Origin: Hevea brasiliensis
Taxonomy: Eukaryota > Streptophyta > Magnoliopsida > Malpighiales > Euphorbiaceae
Direction: 5' to 3'
NCBI RefSeq assembly: GCF_030052815.1
Contig: NC_079504.1
Location: 99,383,969 to 99,447,968 of the forward strand
Length of the DNA: 64,000 nt
This document shows, one piece after another, positions 1-64,000 of this stretch. The position numbers and the translations under genes are program-made. A model generated the notes under the pieces. It worked only from the letters and a program-made list of their open reading frames with translations. It searched no databases and had not been told where the DNA came from. The first letter of the stretch is position 1. Each line of letters begins with the position of its first letter.

Positions 1-2384
1 TGTTGTGCACAAACCTCTGATAACTGTCTCCGGGTCTGGACTCAGTATTTCCTTCCCTTTTCCTGAGTCTTTGGTAACTGAGAAACACAATTTGAAGTGT
101 TTCAGTACTAAATTAAACTGTCTCTAACGATAATGTTCGATAAATAATTCACTGAAGGCTATTATTTGCTCAATTACTTAATATACCGACCCTCGATGCG
201 TTTTAGGTAAATTAGGTTGTAGTGTCATTAATATGTCACATTCGATAGGGTTTTAGGGTTAGTACGTTTTACCAAACTCATTTCCTTGTTTAGTGCATTT
301 TAATGCAACTTGCTGGATTCCGGGATACTAGTTTGACCTAGCCGGACGACCTAGTTCCCTCGGTTTTCGGGTTTTGGTCAAAACTACAAACTTGTAGATC
401 TATGTCTTATGGAATGCGGGGCAAAATTGTAGGTCAATCCGAGTTAAGTAGACCAAGTTATGGTCATTACACTATTGCTGGTCAATTGGCATCAAATTAG
501 GTCAATTTTAGGTCAATTTGGTCAACTTTGGTTCGGCCAGTTTTTGGACCCGAACTTGTGCAAGCTTTTTGACTTACTTCTGGTCATTTCTGGGCTTTGG
601 TGTCTTCATAAGACTTTTAGGTATGGGTCTTAACTATTCATGGTTAAAATTTCAGGTCAATTGGACCTGTTTTGAGTGAGTTATGGCCTAAACACTAACT
701 GCTGCCCAATTGATCAAATTTCAGGCCTCAAATGTACTCAATCCGAATTGGTCATTTTTCATATCACCTTGCAAGCAGAATTTTGGTATGCTTTCTCAAT
801 GAAAGTTGACACATTTTGTGCCTAGTTTCACCTCCAATTGGTCTCATACCAATTGAGGTTACACATTTAAAGTTATTGACTAAATTGCATACTGCCTTTA
901 ATTACTTTGCTTATACATGTATCAATTACACATTTAATTGCTATATGTCCACTCCCCTTACAATTTCTGTTTTGGTACATTACCAAAAACCATATTCCAC
1001 TTCACTTAAATGTCACTTTGGGCAGATTGCAATTATCCTCAATACACCAATTAAACTCACATTTACAAGTTCTAAGTACAATCACATATACCCTAAACAT
1101 TACAAATTTTTACATACACTTACACAATCAATCTATACACATATCCATCAATTCTCAAGGTCAATATTCTGCCTATACTTTCATGAACATATACATTTAT
1201 CCAAGAATCTCAAGGCTGCCAAAAACTTCCTCAACACCAAAATATCCTACAATTCATCAATTTCCATCCAAGTGCAAAAATCACCATATACATATGAAGT
1301 AATTTACTAGGATATCAAATCACCATAACCAACATCATTTCTCATCAAATATATGCACAATATTTCATCAAATACATAACTCCATGGCTGTCCAAAATGA
1401 ACATCTCAATAATTCTTCAAACCTAAAAATTTTCTTCACAAAACCAATACCCATAACATGAACACAAAGTTTAACAAAGCTATCTTCAAAAATGCTAACT
1501 TACCTTATGGTTGGAACTTGCCAAACCTTGATTAAACTTCTTAAATTTGGTATCAAGCTCTTCCTTATGATGTGTAGACAAACTTTCATGAAGAACCCTA
1601 AGTGATTGGAGTTGAAATGGAGGAGTTAGGAGAGCTCATGCAAAACGGCAATGGTGGTTTCCTCACTTCTTCAATTCGGCTAGGTTGGGAAAATGGAGAA
1701 GATGAAGTTTCTGCTGGGTATAGTGGACTTACATCAGCACATTTTATTGTTTAATTAAATCATTAGTGGCCCACTCACACTAATTTAACTATATAATAAG
1801 CTTACATGTGTTATTTACACATTTTTCACTCCATTTTAGCTATTTGTATTAGGTACCCTCAATTTAATTTTTCATTTTATTTTCTAAGTGTAATATTATT
1901 TATTTTTAGTAGACATTTAGGTCAAAAGACAATTCGGGATGTCAAATGACCATAATGCCCCTGTTCGGGTTGCATTCCCAATTTTTCGGTAACACCGAGT
2001 TTTGTCTGTTTTTTGATTTCTCACTTTTCTTTGTACTAATTATTTAATTTTTTTTTTATCATTCTAATGATATTTATTCTTCTATAAGGGTCTATTTAAG
2101 TCCTAAAAATGTTTTTCAGAGTTCCCCGCAGTCCAGGGCTAGTCAACGGTCCACGCCGTGACTTCCCGGTGCGGTCCCCCATCGCTAGGGTTTCCGGCTC
2201 GCTTAACTTAGTTACATTTCTTTGCTATTATTTTTCCTTTGTTTTTCTTGTATTTTCTTTTCTTGTATTTCATTATTTTATGTCTCCTCACTCATATTGA
2301 AGTGTAGTTCTAGGCATCCTAGCTGTCCGGACAACACTGGTCACCAAAGCAGCAGAACGCACTACCGAACTTAGGGGTGTTACA
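1..2384 (-). repeat. E-family LTR, partial, inserted in E1's left LTR
   Basis: This is the part of a long chromovirus LTR that remains in the window; its other end lies beyond base 1. It ends in GGGGTGTTACA, the plus-strand form of the TGTAACACC start used by the minus-oriented LTRs here. It aligns with the E1 LTR over the GACCTAG...CGACCTAG block near 340, the paired CAATTGG block near 834 and the pre-terminal block near 2130-2350. Directly after 2384 the sequence resumes in the middle of another E LTR (compare about 11847), so this copy was inserted into it. ORFs at 816-1310 and 907-1302 lie in AT-rich LTR sequence and look spurious. Confidence 0.8.
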
Positions 2385-4165
2385 TCTAGGCTTTGGTGTC
2401 TTCATAGGAATTTTAGATCTATGTCTAAACTATTCATGATAAAAATTTCAAGTCATTTGGACCTGTTTTGAGTGAGTTATGGTCCTCCTAATGACTACTA
2501 TTCATATGGTAAAAAATTATGGCCTGCACTTACCTATTCCGGATTTGGTCAATTTTTATGTCACTTTGTGGACAAAATTTAGGTAAGCTTCCTTCATGAA
2601 AGTTGGAAAATTTTGTGCCTAGTTTCACCTCGAATTGGTCTCATACCAATTGGAGTCACACACTTAAGGTTCTATGCTAAAACATACACTGCCCTACTAT
2701 ACATTCTTCATCACTTACCAACTAGACATTCTACACTTACCAAGCTAACTCTTTCATGCCAATTCTGGTTTGTACCATACCATTAACACACTTAACAATA
2801 CATTTTGGTCATTTTGGACAGCTTGTAACCATTCTCAACATACACATTATAACTTAGAATTTTTTAAAGTCCATTTACACAATTTAACCATAAGAACATA
2901 CCCCATTTACATATCCAATTCCAATCTATTATACACATATACATGCTGCCATCATAAACAACATAATTCAATAAACCAAACCATGAAACAACACATTTCA
3001 ACTACACTTTAAAAGTTGTCGAATTACACATCTCCTTCAAATTGCTTCCAAGCTTCCAAAACCAAGTGCACTATCACTCATACACTTAGTATACATTATC
3101 CAAATTATTTCTATACACATAAACACTTATACCAACATCTTAAACTACCATTAACAAGTAAAACCAAGTTACAAATAGTGAGTTTCCATGGCTCCGAAAT
3201 GGTGCACCACCATTAAAACATCAAACTTCAAAACTTCTTCCACAAAACCACTCACCACAACATCCACACAAAGTTTAATAAAACAAGAATGGAGAATACT
3301 CACTTACCACTTTTGAAGCTTGACCAAAACCTCACCAAACCTCCTTAAAATTACTACCAAAATCTTCCTTGCAAGGTAAGGATTAACTTTAAAGAAAGGA
3401 CTTAGTGGAAATGATGGCTCCAAGTGGGTTGCATGGAGCTTAACTAAACGGCAATGGAGTTTTCTCTCCCAAGTGATTTTCAGTTGGTTTGCTAAATCAA
3501 GAAGATGAAGGAATATTCTGCCACAAATTTGCTTAATGGTCCACTTTGAAGATGTTAGTGGAGCACTAAAATCAATTATAATGTTTATTTAATTAAATTT
3601 TTCATAATTCCCACATTTAACCTCTTTTCTTTCACTATTTAAATTATGGACCACCATTTTAATTTTCATGGTATTTTCAAAGTTTAATATCATTTATTTT
3701 TAATGGACATTTAGGTCAAAAGGCAACTTGGGGTGTCAATTGACCACAATGCCCCTATTCGGGTTGTTTTTTGGCTTTTTCAGTAACATCGATTTTCATC
3801 AGTTTCTCGATTTTTCGTTTTTCTTTGTACTGATTATTTAATTTTTCTTTGACATTTCTAATACCATTTATTTTTCAATAGATGTTTATTTAAGTCCTAA
3901 AAATATTTTCTAGGGTCCCTCGTGGTCCAAGGCTAGTCAACGGCCTACGCTGCAACTTCCCGGTACGGTTACCCATCGGTACGGTTTTTTCCGTTTAGCT
4001 TAGTTCCATTTTCTCTCTTTTATTTTTCTTGCATTTTCCTCTATTGTATTTCAATACCTTATATCTCCACACTGATATTTAAATATAATTCCTGGCATCC
4101 TAGCTGTCTGGACAGACACTGTCATCGGAATAGTAGAATGCACTACCGAACATAGGGGTGTTACA
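2385..4165 (-). repeat. E1 left (3') LTR, inner part
   Basis: The segment aligns almost base for base with 11848-13625 in the right LTR. Shared blocks include GGCTTTGGTGTCTT at the start, the paired CAATTGG block near 2633-2653, and the terminal GAACATAGGGGTGTTACA. Small AT-rich ORFs at 2770-3012 and 3016-3216 recur in damaged form in the other LTR and show no protein family features. Confidence 0.85.
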
Positions 4166-4182
4166 ATTCTCCCCCTCTTAAA
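4166..4182 (-). promoter_or_regulatory. E1 polypurine tract
   Basis: Directly next to the LTR end, the minus strand reads TTAAGAGGGGGAGAAT and then TGTAACACC. A purine run touching the 3' LTR is the plus-strand primer site of LTR retrotransposons. Confidence 0.8.
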
Positions 4183-5308
4183 ATAAATTTGGTCCTCAAA
4201 ATTTTACCTAATAGCCATCTTACAATATTCACACGTTTATTTCCTCCTTTCTATATGATCGTATAATCTTCTTTTCTTTGAATTTGTGTAAGACTTTTAA
4301 CAATCTAATATAATATTTACTTTGTTTATACAGCACTAATCTTTTCTTACTATCGTTCTGTCTAATATTTCGATTCATGTTCCCTTCTTGAATGACCATT
4401 ATGGTCGTATTAGAATTACTTATCTAATCATGGGTCCTTTGACCATTCTAGTCAACAATCTTACTCACATTCGTAACATTTCTTTGTTAGATATGAACCA
4501 ACTGTTCAAATTTTTACTTCCACAACTCTTTTTATCTATTAATATTTTATAACTTACTTCCTTTTGTACTAAACTATAACCTTTCGATATTCTAACTTTT
4601 GAGTTTTAAATCCCTAAATAGGATTTCCAAACTCATTTCTAACAATAAAATTTTGTCCTAACATAGCTATACCAATATAGATGCCATTGACAACTATTCT
4701 CATCTTGGTGTAGTACGTAGCTCTATACAATAATCTCAAGTCAGTACTGTAATCTGCAGCTTACAGTATAAACATCAAAAACATTGCATAGTTACTACGA
4801 TACATTCCCATAGATCAAACTTTCCTATATTTTATCCTTTTCGAATTTACTGATATTAGAATCTTATTCTGTTTACAATATCCATTAACAATTACTAACA
4901 GTAACATCTTTGCCCTCATCTAGACCAATTCTATTATTGCAATTTACTTTTACGTCCTCTTGCCTTACATTAAGTAGGCTTGTCGTTTAACTTTATAATT
5001 TATGGTGTGTTAGAAAATACTTTTCATTGATAAACTCTTCTAGAACTAATTTCACTTATTATCACATTCCTTATCTTAAAGGACTAATCACTACTGCATC
5101 AAAATTTATTCCTATGTAAAGGAATAACAACAGAACATATAGTTCTAACACTAACATACAACTAAGTAGCATTGGGATCAAATAATAAATTTATTTATTT
5201 ATTTATTTTTTAAGAACTTACCAGCAGCTACATCCGAAGTTTCTATTCTTTCCCCTTGGCGCATAGTGGACGCTCTAATTGATGCGCTACTATGTTCGAG
5301 TTGATTCA
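4183..5308 (-). other. E1 interior, no recognisable coding
   Basis: AT-rich sequence between the polypurine tract and the gag remnant, where an autonomous relative would carry pol. No pol motif was found in any frame. It may be strongly diverged pol or 3' UTR, or unrelated filler. Confidence 0.5.
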
Positions 5309-5900
5309 CTATGTTATGGTTGTGAGGAGTGCCAACTCTATTTCTATCTCGACCTCTACTAACTGTCTATGAACTTTTGAGAGCAGATCGAGGTGGTCTA
5401 GTATAATCTCTAACAAAGTATCCAAGTTTTCCACAATTGTAGCAGGCTCCAGAGGCCTTACGACAAATACCTCCATGTAGCTTACCACAAATATGGCAAA
5501 AACGGGTAGAATAGGAATTTCTGATTGTTCGATGACTAGATCTTGGTGTTCTCTGCCCTGATGATCTGCCTCTGTCATATCCCTGAGCTCGGGATTCCTC
5601 AAATTCTTTTCTCTTCCCCAAATTACTGTTCAAGCTCTGACCTATAGGTTTCTCCCTCTTCTCTATTTCACACTGCCCTTGCGGTTGTTAGGTTTGTGCT
5701 TGAGCTTGAGCTTACAGAGTGTCAGCCATTTATTGAAAGAAAGTGGCCATTTACTGGGCCATTTGTGCAGTAATTTGTACTGGTAAAACTGGTACAATTG
5801 GGCTTTAGATACTTTGTGGAGCTGGGGCCTCAACTTGTACTTCTGCCATTATAGACTGTTCTATTGTCTTATTCTTCTCTTTCATATCTTTTCACAGGAT
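5309..5900 (-). pseudogene. E1 gag remnant with zinc knuckle
   Basis: Gag coats and packages the element RNA. On minus, a Gln/Ala/Met-rich N-terminal piece (about 5900-5690, several stops) runs directly into a basic, Ser/Arg-rich tail and a knuckle region (5367-5633). That region reads CHICGKLHGGIC followed by ACYNCGKLGYFVRDY. Element A's gag has the same layout with an intact CX2CX4HX4C knuckle. Here the His and last Cys are both Tyr. The central capsid-like part of A's gag is missing, so this is an internal deletion as well as a decayed gene. An overlapping frame (5309-5602) is a shadow. The link to A's gag is clear; function is unlikely. Confidence 0.7.
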
Positions 5901-6052
5901 TTACTATTCCTGTACAACCAACACAAGGAGATTCCTCTCCATTAGTTCATATTTATGATATAAATGTACTATATGTATCAAACATTTGAGCAGTTGTAGT
6001 TACCGACAAAAAGATTTCAAATTCAAAGTTCAAAATTTACTTTGAAACCATT

Positions 6053-6064
6053 GCTCTGATGCCA
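6053..6064 (-). promoter_or_regulatory. E1 primer binding site (tRNA-iMet type)
   Basis: The minus strand reads TGGCATCAGAGC a few bases after the 5' LTR end. It differs at one base from TGGTATCAGAGC, the usual plant primer site complementary to initiator tRNA-Met. Confidence 0.75.
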
Positions 6065-6933
6065 CAAAACATATCCCACCCTACTCCTTCGTAAGATGTA
6101 ACATGATCTCGTAGTATACCTAATGAATTACCCTACTTCGCCTACCGATAACCCATTAAATACACTACAAGGGATTTTAAAATAATTTTCGTGAAATTTA
6201 AATCATCACTTAAAATCTAGTGTTATAAAATTTTTTCAAAATTTCGGCAAAGTGCTGGCTGTATTTTGAGAAAACAGTTCTTCAAACCTAAAAAGAAAAA
6301 CACTCCCAATATTTTTTCACAAATACAACTCCAATAACTTCATTTTAACTCACAATTCAAATCTGAATAATCAAATCAATTCATTTTCAAACCAATCTCA
6401 TCATAAAGAACATTTCATTGATTACAAGACTCAACATTTATATCACAATTATTTACATTTAATTACATACCAAAATATTTTACAAGAGTTTTTATATAAC
6501 TGCTCAAATAATTTACATACATATTATTATATGCATACATTAAAACCATTGTACATGGGTATACCTGGAGCTGATCTGAATGTCTCTTCAAAGAAGCTTA
6601 CTCAATTGCTCTATGCTCTTTTCACCTGTGATAACATACAAAGCTATTGCTGAGTGATGAACTCAGTGGTGCACAACTATAATTTAAAACATAGTACAAT
6701 ATACCTTAACAAAAATTACAGCAAATAATTTGGAAATCTGGATACTCATCAAATTCCAAAACTCAAAATATTTATTGCCAATAATATAAATTATTTGTAT
6801 AAAATGACTTTGATCATGAAATTCAATTTATCAAATTATAACTAACCATTTAAGGTAATTCCAACAATTTATTGGAAATAAAGATTAATTCCAATAAAAT
6901 CGATTATAAATAAATCCCATTTGAAATCGAAAC

Positions 6934-7045
6934 TCTTTATCTCAAAAACCATTCTTTATCTCAAAAGCCAATCTTTATCTCAAAAACTATTCTTTATCTT
7001 AAAAGCCATTCTTTATCTCAAAAACCATTCTTTATCTCACTAACT
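6934..7045. repeat. 19-20 bp tandem repeat, six copies
   Basis: Six copies of a unit starting CTTTATCTCAAAA begin at 6934, 6954, 6973, 6992, 7011 and 7030. The array lies inside the E1 right LTR. Confidence 0.9.
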
Positions 7046-7080
7046 ATGCAAGACCAATCCAAAAGGGCCATCTTTGGGGT

Positions 7081-7150
7081 GATTCTAACTCCCTATAGTC
7101 GGGGAGGTCGAATCAGATTCTAACTCCCTATGGTCGGGGAGGTCGAATCA
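7081..7150. repeat. 35 bp direct repeat, two copies
   Basis: Two adjacent 35-bp units (7081-7115 and 7116-7150) begin GATTCTAACTCCCTAT and end GGTCGAATCA. They differ at one base. Confidence 0.95.
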
Positions 7151-7936
7151 TCATGTATAGTACACACCATAATAATGAAACTTCCGAAAGGGCCATAACA
7201 TAAAACTTAGATCTAACCTCTAATAAGAGGAGAATCTAAGCCTGTGCACATACCATGGTAATCAAAACACAACTAACTCCATTGTCTTCTCAACAAATAA
7301 GAGAGATGGGTAATAACCTAGTCAAGCATCTATAGTGAGATATAAAACAATACCACAATCCTTTTAGTGAGCATAAATCACAATACAATTCGATTCAAAG
7401 TCAATTCCAACATCCAATAATTTTTGTGCTCATCACAATTCAAATCATAAATTTGCATTTTTCCATGCAAATTGCCCATCACAATTCAAAACATGTTCTA
7501 TCACAATTTTCCAAAAACATAATTTATTCAATTAACAACAATGCTTAATACTTGTGGAAATACCATTTCACAAAGCTAAATTCATACATACTATAACAAT
7601 TTCAATAATCATTGAATTAAATCCAATGCTTGTTAAACATAATACATAAGAAAAATATGTCATTTAATCATATGAAATATTAAGAACAAAATCAGTTAAA
7701 AAATAGTTGTGTACAAACCTGATTTGAGTAGCCCTTAGGCCTTGACTCAATGTTTCTTATGCTTCCCAATATCCTTCTCAACTGAAACATACAATTTAAA
7801 GTGTTTCAGTACTCAGTTAAATTGTTTCTAACAATAAAATCCAATATCTAAATTTTCTTGATACTATTCTCTTCAATTCATTTCATTAGTCAACCTATAA
7901 TGTTGACCTTTAATGCTCTCTAGGTGAATTAATTTT

Positions 7937-10900
7937 TGTGACACCCCTTACCCGACTACAGTGTAGCTGAGCAAGTTATGCCACTCAGTGTGCCGAGCAC
8001 TCTATTTTATCTTAATTAATTTATATCATGCTTTTGAATATAATTTGTGAAATATAATTTATTTAAGCCATTTATTGAAATTATAATTTATTTGAGGTTC
8101 CGAGAATTTTATAGAAAATCCGGCAGAGTACCGGCTAAAAATAGAGAAAACTGTTCTTCGGAACCTGTGAAAAACACTTCCTATGATCATATTCAATCAT
8201 CTCATCACTCTCAAACTTCAATATCAAAATCTCAACATTTTTCACCATTCATATCTCAATCATTCATCTCATGTGATAATCATGTACAAGTCACAATTAT
8301 GTATTCACTTTTCCTTTCACAAACACAATTTTCTTAACAATTCCTCTATTTGTCATTCATTCATTTCACATCATCATTAGACTCAAATTATAAATAAATT
8401 CTCACATGTGATTTATAATCACAATTTACAAGTACTTACATTAATACAAAATTATATTACATTTGTTTCAAATACACATGATAAAATTAGAGTTTAATTA
8501 CAAAATTTACAAAAACCTCAAAATACAAAATGGGACCTAGTGTCCTACCAATGCACTGTGGATGGTGAGGTGACACGGACACTATGCGAGCGTGAACTGC
8601 CTTACCGAATCTGTGGTCTACTGGGCCCTCTGTCCAAATCTTCAGTACCTACGCGTTGCAAAAGCGACGCGCTAAGCATAAAGCTTAGTGTTGCCGATAA
8701 TACAAGAAAATATAATATGCAAATAAAAATCATAATTTCTTAGCCATTGTGTTCATAAGAACTGAATAATTACCAACTTAATGTTTAGTCGAGGGCTAAT
8801 TACGTTTTATGATATTAACTTCTTCATGCCTTTTGTTAATTATTTTCTTCATAATCTTGAGTTTCTTTGTATTCTATCATAATCATTCCTGATATTTAAT
8901 TTTCGTATTTTCTTTAACAATCAGTTCAATTACAGTTATACTTTTCCATGCCCAAGTAACCTATACTGAACGACTGGACTGGATAACGGGTCGTTGGCGC
9001 TGGACACCGCGGTGCCTCGGGCCGTCATACCATGGGACGCAGAACGTCAACCACGTATGCAGTCAGTATGGCTAAAAAGCCATGATATCACATGATCGGG
9101 CATAAAAGCCATGAATACTGGCATAAAAGCCATGAATACGGGCATAAAGCCATGAATACAGGCATAAAGCCTTTCGCAGTACTGCTAAAACAATACCCTA
9201 TTGGCATGCCAAACTATCCAAACCAATCACATTAGGCCTACTAGGGCATTTTGCATTTTTAAGTTTCACTTTTTTGAATTTCAAGTTTTGGTGTCACTAT
9301 TCACTTCATTAGTCAAACAAAAAGTTGACTTTTGCATAGAAAGTAGGTACATTGGCTTTGGCACTTCAAACATACCACATTTTTCATTTAAAACTTATTG
9401 GAAGTGATCACCATTACCATTTCTAGGCTTAAACCAAGGGAAACAAAATTTTCAGTTTTTGAAGCTTAACTTTACTATTCCATTAAGCACTGTTACAGTG
9501 GGAATTTGAGGAAATGGTAAACATGAAAGTTGTTCCTTATTTTGTCTAGTTGAATTTCCTTTTTTGAATCACTCCATTTGGAGTTTTGTAGCTCAAGTTA
9601 TGGCCAAAATAAGTTTACTGTTTATGTGTACTGTTCATGCTGATATTTTGGTTTTTGATAGATTTTGGTCCAACTTTGGTCAGTAATTTGACTAAGTTAA
9701 GTTCATAATTTGGTCTAACTTTCTTCATATGAAATGTTCTACCATGCCTTAGGTTTCCATCGGTTCAAGAATCGCCTAAATCCGAGTTTTTTAGAGGGAG
9801 TTATAGTCATCCAAACATTACTGCTCAAATGAAAATCTGCAGAGTTGCAGGTTTGATAACTCAACTTTGCCCAATAATTTGAATGGGTTAATGGCATAAT
9901 TTGGGGTAATGTTCTTCATGAAAGTTGTTTGTATATATCCTATCTTGTTGCTGTAAAAATTTCAGGATAATTGACCATATCTACAGTGAGTTATGGCCAA
10001 ATGAACAGTTACTGTTCATTTGGTCATTTCTGCAGGTGCTGGTTGCAGGGTATCCGGAATGGGGCCAACTTTTGGTCCTCTTGCTTTGGTCTTTTGGGCA
10101 TGGTTTCTTCAGAAAAAATGTGCCATTGCAAGCCTAGTTTCATGTCCAATTGGCCAAACACCAATTGGACCAACACAGCCCAAGATATGGCAGTCCAAGT
10201 GGACTGAAATTTGATCACCTCTTTGCACTCCTGGGACAGCCTGCCCATTCCACTTTGCCATGCAATAATTCACTCCTAATTATGGTCAACTTACCTCAAA
10301 TGGTCACTAATTGACTATTAGAATGTTCTTTAACAATTTCATAAGCAAAGTCAAATTTTCACTCCTAAACCCTAGCTCAAAGTCATGGTTTTCACAATTT
10401 CTTTAGTTAACTCTTTCATTCTTGTATATATATATGTATATACTCTAAACATAATCTCCAATTCACTCTAAGTCCATTAATACAATCAAACTCATTTCTT
10501 CCTAGGGCTGCCGAAAATTCATAGGGTCCATATACATAGATTCCATTCATTTAATTCACAAAACCTTACTCACTTTAAGTCTTTAACATGAATTAAAAGA
10601 GATTTAAGTGTAAATAGGCACTAACCTTGAATAGGGCAGAATTTCAAACTACCCAAACTCCTTCTTTCTTCTTCTTTTGGCTGCCTAGAGGTTACTCAAG
10701 TTGCTAGGTTAATTTTTTGTGAAGCTAGGTTATGATTTTGTTGGGTAGAAATGGGTGAATCAAGCTTTGAAAAGCTTGAATATACTTAGCTATGGAAGAA
10801 GAGGTTCACGTCCAAATGAAAAAGAAGAACCAGAAAATTTGTTTCTTCATTTGTCATTTTTTTCTTTTTAATTTGGGTTGTTGGGTTGTGATTGGTGGAA

Positions 10901-11469
10901 GCCTTCCAAATGACATCATGTGATGTCATATTTAGGTTTTTCTTTCATTTTCTTTTCTTATTTTCTCTACTCATTTTCACTTTAATTTTTAGTAATATTT
11001 ATTCATATTTTATGTCATATTAATTATTTACTTAACTGGACAAGTCGGCCAAAAATCACCTCTGAAGGCGAAATGACCAAAATGCCCTCCGTTTGGCTTA
11101 ACGGGTCAAAATTAGGTATCTGGATTGAAAATTTTTCTAAATATCTTCTTGGCATTCTAATGCCATGGGAACCTCAATAACCCTTCTCTGGAGTCCCAAA
11201 AATTATTTTATGAATTTTTTTCCGGGTCTAGGGCTCCTCGTTGCGAGAACCGCAACTTACCTCTGGTTACCCATCGCTTGGGCACCGGCTCGTTTAACTT
11301 GGTTGTATTTTATTTCTAAAATTTTTCCTAAATTTTTCTTATTAATATTTGAGTTAATTATGGTCCCTCACTTTGATTTAAATATTTTTCCGGACGTTCT
11401 AGCTGTCCAGACCGACACCGGTCACCGGAACAGTAGAATGTACGGAGTGGCTACCGGGAGGGTGTTACA
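7937..11469 (-). repeat. Solo LTR D1 with 5-bp target duplication
   Basis: A 3.5-kb LTR runs from TGTGACACC to GGTGTTACA. It is bordered by perfect ATTTT duplications at 7932-7936 and 11470-11474. There is no interior or second LTR, so it is a solo LTR left by recombination between the LTRs of a full element. It lies inside E1's right LTR, whose sequence resumes at 11475. Its reverse complement matches D2 (42176-46183). It carries a 20-bp tandem repeat near 9067-9175, the CCAAATGAACAG hairpin at 9997-10023 and paired CCAATTGG at 10146-10168. ORFs at 8047-8380, 9201-9407, 9925-10248 and 11165-11476 look spurious. Confidence 0.93.
9067..9175. repeat. Short tandem repeat in D1
   Basis: About five degenerate copies of a roughly 20-bp unit based on GGCATAAAAGCCATGAATAC. 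The reverse complement occurs in D2 at about 45070-45175. Confidence 0.85.
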
Positions 11470-13625
11470 ATTTTAATGTTCCCAATATATCACATTTTAG
11501 AGCCCTTTTGTGTTGGTATATGTTACCAATTTCATTTTCAAGTGTATTGCATTTTATTGCAATTTACAGGATTTCGGTTTACTATTTTGACCTAGTCAGA
11601 CGACCTAGTTTCCTCGGTTTTTGGGTTTTGGTCCAAACAATAAACTTGTAGGTCTATGTATTATTGCACGTGGGGCAAAATTTCAGGTCATTCTGAGTTG
11701 TGTAGACCAAGATATGGTCAATTTACCAATACTGGACAGAATGCACTAAAATGGTAGGCTTAGGTCATTTTTAGGTCATTTTCTCTTCTGCCAGTTTTGG
11801 TACCCGAATTTGTGCGAGCTATTTGGCTTAGTTCTGGCCATTTCTGGGCTTTGGTGTCTTTATAATAATTTTAGATCTATGTCTAAACTATTCATGGTAA
11901 AAATTTCAAATCTATTGGACCTATTTTGAGTGAGTTATGGTGTCCTCCTAATGACTGCTGTTCATATGGTCAAAAATTCTGGCCTACACTTACCCATTCT
12001 GGATTTGGTCAATTTTTATGTCACTTTGTGGATAGAATTTAGATAAGCTTCCTTCATGAAAGTTGGCAAATTTTGTGCCTAGTTTCACCTCCAATTGGTC
12101 TCATACCAATTGGAGTCACACACTTAAGGTTCTAAGTTAAAACATACACTGCCCTACTACATATTCTTCATCACTTACCAATTACACATTCTATACTTAC
12201 CAAGCTAACTCTTTCATGCCAATTCTGGTTTGTACCATACCATTAACACACTTAACAATACATTTTGGTCATTTTGGACAGCTTGTAACCATTCTCAACA
12301 TACACATTATAACTCAGAATTTTCCAAAGTCCATTTACACAATTTAACCACATGAACATACCCCATTTACATATCCAATTCCAATCTATTATACACATAT
12401 ACATGCTGCCACCATAAACAACATAATTCAATAAACCAAACCATGAAACAACACATTTCAACTACATTTTAAAAGTTGCCGAATTACACATCTCCTTCAA
12501 ATTGCTTCTAAGCTTCCAAAACCAAGTGCACTATCACACATACACTTAGTATATATTATCTAAATTATTTCTATACACATAAACACTTATACCAACATCT
12601 TAAACTACCATTAACAAGTAAAAACAAGTTACAAATAGTGAGTTTCCATGGCTGCCGAAATGGTGCACCACCATTAAAACATCAAACTTCAAAACTTCTT
12701 CCACAAAACCACTCAACACAACATCCACCCAAAGTTTAATAAAACAAGAATGGAGAATACTCACTTACCACTTTTGAAGCTTGACCAAAACCTCACCAAA
12801 CCTCCTTAAAATTTTTACCAAAATCTTCTTTGCAAGGTAAGGATTAACTGTAAAGAAAGGACTTAGTGGAAAGGATGGCTCCAAGTGGGTTGCATGGAGC
12901 TTAACCAAACGACAATGGAGTTTTCTCTCCCAAGTGGTTTTCGGCTGGTTTGCTAAATGAAGAAGATGAAGAAATATTTTGCCACAAATCTGCTTAATAG
13001 TCCACTTTGAAGATGTTAGTGGAGCACTAAAATCAATTATAATGTTTGTTTAATCAATTTTTTCATAATTTCCACATTTAACCTCTATTCTTTCACTATT
13101 TAAATTATGGACCACCATTTTAATTTTCATGATATTTTCAAAGTTTAATATCATTTATTTTTAATGGACATTTAGGTCAAAAGGCAACTTGGGGTGTCAA
13201 TTGACCACAATGCCCCTATTCGGGTTACTTTTTGGCTTTTTCAGTAACACCGATTTTCATCAGTTTCTCGATTTTTTGTTTTTCTTTGTACTAATTATTT
13301 AATTTTTCTTTAATATTTCTAATACCATTTATTTTTCAATAGATGTTTATTTAAGTCCCAAAATATTTTCTAGGATTCGCCGCGGTCCAAGGCTAGTCAA
13401 CGGCCTACGCCACAACTTCCCGGTACGGTTACCCATCGGTATGGTTTTGTTCGTTTAGCTTAGTTCCATTTTCTCTCTTTTATTTTTATTGTATTTTCCT
13501 CTATTTTATTTCAATACCTTTTATCTCCACACTGATATTTAAATATAATTCCTGGCATCCTAGCTGTTCGGACAGACACTGTCATCGGAACAGTAAAACG
13601 CATTACCGAACATAGGGGTGTTACA

Positions 13626-14032
13626 CATCTCACATTCAATTCTTGTAATTCACATACTCATTTGTACAAATCTATTCATACTCAATTCATATGTAAACAT
13701 TCTCAAATTACATAAGCAAAATTTTTAAATTTCCTTAATTTACATAATTTACAAAATAATTACATAATTTTATAATTTACATGATCTACAAATTAATTAC
13801 AGTTCCATAATCTATATTTCAATATATAATTCATAGTTTACATTACAAATAATAACTAATTATAATGTACAAAATACATAATATGATCTATATGGGCCCT
13901 ATCTACATGCATTGCTGAGGAGGTGACAACCTTGAACACTCTGCAGATTAGACTCCAAAATTTCTGTTTAGTATTCGCTAGGCTTTAACTTCAGTACCTG
14001 CGCGAGGAAACAAATCCATTGTGCTAAGTATT
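13626..14032. repeat. Fragment of another LTR between E1 and B
   Basis: AT-rich sequence ending in a block with CTTCAGTACCTGCGCG and GTGCTAAGTATT. That block resembles the D LTR near 8639-8680 (CTTCAGTACCTACGCG, CGCTAAGCAT). It is probably part of a diverged LTR into which E1 and B inserted. No gene is visible. Confidence 0.5.
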
Positions 14033-16594
14033 TGTCACGACCCAACCTATAGGCCGGACCGGCACTAGGACCTGGGCCAGCCTAAAGCCCCCGAGGCCCG
14101 TAGTAAGCCTAACTATTCACTTAACCCAACTCTAAGGCCCATTTGGGCCCAATTTCAAGAAATCAACCTGACAGAGTCCGGCCATAAAATGGACCTTTCA
14201 ACGGGGAGTTTTTGACTCACCCGACCTGTAAACACAATAAATACTCAATTGGGGAGCTCAGCTCACCCTCCACATACTCATCAGCATAAAAATAAATGAG
14301 AGCTCAGCTCCCTCATCCAATCCATCAAACATGCATAGAATATTAAGTTTACAGGTCCAAAATAATAATTTAGTTTACAGACCCATATCAAATAAACATT
14401 TCTAACACATGAGGAAATTCTAAGATTTAACACGTTTATACAAACGTTAATAATCGACCTGCGAGGAAGAAAGCAGGTTAATCTCAAAAATATCCTCCTG
14501 TGGCCTGAAAAAATATTGAACAGGAGTGAGCGTTCGACTCAGAGAGTAAAATATCAATTTTAACCATAATCTCTATAACTATCTAAAACTAATGCACCCT
14601 GTAGAGTGAAATGCAACATCAATAACATTTTCACATCATAACATCATAAAGGTAATTTGGAGCACTCACACACCCAGTGATATCAATCATAATAAATGGG
14701 AGCTGATCACCTATACAGCTCTCTTAAATCCAACCTGGTGCCAGCGAAGAACTCAAGCCGGACTTTCACTTAATAAACCAAATCGGGGGTCCCAGCGAAG
14801 AACTCAAGCCGTGACTACCCCCCGAAGGATCGAGTCCCAGCGAAGATCTCAAGCCGTGACTACCCGTCCTATCCATAGTCCACACCACATCACACGCACG
14901 CCAATGCACGCACACTGCTCCAAATTACCACAGCAACATACATGGCACTTTCACAGTTATGAATGCAACATAAATCGTGCCTAAAGTTTATCTACATAGA
15001 TATATGCATATAAGTGATACATGGGCATGCTTGAACATATAATAATAGTGAAATTATAATTAAAATTAATATTTTACTCACAGACTTGACAACGGTCACT
15101 GTGGCGGCTGGGCGGAGGAAGAAGGCTGTCCCGGAGGAAGAAGGCTGTCCCGGCTCACCTGACAATTACATTACAATTATTTAATACAAATGACTCAATA
15201 CAATCAAGAAAAGATCAAATACGTCCTAAGTCGTGCCGAAAATCCGGCAGAGTCTCCCCTATACCTAGGACCTACCCAACCTGCAAAATGGCTCAAAACA
15301 CACTTCTATATTCACAATCCATATATCCACAACTCAATCACATCACACAGCCCCTCCTGGGCCCATCAAATTAGTCATCCATCATAATATGTAAAATTTC
15401 AATTTAGTCCTTATAATTGATCATTTTTGCAAAAACTACCCAAACAAGCTCTAAAAATTCTAAAACTTTGCCTTGCGATCCTTAGCAATATTACTAGGCT
15501 ATTGCAAAAAGAATCATAATTTTTTGAGCTACCACGAATATTTTAGGAATTTTTAATCCTATTTAAGCACTAGAAAATTACGAAAAAGCAAGGTTCGGGT
15601 TTACCTTTGCCGATTCCGACTTCGGGAACGCGCTCGAAATTGAAGATACCTACACGAAGCCCACGACATGGGGGTTAGTACATAAATTTTTCAGAATTTT
15701 CTAAGCTCATTTAATGCTCGAAAAGACACTGCGAAGTTCCGTGAGACCCACCGAAAAACGTTGTCAGAAAAATTCAAAATTTATGTCGCCGTGAAGCTCT
15801 CGACGAGTGGAGCGCTCTGGTACTCTCGGTTTTCTCGTGGGATTCACGGTTTGCGAGAAATCTAGCCCGAAAGTCAAAATGGGCTAAAACTTCCCGGGAA
15901 AAAATTAGACAAACCGCTCAATGGATTTCGGTGTTCTTAATGTCTATGGAAAGCTCTCGACGAGTAGATGAGTTTAGACACAAGACCCGGTCCGATTGGT
16001 GGCCGGATCTGCCAGATTTTGGCAGGGAAGACGAACGGTCGCGCGCGCGAGGGAGGGACGTTCACGCCTATTTTCCGGCCGTTTGGAGCGGCGGCCGGTG
16101 GGCTGGGACGGCTGGGGGTCAGCGCCGGCGAGCTGGGGAGGCAGGGGAGGTGGCGGCGCAGCAAGGGGAGGAGGGAGGAGAGAGAAAAGAGAGAGAGAAG
16201 GGGAGGAGGTCGAACGCGCGCGGGAGGAAGAAGGAAGAAAAAGAAAAGGCCGGTCCGATTCGACCGGTCCGATCCAGTCCAGTTCGATTCGGTCGATCCG
16301 ATTTAGAATACAAAATTTTGAATTTTTACTCTGCCTTCGGACCGAAAATGAGGTCCAAAAATTTCAAAAAAATTCCAGAAAACTCAAAAAAATTCGTAGA
16401 TTCCAAATATATTTTTAGTTTTGCCACGTGGTCTTTAAATTAATTTTTAAAAATCATCAAAGTTTATATTTTCGGAAAATCGAACCCGATTTTCAAAATC
16501 CAAAAAATCTCAAAAAATTTCTTAAAATTTAAATAAAATTAAAATACCAATAATGCTCATAAAATAATAAAATTTAAAATCTTGGGGTGTTACA
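14033..16594 (-). repeat. Element B left (3') LTR
   Basis: A 2.56-kb LTR from TGTCACGACC to GGGGTGTTACA, followed directly by a polypurine tract and the end of a chromovirus pol. It contains three copies of a block based on GCGAAGAACTCAAGCCG (about 14745, 14792, 14833), a short duplication of GAGGAAGAAGGCTGTCCCGG near 15112-15150, and a GC-rich, purine-biased stretch at about 15950-16300. Overlapping ORFs on both strands of that stretch (15931-16443 and others) come from its composition. The partner LTR lies beyond the window. Confidence 0.85.
14739..14871. repeat. Three-copy direct repeat in the B LTR
   Basis: Three units share CCAGCGAAGA(A/T)CTCAAGCCG; the last two also share TGACTACCC. 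Unit length is about 42-50 bp. Confidence 0.85.
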
Positions 16595-16610
16595 TTCTTC
16601 CCCCCTTACA
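16595..16610 (-). promoter_or_regulatory. Element B polypurine tract
   Basis: On minus the sequence GTAAGGGGGGAAGAA leads straight into TGTAACACC. This fits the plus-strand primer of B. Confidence 0.8.
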
Positions 16611-16656
16611 GAAAATTCATCCTCGAATTTTACACAAGGCAGAATAAAGCACATGA

Positions 16657-18010
16657 TTATACATTGAACAAATAAGGGTACTTGCTACGCATGTCCCGTT
16701 CTGACTCCCAGGTGCACTCTTCCACCGACTGACTCCTCCACAAAACCTTAACCATAGGGATCTGTTTGGATCTTAGCTGTCTCACTTGGTAGTCCACTAT
16801 GGCTACAGGTTGCTCCTCAAATGTCAAGTTCTCTTTTAACTCTATTACATCTGGTTGTAGTACATGAGAAGGATCTGTAATGTATTTCCTGAGCATGGAG
16901 ATGTGAAATACGGGATGAACGTGAGAAAGGTTGGGTGGTAGCTCCAACCGGTAGGCAACTGCTTTAACTCTATCCGTAACCTCAAAAGGTCCGATATACC
17001 GAGGTTCCAACTTGCCCTTCTTCCAAATCTCATGACTCCCTTCATCGGAGAAACCTTCAGGAATACATAGTCGCCTACTGCAAACTCCACATCCCTCCGT
17101 CTGGGGTCTGCATAACTCTTCTGCCTACTGAAAGCTGTTTTCAATCGTTCCCTGATTAAAGGAACTACCTCTGAAGTGTACTGCACTAGGTCTACATCAT
17201 GCACCTTCGCTTCTCCCATTTCCGTCCAACACAGAGGAGACCTACACTTTCTTCCATATAGTGCCTCATAGGGTGCCATCCCTATGCTGGAATGGTAACT
17301 GTTGTTGTAGGCAAACTCCACCAAAGCTAGCTGATCATCCCATTGACCTCCAAAATACAAAACACTCATGCGAAGCATGTCTTCCAGTGTTTGGATTGTC
17401 CTTTCGGTCTGTCCGTCTGTCTGAGGGTGGAAGGCTGTACTGAAGTTCAACTGTGTGCCAAGTGCCTCGTGCAACTTTCTCCAAAATCGAGAAGTGAACT
17501 GGGGCCCTCTGTCAGATATTATGGAAGCTGGAACTCCATGCAATCTGACTATTTCTCGAATGTAGAGTCGAGCGTACTGTGCCACCGAATACGTAGTCTT
17601 CACAGGCAAAAAGTGAGCTGATTTGGTTAGAAGGTCCATAATTACCCATATCGAATCATATCCTAGCGAGGTACAAGGCAACCCAGTCACAAAATCCATA
17701 GTGATCATTTCCCATTTCCATTCTGGGATAGGGAGCTCTTGCAGCTTCCCTGACAGTCTCTGGTGTTCAAACTTCACCTTCTGACAAGTCAAGCACTTGG
17801 ACACAAAGTCTGCTATGTCTCTCTTCATGCCATTCCACCAGTAGCTATCTTTCACAACATGGTACATCTTGGTGGAACCTGGGTGGACACTGTACAGTGT
17901 ATAGTGTGCCTCTTGTATAATTTCATTTCTGAGATTGTCCACATCGGGCACACATATCCTTGAACCTTGCACTAGGGCGCCATCATTGGCAAATCCAAAG
18001 TCACCTCCTT
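16657..18010 (-). pseudogene. Element B pol, 3' part: integrase and chromodomain
   Basis: Integrase joins element cDNA to host DNA; the chromodomain steers it to chromatin. From the right, the minus frame holds the zinc-binding region (HPGSTKMY, then CLTCQ) and the DDE core. All three acidic residues are visible: in ITMDFVTGLP, in IISDRGPQF and in the DGQTERT block. A one-base frameshift near 17015 moves the frame before the C-terminal GPFEV and LVLRKY-like region; the reading continues in 16657-17010 with a chromodomain-like tail (VKVLWRSQ, CTWE). The gene is cut at 18010 by element A and continues at 34693. The chromodomain places B among Tekay/Del-like chromoviruses. Confidence 0.92.
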
Positions 18011-21000
18011 TGTCACACCTTACCCCTCTGTAAGGCATAACATGATCCCGTAGAATACCTAATGAACTACCGAACTTCACCTGCCGATAACTCATTAGGT
18101 ACCCTACAAAGGATTTTAAAACAATTTTCTTATTTTTGACAAGTGGTGAGCATTTTCTAGTAAGTACTTAAAACATTTAGTTAAAATTAAAACTAGTTAA
18201 TATTTTTTGTCCATTTTAGTTTTCCGCAAATTCTATAAAAATTTTGACAGAGTTTCCTCTGTATTTTGAGAAAACCGTTCTTCAAATACCTGTAAAAAGC
18301 ACTTCTAAAAAATTTTCTCAACCACTACTTCAATTTCATACTCAATCCCAATCAATTTCACTCAAATTAAATAAAATAGTTGTACTCATATTTCATTAGA
18401 GACAAAATAATTTATATACATTCTTACAAACTTTACATCAAAAGAAATACAACTAAACTTTATTACAAATTTCATATAAATTTTTTTGTACAAGCTGCTC
18501 AAAACCCATTTACATGTCCATACATTTATGTACAATATATACATCAAAAGAAATATTTACAGTTAGGGTATAAATTATACCCGAAGACTTCAAGCTGATG
18601 ACTTCTCATAGCTCAGTCTGCTGCTCCTCTAGTCTCTGTATCTGCGACAGCAATAGAAGCTATCGCTGAGTACTAGGACTCAGTGGTACACAACATACTA
18701 AAATAATTTTTATGCAAAATATAAATCACTTTTATTCCAAAAATTTGACTAAACATGAACATTAAACACAAAACATGAATTATGAGGTTTTAATGCAAAC
18801 CAAGTTCATTTCGAAGTATCAAAACACATTTCATAAAACCCACAGTTAGATCATGCCATTCGAAACAAATAGAATCTCAATAGCCAGAGGCTAAAGAGAA
18901 ATCACATCACAAGGCTAGCTAGCTCAAATATATGGATATCCATTCACATCCTCTTCTGCTGGCACACCTCAACACTTCTCCAGAGAAGGAATCAAAATTC
19001 GAAACTAATTACCCCCACTAATCGTGTTAGTGAGGTGTTCAAGTATATGGTCATGATACTGTGGTTTCAAAACTTATCTTAACAATTTGTTAAACATTGT
19101 CATTTCAAATATACACAATAACTTCCAACAATTTAAGTCAAAACATCATAACTAATGTCACAAATAAATTCTCAATAATTCAAAGCAAATGTAAAATACA
19201 TATTTCATTCACTTTATCAACACATTTTAAAGCATAGTGATGTTGTGCACAAACCTCAAATGAGTCGCCTTTTGGCCTTAACTCGACTCCTCGGGTTCTG
19301 TCCTGGTATTCTTTTCCACTGAAACACACAATTTTATAGTGTTTCAGTACCATAATTTAACATAAATCCAAAAATAAATTTAACTTCACTTATACCTAGC
19401 TCTAACGTGCTAATTTCGACGTTCTTGAAATTTTTGTGTTTCGGGTTACTATTCACTACACTATTCAAGTCAAATTGTTGACTTTTTAAGGCTTAATAGG
19501 TATGGGAACTCCAACTTCACCCACATACCACATTTTGGCCATTAAGCTTGTTGGTTTTGGTCATTTTCTCAAAGCTTAAGTCATTTTGGCAAAATTGCCA
19601 ATTTTCTGTTTTGGTGCTCCGAAATTGTACTGTTCCATTGGTCAATCTACTGTTGGAATTTGGCAAAACTTCCTGCATAGAAAATGTTCCTTATTGTCTT
19701 AAGTGTATTCTCATTTTTGGATCACCCCAATCGGAGTTTTGTAGCTCAAGTTATAGCCAAAATACAATTCGCTTCACGCAATCGCTCATGCTGAGATTTT
19801 GGTTCTGGCAGATTTTTGATCCAACTTTGTTCAGTAATTTGATCAAGTTAAGTTCATAATTTGGTCTAACTTTCTTCATATGAAATGTTCTACTATGTCT
19901 TAGGTTTCCATCGGTTCAAGAATCACCTAAATCCGAGTTTCCTAGAGAAAGTTATAGCCCTTCAAACATCACTGCTCAAATGGAATTCTGCAGAATCGTA
20001 GGTACAGTAACTCAACTTTTGCTCAATAATTTGAATGGGTTAATGGCATAATTTGGGGTGGTGTTCTTCATGAAAGTTTTAGATCTATATCTTATCTAAT
20101 TTCTGGTAAAATTTCAGGTCAAGTTGACCTGTCTAACTCGAATTATGACCAAATGAACAGTTACTATTCATTTGGTCAGTTTGGTGCAGTGGCAGCCTGC
20201 TCTCATTTCACTTTGGTCAATTGTTGCACTAAGTTTTGGTCAGTTTTTGGGCATGGTTCCTTAATGAAAATTGTGCCCTTTTTTGTCTATTTTCATCCCC
20301 AATTGGTGGCATATCAATTGGGCTTGTAAAATTCCCGTTTTGGTCCTTCAAAGTAGGTTTGGTCATGTTGCATTTGACCTATGAATTTGGTTTTCATTCC
20401 AACAATTCCCACACATCTCTTTTGTTCATTATTAACCATTTTTCATCTCATAATAGACCAAAGTCATCATTTAAGCATTTCTCCAAAATTTGGTTCACAA
20501 ACCCTAGCCTCTTAACCCTAATCTCACTTAATTGTTACAATTAATTACATTTATGCATTTCCATCTTACTACCATACTCATGCAAGTTTATTAACACTAT
20601 TAATTCATTTAAAATACATCCACTCTCATACCTCCATGGCTGGCCGAAAATTCCCTCTCTTCCTAGTCATGCAATATTTTTCAATTCCTTCATATAATCT
20701 CATTCATTTCTACCCTAAATCCATCATATATACTAAAAAGGAAAGTTGGATTAGTTTACCTTAAGTGAGCAGAATTTGTCTATCCAATTCTTCAATTTCT
20801 CTCCTCCTTCTTTCTTTCTTGTGCTTAAGTTGAGATTGCAAGGTCTTGTGAGGTATTTAAGGGAGTTATGAAGGTTAAGTGAAGAGAATTAAGCTTAAGT
20901 ATAAGCTTAAAGAAAGAAAATTTCATGGAGGACTTGAGAGGAAGTGGGGCGGCAAACCAAGGGAAGAAGAAGACTTTTTCTAATTTTTTTTTTTCTTTTG

Positions 21001-21643
21001 TTTCCTTTAATCTTATCCCTTTTTGAAGACTAAAATTCCCAAATTAATAAAATAATTTAATTAATCTTTTATGACATCAATCATGATGTCATCACCTTTG
21101 ACTTTTCTAACTTCTTTCTCTTTTTTTTTCTATTTATTTTCTTCTATTATTTCTTTAATTTAATTCTCAATTCTGAAATTTTCTTTTCTCCGTTTTTATT
21201 TGACAGTTAGGTCAGGAGTTAGCTCCTGGGGTCAATTGATTGCCCCTCGCCGGTTCATCCCGGTTTGTAAATAATCCAATATTTCTTCTGGCTCCTTGAC
21301 CTAATTATTTAACTGGCTTAACAGTTCTTTTTTGTGATTTTCTCTTTTCCACTGTGTTCATAAGGGTCCTAAGGAGCGTCACTTTTTACGGTTCAAAATT
21401 TGAGTTTAAAACGACTTCGCAGTCGTTCCCGAGGAGGTCACTCATCGCTGTGACTCTCGGCTCGTTTAACCACTTATGTTCTTTTTTTCTTATTTATAGT
21501 TAACTAATTAAACATTACTAATTATTTGTGTTTATGGCTTTTCAAGTTGTCTTAAGTGTGGCTCTAATCTCCTTAATTGTCCGGACCAACACCGGTCACC
21601 GGAACAGTGAAATATACCAGGCTATACAAATAGGGGTGTTACA
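18011..21643 (-). repeat. Element A left (3') LTR
   Basis: A 3,633-bp LTR from TGTCACACC to GGTGTTACA. It matches the right LTR almost throughout. It contains a CTGAGT...ACTCAG hairpin (18666-18683), a CCAAATGAACAG hairpin near 20149-20177 and the paired CAATTGG block (20299-20322). No gene is seen. ORFs at 18380, 19548 and 20236 also occur in part in the other copy but have no protein-like features. Confidence 0.95.
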
Positions 21644-21660
21644 ATTCTCCCCCCCTTAAA
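21644..21660 (-). promoter_or_regulatory. Element A polypurine tract
   Basis: Minus-strand TTTAAGGGGGGGAGAAT abuts the LTR start TGTAACACC. Confidence 0.85.
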
Positions 21661-21689
21661 TAAATTTCTTCTCGAAATTTTACCTGGTA

Positions 21690-24600
21690 TTAATCTCTGA
21701 ACAGCTGTGGGTGTTGTCTCCTCATGTCCTCTTCTCGTTCCCAAGTAGCCTCCTGGCCCGAATGATGGTTCCACAGCACTTTTACCAACGGTATCTGCTT
21801 GTTCCGTAGCTGCTTCACCTCATAAGCCAGAATCTTTATGGGTTCTTCCTCATATGTGAGGTCTGGATTTACTTCAATTTCTTCTACTGGTAGTACATGA
21901 GATGGGTCTGATCGATACCTCCTCAACATAGACACATGGAAGACATTATGTATCTTCTCCAACTCTGGAGGTAGTGCCAACCGATATGCCAAAGGACCCA
22001 CTCTTTCCAATACCTCATATGGCCCGATAAAACAAGGACTTAGTTTCCCCTTTCTGTCGAATCTCATAATCCTCTTCCAAGAAGAAACCTTGAGGAAAAC
22101 TTTCTCACCCACTGCATACTCAATATCCCTTCTCTTCAAATCAATGTAGGACTTCTGACGGTCTGATGCAGTCTTAAGTTGACCCATGATCACCCGGATT
22201 TTCTCTTCAGTCTGTTGAACTATTTCGGGTCCAATCATTTTTCTTTCACCCACGTTATCCCAACACAATGGGGTTCTACATTTTCTGCCATACAAAGCTT
22301 CATATGGAGGCATCCCAATGCTTGATTGGTAGCTGTTGTTATAAGCAAACTCAATCAAAGGCAAGTGTGTATCCCAGCTACCCTCAAACTCAATCACACA
22401 AGCCCATAGCATGTCCTCCAAGATCTGAATTACCCTCTCAGACTGGCCATCTGTCTGTGGGTGGAATGCAGTACTGAAGTTCAATCTAGTTCCTAGGGCT
22501 CTCTGAAGACTACCCCAGAATCTAGAAGTGAACCTAGGATTTCTATCTGACACGATGGATACTGGCACTCCATGCAGTCTCACAATCTCATCGATGTATA
22601 ACTTGGCCAATCTTTCTAAACTGTAATCCATCCGGACTGGTAGAAAATGAGCAGACTTAGTTAGTCTGTCAACAATGACCCAAACTGCATCATGACTCTT
22701 CTGTGTCCTCGGAAGTCCCATCACAAAAACCATCGTTATTCTCTCCCATTTCCACTCTGGTACTGGTAGTGGATGTAACAACCCAGCGGGTACTTGATGC
22801 TCTGCCTTCACTTGCTGACAAGTTAGGCATTTGGATACAAACTCTGCCACATCTTGTTTCATACCCATCCACCAGTAATGCTCCTTTAGCCCTTTATACA
22901 TTTTTGTGCCACCAGGATGCATGGCAAAAGGAGACTCATGTGCTTCCTTCAAAATGATCTGCCTCAAATCAACATCATTAGGAACACACATTCTGCCCTG
23001 GTGTAGCAATAGACCATCATCTCTGATTAAGAATTCTGGTTTCTTGCCCTGTCGGACTTCTTCCAATAGCTTATGATACCTTTCATCATTCTGAGCAGCC
23101 ATTCTAATCTGATCAATTAATACTGGCTGTACATGCCATGCAACAGCTATCTGGCCCTCATCATTAATCTCTAAACTGGCATGTAGTGACCTTAACTCAT
23201 GCACCAGAGACAAAGGAGTAACTTGTAGACTTGCCATAGTCTTATGACTCAGGGCGTTAGCCACAACATTAGCTTTCCCTGGCTGATAGTCTATCAGACA
23301 ATCATAGTCTTTTATCAACTCTAACCATCTTCTCTGTCTCAAGTTCAGCTGTTTCTGGGTGCCCAAATACTTCAAACTCTTATGATATCTGTAGATGTAA
23401 CATTTCTCCCCATACAAATAGTGCCTCCAGATCTTAAGAGCAAACACAATAGCTGCAAGCTCCAAGTCATGTGTTGGATAATTTCTCTCATGCGGTTTTA
23501 GCTGGCGTGATGCATAGGCAATGACATTTCGATCTTGCATCAATACACAGCCTAACCCATTGTGAGAAGCATCACTATATACTGTATATTCTTTACCCGG
23601 AGTAGGTAAAGTCAGGACTAGAGCTTCAGTCAAACATCTCTTCAATTCATCAAAACTCTGCTGGCATTTGTCCGTCCACTGAAATTTTACATCTTTTCTA
23701 AGTAGCTTGGTCAATGGAGATGCCAACATGGAGAATCCCTTCACAAATCGACGTAGTATCCGGCTAAACCCAGAAAACTACGAATTTCTGTGACATTTCT
23801 GGGTGGCCTCCAATTAAGGACAGCTTTAATCTTACTTGGATCTACCTTGATGCCCTCTTCTGATACTACATGCCCCAAGAAAGATATTTCTTTCAGCCAA
23901 AATTCACACTTCGATAATTTGGCATATAGCTATTTCTCTCTCAAAGTCTGCAGTACAATCTGCAGATGTCTATCATGCTCTTCTGCATTCCTCGAATAGA
24001 CCAATATATCATCTATAAATACCACAACAAATTGGTCGAGGTATGGTCTGAAGATAGTGTTCATCAGATCCATAAAAGCAGCCGGAGCATTAGTTAACCC
24101 GAATGGCATGACTAGGAATTCATAATGGCCATATCGGGTTCTGAAGACAGTTTTAGAAATACTCTGCTCTTGTACTTTCAGCTGATAATAACCTGATCTC
24201 AGGTCAATTTTGGAGAACACAGCTGCACCCCTCAACTGATCAAACAAGTCATCAATGCGGGGCAATGGATATCTATTCTTTATTATCACCTTATTCAACT
24301 GCCGATAATCAATACACAAACGGAGAGTGCCATCTTTCTTCTTTACAAACAACACTGGGGCTCCCCAAGGTGACACACTAGGGCGGATAAAGCCCTTGTC
24401 AAGTAATTCTTGCAACTGCACTTTCAACTCTTTTAATTCTGCAGGTGCCATTCTATATGGTGTTATGGAGATTGGGTCCACACCAGGCATAACATCAATC
24501 TCAAACTGCACCTCTCTTTCTGGAGGTAATCCTGGCAATTCATCAGGAAACACATCCGGAAAATCACATATAGTAGGGATGTCCCTTAGTGCTGGACTCC

Positions 24601-24769
24601 CCACTTGGGTGTCTATCACATGTGCCAAGTATGCTTCACACCCCTTTCTGATTATTCTTCTGGCTAGTGCAGCTGAAATGATGTTTGATGGCAGTAAATG
24701 CCTCTCCCCATGTATTACCACATCACCGTACAAAGGAGACCAAAAGTAGTATCTTGATCTACGATCCAA
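21690..24769 (-). pseudogene. Element A pol: RT, RNase H, integrase, chromodomain
   Basis: RT copies element RNA, RNase H removes it, and integrase inserts the DNA. The RT core (23930-24769) shows LPPEREVQF, the primer-grip region, [28 protein letters not shown] and the catalytic [13 protein letters not shown] replaces a Gln codon at 23930-23932, and a missing base near 23757 shifts the frame inside the LGLAGYY motif. The last 684 codons (21690-23744) hold RNase H ([11 protein letters not shown]), the integrase zinc region ([15 protein letters not shown]), the DDE core and a chromodomain-like end ([12 protein letters not shown]). The first core Asp is Val ([10 protein letters not shown]; codon 22728-22730), so the integrase would be inactive. 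Another frameshift near 24765 separates it from protease. Confidence 0.95.
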
Positions 24770-25140
24770 TTATAGCATGATGCCTGGCTAACCAATCCAT
24801 GCCCAAGTTAATATCATACTCTCTGAAGGGCATTTCAATCAAGTCTGACAGGAAAATATGTCCTTGGATCACCAAAGGACAGTCTCTATAAATTCTGTTG
24901 ACCCGGACCTCTTGTCCTAACGGACTAGTTACTAGCACTTCAAAATCCATTTGCACACATGGAACAGCAAGTGAACTAACTATGCTAGTACTAACATATG
25001 AATGGGTTGAACCCGGATCAAACAACACAAATACTTCTTGATCAGAGATAGAGAATGTACCAGCTACCACATCAGAAGTCTCAGCCTCTTCTCGCTGTCT
25101 CATTGTGTAGATTCTGGTTGAAGCACTTCCTTGTCCTGAC
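24759..25140 (-). pseudogene. Element A protease
   Basis: The aspartic protease matures the Gag-Pol polyprotein. The frame contains FDPGSTHSYVS, the catalytic D-(S/P)-G-(S/A/T) motif with the usual chromovirus Pro, and the second conserved block NLGMDWLARHHA. A one-base shift near 24765 breaks the join to RT. A TAG near 25140 and a frameshift near 25225-25250 separate it from gag. The Met at 25103 is inside the domain linker and is not a true start. Confidence 0.9.
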
Positions 25141-25182
25141 TAACCAACTGTGCCCTGACTGCCTGAAGTAGTGCTTCTACCT

Positions 25183-26341
25183 CTACCTCTTCCTCTCGCT
25201 AACCGATGTGAACCTCGAGAGCGGGACTGCAATAGATCCCTCGGCAGTAGGAGCTGGACTATATCTCGGAGCACTAGTACAGTCTTTAGCTATATGGCCC
25301 TTGCCACCACAGTTAAAGCAGGCTCCAGTGGCCCAGTAGCACTCCCCCCCATGAATCTTGCCACAAGTCTCACAGGGGCGGGCAGAATGTGAACCCCTGC
25401 TCGACTGCTGACCAGACCTAGGGGGTCTCTGTCCGGAGAATCGGCCCCTACCAAATCTTCCACCTCGACCCCTGCTGGGTCCACTAAACTTCTTCTTTTT
25501 CCCAGAAGTCCCACCAGAACTCGGCTCTACAGACTTTTCCCCCTTGTCTTTGTCTGATTTCTCAGCTTTCTCTGATTTTTCTTTCACTGGGGTTGCTTCT
25601 GATTCTATTCTTTCCAACTCAAGTGCTTGAGACATGAGCTCTGAAAAGTTGCTGTGTCGGAATCCCACAACTTGCATCCTTATGCTGGGCTTCAAACCCG
25701 TCTCAAATCTCTTGCATCTTGCCTTACTGGTAGTAAGGAGACTCCCCGCATAGTGACTCAGGCGGGAGAACTCCCTCTCATACTCTGCCACCGATCGGTT
25801 CCCTTGTTTCAGACTAAAAAATTCTTGCAATTTCTGGTCAACATATGCATCTGGGATGTATTTCTGTCTGAATTCTCTGATGAAGTCATCCCAGGTCAAC
25901 ACTGGTGGTTCAGCCAAGCTGTGGGGGATGGTCTTCCACCAATCATACGCATCCCCTTGCAGTAGCGACACAGAATACTCAAACTTCAACTCATCTTGGC
26001 AGTGCAGCTTCTTAAATACTCTATCCATTCTTTCAAGCCATTGCTCTGCCTCTAAAGGGTCCACTGTACCCTTAAATTCTGCAGCCCCATACTTCAGTAA
26101 TTTATCATATTGTCTGGCTGGAGGCAGTGGTTGTGCCACAGGTGGTTGGGGTGGAGCTTGAGCAGGCATACCCCCAGCCATTTGCTGAAACATCGCAGCC
26201 ATCTGCTGTGCAAACTGTGCAGGGAACTGCGGCATTTGTGGGGCTGGTGCTGCTGACCCACTAACATTCGATAAAGCTGGGGCTTCCCCTTGTGCCTCAG
26301 CTTCAACAGACTACTCAACTGAGCGATCCCCTTCTTCCATA
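25183..26341 (-). pseudogene. Element A gag
   Basis: Nucleocapsid/capsid polyprotein. The frame runs from a Met near 26339 through a stop (TAG near 26307) into an open stretch from 26235. It has a Gln/Met/Pro-rich N-terminus, a retrotransposon gag domain (AAEFKGTVDPLEAEQWLE... through YDWWKTIP, FIREFRQKY and VAEYEREF), a charged Lys/Glu/Ser linker, an Arg/Gly-rich stretch and a knuckle CFNCGGKGHIAKDC with intact CX2CX4HX4C spacing, preceded by CETCGKIHGGEC. A frameshift near 25225-25250 ends the frame early. Overlapping ORFs on plus and in other minus frames are shadows. Confidence 0.92.
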
Positions 26342-26505
26342 ACAGTCTGGAGTAGGGTATCTCCTGAACAAGTAACACATGGAGATTTCCCTCCATTAGT
26401 TCATATTTATGATGTAATGCACTGTATGTAACAATTATGGACATTGAGCAGTTGTACTTAACAAAGAATTACACAAATTCACAATTTAAAACGTACTTCA
26501 AAAAC

Positions 26506-26519
26506 TTACTCTGATACCA
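26506..26519 (-). promoter_or_regulatory. Element A primer binding site (tRNA-iMet)
   Basis: Minus-strand TGGTATCAGAGTAA lies 8 bases after the 5' LTR end. It matches the initiator tRNA-Met primer site over its first 11 bases. Confidence 0.85.
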
Positions 26520-28171
26520 CTAAAACATGTCACACCTTACCCCTCTATAAGGCATAACATGAACCCGTAGAATACCTAATGAACTACCGAACTTCACCTA
26601 TCGATAACTCATTAAGTACCCTACAAGGGATTTTAAAACAATTTTCTTATTTTTGACAAGTGGTGAGCATTTTCTAGTAAGTACTTAAAACATTTACTTA
26701 AAATTAAAACTAGTTAATATTTTTGGTCCATTTTAGTTTTCCGCAAATTTTATAAAAATTTTGACAGAGTTTCCTCTGTATTTTGAGAAAACCGTTCTTC
26801 AAATACCTGTAAAAAGCACTTCTAAAAAATTTTCTCAACCACTACTTCAATTTCATACTCAATCCCAATCAATTTCACTCAAATTAAATAAAATAGTTGT
26901 ACTCATATTTCATTAGAGACAAAATAATTTATATACATTCTTACAAACTTTACATCAAAAGAAATACAACTAAACTTTATTACAAATTTCATATAAATTT
27001 TTTTGTACAAGCTGCTCAAAATCCATTTACATGTCCATATATTTATGTACAATATATACATCAAAAGAAATATTTATAGTTAGGGTATAAATTATACCCG
27101 AAGACTTCAAGCTGATGACTCCTCACACCTCAGCAGCTCAGTCTGCTGCTCCTCTAGTCTCTGTATCTGCGACAGCAATAGAAGCTATCGCTGAGTACTA
27201 GGACTCAGTGGTACACAACATACTAAAATAATTTTTATGCAAAATATAAATCACGTTTATTCCAAAAATTTGACTAAACATGAACATTAAACACAAAACA
27301 TGAATTATGAGGTTTTAATGCAAACCAAGTTCATTTCGAAGTATCAAAACACATTTCATAAAACCCACAGTTAGATCATGCCATTCGAAACAAATAGAAT
27401 CTCAATAGCCAGAGGCTAAAGAGAAATCACATCACAAGGCTAGCTAGCTCAAATATATGGATACCATTCACATCCTCTTCTACTGGCACACCTCAACACT
27501 TCTCCAGAGAAGGAATCAAAATTCGAAACTAATTACCCCCACTAATCGTGTTAGTGAGGTGTTCAAATATATGGTCATGATACTGTGGTTTCAAAACTTA
27601 TCTTAACAATTTGTTAAACATTGTCATGTCAAATATACACAATAACTTCCAACAATTTAAGTCAAAACATCATAACTAATGTCACAAATAAATTCTCAAT
27701 AATTCAAAGCAAATGTAAAATACATATTTCATTCACTTTATCAACACATTTTAAAGCATAGTGATGTTGTGCACAAACCTCAAATGAGTCGTCTTTTGGC
27801 CTTAACTCGACTCCTCGGGTTCTGTCCCGGTATTCTTTTCCACTAAAACACACAATTTTATAGTGTTTCAGTACCATAATTTAACATAAATCCAAAAATA
27901 AATTTAACTTCACTTATACCTAGTTCTAACGTGCTAATTTCGACGTTCTTGAAATTTTTGTGTTTCGGGTTACTATTCACTATACTATTCAAGTCAAATT
28001 ATTGACTTTTTAAGGCTTAATAGGTATGGGAACTCCAACTTCACCCACATACCACATTTTGGCCATTAAGCTTGTTGGTTTTGGTCATTTTCTCAAAGAT
28101 TAAGTCATTTTGGCAAAATTGCCAATTTTCGGTTTTGGTGCTCCAAAATTGCACTGTTCCATTGGTCAATC

Positions 28172-28934
28172 TGTTGAGGCAGTGGGTGTAGAATAGGCTT
28201 TGAGGCGTGATGAATCACTATCTTTAAAGTATTAATTGCCCCCACTAGATTGCTGCAAGGTTATGGCAATATACCTCCAGGATATAATAAAGCCTGAAAT
28301 CTGCAGACAGCAACTCCTGAAGATTTCCCTTAAGAACTCTTTATACGAACTGAATTTAGAAAGACTAGAAGAAAAGAAGAAGAAGTAGAAGTAGTATATA
28401 TCTGGATTGAAAAAATCATTCATATTTATAAAGAATGAAAAGTCATAGCACCTTTACTAGATAGACACATCTGTCTATCTCCAATAGATACAACTGTTTA
28501 TGTAATAGACATGTCTATTTATTAAAAGATACCTATACAAATAGTTGTAACTATTTGTATAGAATAGACATGTCTGTTTATTAACAGACACCTATACAAA
28601 TAGTTATGACTTTTTGTATAGAATAGACATGTCTATTTATTAACAGACACCTATACAAACAGTTGTGACTGTTTGTATAGAATTGATATGTCTGTCTATT
28701 AACAGACACATTTACTTATTAATAAACACATCTATTCGTAATTTATTTATGAAAATTACAATATGATAATTATTTTATTTCACACATATACGTGCCAAGT
28801 GCCATAATAGAATAATATATATTGAATTTATATATATAATTCTATACATATTTTACTCTTACCATTACCTTATATTTTAACAATATAGGAATTCTTTCTC
28901 TCTATATTGTCTAACATACAAGCTATTTATAACA
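28172..28934 (-). repeat. Element F left (3') LTR
   Basis: 763 bp, nearly identical to 31973-32676 but one 59-bp repeat unit longer. Units at about 28504-28690 contain inverted repeats such as ATACAAATAGTT/ACTATTTGTAT and GACATGTC. Confidence 0.92.
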
Positions 28935-29591
28935 ATCCCCCACTTAGCTTGTATTGTTAGATCCCATTGTTTCATGCATAATGAAAAGTATCTTTCGATT
29001 TAAACTTTTCCTTAGTGTAAGTATTTCAAAGTTCTAAAGAAATCATGGTGGCCTTAGCTTAAACCTAGATTCCTATTAAATAGAACCGGAAATACTACAC
29101 ACACGAATCAATTAGTTCGACTTAAAAAGTTCACCAAAATTTTAGCACGAATATGGCCTTGTGCTACCTCATGTTTTCATGAACATTTACAAAAGTTATT
29201 CTCACTTTTGTTGAAGCGGCACCACTTCCTATGTTCATATAGGTGAAGTTTCCTTTGTAATAATTTTAAACTTCATTAAGAGTATAAATACTCATCCTCA
29301 TTCCATTAACTTAGTACATTAAGTACTTTAATTACAACATTTACTAATGACTTGTTGTTACCCTTTAAACTTTATTTAGTAATAATACTATAAAGTAGGA
29401 TTCCCATCATTAGTAAATTTAATGGAATATTCTAAATCCTAATCAGCACATGTACTTATGATCATAACTCTCGAGAGCCCTTTTATTAAAGGATTTGCTA
29501 GATTATTATAGGATTTAACATAAACATGGTAATAACACCATTAGAGACTAATTGTCTTACATTTTCATGTCTTAAGCTTATATATATACTT

Positions 29592-29900
29592 TCAATTGTA
29601 TATTTTACTATAAACTTTAACCATCGTGATTTGACTATCACAATATAAAGAAATAGATAGCACAGGTTGTGGCCACAACTTAATATCCGATAATAAGTTT
29701 CTCAGCCATTCTACTTCTTTACCAACATTCGCCAAAGTTATAAATTCGGATTCCATCGTAGAATGAGTTATGCAAGTTTGTTTCTTTGATGCCCAAGAAA
29801 CAAAACCTCCACCTAAAGTGGACACCCAACCAAAGGTTGACTTATTATCCGTAGTACTACTTATCCAATTGGCATTTGTATAATCCTAGGATCTCCACCA
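29592..29900 (-). pseudogene. Element F copia RNase H fragment
   Basis: The minus frame 29592-29825 holds the typical Ty1/copia RNase H text: [21 protein letters not shown], then EVEWLRNLL and LYCDSQ. It ends early in AT-rich sequence. Upstream the frame is broken. RNase H degrades RNA in the RNA-DNA hybrid; this fragment cannot be functional. Confidence 0.85.
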
Positions 29901-30331
29901 TATTTGTTTTACTAGTCAACCATATAATCATATGTTTATAACATGAACTACATAAATAATTCACAGTCTAGATATATACCTTATTTTTTCAGAAATAAAT
30001 TACTCCATAACTTGTTTAAAATGAGAGTATCCAACAATAAAGAACCAAGCTAAACTTGCACATACACACAAATGCATACTCATTTGTCCTTTTGTTACTT
30101 CTTACAAATGACTTGTAAGGCTCTTATATTTACTACTCAAAATGTATCAACCTTTTGGCCAATAAATTCATCTCTTCATACATGTAACTATTAAGAAGAA
30201 TTGCATCTTTTTATTTAGTTACATCTTTTGGCCAAGAGACACAACTCTTTGCATGAATACAACTCTTTATATGGTTTTAGCACATTTGGAAATTTATCAC
30301 AGAATAATCTATAGTTTATAATTCTTTTTTT

Positions 30332-30588
30332 TTAATATCCAAAAACCCTTGAAATTTCTTTCCAGTATTTCATACTAATATTACTAGTATAACTTGATAA
30401 TTTAAATACTGCGAAAGCAATATCAGGTCTAGTGCAATACATAGCATATATTAAGCTATCAATAGCATTAGTATACTCAATTTGAGTAATTATTCTACCA
30501 AAATTTCCAGTGAATTTGCAATAAATATCATATGGAGTATTTGCTTCCCTCAACACAATGAAATTGACAAAGAGTAAAACCCCCACTA
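30332..30588 (-). pseudogene. Element F RT C-terminal fragment
   Basis: The minus frame contains QIEYTNAIDSLIYAMYCTRPDIAFAVFKLSSYTSN, here cited only as the recognisable blocks SLIYAMYCTRPDIAFAV and KLSSYTSN. These mark the end of copia reverse transcriptase. It lies between RNase H (29.6 kb) and the YVDD block (31.4 kb), in the expected order. Confidence 0.85.
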
Positions 30589-31259
30589 TGTTACAGCTAG
30601 GTAGTTTAGGCAGATCCCTCAAGGATAATAACCAAAATATAAATCTAGAAAGTAATTTTAAAATTCTTCCAAGAATAAATTAAAGAATAATAATATTGAT
30701 TGTAGGTAAAAATGAAGAGAAGAGACAAAAAAAGAAAGTTACTAGATTTTTTTTTTGGTTCCAAACTGCTATTTATAAAGCATTTGCATCTCTTCAAACA
30801 TCTACAATAGTTCACTTTGTATCTATTAGAATAGTTATATCTATTCACTTACACCTTTTAGAATAGATACAATAGTTTACTTCATATCTCTTATAACAAT
30901 TACATCTATTCTCTTATACCTTTTACAATAGATACAATCGTTCACTTTGTATCTCTTTGAATAATTACATCTGTTCACTTATACCTTTTACAATAGATAC
31001 AACTGTTCACTTTGTATCTCTTAGAATAATTATATCTGTTCACTTATACCTCTTAGAACATATACAACTGTTCACTTATACATCTTAGAAACTATTTACT
31101 TATACCTTTTAGAATAGATATAATCATTCACTTATACCTTTTAGAACAGATGCAGCCATTCACTTTGTATCTCTTAGAACAATTTTATATATTCACTTAT
31201 GAACAGACATAACTCTTTTGAAATGAGATAAAAATTTTTTTATCACTAATATTTTAACA
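30589..31259 (-). repeat. LTR-like insertion inside F (uncertain)
   Basis: The segment starts TGTTACAGC and ends ATTTTAACA. It is followed by a minus-strand purine run (GGTGGGGATAT). It is full of degenerate repeats of about 60 bp based on CTGTTCACTTTGTATCTCTTAGAATA, a layout like the repeats in F's own LTR. It separates two parts of RT. No target duplication was found (CACTA versus ATATC), so it may be a recombinant end of another copia element, not a clean insertion. Confidence 0.45.
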
Positions 31260-31379
31260 ATATCCCCACCTAGTTATTGATAGATACAATCAATATGAAT
31301 TAGGATTTATGCATACAAAAAGTGTTTTTCGACTTATGCACATAAATTTTATTATCTTCTTTAACACATTCACCATGAG

Positions 31380-31972
31380 CTTTAGCATCATAATATAACC
31401 TTATATTTCTTCTAATTATAAGCATGTCATCAACATAAAATAAATTATCACATTAAAAACTTTTAATGTGTATGTATTTCAGAATCTATTTAAGAGAAAA
31501 GTCGTATGTGGCATACAATAATTTCGTCCTATAATCATTCAAACTAGAAGTATGATGTGCTCTTATTTCTCCTGATTGCAATGATTTAGGAACTACCACT
31601 TTCAAATCCTTAAACTTTGAAACAAAGATATGCAACTCATGGACTTATCCATAACAGGCATATTATCAAGTATTTAGAATTCAAAATATTTCATAATGAG
31701 ACATTTACCCATACCTTTTTTTTTCTGTACTGTATTCTAATTCTAACGAATTCCAGATTTCCTTTGGAGGCTTCACAGAGGAAAATAAATCTTATAGCCT
31801 ATTTGATGAGTTATTGAGAATAAGACCTCTGCATGGCAATTCATCTTCTTTTCTTGATCTGCTTTCACCTTCTCAGTGAATATAAGTTGTTCCTTAAAAT
31901 GATCAAGTTTCACGAACTCTTGATTCATCACGAAAACAGCCATAGACTCTATTGCGTTTAATACCTTAAAAT
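31380..31972 (-). pseudogene. Element F RT catalytic block and gag start remnant
   Basis: Near 31405-31440 the minus strand encodes FYVDDMLIIRRN, the copia RT active site. At about 31800-31935 a short minus frame beginning MAVFVMNQEFVKLDHF resembles the start of copia gag. The stretch between does not give a clear protease or integrase. Large internal deletions are the simplest reading. Confidence 0.65.
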
Positions 31973-32676
31973 TGTTGAGGCAGTGGGTGTAGAATAGGCT
32001 TTGAGGCGTGATGAATCACTATCTTTAAGGTATTAATTGCCCCCACTAGATTGCTGTAAGGTTATGGCAATATACCTCCAGGATACAACAAAGCCTGAAA
32101 TCTGCAAACAGCAACCCCTGAAGATTTCCCTTAATAACTCTTTATACGAACTGAATTTAGAAAGACTAGAAGAAAAGAAGAAGAAGTAGAAGTAGTATAT
32201 ATCTGGATTGAAAAAATCATCCATATTTATAAAGAATGAAAAGTCATAGCACCTTTACTAGATAGACACATCCATCTATCTCCAATAGATACAACTGTTT
32301 ATGTAATAGACATGTCTGTTTATTAAAAGATACCTATACAAATAGTTGTGACTATTTGTATAGAATAGACATGTCTGTTTATTAACAGACACCTATACAA
32401 ATAGTTATGACTTTTTGTATAGAATTGATATGTCTGTCTATTAACAGACACATCTACTTGTTAATAAACACATCTGTTCGTAATTTATTTACGAAAATTA
32501 CAATATGATAATTATTTTATTTCACACATATACGTGCCAAGTGCCATAATAGAATAATATATACTGAATTTATATATATAATTCTATACATATTTCACTC
32601 TTACCATTACCTTATATTTTAACAATATAGGAATTCTTTCTCTCTATATTGTCTAACATACAAGCTATTTATAACA
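31973..32676 (-). repeat. Element F right (5') LTR
   Basis: 704 bp, TGTTGAGGCAG to TTATAACA. It has one fewer 59-bp unit than the left LTR (repeat zone about 32308-32436). The primer site to its left is not clear: the minus strand reads AAGGTATTAAACGC, a poor match to the tRNA-iMet site. Confidence 0.92.
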
Positions 32677-34692
32677 CAATCTACTGTTGGAATTTGGCAA
32701 AACTTCCTTCATAGAAAATGTTCCTTATTGTCTTAAGCGTATTCTCATTTTTGGATCACCCCAATCGGAGTTTTGTAGCTCAAGTTATAGCCAAAATACA
32801 ATTACTGTTCACGTGCACTGTTCATGCTGAGATTTTGGTTCTGGCAGATTTTTGATCCAACTTTGTTCAGTAATTTGATCAAGTTAAGTTCATAATTTGG
32901 TCTAACTTTCTTCATATGAAATGTTCTACTATGTCTTAGGTTTCCATCGGTTCAAGAATCACCTAAATCCGAGTTTCCTAGAGAAAGTTATAGCCCTTCA
33001 AACATTACTGCTCAAATGGAATTCTGCAGAATCGCAGGTACAGTAACTCAACTTTTGCTCAATAATTTGAATGGGTTAATGGCATAATTTGGGGTGGTGT
33101 TCTTCATGAAAGTTTTAGATCTATATCTTATCTAATTGCTGGTAAAATTTCAGGTCAATTTGACCTGTCTAGCTCGAATTATGACTAAAATGAACAGTTA
33201 CTGTTCATTTGGTCGATTTAGTCTTGATGTGACCGCTCTCATTTCACTTTGGTCAATTGTTGCACTAAGTTTTGGTTAGTTTTTGGGCATGGTTCCTTAA
33301 TGAAAATTGTGCCCTTTTTTTGTCTATTTTCATCCCCAATTGGTAGCATATCAATTGGGCTTGTAAAATTCCCATTTTGGTCCTTCAAAGTAGGTTTGGT
33401 CATGCTGCATTTGACCTATGAATTTGGTTTTCATTCCAACAATTCCCACACATCTCTTTTGTTCATTATTAACCATTTTTCATCTCATAATAGACTAAAG
33501 TCATCATTTAAGCATTTCTCCAAAATTTGGTTCACAAACCCTAGCCTCCTAACCCTAATCTCACTTAATTGTTACAATTAATTACATTTATGCATTTCCA
33601 TCTTACTACCATACTCATGCAAGTTTATTAACACTTTTAATTCATTTAAAATACATCCACTCTCATACCTCAATGGCTGGCCGAAAATTCCCTCTCTTCC
33701 TAATCATGCAATATTTTTCAATTCCTTCATATAATCTCATTCATTTCTACCTTAAATCCATCATATATACTAAAAAGAAAAGCTGGATTAGTTTACCTTA
33801 AGTGAGCAAAATTTGTCTATCCAATTCTTCAATTTCTCTCCTCCTTTCTTCTTTCTTTCTTGTGCTTAAGTTGAGATTGCAAGGTCTAGTGAGGTATTTA
33901 AGGGAGTTATGAAGGTTAAGTGAAGAGAATTAAGCTTAAGTATAAGCTTAAAGGAAGAAAATTTCATGGAGGACTTGAGAGAAAGTGGGGCGGCAAACCA
34001 AGGAAAGAAGAAGACTTTTTCTAATTTTTTTTTCTTTTGTTTCCTTTAATCTTATCCCTTTTTGAAGACCAAAATTCCCAAATTAATAAAATAATTTAAT
34101 TAATCTTTTATGACATCATTCATGATGTCATCACCTTTGACTTTTCTAACTTCTTTCTCTTTTTTTTTTCTATTTATTTTTTTCTATTAGTTCTTTAATT
34201 TAATTCTCGATTCTGAAATTTTCTTTTCTCCGTTTTTATTTGACAGTTAGGTCAGGAGTCAGCTCTCGGGGTCAATTAACCAAATTGCCCCTCGCCGGTT
34301 CATCCCGGTTTGTAAATAATCCAATATTTCTTCCGGCTCCCTGACCTAATTATTTGACTGGTTTAACAGTTCTTTTTCGTGATTTTCTCTTTTTCACTGT
34401 GTTCATAAGGGCCTAAGGACCACAGCGTCACTTTTTACGGTTTGAAATTTGAGTTTAAAAAGACTTCGCAGTCGTTCCCGAGGAGGTCACTCATCGCTGT
34501 GACTCTCGGCTCGTTTAACCTCTTATGTTCTGTTTTTCTTATTTATAGTTAACTAATTAAACATTACTAATTATTTGTGTTTATGGCTTCTTAAGTTGTC
34601 TTAAGTGTGGCTCTAATCTCCTTAATTGTCCGGACCGACACCGGTCACCGGAACAGTGAAATATACCAGGCTATACAAATAGGGGTGTTACA

Positions 34693-35346
34693 ACCTTCAC
34701 TTTGCTGTACTCTTTCTATGATCTTCATCAATTGTTGGTCTCTGTGCTGGGAAACTCTAACTCTGTCTCTCAAGTCTGGCCTCACTGAAAAATGAGCCAG
34801 CAATACCCCCTTATCTGAAAGATCTAGGATTAAACCTTGATCCATCAACTCATGTACCTCCTGAATTAACGGTCTCTTCTCTGCTGAAATGTGCTCCAAA
34901 CTGCCAGAAGATTTTCTGCTCAAAGCATCTGCTACTACATTGGTTTTCCCAGGGTGGTACTGGATGGTGCAATCATAGTCTTTCAGAAGCTCCATCCATC
35001 TCATCTGTCTCAAGTTTAAATCCCTCTGTTGGAAGATGTACTTCAAACTCTTGTGGTCGGTGTATATCTCGCACACTTCACCATACAGGTAGTGTCTCCA
35101 GATTTTTAGTGCAAAGACTACAGTCGCCAATTCCAAATCATGGGTGGGGTAGTTCTGCTTATGCCTCTTCAGCTGTCTTGAAGCATAAGCCACTACTTTT
35201 TCATTCTGCATCAAAACACACCCTAGGCCAACTCTGGAGGCGTCACAGTAAACGGTGTATCCTTCACCACTCATAGGGAGTGTCAACATAGGGGCGGTGG
35301 TTAGACACTCCTTAAGCTTCTGGAAACTCCTCTCACAGTCATCTGT
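34693..35346 (-). pseudogene. Element B pol, middle part: RNase H
   Basis: The frame resumes right where A's LTR ends and holds chromovirus RNase [17 protein letters not shown], then [23 protein letters not shown] and VVADALSRK. It is cut at 34693 by element A; the integrase part continues at 18010. A TGA at 35347-35349 replaces a codon between this domain and the RT thumb. Confidence 0.92.
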
Positions 35347-35632
35347 TCAAATGAATGGAACATTCTTCTGAGTTAATTTAGTTAGGGGAGCCGCTATCCT
35401 GGAAAAATCTTGCATAAAACGCCTATAGTAGCCAGCTAAACCCAGAAAACTTCGCACCTCAGTGACTGTTGTAGGCCTAAGCCAATCAGTTACAGCTTCA
35501 ATTTTCTTAGGATCCACTTGAATGCCGTCACTAGAAACCACGTGTCCCAAGAATGAGATGCTTTCTAGCCAAAATTCACATTTTGAAAATTTGGCATATA
35601 TCTGGTGCTCCCTCAACGTCTGCAACACCATC
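35347..35632 (-). pseudogene. Element B pol: RT thumb/connection
   Basis: The minus frame includes the typical chromovirus blocks [29 protein letters not shown] and [11 protein letters not shown]. It is cut at 35632 by element C. The RT palm with FIDDILVYS lies on the other side at 62247. Confidence 0.92.
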
Positions 35633-36009
35633 TGTCGCAAAGGATTTTGCGGTCGCCTGGACGAACCCTCACCGAAGTGGGAAAGAGTGAGGAGTCGCCA
35701 CCTTAGTTTTGAGGGTAACTAAAGAAAACCATTTGTGAAGATAAATTGAAATAAAACCACTTCAAACCAGAGATTCTAAGTTCGGGGTCCGTAAACGGGT
35801 GGGGAAGGTGTTAGGCACCCCACCTCATCCCTTAATAAGGGTAAGTAGATTTAACTTTGCATTAGTTAGAAGGGCTTGAATGGACATGTTGATCCTTTTG
35901 ACTTAAAGGAGCATTTGATTTTTTTCACTAAATTTGGATCACCCAGATACAAAAGTAAATGAGACAACCTTAGTGAGTTACTGTTGCAGGTTAAGAACTA
36001 TTTTATTAA

Positions 36010-36250
36010 AATTTAATTTAAGACTTGTATGAGAACTCTTTTCCGAACTCTTTAATATTTATTAAAATTTTGAGTTGAGACCGGATAAGAACTCTCTTCC
36101 GGTCTCTATTAAGTATTTATTTAAATTTTGATTTGAGACCAGATAAGAACTCTCCTCCGATCCCTATTTAATTAAAGTTTGGAGTTGAGAATCGGATAAG
36201 AACCCTCTTCCGATCTCTTTTAAATTAACAGGAACCTTAATGGGATCTTT
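36010..36250. repeat. Degenerate ~75-bp direct repeats in C LTR
   Basis: Four units share GAGAC(C/T)... GATAAGAACTCTCTTCCG(G/A)TCTCT and a following TTTAAATTTTGA-like tail. The same array is at about 57145-57360 in the other LTR. Confidence 0.85.
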
Positions 36251-37856
36251 CCGATCTCCCAAATTTTAATTTTAGCTACATGTCATAAGGTCCTAAAGCT
36301 AAAGATTCTGGCGTTCTAAAGGTGCTGGGGATAAGGCTTCTTTTAACTAGTTGATATTTTGTGACTAAATAAGAAAAGCTGGAATAAATTTTGCTGACCT
36401 CCCCTAAGGTCACTTTACCAGTACCTATGAATGTCCGATCTATTCTGTTTCGTTTACTTTGGCTTTATCCCACTTTATGGCATCTTGCCGAATTGCCGTT
36501 TACGTCAGCTTAACATTGTGGCTATTTTCCTGACGTATTATTCAGGCTCTCTCTCTTAAAAGAGACCCATAAGTTGCAGTTATCTATATTTTACCCAACC
36601 ACTTACACGCTACTAGGAACCAGAAAATTTGCATTCAGAAACGATGAAGGTTAATAAAACGATAGACTGATCACTAAAGAAATAAACTCGAGAGTAGCAT
36701 TCTTTAAGGTTCTTTGACACTAAATGAACTTGGAGAGAATCACATGCATAAAAAGGACAAAGAGAATGCAAAAAGTAAACTAAACACTTAATAAAACGGC
36801 AATATGAGCTCTTACCTGTATGGAGCCAAATCTATTGAAATGACTACGGGGTGACAAATAGTAATAAGACAGCGGACTGATTAGCTTGAGGGCTGATGTT
36901 CTTTGTGAACTGAAGGATGCTTAGCTAAAATGCAATAAGATTAAGATAAAAACCGAGTGAAATGAAATTAAGCTTGGATAATGGGAATGAAGACAGATAT
37001 GATAAAAGGCTGAGAGTGAGAGAGTGACCGGATAATGAACAAACTGAAAATGTAGAGTTCCAGTATTCAGAATCCTTTTTTAAGAAAACACTTCAGAAAA
37101 CTAGTTTCAAAAGTCTTTCTAATCAAAACTTCAAATTAGCAGAGTAACAAACCGAATCGAGTTTCAGAGTTCTTCCGCTATAATAACTACCTCTCTTTTT
37201 GCCCGTCCCCTGAACAGTTTTTCATGCAGGTATTTATAGGAATCGGGTGCTCCCCATGAAGGGTCAGGATTTACTTTGAGGGAGATGAAGGGTCTGGATT
37301 TCGAAGGACATGATCGGATGTTCAGGAATTAAAGAGAATCAAAATGAATGGCTGAGATCACTCTTCAGAATGTTTGTCCTTTTCTTCTTTCAATCCGACG
37401 GTCCCAAATCTTCTCGTCCGGAACGATCTGAGGGCTAAGAGCGAAAGACGCTGGTATTGTCATCTTCTCTCTTGATCCAAGGGTTCCGGGTTTGTCCTTA
37501 CAAGTGAGATCAACGGTGGGGATTGGGATGTACAGGACTGTCATGACATACCCTGGCACCTGTCAGCATTGCGGGCGATTCTTAGGCGTGCGGTGGAGAT
37601 CTCGTCTGCAACGCTTTAACTACCTCGGCTCTGATTCTGACGACGGTTATTTGAGATTTGTCTTATTCCTTTTGTCTTCCGATCCCTCTTCTTGACATGC
37701 TCCTATTCCGATCTCTCATGCTAATCTCCCGTCTTCCGATCTATTATTCCGATCTCTCCCTTTCTCTGGTCCGGTCTGGTCAAAGCATTAATTTCCCCTC
37801 GATTCCCGAGGCGTTCGCTTCGTTTTCTGCTCAGCAATAAATGCCCGTTTTCCCCC

Positions 37857-37864
37857 TATATATA
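37857..37864 (+). promoter_or_regulatory. TATA box for a small plus-strand ORF
   Basis: TATATATA in a CCCCCTATATATACCCC context, 80-95 bases before the ORF starts at 37938/37953. The same box is at 58952-58959 in the other LTR. Confidence 0.5.
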
Positions 37865-37937
37865 CCCCTGACGACGGAGACATTTCCTTCATCTGATTTT
37901 TCTCTCTTCCTTCTTTCTTTTCGATTCTATTTGCTCC

Positions 37938-38186
37938 GTGATCGTTCCGGCCATGATCGTGGTTTTTGATCCTTCTCCAATGGGCTTCCTTATTCCTCGA
38001 CTGAAGATTTACGACCCCGGTGATCGCATAACCTTGTCTGATGCTCCGCTGACCCTTGGCGGTTGCTTCCTCAAGTTCATTCGGCTTCTCTCCACATTGA
38101 GTGTTCCGACAGCGGTTTCCTCCCACATTGGGTGTTCCGACAGCGGATTAAGCTCCGATCGGCGACACCCTTGGGAGCAGTTATAA
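37938..38186 (+). CDS. Small conserved antisense ORF in C LTR (unknown)
   Basis: An 82-codon plus-strand ORF, antisense to C's gag-pol. A second Met at codon 6 (37953) is the start kept in the other LTR copy (59045-59278, 77 codons). The predicted proteins are almost identical between the copies, with hydrophobic and Pro/Gly-rich blocks such as FDPSPMGFLIPRL and ending HPWEQL. I recognise no family. A TATA box lies about 75-95 bases upstream and a GTTCCGACAGCGG motif is duplicated inside it. It may be a real small protein, an untranslated leader region, or chance; frame conservation alone is weak because the LTRs are similar anyway. Confidence 0.35.
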   Translation: MIVPAMIVVFDPSPMGFLIPRLKIYDPGDRITLSDAPLTLGGCFLKFIRLLSTLSVPTAVSSHIGCSDSGLSSDRRHPWEQL

Positions 38187-38214
38187 ACCTGGGACTCTTT
38201 AGATAGGATGTCCC

Positions 38215-38350
38215 GCCGGTCTCTAGAGATCACCCAAATGATGTAATCCTTCAATGTAATCAGATCTCTAGGGATCGCCCAAATGATGTAGTTAGACCTT
38301 TATTGTAATCCGATCCCTAGAGATCGCCCAAATGATGTAATCCGATCTTT
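38215..38350. repeat. Three-copy repeat between the two plus-strand units
   Basis: Three degenerate units of about 45 bp share TCTAG(A/G)GATC(A/G)CCCAAATGATGTA. The other LTR has them at about 59310-59435. Confidence 0.9.
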
Positions 38351-38600
38351 TGGAAATAAAAATCTTGTTTCTCCAATTATTGATTATTTTCCGATCTCTG
38401 ATATATTTGTCCGATCTGATTCCTAACAAAACGACTCTTAACTAATCCTTCATTCAAGATATTCAACTTATTATGCCGATCTCCATTTAACCGATCTCTT
38501 TGGAATGTTTGAATATTTGAGAGAAGTGTCAGAGCAGCTAGCGAGTCCCACCAATTGATGCGTTGCCTAGAGCCTCGTGAGCATTAAATGCTCGGACTAG

Positions 38601-38608
38601 TATAAATA
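38601..38608 (+). promoter_or_regulatory. TATA box of the PF04195-like gene
   Basis: TATAAATA followed by a G-rich run, 163 bases before the ATG at 38771. The other copy has it at 59693-59700. Initiation about 30 bases downstream would give a leader of about 140 bases. Confidence 0.65.
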
Positions 38609-38770
38609 GGGGTGGGGGGGGGGGTTAGCCAGTTGTTCTCTAATTCTATTTTCAGTCCCCTGCTCACAACTTCGAAGTTCTCTCGTTTTCTCAATTTCTT
38701 CCGACGCCGATCAGACTCCGGTAAGGGCTTTGATCTTCTTTTTAGTTTAAGTTCTTTATTTCTTTTGAAA

Positions 38771-40061
38771 ATGAGCGGTGCCGAAGGTCAAAGAGCGGCG
38801 AGTCCTCCCTCCATTCAGTTCTCGTGGTCGTCTGACGAAGAAGAAGTGGTCGGGCCAAGCGCGCAAACACAACCTCCTAGGGCCTCTGTTCCAGCTCGGG
38901 GGCGGGTCGGACCAACAAGGCATGTACCTTCTTCAGGGAGGGAGAATCTCCCTATGGACGAGCTGCCATCGATCTTACAAGAGTCCGATCTACAATCGTT
39001 TAGCCAGGAGTACAATATTCGCCCTGATTCGTACGAACTTATCCGGTGCCACGGCGATCACCGAGCCGATCACTTCTTTGAAGAAAATGACCTGGTAATG
39101 GTATACGAGGAACAGTTAAAGGCCGGTCTTCGGTTCCCTCTAGACGACTTCTTCAAGGAGGTCCTAAAACTTCACCGGGTATGCATTGCTCAAATTCACC
39201 CTAACTCGTGGCGGATCTTAGTAGCTTTCCGAGGTCTATGCCGATATAAGGGAATCAGACCTACGGCTAAGGTGTTTGCCGAACTGCACAGGCTAACTCG
39301 CCGAAAGAACGATGATCACTGGTTCTTTCAGGCGAAGCCTCATTGCGGGCTCTTCACCGATCTGCCCTCCTCCCTTAAAAATTGGAAGAACCGCTTCTTC
39401 ATTCTGAGGATCAAAAATCCGACCTACTTTGAGGACTTCCCTCGTAGCTGGTGGCACCAGGGGCCCTTACTTCCGAAGCACGTTAACCTGAACCAGGAAG
39501 AAAGCTTAATAGTGATGGATCTGAAAAGTCAGGCTGCCACTCAAAAGTATTCCTGTTTAGACGCAGTGACCGCCGAGCTGCACCATTGGACCCTACAGTT
39601 GCTCATCGGCCAAGATCGCGAACTTCCGCTCTCTGACCTCGGCACTGGTATTTTCTAAATCTCAGATCTCAGGACCTTAGCGATCTCACTGACCTCTCCT
39701 TTGTGCAGGTATGGTGGGTGATGAGGGTTCTAGGAAGCGGAAGAAGGAAAGAGAGATCTCCCGGAAAGTAAAGGAGATGAAGTGTTCGAAGATGCCTCGA
39801 ACTCCCGGCCATGAACCAGGGGAGACGCAAGGAGGCCCGTCCCGACCTTCAGGGCCGCCGATCACTGAAGTTGTCCGATCTCCTCCTCAACAAGAAGAGC
39901 CGGCTCCACCCCCTCCAGTTGCTCCAAGCACAGAAAGGGGTCCTTCTCAACCTTCTGTGAGATCCTCCTCTCGTGGCGCTCAAACGTTGATGGAGTCCCT
40001 GAAGAATAATCGATTCTCGGGAGAACGCCAAAGTGTTGGGGTCTTCCATCCGCCTTCGTGA
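38771..40061 (+). CDS. Two-exon PF04195-like gene, antisense in C's left LTR
   Basis: Exon 1 (38771-39647) starts at an ATG in AAAATGA context, kept in both LTR copies; an in-frame extension to 38612 would cover most of the leader. It encodes an acidic Ser/Pro-rich N-terminus, then a domain I recognise as PF04195-like ('putative gypsy type transposon'): YELIRCHGDHRADHF, VMVYEEQLKAGLRFPLDDFFKEVLK, then PNSWRILVAFRGLC. (Cited as separate short blocks.) Unspliced, it stops 3 codons into the intron. Removing a 61-bp GT-AG intron (39648-39708) joins ACT-G to GT-ATG in frame with exon 2, a Lys/Arg/Glu-rich start and Pro-rich linker. Exon 2 stops early at 40059 because of deletions; the other copy keeps its coiled-coil-like end. 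Function unknown. Confidence 0.7.
39648..39708 (+). other. Predicted 61-bp intron
   Basis: The donor is CACTG|GTATTT; the acceptor is CCTTTGTGCAG|GT, with a pyrimidine-rich run and a CACTGAC branch-like motif. It contains an in-frame TAA. The identical intron is at 60718-60778. It is short for a plant intron, which lowers confidence. Confidence 0.65.
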
Positions 40062-40731
40062 ACCAAACCATAGTTCGGAAAAGTCTCATCGACTGTGCAA
40101 GGAGTTCGAGAAGAAGAATCAGGAAATGGCTTCCTCCGATCCCAACTCACATCCACATTACATATCTCAAGTTGAGGCTGCGACGATGCCCCCAAGGCGA
40201 GGAGGAAAGAAATGAGCAAAATGTAGATCAGGCTGGGGGTTGATCCCCCAGCCGAATGACTTGTAAAAAATTTTGAAATGAAATGAAGTGGAACACCCTT
40301 CTTGTTCAATGAATGGTTATGATCGAAAAATTTCTAAATTATTAAGCACTTAATTGTCGAGTATGTTGAAATAATCAAGATGATTATTAACCTAAGTGTG
40401 AGAGATCGAAACACAATGATCATGAGATCGAGGGGAGAAATGCTGAACGGACTTGATTAAAATTGGAAATTTGATTTGAACACCTAAGATCGAAATCTTC
40501 ATTAAAAACTTTTGAAGAAAAGATCTAGTTCATTTTGTTTATACTACAAGAGAGATCGGTGAGCGATTTAATAGACCGTAAGGCTCATCGATGTGAGAAC
40601 CTAGTATTGATTTAATTCGTGAGGAGAGATCGGAAATGTGACTGTCTATCAAAGAGAGATCTAAACGTGATTAGTCACAAAGGGGACTTAGTATTGAGCA
40701 AAGTTTTATTGATTTCCAAAATATGGTGTCG

Positions 40732-42175
40732 TCTTTACATAATTTCTATTAAAGGGAAAATTTCCGTGTAGGAATTCGTAAAGATTCGAACTCATATTTT
40801 GACGATTAAGTGTTCAAGTTAGGAACTAAAGCATACCTAAAGACCTAGAGATAGGCAAAATTTAAAAGACCTAGAAAATTAAAATCAACTTGGATCAAGG
40901 AACCGAACAAAAAATGTAAATCGCTAGAAATTAAAATCGACTTAGATCAAGGAACCAAAGGTCGATAGCTGGAAATTTAAATTGCAGGAAATTAAAATCA
41001 ACTTAGATCAAGGAACCAGAGGTTGATATTGCAGGAAATTAAAATCAACTTAGATCAAGGAACCAGAGGTTGATATTGCAGGAAATTAAAATCAACTTAG
41101 ATCAAGGAACCAGAGGTTGATAACAGGAAATTTAAATTGCAGGAAATTAAAATCAACTTAGATCAAGGAACTAGAGGTTGATAACAGGAAATAGGAAATT
41201 GCAAGAAATTAAAATCAACTTAGATCAAGGAACCAGAGGTTGATAACAAGAAATTTAAATTAAAATCAACTTAGATCAAGGAACCAGAGGTTGATAATAG
41301 GAAATAGGAAATTGCAAGAAATTAAAATCAACTTAGATCAAGGAACCAGAGGTTGATAACAGGAAATTTAAATTAAAATCAACTTAGATCAAGGAACCAG
41401 AGGTTGATAACAGGAAATAGGAAATTGCAAGAAATTAAAATCAACTTAGATCAAGGAAAGAGGTTGATAACAGAAATTTAAATTGCAAGAAATTAAAAAT
41501 CAACTTAGATCAAGGAACCAGAGGGTTGATAACAGAAAATTTAAATTACTTAGATCAAGGAACCAGAGGTTGATAATGTGAATAGGAAATTGCAAGAAAT
41601 TAAAATCAACTTAGATCAATGAAATTTAAAAGAAATTAAAATAAAAATCAATCAATCAAGGACGAGGGGTTGAGAGGAAAATTTAAGGAAATTGAAATTA
41701 AAATCAACTTAGATCAAGGAACCAGAGGTTGATAGCAGTAATTTAAATTGCAAGAAATTAAAAATCAACTTAGATCAAGGAACCAGAGGTTGATAACAGG
41801 AAATTTAAATTGCAGGAAATTAAAATCAACTTAGATCAAGGAACCAGAGGTTGATAACAGGAAATTTAAATTGCAGGAAATTAAAATCAACTTAGATCAA
41901 GGAACCAGAGGTTGATAACAGGAAATAGGAAATTGCAAGAAATTAAAATCAACTTAGATCAAGGAACCAGAGGTTGATAACAGGAAATTTAAATTAAAAT
42001 CAACTTAGATCAAACCAGAGGTTGATAAGAAATAGGAAATTGCAAGAAATTAAAATCAACAGATCAAATTTAAATTGCAAGAAATTAAAAGAAATTTAAA
42101 TAGGTTATCAATTGTCAAATCTATTATGGTTTAATATAAACAAAGAAGAGGTTTCAAAGAATAGAGGATAGATCT
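40732..42175. repeat. Tandem array in C's 3' UTR
   Basis: After about 150 bp of AT-rich sequence, from about 40880 to 42110 runs an array of roughly 17-20 units of about 60 bp. The unit core reads AATCAACTTAGATCAAGG, then AACCAGAGGTTGATAACAGG, with AAATTTAAATTGC spacers. Units vary by small indels. The array lies between pol and the 3' LTR of C, a place where Tat-lineage elements are known to carry variable tandem repeats. No gene is visible. Confidence 0.92.
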
Positions 42176-45100
42176 TGTAACATCCTCCTCAGATTACTCA
42201 AGATACCATCGTCTGGATCCAGACGGTCCCATAGCTAGAACATCCAAAAATAATTAAACTAAAGTCAGAACCATAATTAACTCAAATATTAATAAGAAAA
42301 ATTTAGTAAAAATTTTAGAAATAAAATACAACCAAGTAAAGCAGTGGTGCCCAAGCGATGGGTAATCGGAGGGAAGTTGCGCTTCGCAACGAAGAGCCCT
42401 AGATCAGGGGAAAAATTATAAAATAATTTTTGGGACTCCAGAGAAGGGTCATTGAGGTTTCTATGGCATTAGAATGCCAAGAAAATATTTAGAAAAATTT
42501 TTCAATCGGTACAGCCAATTTTGACCCGTTAAGCCAAACGGAGGGCATTTTGGTCATTTCGCTTTCCGAGGTGATTTTTGGCCGACTTGTCCAGTTGAGT
42601 AAATAATTATTATGACATAAAATATGAATAAACATTACTAAAAATTGAATTGAAAATGAGTAGAGAAAAGAAGAAAAGAAAATGAAGGAAAATGCTTAAT
42701 TATGACATATGGTGAAGTCATTTAAAAGCCCCCTCCAATCACCATTTGACAAACCAATAAAAAGAGATAAAAATGACTTAAAATGAGATAAAAAACAAAG
42801 GAAACCAGCAGTTTCCTTCTTCATACGGGCTGGAATAAGAGAGAAAGAGAGAGAAAAGGAAAAGAAAGAAAGAAAGAAAGGAAGAAGGAGAAGGAGAAGT
42901 AGCAGAAATAGGGGTTCAGCAGGGCAGCATATTTCTTTTCCGTCCAGGTGAGTTTGGCTCAACATCTAAGGCTGATTTTTGGATATGTTTAAGCTATGTA
43001 TGTGTGGAAGTTATGGTAAAAATTTGGTGATTGTTCAACGGTTGGATTTGGAGAAACATATTGTTGAACACAGGCTGTCTGTAGGTTGAATTCTGAATTT
43101 TGGCTACTGAAATTTGAGAAAAATAAATAGTTAGGATGCTTATAAAATTATGAAATTTGGTAAAAATGATATTTGGGATGTTGAGGCTGCTGTGTTAAAA
43201 TTTGGTGAATTTTAGACTTGTGGTTTATGAGATATAAATTGTTTTGCATGAGCTGTCTGAGTAAGACTGATTTCTGCAAAAATTCAGATTATGAAGGGTT
43301 GAATGAATGTTTTGATATCTCATGATATAGAGATGATTTGATGCTGAAATTTTTACTGATATTGTATAGGGATGTCTTGAATATATGGTATAAATTTGGG
43401 ATTTATCTAACGGTTAGATCATTATATATAAATTTGAATGCACAAGCTGCCAGATTGGGTATTAATGGGTTGTGGATTTAAGATTTATGATGGGAGTTTA
43501 GTCCAATTTAAGGGGAAATGCTATTGAATTTTTATTGGATATTTAATTTAGGAAAGTGAAGTTATAATTGATTATGATTATTATGGTTCTAGGAGAAATC
43601 TTGAAGAATAAAAAGCTCAAGGTTGGATTCAAAAAGGTTAGTGCATATTAACTTCCTAATCTTGTTTACTTATTGAAATTTAGTTTGAATATGAGTAAAT
43701 AATTAAGAAATTGAAGAAAATCATGTGTGAAATTGAGAAGCAAATTTTGGCCAGCACTTATAGGATGAGGAATTGATGAGTTTTATTGGGCTAAAACCTA
43801 AATACAAGCTTAGATAGTGACATATGAATGATTGATGACCTTAATTGGGATGTGTTGCATGATTCATGGATTGGAAGCTAGGGTTTTGAGAAGTGAAATT
43901 TAGATTTAGCTTATGAAATTGTGAAAGAACATTATAAGGGTCAATTAGTGACCATTTTAGATATGTTGACCATAATTAGAACTGAAAAATAGTATGGTAA
44001 AGTGAAAGTGAAATCTGCCCTATGACAGCAGCATAGAGACTGAAAATTCAGTCCCTTTGCACTGCCATAACTTGGGCTGTGCTAGTCCAATTGGTGTTTG
44101 GCCAATTGGACATGAAACTAGGCTTATAATGGCACATTTTTGCTGAAGAAACCATGCCCAAAAGACCAAATCAAGAGGACCAAAACTTGGCCCCAATCCG
44201 GATACCCTGCACTGAATTCTGCAGAATTGACCAAATGAACAGTAACTGTTCATTTGGCCATAACTCACTGTAGATTTGGTCAATTGACCTGAAATTTTTA
44301 CAGCAACAAGTTAAGACATAGACAAACAACTTTCATGAAGGAACCTACCCCAAATTATGGCCAGAACCCATCCAACCAAGTGACTCTAGTTACTGTTCAT
44401 GCACTGTAGATATGGTAATTTTCTGCAGAATGCACATTCGGCCAGCTTGGGTCTTTGGACCATATCTAGAGCTACAAAACTCCAAATGGAGTGATTCAAA
44501 AAATAAAATTCAACTAGACAAAATAAGGAACAACTTTCATGTTTTACATTTCTTCAAATTCCCACAGTAACAGTGTCCAATGGAACAGTAAAATTGACTC
44601 ACCAAAACTGAAAATTTTGCTTGTGTTGAGTTTACACTTAGAAATGGTATTAATGCTTAATGCCAACAAGTTTTAAATGAAAAATATGGTATGTTTGAAG
44701 TGCCAAAGTCAATGTACATATTTTCTATCCAAAAGTCAACATTTTTGTTGACCAATGAGGTGAATAGTGACACCAAAACCAAAAATTGGCAATTTTGCCA
44801 AAATGACCTAAGCTTTGAGAAAGTGACCAAAACTAACAAGTTTTAAATGTAAAATGGGGTACATTGGGAGTATTAAAACCAATGTACCTATTGTTTATGC
44901 AAAAGTCAACATTTTAGTTGACTAATGAAATGAATAGTGACATGAAAACTTGAAATTCAAAAATTGTGAAACTAAAAAAAAAGCAAAATGCCCTAGTAGG
45001 CCTAATGTGATTGGTTTGGATAGTTTGGCATGCCAATAGGGTATTGTTTTAGCAGTACTGCGAAAGGAAAGGCTTTATGCCTGTATTCATGGCTTTATGC

Positions 45101-46183
45101 CTGTATTCATGGCTTTTACGCCCGTATTCATGGCTTTTATGCCGATTATGTGATATCATGGCTTTTTAGCCATACTGATCGTGATACGTGGTTGACGCTC
45201 AAGTCCCATGGTATGACGGCCCGAGGCAATCGGTTCAAAGTTAACGACCCGTTATCCACCCAATCGCCCAAAGATAGGTTACTTGGGCATGGAAAAGTAT
45301 AATGTAAATGAACCGATTGTTAAAGAAAATACGAAAATTAAATATCAGGAATGATTACGATAGAATACAAAGAAACTCAAGATCATGAAGAAAATAATTA
45401 ACAAAATGCATGAAGAAGTTAATATCATAAGACGTAATTAGCCCTCGACTAAACACTAAGTTGGTAATTATTCAGTTCTTATGAACACAATGGCTAAGAA
45501 ATTATGATTTTTATATTGCATATTATTTCTTTCTATTTTATTATTTGCACCACTAAGCTTTATGCTTAGCGCTTTGCAACGCTGAGGTATCAAGATTGAC
45601 AGAGCACCAGAGACCACGATTCGGTAAGGCGGTTCACGCTCAAGATAGTATCCGTGTCACCTCACCGTCATAGCATTGGTAGGACGCTAGATGACATTTT
45701 AGTATTTTGTAATTGATTTTATTTTCTCATATGTATTTGAACTTATGTAATATATTTTGATATTCATGTAAATAATGAAAAGTGTGGTTGTAAATGGAAA
45801 AGTGAATGTTTATCTGTAATTTATATATGATTATCACATGTGATGCAAATGGATCAAATGAGATGAATGATTGAGAAAATGAATGGTTGAAAAATGTTGA
45901 GATTTTGACAAATGGAGTTGAGATGATTGAATATTAATATAGGTAGTGTTTTTCACAGGTTCCGAAGAACGGTTTTCTCCATTATTAGCCTGATCACGGA
46001 TTTTCTTTAAAATTTTCGGAACCTCAAATAAATTATAATTTCGACAAAAGGCTTAAATAAATTATATTTCACAAGTTATATTAAAAAGGAAGAATAAAAA
46101 TGAATTAAGATAAAATAGAGTGCTCGGCACACTGAGTGGCATAACTTGCTCGGCTACACTGTAGTCGGGTAAGGGGTGTCACA
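42176..46183 (+). repeat. Solo LTR D2 with 5-bp target duplication
   Basis: A 4.0-kb LTR from TGTAACATCC to GGGGTGTCACA with perfect GATCT duplications at 42171-42175 and 46184-46188. It is the same family as D1 but in the opposite orientation and has an extra stretch of roughly 0.5 kb. It carries the CCAAATGAACAG hairpin (44230-44256) and paired CCAATTGG (44087-44109). It sits in C's 3' UTR. ORFs at 42696, 44020, 44657 and 45030 look spurious; the last is produced by the short tandem repeat. Confidence 0.94.
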
Positions 46184-46299
46184 GATCTCACATATTCCCT
46201 GTGGCTATTTTTGAAACCCCTTAAATGCCATTATTTCTAGTTCTCTGAAGCCTCATGCCGTGACAGTTTCTTCTTCATCCTGGTTTCATGCCCCCCCCC

Positions 46300-46521
46300 C
46301 CCATTCCTTATTTCTCCCCTATTGTTCTCGGGATGCCCTTTCGGGTTTTCACCCCTAGATTTTTTTTTTTTTGCTAACTTACTTTTCCAAGGCGCCCTTT
46401 CGGGTTTTCATCCTTCACTCGTTTTACAGAAAGCGCCCCTTCGGGGTTTTCGCCTTCTTTCACACATTTTGCTAGGAGCGCCCTTTCGGGTTTTCACTCC
46501 TACCCCCTTTTTTTTTTTTTT
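46300..46521 (-). repeat. Four hairpin repeats downstream of C's integrase
   Basis: Four units of about 55 bp each contain (G/C)CCCTTTCGGGTTTTCA or a variant, separated by T-rich tracts (plus-strand view). On the element strand this is GAAAACCCGAAAGGGCGC. Each core can fold as a 3-4 bp stem. The third unit has CCCCTTCGGGG, where both stem arms change together. Confidence 0.85.
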
Positions 46522-47463
46522 TTAGGCATAATATTTTCTGACGATGTCAGCATTCACAGGTCTCGGAAACTCTTCACCGTCCATGTGGGTCAAGATCAAG
46601 GCTCCTCCAGAAAATGCCTTTTTAACCACATAGGGTCCCTCGTAGGTTGGTGACCATTTGCCCCGGGGATCATTTTGATTCGGCAGTACTTTCTTCAGAA
46701 CTAAGTCCCCGGGTTGGAATTCGTGCGGGCGAATATTTTTGTCAAATGCTCTAGCCATCCTCATCTGGTATAACTGCCCATGACATGCTGCTGCTAACCT
46801 TTTCTCATCAAGCAAGTTTAACTGATCCAACCTTGACTGGATCCATTCTGACTCATCAATTCCTGACTCCTTCAGAATCCTTAGGGAAGGGATTTCAACT
46901 TCAATAGGTGATACCGCTTCCATCCCGTAAACTAGCGAGTATGGAGTTGCCCCGGTTGAGGTTCTTACGGAAGTTTGGTATGCGTGGAGAGCGTAAGGAA
47001 GCATATCATGCCAATCCCTATACGTGACTGTCGTCTTCCAGATTATCCTCTTGAGATTTTTGTTTGCAGCTTCCACCGCTCCATTCATCTGGGGACGGTA
47101 TGGGGAGGAATTGAGGTGCCGGATTTTGTATTGATCACACAATTTCTGGATCTTCGGGCCATTCAGATTCTTAGCGTTGTCAGTGACGATTTCATTGGGG
47201 AGGCCATGCCGACAGATAATATTGCCTCTGAGAAATCTGAGAAACGTATTCTGTGTGATGTGCGCATAGGATGTTGCTTCGACTCACTTGGAGAAATAGT
47301 CGATGGCCACAAGGATGAATTTGTGCCCATTGGATGCCTTGGGATTTATGGGACCAATCACATCGATGCCCCACATTGCGAAGGGCCATGGTGAGACGAG
47401 GTTGAACAACTTGTGAGGTGGCACATTGATTGGATCGGCATAGATTTGACACTTATGGCATTT
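46522..47463 (-). pseudogene. Element C integrase
   Basis: From the right the minus strand encodes KCHKCQ (second half of the zinc site), then the core with Asp in MWGIDVIGP, Asp in IVTDNAKN and Glu in NGAVEAANKN. The C-terminal region follows with FQPGDLVLKK and WSPTYEGPYVV. A frameshift near 47190-47290 splits the core between two frames, and a TGA at 47464-47466 cuts off the zinc-binding N-terminus. No chromodomain is present, as expected for Tat elements. The last frame (46522-47142) is open to the end. Confidence 0.92.
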
Positions 47464-48276
47464 TCAGAAATACTCGACGCAATCCTTTTCCATTGTGATC
47501 CAAAAATACCCACGTCGCATGATTTGCTTAGCCATCATGTGCCCATTGGCATGGGTTGCGCAATTTCCCTCATGAGTCTCAAAAAGGATTTTCTTCGCCT
47601 CCTTTGCATCCACACATCTCGAATTACCGGAGCTCCTCTTGTATAGGGTTTCTCCACTGGGGAAGTATCCCAATGCTAATCTTCGAATCATCTTCTTTTC
47701 ATTCTTGCTTGCCCCCAAAGGGAATTCTCTGGTTCTACAGTAGACCAGGATGTCATGATACCAAGGCTTTCTATCGGGCTCTTCTTCAATCATGAAGCAA
47801 TATGCTGGCTCACTTCTTGCTTTAATCTTCAATGTCTGAGCCATCTGACCCTCTTCGATTTGAGCCATAACAGCTAGAGTAGCTAAGGCATCAGCAAATT
47901 GATTCTTGTCCCTACTAAGGTGAGTGAAAGAGATTTCTTCGAATTTCTTGATCAGCTCCAATAGGTACTTCTGATACGGGATTAGCTTGGGATCCTTGGT
48001 TTGCCATTCTCCCTTGACTTGATAAATAATCAGGGCTGAGTCTCCGTATACCTCCAGCTTCCTGATTTTCATTTCGATGGCTGCCTGTAGACCCATCATG
48101 CAAGCTTCGTATTCCGCGACGTTGTTGGTGCAGTCAAATCTCAATTTAATGGCTATCAGAAAGTGTTTCCCCTCCGGGGATATCAATACAGCCCCAATTC
48201 CATTCCCGGACAAATTGACAGCTCCGACGAAATACATTTTCCATACATTGGTCGGCCCTCCTCTTCGCAAATCCAC
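47464..48276 (-). pseudogene. Element C second RNase H and integrase N-terminus
   Basis: The 270-codon frame starts with an RNase H fold of the type found between RNase H and integrase in Tat elements: YFVGAVNLSGNGIGAVLISP, then NVAEYEACMMGL, VYGDSALII, and HLSRDKNQFADALATLA. It continues into the integrase N-terminus (LYKRSS, THANGHMMAKQIMRRGYFW). The metal-binding residue of the first strand, usually Asp in a F-(D)-G motif, reads VGAVN; the match there is uncertain, so activity is doubtful. Confidence 0.88.
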
Positions 48277-49928
48277 TTCATTAATATGCTCATCAGAAAC
48301 TCAAAATCCGAGCTTCATAATCCTGGATAGGGTTTTCTGCTAGGAGGTCAGCAATCACGCTACCTTTCACCGCTTTCCGGGTCATATAGACTATGTCATA
48401 TTGGGAGAGTATAACCTGCCACTTGGCTATCCTTCCTGGCACGAATGGGCTTTCGAATACATATTTGATAGGATCCATCCTGGAGATGAGCCATGTCTTG
48501 TGATTCAACATATAGTGCTTGAGGCGATTTGCTGTCCAGGATAGCGCGAAGTAAGTCTTTTCTAAGAAAGTGTACCTCGACTCACAATCATTGAACTTCT
48601 TACTCAGGTAATAAATAGCCCTCTCCTTTCGCCCAGATCATCATGTTGTCCCAACACACATCCCATCGAAGTTCTCACTGGATCGCCATATACGTGATAA
48701 GAGGCCTTCCTACCATGTGGGACCAATCGTGGTCTTGACAAGTATTGCTTGATCTTCTCAAAAGCCTCTTGGCAACCGAATCCCATTGGGTGGAGTTGTT
48801 CTTCCGAGTAGCTCGAAAATTGGCTCACTTTGGCAAAGTGAGATTGGAAATAAATCTTGAAATGTAGTTCAACTTTCCTAAAAATCGCGCACCTCCCTTT
48901 CGTTCTTGGGGATGGCATCTCTTGAATAGCTCAACCTTGTCCGATCAACCTCTATTCCTCTCGCTACTATGAATCCCAACAACTTTCCCGATCTAGCTCG
49001 AATATGCATTTGGCAGGTTGGTTTCAACTGGTATTTCCTGAGTCTCTCGAATACTTTCCTTAGTACCTGCACATGAGTTTCTTCTCCCCGGGATTTGATG
49101 ATCATATCATCCACATATACTTCCACCTCTTTATGCATCATATCGTGGAATAATGTGACCATTGCACGCTGGTAGGTAGCACCAAAGATTCTTCAATCCA
49201 AAAGGCATGACCCGATAGCAAAATACTCCCCATTGAGTGATGAAAGCAGTTTTATCCTTATCTTCCTCGTCCATCGGGATCTGATTATACCCTGATGCCC
49301 CATCAATACACGAACACCTGCCCAATCCCGCAGCATTGTCAACTAACACATCAATGTGAGGGAGAGGGAAATCATCTTTTAAGCTCGCTTTATTGAGATC
49401 CTCAGAATCGACGACACCCGAACTCTTCCGTCCTTCTTCATTACCGGGACCACATTAGCTATCCATTGGGGATATTTGACCACTTCCAGGAACCCAGCGT
49501 CATACTGTTTCTTGACTTCATCCCGAACTTTGAGCAGTGTGTCGGGATTCATTCTCCTTAACTTTTGCTTTACCGGGACTGTCCCTAGAATTAGGGGAAT
49601 TTTGTGCGTCACTATCTGGGGGTCCAAACCCACCATATCATCATAGCTCCAGGAAAATACGTCAAGGAATTCTTTAAGCAGACTGATCATATCTCCCAAT
49701 TCTTCACTCTCCACTACCTTGAGTTCCCTTTTTACTTCTTCTGTGCCTAAATTTATGGTGCGCGTTCCGTCTCCACAAGGCACGAGGGAGGGCTCATCCT
49801 TTTCACTGTCTTCTTGTGTAGGGTCTTCCTCAGAATCATTTGAAGTAATGGCAGTTATGGGGATTTCGAAATTAACCAGAGGAATCTCTGAATCTATTGG
49901 ATTATTAGGTGTAAATTGATGAATGGTC
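48277..49928 (-). pseudogene. Element C reverse transcriptase and first RNase H
   Basis: The minus strand starts at the intron acceptor (49928) with an acidic linker, then RT: VFSWSYDDMVGLDP, VKKQYDAGFL, NVVPVMKKDGRVR, then in another frame CIDGASGYNQIPM, TAFITQWGVFCYRVMPFGL and the catalytic VYVDDMIIKS at about 49115-49095. RNase H pieces follow (YHVYGDPVRTSMGCVLGQ; FVPGRIAKWQVILSQYDI). At least four frameshifts or stops occur (near 49378, 49165, 48900, 48600). All blocks are in the right order, so this is one decayed gene. Confidence 0.9.
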
Positions 49929-50103
49929 CTGAATGAATAAAAAAATGTATATTAAGGATGGAATTCAAAAGAAAGAGAGAATTGGATTTAAAATGCGCTA
50001 TTTAATTCATTAACGTTTGTGCCATAAGAAAAGGTCCATTTACAGTATTACACTTGTCACCATGGACAAAATGATCAAGTGTTGATAACCAAAGGTACTT
50101 TAC
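49929..50103 (-). other. Predicted 175-bp intron between protease and RT of C
   Basis: On minus the donor is TTCGA|GTAAAG and the acceptor is TTTTTATTCATTCAG|GAC. Unspliced, protease stops at TAA right at the donor. Spliced, the frame runs on through an acidic linker into RT. Ogre elements are known to separate protease from RT by a partly spliced intron, and position and phase fit that. Confidence 0.8.
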
Positions 50104-51202
50104 TCGAAATTGAGTACAGGGACGTCCTTGGTTGTCCAGTTGTTCAGCTCTTGCCCCTCAGTCATTGGCGAGACTAGGGCCTCATACAAGGAATCCAGTT
50201 GGATGACATCTATGGATGGATCATCGGGTGATTCTTCTGTGTTTGCCGGATGCTGAATGACCGGTTTAGTGAAGATCTCCGTGATTCTCGGGACTACCCT
50301 TCCTTTGCCCATTTTCTGATCGAACCTCTGATCCCGAAGTATTTTCCTCATCCAGAATCGCCCATCCATGAGGGCATCCTCCTCATATCCCAAACCACAA
50401 TAGCCTACCTTTTGAATAGCCGGTATGGGTTCCACAATTCCTTGCAAGGCAGTGCCTAGGCCTTTTCCCTCCTGATATCCATTCCTTGACATTACTTTGG
50501 CCACCATAGCCATAGCCCCTTCATTTCTGGTTTCTTGCAACTCAAGGGCCTGGAAAGAACTTTCCAACGACTCCTCGGCCGCTTCCACGTAAGGAAGTGA
50601 TTGTGGCTTGGTGACTAATAAGGCTTCTTCTCCTCTCACCGTGATGATTCTGCCATCCATGATGTATTTTATTCTCTGGTGCAGAGTTGAGGGAACGGCA
50701 TTGGCAGAATGGATCCAAGGCCTCCCCAACAACATAGTGTAGGCTGGCTCTATATTCATCACCTGGAATGTGACGCTGAAAGTGCATGCGCCAATCTAAA
50801 GTGGCAAGTCAATATCTCCCAACACTTCTCTCCTGGTACCGTCAAAGGCTCTTACCACCATAGCACTTTGACGTATATCCGATTGGTCAACTGGCAACCT
50901 AGCTAAGGTAGCGCTAGGGAGTACGTTGAGAGCTAACTGCTATCAATAAGTACCTTGGCTACTATACATCCCTTACACTTCACCGTTACATGTAGAGCCT
51001 TAGTGTGCCTTAAACTGCAGGTCTATCTCGCCCTCAGAAAGTAACAAAGCCGGATGCTGGATTTGTCCCACTATCTTCCCAAACCGCCTTGAGTGATTTG
51101 GGGCTCACAAAGGCCCGATCGAACTCTGCGAGGGGCTTGACGGTGCACTTCCGAGCTCAGGATCAGTGACAGCAGTGAAATTCGTGCAGGCGTCTTCCTT
51201 AA
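50100..51202 (-). pseudogene. Element C protease with G-patch domain
   Basis: Protease processes the polyprotein. The N-terminal part (about 51200-50790) is broken: KVLIDS is followed by a stop where the catalytic Asp loop should continue, then LPVDQSDIRQSAMVVRAFDG and GDIDLPL are visible. The open frame 50100-50762 holds YTMLLGRPWIHSANAVPSTLHQ (block cited in part), then a G-patch: AKVMSRNGYQEGKGLG, a Gly-rich nucleic-acid-binding motif found in some retroviral and Tat proteases. The frame ends exactly at the predicted intron donor. Confidence 0.85.
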
Positions 51203-53615
51203 CTATTCCACCACATCATACTCACTTTGTTTCATTATTTGAAGCAACAACTCCTCCTCTTCTTTATACATTGTAGGCTCTGCTTCCTCTGTCTTCTCTA
51301 CATCTTCTCCTGCATTCTTCGATGACTCTCCCACCTTTACTTTCCCTTTTCTCTTTTCTTTTTCTTTGTTACTGTAACACCTCCCACTACGAGTTATGAA
51401 CTCGACCTCTTGCTCAAGGGAGGAGGGCTTTGTGGCAGTGACGGGTTGGGGATCGATTTGGGGAGTAGCACTGATGGTAGGTCCAGCATAAGTCATCTGA
51501 AAGTGTGCGTGAGGAGTGAAACATGGCTTAGGAGGTGCCGGAGGTGAAGCAAGGCTAGGAGCCGGTATACTGCTCGACGCCCCTTGAGCGAAGACTTGGA
51601 AATTGTAGTTCCAAGGTATGGCGTGGGTGTTGGTAACAGGGAGCTGAGGAGGAGTTCGGATAACAGTTACTGGTGGTGAAGCTACTGGTGGAGAGAAGGT
51701 GATTCTGGGTTTGGAGGTAGAAGCATTCTGATTGTATCTAGTCGTGTTTACCCCCATACATCTTTGACCTCGCCTGGCATCTCAGAACCTTGAGAGACAA
51801 TAAGTTCCGAACTTCTTGCCTGAATCCCTCACAGCCCTGCAGCTCGTGATCAGCTGCCTCTCCATGATAAGGACACCCCGTATTCTCTTCCAATCCCGCT
51901 ACCTGAGGGTAGAGGTAGCCTTCCCTTGTTGCTAGAGCAAAAATTTCCTTAAAGTAAGGAACCAGCTTGTCTACTTCCAGCGTTGATCCTCCTTTATCAG
52001 GCTCTATCATATTTATACCACCGCCCGCATTATGGTTTGGCAATGGGTTCGAGGTAACATTGGGGAAGGAACCATTTCCCTCAATCTTCAACCACCCGTT
52101 TCTGATTAAAGCGTGCACTCTTCCCCTGAGTGCCCCGCAGTTATCGGTTGAGTGCCCTTGTGCCCCTCCATGGTATTCACAACGGGCAGTAGCATCATAC
52201 CACCTGGGGTATGGAGGCTAAATTGGATCTAGGAGAACTGGTACGATTTGGTTTATACCGACAAGGTATCGGTATATTTCACTGAGTGGGAGGGGGAGAG
52301 GTGGATCAGGGTTTCGTGGGGGTCTTGGGTTGTTTAGTGGTGGTCTTGATTGAGGAAGAGATGGTCTTGGTTGGTAATTTGTAGGCGGGGGATATTGTGG
52401 GCGGGGGTGTGGATAATTAGGGAAAGGAGGTGGAATATTGGCGACTGTTTGGCCATGAGGGGGAGGATATGGCCGGTAGTTATTTTGGGGAAGTGGGGAG
52501 TAATTATTCTGACGGGTGACGGAATGCACATCACCCTCCTTTTTCTTGCCAAAGCTGGCAGTCTTCTTTGCAGGGTTCTCAGCTGACTCCTGCAGTCGTC
52601 CCATTCTTAAGTTGGCCTCAATTCTCTCACCCGCCTGGATGATGTCAGAGAAGCTGTTGAAAGTGTTTCCAATCATCAAGTTGAAGTAGGGAGCCTTCAA
52701 AGTCTCGATAAATAGTGAACATAGTTCATTGTCGGTCACCGGAGGGTATACTTCCGCCGCCTTTTCTCTCCATCTCTGGGCATACTGCTTGAAACCTTCC
52801 CGGTCTTTCTGTGCCAAGTTCTGGAGGTCCCTCCTTGTGGGTGCCGCATCACAATTGAACTTATATTGCTTCAAGAAGGTATCAGCTAAATCCTTCCAGG
52901 AGTGCAGCTTGCTCCTGTCCAATTGTATGCACCATCTTAGAGCTGCTCCGGAGAGGCTCTCGTGAAAGAAGTGAATGAGAAGTCTGTCATCTTCTGTTAG
53001 GGCAGACATTTTGGCAATGTAGGTTGCCAGATGGATGCGGGGATCTGAGTTCCCGGTGTACTTGTCGAAATCCGGAACCTTAAATTTGGGTGGCACCACC
53101 ACATCTGGCACCAGTCTTAGTGACGCCACATCGACTGATCCATACATATTCAGCCCTTCAATTGCTCTCAATCTCTCCTCTAGAGCAGATAGTTTCTCAC
53201 TTTCTTTTGACTTATTTTCTCCCCCCACTGCGTGGAATACTCCCCCAGTTGGGAGATGAGGGGTGAAGTGAATGGGAGGGATCACATTTAAAGGGTATGG
53301 TTCGGTGTTTTAAATGGTTGGGTAATGAGAGTAAGGTAGGTCATTATTCGTAACTCGGATTGACAAGAATTGCCTGTCCGGGATGGGAGACTGAAAGGTA
53401 AAAGAAGTTGAAGCTTGGTGAGGATCATTTGTTGTAGGTGGTGGAGGAGGTAGTGATAGGCTAGGCTCTGCTGTGGGTTTATTCTGGGACATTTCCCTCA
53501 TTAGTCTCATGAGTTCTGAGACTTGATCTTTTAATTCAAAAACTTGCCCCTGTAGGTTCTGTACTTGTTCCTGATCTTCCATTATCTTCTTTGTCCGAGA
53601 TCTTGTTAAGTACAC
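51203..53615 (-). pseudogene. Element C gag and gag-protease linker
   Basis: A frame starting at 53615 has a short coiled coil, a Pro-rich linker and one in-frame TAA (53310). It continues (52218-53285) with a retrotransposon gag domain: FDKYTGNSDPRIHLATY, LIHFFHESLSGAALRW, DLADTFLKQYK and FKQYAQRWREKAAEV. After an in-frame TAG (52218-52220) comes a Tat-type zinc motif CEYHGGAQGHSTDNC. A frameshift near 51750 leads to a Pro/Ser-rich linker ending FITRSGRCYS... and KQSEYDVVE, where a TAG (51203) replaces Gln before the usual LRKTPARISLL. (Short blocks only.) Full domain order is kept. Confidence 0.9.
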
Positions 53616-54008
53616 TCGCTTGGGTTGAACCGTGTGCTTGATCAGACTTGCCTTGTTTGAAGCAATATTGATTTCCTGTAAGGAGTAAAAAAAAATTTTA
53701 AATGAACTTTGAATTTTGCTAAGGAATTAAAAGTCCTGGTCTGGACGAAGGATACAGTGGCATTTGAAAGCCAGGTTGAAATCTGTAAAAGGATAATCGC
53801 CCCAATTTTATCACGGCATCGCTCGATAGTCTGACTGTGAATGACTGGATTGAATGCGCATTTATGATACCTGTCTATATAGCGCATTCAATTTTCACAT
53901 AACCCTAGCGAGGGAATTCCTACGGGAGTCATATTATTCATTCACAAATTTACTAAACAATGATCCAGAAATCATTTCATTAACTGAATAATTTGTACAT
54001 CGTGTTTT
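53616..54008 (-). other. Spacer between ORF1 and gag of C
   Basis: About 390 bp with no convincing coding. An 81-codon frame (53642-53887) has no family features. It is probably the untranslated stretch or intergenic region before gag. Confidence 0.5.
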
Positions 54009-55901
54009 TTACATCGGTCTAGGTTCTGGGTGGTTTTTTATAATGAGATGACATTTCCTGAGATACTCATATAACCTTTCTTCTTGTTTGGCAGGATCGA
54101 ATGCTTTCAGAGCATACTCGGATTCAGGTAAGAGTTCTTGCTTTCCCTGTGCTATTGCTCTTTCCAGCTGGTCAACATTCTCTTTCAGTCCTTGATAGAG
54201 AGCAGCTTGTTTTTCTTTCTCTTTCCTTTCCTTAGCACACTCTTTCAAGATATCGTTAATGAGTAGTGCTTGTTCTCTTAATTCGACCTTCTTCTTTTTG
54301 TTTTCCTGTTTATACTCTTCAATGAGCATCTCTTGGTATTTCATCTTTTCCTGAAGCTTACTATTCTATACTTTCACTTCTTTTACCTCAGCTTGGAGAG
54401 AGTCTTTTTCCTTTTCCCACTGTTCCTCTTGCTCTTCGAACCCCATTCTTTCGGCCTTTGTCTCTTCCTTGAGCCTTCTCACTTTTCTTTTAAGTTTCTG
54501 CTGTTGGTCCTCCAACTGTTTTATCTGTTCTTGCAGTTGTGAGTTCTCGGTGTTTGCTTTTCGTAGTGAGTCGAGCAGACGATTATCAGCCTCTTCTAAT
54601 AGGATGTTTTGGAGAGGGTTATTGTCTTCAAATTCTGTAATTGAGTGTTCTCGGTCCCTGTCAGCTCTCCATTTAAGATAATCGCCCGAGGCACTTGGAC
54701 CTTTAGGCGATCTCTCGATCAAAGTAATGTTTTTCCAAGACTTGCGAGCCAGTTTCAATCCTTCGTCTTCCTTGAGCTCATGGTAGAAATGACTTAGGTG
54801 ATATTCTTCAATGTCGATTTTGGACTGTGTTGAGCCAAACTGCCTGATCACCAAGGCTGGAGTGTAACTTATATATCCGGTTACTCCGATTAGGGATACC
54901 GACTGATTACCTCCCGTACCGATCAAAACGGGTTGGCCTGACGTCCATAGCTTCCTCCAACAGTAATCATGGCTATTGAAACTCAAAATCCATTCCCACC
55001 ACTGCTGTTCATTCTTCGGACTGATTACCAACCGGGTCATCTTCTCGATGGGAGGCTGGTCAAGGTACCAAGTTAATCCCTTTGTCTCCGCAGGACACAT
55101 GTGACTGATAATCCAGAGGTATAGCAACTGAGAACAACACTTAATGGACCCTTTCCCCTGTTATCTGCAGTAGGTTAGGGTTAACAAGGTTTCCGCAAGA
55201 ATAGCCGGTATCGGATTGATCTCCTGCCTTTCTACCGTCCAGAATGCTTCCACCGCGCTGCAAGTTACGATTCCCAATGGTCCCGGGAACAAAATCAGAC
55301 CATAGATCCCCAAGGCGAGTGCCACTGAAGCTTGATTCCATTTTTTCTCTTGGAGGTACTGATCTAACCACTTCTGGAGATATGTCCAATACCAACCATG
55401 TGTGTTTCCTTTGACTGTTTCTTTTGACTTTGCCTCCTCTGAAGGAATACCCAACAAATGTGTTAATCGTTTCAGTGTCCTATGCTCAAGGTGTAGGTAG
55501 ATCCGATTCTGTGTTGAATAAGGGATCCCTAGTAATGCCCGATATTCTTCCATAGTGGGAATCAGATCAATATCATTGAAAGAGAATACCCCGTACTTAG
55601 GGTTCCAAACCGACAACATGGCTTTTAATGCCGGGATTTGGACCTTGACTCGCATTAAGGTTGCAATCCTCCCATACTTCTCTTCAAATCGTGCCTTGAC
55701 CTGGTCGGGAAGCAACCTCCATCCATTAGACAGGCCCTCGAGGCTGCTCATTCTGACTTCAATTCCATTCAGATCTAACGAAGGTAGTAAGCTAGCATGT
55801 GCCTTGGGAACATCATTTTGTGGGGGTACTGGAGTATGAGTCGATTTGGACCAAAGTTTAGCATTCTGAACTTCTTCTGCCGACTGACTAGAGGATGCCA
55901 T
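54009..55901 (-). pseudogene. Element C ORF1 (DUF7745-like plus coiled coil)
   Basis: An extra ORF before gag is typical of Ogre elements; its role is unknown. The first 246 codons (55161-55901) carry LPDQVKARFEEKYGRI, VWNPKYGVFSFNDIDLIPTM and EEYRALLGIPYSTQNR, which I recognise as the plant DUF7745-like domain. A frameshift near 55140-55180 moves the frame to 54366-55127, with an aromatic-rich part (GLTWYLDQPP, QQWWEWIL) and a long Glu/Lys/Gln coiled coil. An in-frame TAG (54366-54368) precedes the last 111 codons (54009-54344), also coiled coil. With one frameshift and one stop over 630 codons, it is the best preserved part of C. Confidence 0.8.
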
Positions 55902-56755
55902 GATAAATATGATGCCTATCCTTTACTGCACTCTTGGTTTGGTAATACCATGGAAAACTCGTTAGCAAGATAAATTAGGGTAATTTTGAATCATACTGTT
56001 GATAGGATGACACGTACACATTTATCAAAGTAGGAAAATGTGTAGGTGTTTTAGTAGAATTCAAGATTACCCTCACAAAAATGAATAAAAGGAAATTAAA
56101 GCAGAAAAGGATAAGAGTAAGTATGCCCCTTTTGTCCTATAATAGGGAGACTCCTGATACCGGACGAGCACTACCTATTTGGATAGTTCTATCTTACAAG
56201 GTAGCTTACTACGGCTTTCAGTTATCGTGATAGTTTAGCTCAGGGCCTAATTTTCTAAAAGCCACAGGTTCCCAAATTGCCTCATCAGAAACAAGAGAGC
56301 CCCATTCTACCCCATGATATTATCGGAAAATTCCACTGTATCACAAAGGAATAGAACAAGTTTCAACTTGAGCAGAAGCCTTCACGGATACTAACGGGGT
56401 AAAACCCACGGGTACCGCTACATGACCCCCTTCTATTTTCCTAAAAGGATAAGAAAGCCCGGGTATAGGGCTAAAGTGTGTGAGGACACCGTGTGAGTGT
56501 TCAGTGTGTGAAGGGACACCTTTACCTCTTCCCAATCCAGGGGGATTTTATTTTTCCATTTTTACTTTCTTTTTTTTTGAAACGAAGAGCACTGTAGGAA
56601 ACAAAACTGTAAAACAAGCAAAATAGTTAGCCGCAATAACAATAATTAACGAATGAGCCCATCTAACTATAATTTGATTGGACAAAATTAAATCTACTTT
56701 TGGACCACTAGACCGGGGTTAAGTCAGTCTTTGCTATTCTCCCGTTGAGTCGCTA
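55902..56755 (-). other. Element C 5' leader
   Basis: About 850 bp between the 5' LTR and ORF1 on minus. No coding features were seen; ORF 56341-56535 looks like chance. Near the LTR it holds the likely primer site (next entry). Confidence 0.6.
56738..56755 (-). promoter_or_regulatory. Possible primer binding site of C
   Basis: The minus strand directly after the LTR reads TAGCGACTCAACGGGAG. The GCGACTC core resembles primer sites I recall for Tat/Ogre elements (tRNA-Arg type), but I cannot confirm the tRNA match. Confidence 0.4.
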
Positions 56756-58951
56756 AGTCGCCGCAAGGGATTTTATGTCGCTCGACGAACCCTCACCGAA
56801 GTGGGAAAGAGTGAGGAGTCGCCACCTTAGTTTTGAGGGTAACTAAAGAAAACCATTTGTGAAGATAAATTGAAATAAAACCACTTCAAACCATAGATTC
56901 TAAGTTCGGGGTCCGTAAACGGGTGGGGAAGGTGTTAGGCACCCCACCTCGTCCCTTAATAAAGGTAAGTAGATTTAACTTTGCATTAGTTAGAAGGGCT
57001 TGAATGGACATGTTGATCCTTTTGACTTAAAGGAGCATTTGATTTTTTTTCACTAAATTTGGATCACCCAAATACAAAAGTAAATGAGACAACCTTAGTG
57101 AGTTACTATTGCAGGTTAAGAACTATTTTATTAAAATTTAATTTAAGACTTGTATGAGAACTCTTTTCCGAACTCTTTAATATTTATTAAAATTTTGAGT
57201 TGAGACCGGATAAGAACTCTCTTCCGGTCTCTATTAAGTATTTATTTAAATTTTGATTTGAGACCAGATAAGAACTCTCCTCCGATCCCTATTTAATTAA
57301 AGTTTGGAGTTGAGAATCGGATAAGAACCCTCTTCCGATCTCTTTTAAATTAACAGGAACCTTAATGGGATCTTTCCGATCTCCCAAATTTTAATTTTAG
57401 CTACATGTCATAAGGTCCTAAAGCTAAAGATTCTGGCGTTCTAAAGGTGCTGGGGATAAGGCTTTTTTTAACTAGTTGATATTTTGTGACTAAATAAGAA
57501 AAGCTGGAATAAATTTTGCTGACCTCCCCTAAGGTCACTTTACCAGTACCTATGAATGTCCGATCTATTCTGTTTCGTTTGCTTTGGCTTTATCCCACTT
57601 TATGGCATCTTGCCGAATTGCCGTTTACGTCAGCTTAACATTTTGGCTATTTTCCTAACGTATTATTCAGGCTCTCTCTCTTAAAAGAGACCCATAAGTT
57701 GCAGTTATCTATATTTTACCCAACCACTTACACGCTACTAGGAACCAGAAAATTTGCATTCAGAAACGACGAAGGTTAATAAAAAGATAGACTGATCACT
57801 AAAGAAATAAACTCGAGAGTAGCATTCTTTAAGGTTCTTTGACACTAAATGAACTTGGAGAGAATCACATGCATAAAAAGGACAAAGAGAATGCGAAAAG
57901 TAAACTAAACACTTAACAAAACGGCAATATGAGCTCTTACCTGTAAGGAGCCAAATCTATTGAAATGACTACGGGGTGACAAATAGTAATAAGACAGCGG
58001 ACTGATTAGCTTGAGGGCTGATGTTCTTTGTGAACTGAAGGATGCTTAGCTAAAATGCAATAAGATTAAGATAAAAACCGAGTGAAATGAAATTAAGCTT
58101 GGATAATGGGAATGAAGACAGATATGATAAAAGGCTGAGAGTGAGAGAGTGACCGGATAATGAACAAACTGAAAATGTAGAGTTCCAAGATTCAATCCTT
58201 TTTAAGAAAACACTTGAAAACTAGTTTCAAAAGTCTTTCTAATCAAAACTTCAAATTAGCAGTAACAAACCGAATCGAGTTTGAGTTCTTCCGCTATAAT
58301 AACTACCTCTCTTTTTGCCCGCCCTCAATGCTTTTTCATGCAGTATTTATAGGAATGGGTGCTCCCATGAAGGGTCGATTTACTTTGAGGAGATGAAGGG
58401 TCTGGATTTCGAAGGACATGATCAGATGTTCAGGAATTAAAGAGAATCAAAATGAATGGCTGAGATCACTCTTCAGAATGTTTGTCCTTTTCTTCTTTCA
58501 ATCCGACGGTCCCAAATCTTCTCGTCCGAAACGATCTGAGGGCTAAGAGCGAAAGACGATGGTATTGTCATCTTCTCTCTTGATCCAAGGGTTCCGGGTT
58601 TGTCCTTACAAGTGAGATCAATGGTGGGGATTGGGATGTATAGGACTGTCATGACATATCTTGGCACCTGTCAGCATTGCGGGCGATTCTTAGGCGTGCG
58701 GTGGAGATCTCGTCTGCAACGCTTTAACTACCTCGGCTCTGATTCTGACGACGGTTATTTGAGATTTGTCTTATTCCTTTTGTCTTCCGATCCCTCTTCT
58801 TGACATGCTCCTATTCCGATCTCTCATGCTAATCTCCCGTCTTCCGATCTATTATTCCGATCTCTCCTTTCTCGTCCGGTCTGGTCAAAGCATTAATTTC
58901 TCGATTCCCGAGGCGTCGCTTTTCGCCAAGAATAAATGCCTGTTTTCCCCC

Positions 58952-58959
58952 TATATATA
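58952..58959 (+). promoter_or_regulatory. TATA box, second copy (small ORF)
   Basis: TATATATA, the counterpart of 37857-37864, about 86 bases before the ORF at 59045. Confidence 0.5.
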
Positions 58960-59044
58960 CCCCTGACGACGGAGACATTTCCTTCATCTGATTTTTCTCT
59001 CTTCCTTCTTTCTTTTCCATTCTAATGCTCGTGTCGTTCCGGCC

Positions 59045-59278
59045 ATGATCGTGGTTTTTGATCCTTCTCCAATGGGCTTCCTTATTCCTCGACTGAAGAT
59101 TTACGACCCCGGTGATCGCATAACCTTGTCTGATGCTCCGCTGACCCTTGGCGGTTGCTTCCTCAAGTTCATTCGGCTTCTCTCCACATTGAGTGTTCCG
59201 ACAGCGGTTTCCTCCCACATTGGGTGTTCCGACAGCGGATTAAACTCCGATTGGCGACACCCTTGGGAGCAGTTATAA
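59045..59278 (+). CDS. Small conserved antisense ORF, second copy
   Basis: 77 codons starting MIVVFDPSPMG and ending HPWEQL, matching 37953-38186 with two or three residue changes near the end (for example Ser to Asn). Unlike the flanking sequence at 58190-58960, the ORF itself has no length change between the LTRs. No family is recognised. It may be a translated small ORF or only part of a leader. Confidence 0.35.
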   Translation: MIVVFDPSPMGFLIPRLKIYDPGDRITLSDAPLTLGGCFLKFIRLLSTLSVPTAVSSHIGCSDSGLNSDWRHPWEQL

Positions 59279-59692
59279 ACCTGGGACTCTTTAGATAGGA
59301 TGTCCCGCCGGTCTCTAGAGATCGCCCAAATGATGTAATCCTTCAATGTAATCAGATCTCTAGGGATCGCCCAAATGATGTAGTTAGACCTTTATTGTAA
59401 TCCGATCCCTAGAGATCGCCCAAATGATGTAATCCGATCTTTTGGAAATAAAAATCTTGTTTCTCCAATTATTGATTATTTTCCGATCTCTGATATATTT
59501 GTCCGATCTGATTCCTAACAAAACGACTCTTAACTAATCCTTCATTCAAGATATTCAACTTATTATGCCGATCTCCATTTAACCGATCTCTTTGGAATGT
59601 TTGAATATTTGAGAGAAGTGTCAGAACAGCTGGCGAGTCCCACCAATCGATGCGTTGCCTAGAGCCTCGTGAGCATTAAATGCTCGGACTAG

Positions 59693-59700
59693 TATAAATA
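59693..59700 (+). promoter_or_regulatory. TATA box of the PF04195-like gene, second copy
   Basis: TATAAATA, 157 bases before the ATG at 59857. It matches 38601-38608. Confidence 0.65.
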
Positions 59701-59856
59701 GGGGTGGGGGTTAGCTGGTTGTTCTCTCATTCTATTTTCAGTCCCCTGCTCACAACTTCGAAGTTCTCTCGTTTTCTCAAGTTCTTCCGACGCCGATCAG
59801 ACTCCGGTAAGGGCTTTGATCTTCTTTTTAGTTTAAGTTCTTTATTTCTTTTGAAA

Positions 59857-61557
59857 ATGAGCGGTGCCGAAGGTCAAAGAGTGGCGAGTCCTCCCTCCAT
59901 TCAGTTCTCGTGGTCGTCTGACGAAGAAGAAGTGGTCGGGCCAAGCGCGCAAACAGAAACTCCTAGGGCCTCTGTTCCAGCTCAGGGGCGGGTCGGACCA
60001 ACAAGGCATGCACCTTCTTCGTGGAGGAGAATCTCCTATGGACGAGCCGCCATCGATCTTACAAGAGTCCGATCTACAATCGTTTAGCGAGTACAATATT
60101 CGCTCGATTCGCATTTAACTTATCCGTGCCACGACGATCACCGAGAAGATCACTTCTTTGAAGAAAATGACCTGGTAATGGTATACGAGGAACAGTTAAA
60201 GGCCGGTCTTCGGTTCCCTTTGGACGACTTCTTCAAGGAGGTCCTAAAACTTCACCGGGTATGCATTGCTCAAATTCACCCTAACTCGTGGCGGATCTTA
60301 GTAGCTTTCCGAGGTCTATGTCGATCTAAGGGAATCAGACCTACGGCTAAGGTGTTCGCCGAATCGCAAAGCTAACTCGCGAAAGGACGATGATCACCGG
60401 TTCTTTCAGTGAAGCCTCATTGCGGGCTCTTCACCGACCGCCCTCCTCCCTTAAAAATTAGAAGAACCGCTTCATTCCGAGGAGCAAAAATCCGACCGCT
60501 TTGAGGACTTCCTCGTAGTGGTGGCACCATGGGCCCTTACTTCCGAAGCACGTTAACCTGAACCAGGAAGAAAGCTTAATAGTGATGGATCTGAAAAGTC
60601 AGGCTGCCACTCAAAAGTATTCCTGTTTAGACGCAGTGACCGCCGAGCTGCACCATTGGACCCTACAGCTGCTCATCGGCCAAGATCGCGAACTTCCGCT
60701 CTCTGACCTCGGCACTGGTATTTTCTAAATCTCAGATCTCAGGACCTTAGCGATCTCACTGACCTCTCCTTTGTGCAGGTATGGCGGGTGATGAGAGTTC
60801 TAGGAAGCGGAAGAAGGAAAGAGAGATCTCCCGGAAAGTAAAGGAGATGAAGTGTTCGGAGATGCCTCGAACTCCTGGCCATGAACCAGGGGAGATGCAA
60901 GGAGGCCTGGCCCCGACCTTCGGGGCCGCGATCACCGGTTGTCCGATCTCCTCCTCAACAAGAAGAGCTGCCCACCCTCCGGTTGCTTCAAGCACAGAAA
61001 GGGGTCCTTCTCAACCTTCTGTGAGATCCTCCTCTCGTGGCGCTCAAACGTTGATGGAGTCCCTGAAGAATAACCGGACTATTCGGGAGAACCCCGGTTT
61101 TGCCAAAGTGTTGGGGTCTTCCATCTGCCTTCGGGAGGATCGGGAAAGGTTATCCCCGGACAGCCTTGACGATATCTTGACTCGCGCCATGAGCCTGAAC
61201 GTGGAGTGCCTGGTGAACCAAACCATAGTTCGGGAAAAGGCTCATCGCCTGGGCAAGGAGATCGAAAAGAAGAATCAGGAAATGGCTTCCCTCCGATCCC
61301 AACTCGCATCCACTCAGGATTACATATCTCAAGTTGAGGGGCGGGCGAAGTTTTATGAAGACAGAGTGGCCAAACAGAATCATGTTCGCCGAAGGGATCG
61401 GCTCGTGGAAGTCGAGGTGCTCCGGGCCAACGAAGCTTCTCAGGTCGCCCAACTTATCGAGGAGCTTAAGGCGAAAGACGAGGAAATGGTGACGGGACTC
61501 GCTGGTGCCTATGTGAATGCTCACAAGGACCTCTTGGCCGAACTCTGCGCACCCTAA
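59857..61557 (+). pseudogene. Two-exon PF04195-like gene, second copy
   Basis: Same design as 38771-40061, damaged in the other exon. Exon 1 (59857-60717) has small indels from about 60020 to 60530 that shift the frame several times; clean stretches such as VYEEQLKAGLRFPLDDFF remain (60178-60375). The 61-bp intron is at 60718-60778. Exon 2 (60779-61557) is full length: a basic start (SRKRKKEREISRK), a Pro/Ser-rich linker, then a helical, coiled-coil-like region (LGKEIEKKNQEMASLRSQL, then QVAQLIEELKAKDEEMV) ending ELCAP. The two LTR copies together show what the undamaged gene looked like, but neither copy is whole as read. Confidence 0.7.
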
Positions 61558-62246
61558 GAGGACTTCTCTTGATGGCCGACTGCCCCGGCGAGGAGGAAAG
61601 CGAAGAGGAGGCCGAGGGTGAGAGGGAAAATGAGCAAAATGTAGATCAGGCTGGGGGTGATCCCCCAGCCGAATGACTTGTAAAAAATTTTGAAATGAAA
61701 TGAAGTGGAATACCCTTCTTGTTCAATGAATGGTTATGATCGGAAAATTTCTAAATTATTAAGCACTTGATTGTCTGAGTATGTTGAAATAACTGAAGAT
61801 GATTATTAACCTAAGTGTGAGAGATCGGAAAACACAATGATCATGAGATCGGTAGGGGAGAAATGCTGAACGGGACTTGATTAAAATTGGAAATTTGATT
61901 TGAACACCTAAGATCGAAATCTTCATTAAACCGGACCAAAACCTTAACTTTTAAACTTTTGAAAGGGAGATCGGCAATAAAACTGGTAAGAAAAGATCTA
62001 GTTCATTTTGTTTATACTACAACGGGTCGGAGAGATCGGTGAGCGATTTAATAGACCGGTAAGGCTCTGACTGATGTGAGAACCTAGCATTGATTTAATT
62101 CTCTGTGAGGAGAGATCGGAAATGTGACTGTCTATCAAAGAGAGATCGAAAACGTGATTAGCTGTCAAAAGGGGACTTAGTATTGAGGTCAGTTCCAAAG
62201 TTTTATTGATTTTGGGGATCGGCCAAAATATGGTGTCGACACCATC

Positions 62247-62521
62247 CTCAAGTGTCACACGTGTTCTTCCTCGGTCCGAGAGTATACCAAAATGTCATCT
62301 ATGAATACGATGACAAAACGCTCCAAAAATGGCTTGAACACTCGGTTTATCAAGTCCATGAAGGCTGCTGGTGCATTAGTGAGTCCAAAAGACATCACCA
62401 AGAACTCATAATGACCGTATCTTGTCCTGAATGCCATTTTGGACACGTCCTGATTCCTGATTCTCAACTGATGGTAGCCAGATTGCAGGTCTATCTTGGA
62501 AAAGAATCTAGCCCCTTGGAG
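62247..62521 (-). pseudogene. Element B RT palm
   Basis: The minus frame contains [21 protein letters not shown] (cited in part) and the catalytic [20 protein letters not shown] (CGA to TGA) follows, then the target duplication of element C. The thumb continues at 35632. A TAG at 62522-62524 separates it from the upstream RT fingers, again replacing a Gln codon. Confidence 0.92.
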
Positions 62522-63357
62522 CTAATCAAACAGATCATCGATCCGAGGAAGTGGATACTTGTTCTTCACAGTCACCTTGTTCAGCTGTCTGTAGTCAATA
62601 CACAACCTCAATGACCCATCTTTCTTTCTCACAAATAGAACAGGAGCGCCCCAAGGTGAAGTGCTCAGACGTATAAAACCCTTGTCCAAAAGCTCCTGTA
62701 GTTGCTCCTTTAACTCTTTCAATTTTGCTGGCGCCATCCTGTAAGGCGGCATTGATATGGGGTTTGTACCCGGCACAATATCAATGCAGAACTCTATTTC
62801 CCTTTCCGGTGGCAATCCTGGAAGCTCTTCAGGGAAGACATCCATGAATTCTCTGACAACAGGAACATTTTCCATGTTGACACCTCCTACAGAGGTATCT
62901 CTCACCAATGCCAAATACCCTTGACATTCACGCCTCAACATTTTTCTAGCACTAATTGCTGACACCAAGTTATATGGAGCCACGCTCCTGTCACCATCAA
63001 AGCTAAACTCTTCCACACCAGGTATGTGGAAATGCACCTTGTTGTTCCTACAGTCTAAAGTAGCATAATGAGTTGCCAACCAATCCATCCCCAAGATTAC
63101 ATCGAAATCCATCACTGGTAGAGGAACCAAGTCTGCTGGGAGGATCTTTCCATCCACTACTACTGGGCTACCCGGAAAAACCATATCTACATCTATGTTA
63201 TCACTAAGTGGGGTAGCTACCGACAAAGGACATTCTAAGGTTGTAGGGTTTCTACCCAACCTCATGGCATACACAGGGGAGACAAATGAATGCGTAGCAC
63301 CCGGATCTATTAAAACACGAGCCTCATAGGAATGCACTGTAAGAATACCGCCACAAT
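62522..63357 (-). pseudogene. Element B protease and RT N-terminus
   Basis: The 271-codon frame carries the protease site [13 protein letters not shown], the second protease block [13 protein letters not shown], then the linker into RT with [47 protein letters not shown] and [11 protein letters not shown]. (Short blocks.) It stops at a TAG at 62522. This is the longest undamaged stretch of B. Confidence 0.93.
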
Positions 63358-63800
63358 CGCATTTAAAGCTTGAGCATCCTGGTGGGTCAGGGTGAAAACC
63401 CGAGCTTGACCCCTACCCTGAGTGGCGTAACTCGACATCGACTTCTCCTCCCGACCGCCTCCAAATCCACATCCCCTTGTCCTCGGCCTGGCCATCGAAT
63501 CGATCGCCCGCCATGCCGAAGCACCAGGATACAATCGGCGAGGAACATTTGCAGGTAACCCCTGTGACCCCATCCGTGGCTCATCAACACGACATTCCTA
63601 GCAAAGTGACTGGTTGGCCACACCAAGCATACTCCAACCCATCATACAAGGTCTGAATGTCCTCTTCCACACCGTACAAGTTGCCAAGGAGGATCTCAAC
63701 TGCACCCGTAACTACTGCACTGAACCGTGACCACCGCCGATCCGCACTGTCCGAACCCTCGGGATTTGTGTCTAAAACCACTCTTCTTGTTCCTACTTCT
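63358..63800 (-). pseudogene. Element B gag C-terminal remnant
   Basis: Just upstream of protease the minus strand encodes [23 protein letters not shown], a block seen before the protease of chromoviruses (cited in part). Further up, SHFARN with nearby Cys codons at about 63590-63640 is a decayed zinc knuckle, and RNKKSGFRHKS-like basic text reaches 63800. Frames change several times. It is cut at 63800 by another LTR. Confidence 0.7.
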
Positions 63801-64000
63801 TGTCACACCCTACCCCTCTGTAAGGCATAACATGATCCCGTAGTATACCTAATGAATTACCAACTCCGTCTACTGATAACCCATTAAATACACTACAAGG
63901 GATTTTAAAAACTTTTCTTACTTCTTTTACATGGTGAGCACTATTTACAGTGTTAAAAACCTTTTGAATCAAGTGATAGAACTAACACATTTGAATTATT
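63801..64000 (-). repeat. E-family LTR, start only
   Basis: TGTCACACCCTACCCC begins an LTR whose first 120 bases match E1's right LTR (TAGTATACCTAATGAATTAC, CCCATTAAATACACTACAAGG) better than A's. There is no primer site to its left; B's gag is there instead, so it inserted into B. Its other end is outside the window. Confidence 0.8.

Follow-up and report, generated by a model that had tools for sequence, protein, structure and literature searches.

The question raised by this locus is whether a complete gene, with a TATA box and an intron of its own, can reside inside the LTRs of a plant retrotransposon on the strand opposite to gag-pol, and what such a gene might do for the element that carries it. 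The locus lies in a window of 64,000 nucleotides of Hevea brasiliensis, at positions 99383969-99447968 of contig NC_079504.1, by which we mean the whole stretch of DNA analysed. The initial annotation of this window had described such an arrangement in the retrotransposon named here element C and had offered antisense RNA or a helper protein as its purpose. In the present study that structural observation was partly confirmed, since its core holds and two of its details fail for the copies in the window.

Element C spans 35633-62241 with gag-pol on the minus strand, and the TSD CCATC is found on both sides, at 35628-35632 and at 62242-62246. Since gag-pol lies on the minus strand, LTR copy B (about 56759 to 62241, minus strand, left end approximate, about 5.5 kb) is the 5' LTR and copy A (35633 to about 40731, minus strand, right end approximate, about 5.1 kb) is the 3' LTR; the two copies are 96% identical across their main 4.4-kb block. 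Joining the short outer flanks of element C restored the empty site, in which the reverse transcriptase of the host element reads through continuously apart from one stop. The host is another Ty3/gypsy-like element, interrupted within its reverse transcriptase; on either side of element C lie its RNase H and protease parts, at 34648-35346 and 62525-63412 on the minus strand.

The internal order of element C, read on the minus strand, begins with an extra sense ORF upstream of gag that matches DUF7745 in two frames (54369-55922), followed by gag (Retrotrans_gag, 52221-53309), a G-patch domain piece upstream of RT (50103-50795), RT and RNase H pieces in several frames (48296-49454), a second RNase H together with a weak integrase zinc-domain match (RVT_3, the aRH of Tat elements, 47467-48300), the integrase core (rve, 46525-47283, a weak match below the Pfam curated cut-off) and a tandem-repeat array (40871-42068) that adjoins the PPT side of the 3' LTR. 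PBS and PPT were found at the expected ends in the inspected loci of the family, and the PBS of one locus, L060 (TGGCGACTCCACTGGGGA), seems to resemble the tRNA-Arg type. The LTR pair, the 5-bp TSD, the PBS, the PPT and a gag-pol with RT and integrase, the integrase core being below the Pfam cut-off, are those of a Ty3/gypsy element. RVT_3 (5.8e-24) lies between RT_RNaseH and rve, and an aRH between RNase H and integrase is the published mark of the Tat clade (PMC6317226). The DUF7745 matches (1.3e-34 and 1.2e-19) represent the sense ORF upstream of gag that characterizes Ogre, and the Pfam search of the ORFs of element C gave no match to the plant mobile domain. Element C is thus a Tat-clade, Ogre-like Ty3/gypsy retrotransposon, with the lineage, Ogre or Retand, judged by features only.

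Other repeats were observed elsewhere in the window. Direct repeats at 18011-19648/26528-28172 (97.8%) and 19643-21644/32677-34693 (95.7%) surround a gypsy element within 18011-34693 in which gag, RT, RNase H and a match to SH3_Tf2-1 were recognised; the arrangement points to nested or rearranged elements. The region 7937-11404 holds inverted matches of 85-88% to the stretch of element C between pol and the 3' LTR (42233-46183), probably from a relative in the opposite orientation, and 2385-4165 and 11843-13625 form a direct repeat pair with 94.6% identity.

The antisense gene is read on the plus strand of both LTRs. In copy A, the TATA box TATAAATA (38601-38608), the ATG at 38771, 170 bp beyond the TATA, exon 1 (38771-39647), a 61-bp GT-AG intron (39648-39708) and exon 2 (39709-40061) were all found where the initial annotation had placed them. 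Exon 1 of this copy is open, and its claimed likeness to PF04195 (Transposase_28/TRP28) was borne out by the Pfam search (E=6.9e-12, 45.9 bits, cut-off 26.2). Read unspliced, copy A meets a stop at codon 295. Its exon 2 is shortened and ends at 40061 because the sequence has diverged, so that the spliced product has 409 aa against 591-605 aa in the open copies of the family. The coiled-coil-like end that had been ascribed to exon 2 in the window is not there, as the corresponding family signal (about residues 419-523) lies past the break of copy A. In copy B, exon 1 (59857-60717) is a pseudogene of 861 nt (877 in copy A) with a stop at codon 76, the 61-bp intron (60718-60778) keeps its GT-AG ends, and exon 2 (60779-61673) is longer than that of copy A and frame-broken. 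The exons had been said to join in phase in both copies; the splice sites are indeed present in both, but copy B has no readable gene. Both window copies are broken, A within exon 2 and B as a pseudogene.

The LTR also holds TATA-like sites on the sense strand. One of them, TATATATA at 37864 (minus strand), is present in 28 of the 31 copies compared below and has its counterpart in copy B at 58959; a second (TATAAATA) lies at 37238 (minus strand), with the copy B counterpart at 58351. Since the antisense TATA at 38601 points in the opposite direction to these sites, the LTR contains divergent promoter motifs, and if sense transcription starts at 37864 or 37238, the whole antisense gene lies within U3.

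Both window copies being broken, we turned to the family, which is abundant in the genome. Searches were performed against the 1.88-Gb Hevea assembly, and the best 150 of 9,594, the best 134 of 17,333 (exon 1) and the best 130 of 17,029 (exon 2) first-look candidates were scored. The best 134 places of the exon 1 search were 89-100% identical to the query and aligned over 286-292 of its 292 residues. Thirty fetched loci, one of them window copy A (L031), together with window copy B constituted a sample of 31 copies; as the samples were ranked by protein similarity, they lean towards intact copies. The anatomy of the gene was nearly constant in this sample, with the TATA motif in 31 copies, the ATG in 30, the donor GT in 30, the acceptor AG in 29 and the 61-bp intron in 29. 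Once spliced, 10 of the 31 copies (L032, L034, L036, L040, L041, L044, L050, L054, L058 and L059) are stop-free over 591-605 aa, and the same 10 copies meet a stop at codon 295 or 316 when left unspliced; the other 21 are interrupted.

The second exon provided evidence of its own, since exon 2 was not in the exon 1 query and its openness is no direct effect of the search. Over 297 codons of exon 2, the 31 copies had a median of 1 stop in the spliced phase versus 14 and 15 in the others, and exon 2 was open for at least 290 codons in 12 of the 31 copies in the spliced phase and in none in the other two phases. Thirty further loci picked by the 69-residue PF04195 domain gave comparable results: the same TATAAATA lies upstream in all 30, the acceptor was recognised in 27 and preceded by a GT exactly 61 bp upstream in 22 of these 27, and the median number of stops in 266 codons was 2 in the spliced phase versus 13 and 13. 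Further, 50 loci are common to the exon 1 and exon 2 lists (best 134 and best 130), and the exon spacing is identical in 46 of them.

The initial annotation had named a dN/dS near 1 across the family as the result that would speak against a gene. In the 10 open copies (Nei-Gojobori, the other 21 of the 31 left out), exon 1 had a ratio of 0.20 and exon 2 one of 0.38. Exon 1 of all 30 loci gave 0.22, with 7443 of 13107 differences at third codon positions. A frame that opens only after splicing and purifying selection are what a protein-coding spliced gene displays, and a helper protein is favoured over antisense RNA alone because of this coding constraint. It could still be argued that the antisense RNA is the functional product, controlling the element through dsRNA or siRNA, and that the ORF is a bystander: antisense transcripts of retroelements have been suggested to feed siRNAs in a review of the subject (PMC7264820), and the divergent TATA motifs of the LTR would suit such a role. 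The scarcity of stops in one phase of exon 2 and the dN/dS of 0.20-0.38 are not expected of an RNA of this kind, however, and we consider this explanation quite improbable.

The intron offers a side observation. When the 10 open copies were compared, it had a p-distance of 0.031, less than the synonymous differences (0.08-0.10) and less than the upstream LTR (0.148), and given this low value the intron may carry another signal.

Selection was also compared between the two LTRs of one element. Four LTR pairs were used: a shared TSD identifies L032/L033, LTR type combined with spacing identifies two others, and for L034/L048 the spacing alone was the guide. Their ratios were 0.59, 0.35, 0.87 and 0.47, on few changes. 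From these within-element ratios of 0.35-0.87, constraint after insertion looks weak, which suggests that selection operates via the replicating lineage and not on each inserted copy. Ratios as high as 0.87, together with two broken copies in the window and 21 of 31 interrupted copies, are also what one would see if selection had acted on the gene only while it occupied an ancestral internal position, and it were now dragged along without function. A relic of this kind should not leave 10 of 31 copies open over two exons, a TATA and intron that are constant across subfamilies, and a dN/dS of 0.38 in exon 2; we therefore regard it as very improbable, and a gene that is maintained at the level of the family remains our reading.

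Concerning the location of the gene, the exon searches combined (best-scored places) gave 214 distinct gene places. Neighbours closer than 50 kb form 42 pairs; the members of every pair share a strand, and in 26 pairs they are separated by 17-20 kb, as expected of the two LTRs of one element. For about 130 of the 214 places, no scored partner is that close. LTR ends were fetched for 17 loci (the 30 domain-picked PF04195 loci stand outside this count), and the gene lay inside the LTR in all 17. Seven of these loci are 3' LTRs, which end at the PPT side, five are 5' LTRs, which begin at the PBS, four are solo LTRs, and in one (L044) the single readable end meets flanking DNA. For L040, L041, L044 and L053, one LTR end was not found in the fetched flanks. 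The pair L032/L033 has the TSD CCCTT in common. The four solo LTRs have neither PBS nor PPT and are flanked on both sides by the same five bases (L036 AGCAG, L037 ATTGT, L050 CTAAT, L059 TACCT). The gene is uninterrupted in three of them, and that of L037 stops at codon 337. The flanks of L037 and L059 hold stretches like the region of element C between pol and the 3' LTR, which presumably belong to other elements.

These data support the earlier reading that the gene sits in the LTR, a full insertion having two copies of it and a solo LTR having one: the 42 same-strand pairs agree with the former, and the four solo LTRs with perfect 5-bp TSDs among the 17 inspected loci agree with the latter. 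Owing to its location, the gene is duplicated at each insertion and kept in solo LTRs. The same evidence bears on two other explanations. Tandem or nested copies mistaken for LTRs through an assembly or alignment artefact would be at odds with the TSD and empty site of element C, with PBS and PPT at the expected ends, with solo LTRs bounded by TSDs and with the 42 same-strand pairs; nothing was found in favour of such an artefact, and its probability seems negligible. A separate mobile element or a captured host gene could also have entered one LTR and then been copied to both. The Pfam name Transposase_28 hints at this, and a mobile-element origin for part of the Tat extra ORFs is said to have been suggested by Steinbauerova et al. 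The residence of the gene in the LTR at 17 of 17 inspected loci, the TATAAATA upstream of all 30 PF04195 loci, and a domain and orientation as in the published Retand gene render such an insertion highly unlikely, in our view.

The predicted protein of the family consists of an N-terminal region, the TRP28 domain, the basic motif RKRKK shortly past the splice, a heptad-like stretch and an acidic tail. Heptad periodicity, calculated for L034 only, was strongest in 2 of 11 windows (residues 419-523; p 0.0015 and 0.0005 by shuffling), and exon 2 gave only sub-threshold coiled-coil matches in Pfam. The fold prediction of exon 1, made with 23 related sequences, reached a mean pLDDT of 35.4 and yielded no TRP28 fold, and the profile search of solved structures returned chance-level matches only (E 0.1 or worse). 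Among 5.8 billion proteins, three homologues were matched, namely two Hevea models and one JGI protein, with no other named plant; a further search matched two of these three again. The first Hevea model (P0001, NCBI) crosses the same splice junction, although this model may be purely computed. The second (P0003, GenBank) fuses the last part of exon 1, followed by the intron in unspliced form, to a pseudouridine synthase, and would appear to be LTR sequence taken into the annotation of a host gene. The JGI protein (P0002, from a contig of 2472 bp) is a relative of exon 2 with 68% identity, perhaps from plant DNA in the sample.

Based on this evidence, we propose that the U3 of the LTR holds an accessory-protein gene antisense to gag-pol, whose product would be a nuclear trans regulator or anti-silencing factor; we consider this proposal probable, with appreciable room for doubt. 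Genomic RNA would contain the gene once, reversed, in the 3' U3, and reverse transcription would copy it from there into both LTRs. As the intron is reversed in genomic RNA and cannot be spliced there, it would survive each round of the known replication cycle. The gene's own Pol II transcript would be spliced and translated to yield some 600 aa that include TRP28, RKRKK, a coiled coil and an acidic tail, and this protein may act in the nucleus, in trans on the LTRs of the family, as a regulator or anti-silencing factor. Among the roles considered for the predicted protein, that of a nuclear, LTR-directed regulator or anti-silencing factor ranks as the most likely.

The same coding gene might instead help the element to replicate or integrate, for example by bringing the pre-integration complex into the nucleus or by handling RNA, and have no part in transcription or silencing. 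A review suggests pre-integration-complex and accessory-factor roles for the proteins of antisense ORFs and reports the Grande protein to be nuclear (PMC7264820), and constraint at the family level that is weak after insertion fits a replication role too. A replication helper would need neither the LTR location nor a presence in solo LTRs, though the results as they stand fit a replication role and the regulatory role alike, and we judge the former to be rather unlikely. Under the regulatory proposal, solo LTRs could be one-gene loci that feed the family an LTR-binding regulator or anti-silencing protein, uncoupled from gag-pol and served by the divergent promoter; this we put forward tentatively, as a possibility. 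If true, solo LTRs, normally dead remnants, persist as protein-supplying loci. The position of the gene inside the LTR leads to the prediction that solo LTRs express the protein, and hence its function can be tested apart from the rest of the element.

As to its origin, the LTR edge (PPT) may have shifted past a gene that Retand elements hold between pol and the 3' LTR, and so have come to lie on its pol side; such a shift, taking the gene into the LTR, would be the simplest history. No relative with the gene outside an LTR was found in the Hevea genome, and therefore this history rests on the published order of Retand.

To our knowledge, no function has been established for the extra genes that plant retrotransposons carry in antisense orientation. 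Among titles and abstract openings of open-licence papers in PMC, a range that excludes subscription papers, no description of an antisense gene inside a plant LTR was found. The antisense TRP28 type of gene is already known from Retand (PMC11963269); what is new here is the location in the LTR (U3), the constant intron, the divergent TATA motifs and the persistence in solo LTRs. An LTR boundary can thus enclose an accessory gene, and annotation that treats LTRs as non-coding misses or misnames such genes, two Hevea models already holding parts of this one. A review has called for attention to antisense and spliced transcripts of retrotransposons (PMC7264820).

Of the known systems, the Retand lineage, for which reviews name Silene Retand, rice RIRE2 and maize Grande, is similar to element C in having the PF04195 domain antisense to gag-pol and beyond pol. 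According to Vicient (2025), 97% of Retand clusters carry antisense TRP28 ORFs, which sit between pol and the 3' LTR; the LTRs measure 315-1194 bp, and about half of the clusters have tandem repeats close by. DNA binding by TRP28 is given there as a prediction only, and the word "intron" does not occur in the main text (PMC11963269). The mining in that work extended 10 kb on each side of RT (PMC11963269), a span too short to include the complete LTRs of element C. An own promoter has been reported for the antisense gene of Grande (PMC7264820), and in the survey of Neumann et al. (2019) 23% of Retand elements had Transposase_28 and 57% of Ogre elements had the plant mobile domain (PMC6317226). 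Element C has the antisense TRP28 ORF of Retand but not its internal position or short LTRs, as the gene lies inside LTRs of 5.1-5.5 kb and did so at 17 of 17 loci; it is hence present twice per insertion and persists in solo LTRs, whereas the Retand gene is internal. The family of element C differs from Retand also in that its protein can be read only once a 61-bp intron has been spliced out.

Ogre elements, such as pea Ogre and GmOgre/Gmr9, resemble element C in their giant size, the sense ORF upstream of gag, the aRH between RH and INT, and the minisatellite array that separates the coding region from the 3' LTR (PMC6317226, PMC3305785). Element C differs from them in combining DUF7745 upstream of gag with TRP28 in the LTR.

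More distant systems serve as analogies. In MMTV, an animal retrovirus, sag is a protein gene within the U3 of the LTR, although it is in sense orientation and encodes a protein unrelated to the antisense TRP28 gene described here. HBZ of HTLV lies only partly in the LTR. HBZ and APH-2 of HTLV are nuclear regulators encoded by antisense retroelement genes driven from the 3' LTR (PMC11963269, PMC7264820). The anti-silencing ORFs of VANDAL encode proteins that shield family copies from silencing (PMC11728184), an analogy only to the role proposed here, VANDAL being a DNA transposon. Viewed against these systems, element C is an element of Ogre-like anatomy, seen in its upstream ORF, giant size and 5-kb LTRs, with a Retand-type antisense gene, in which the edge of the LTR lies on the pol side of that gene.
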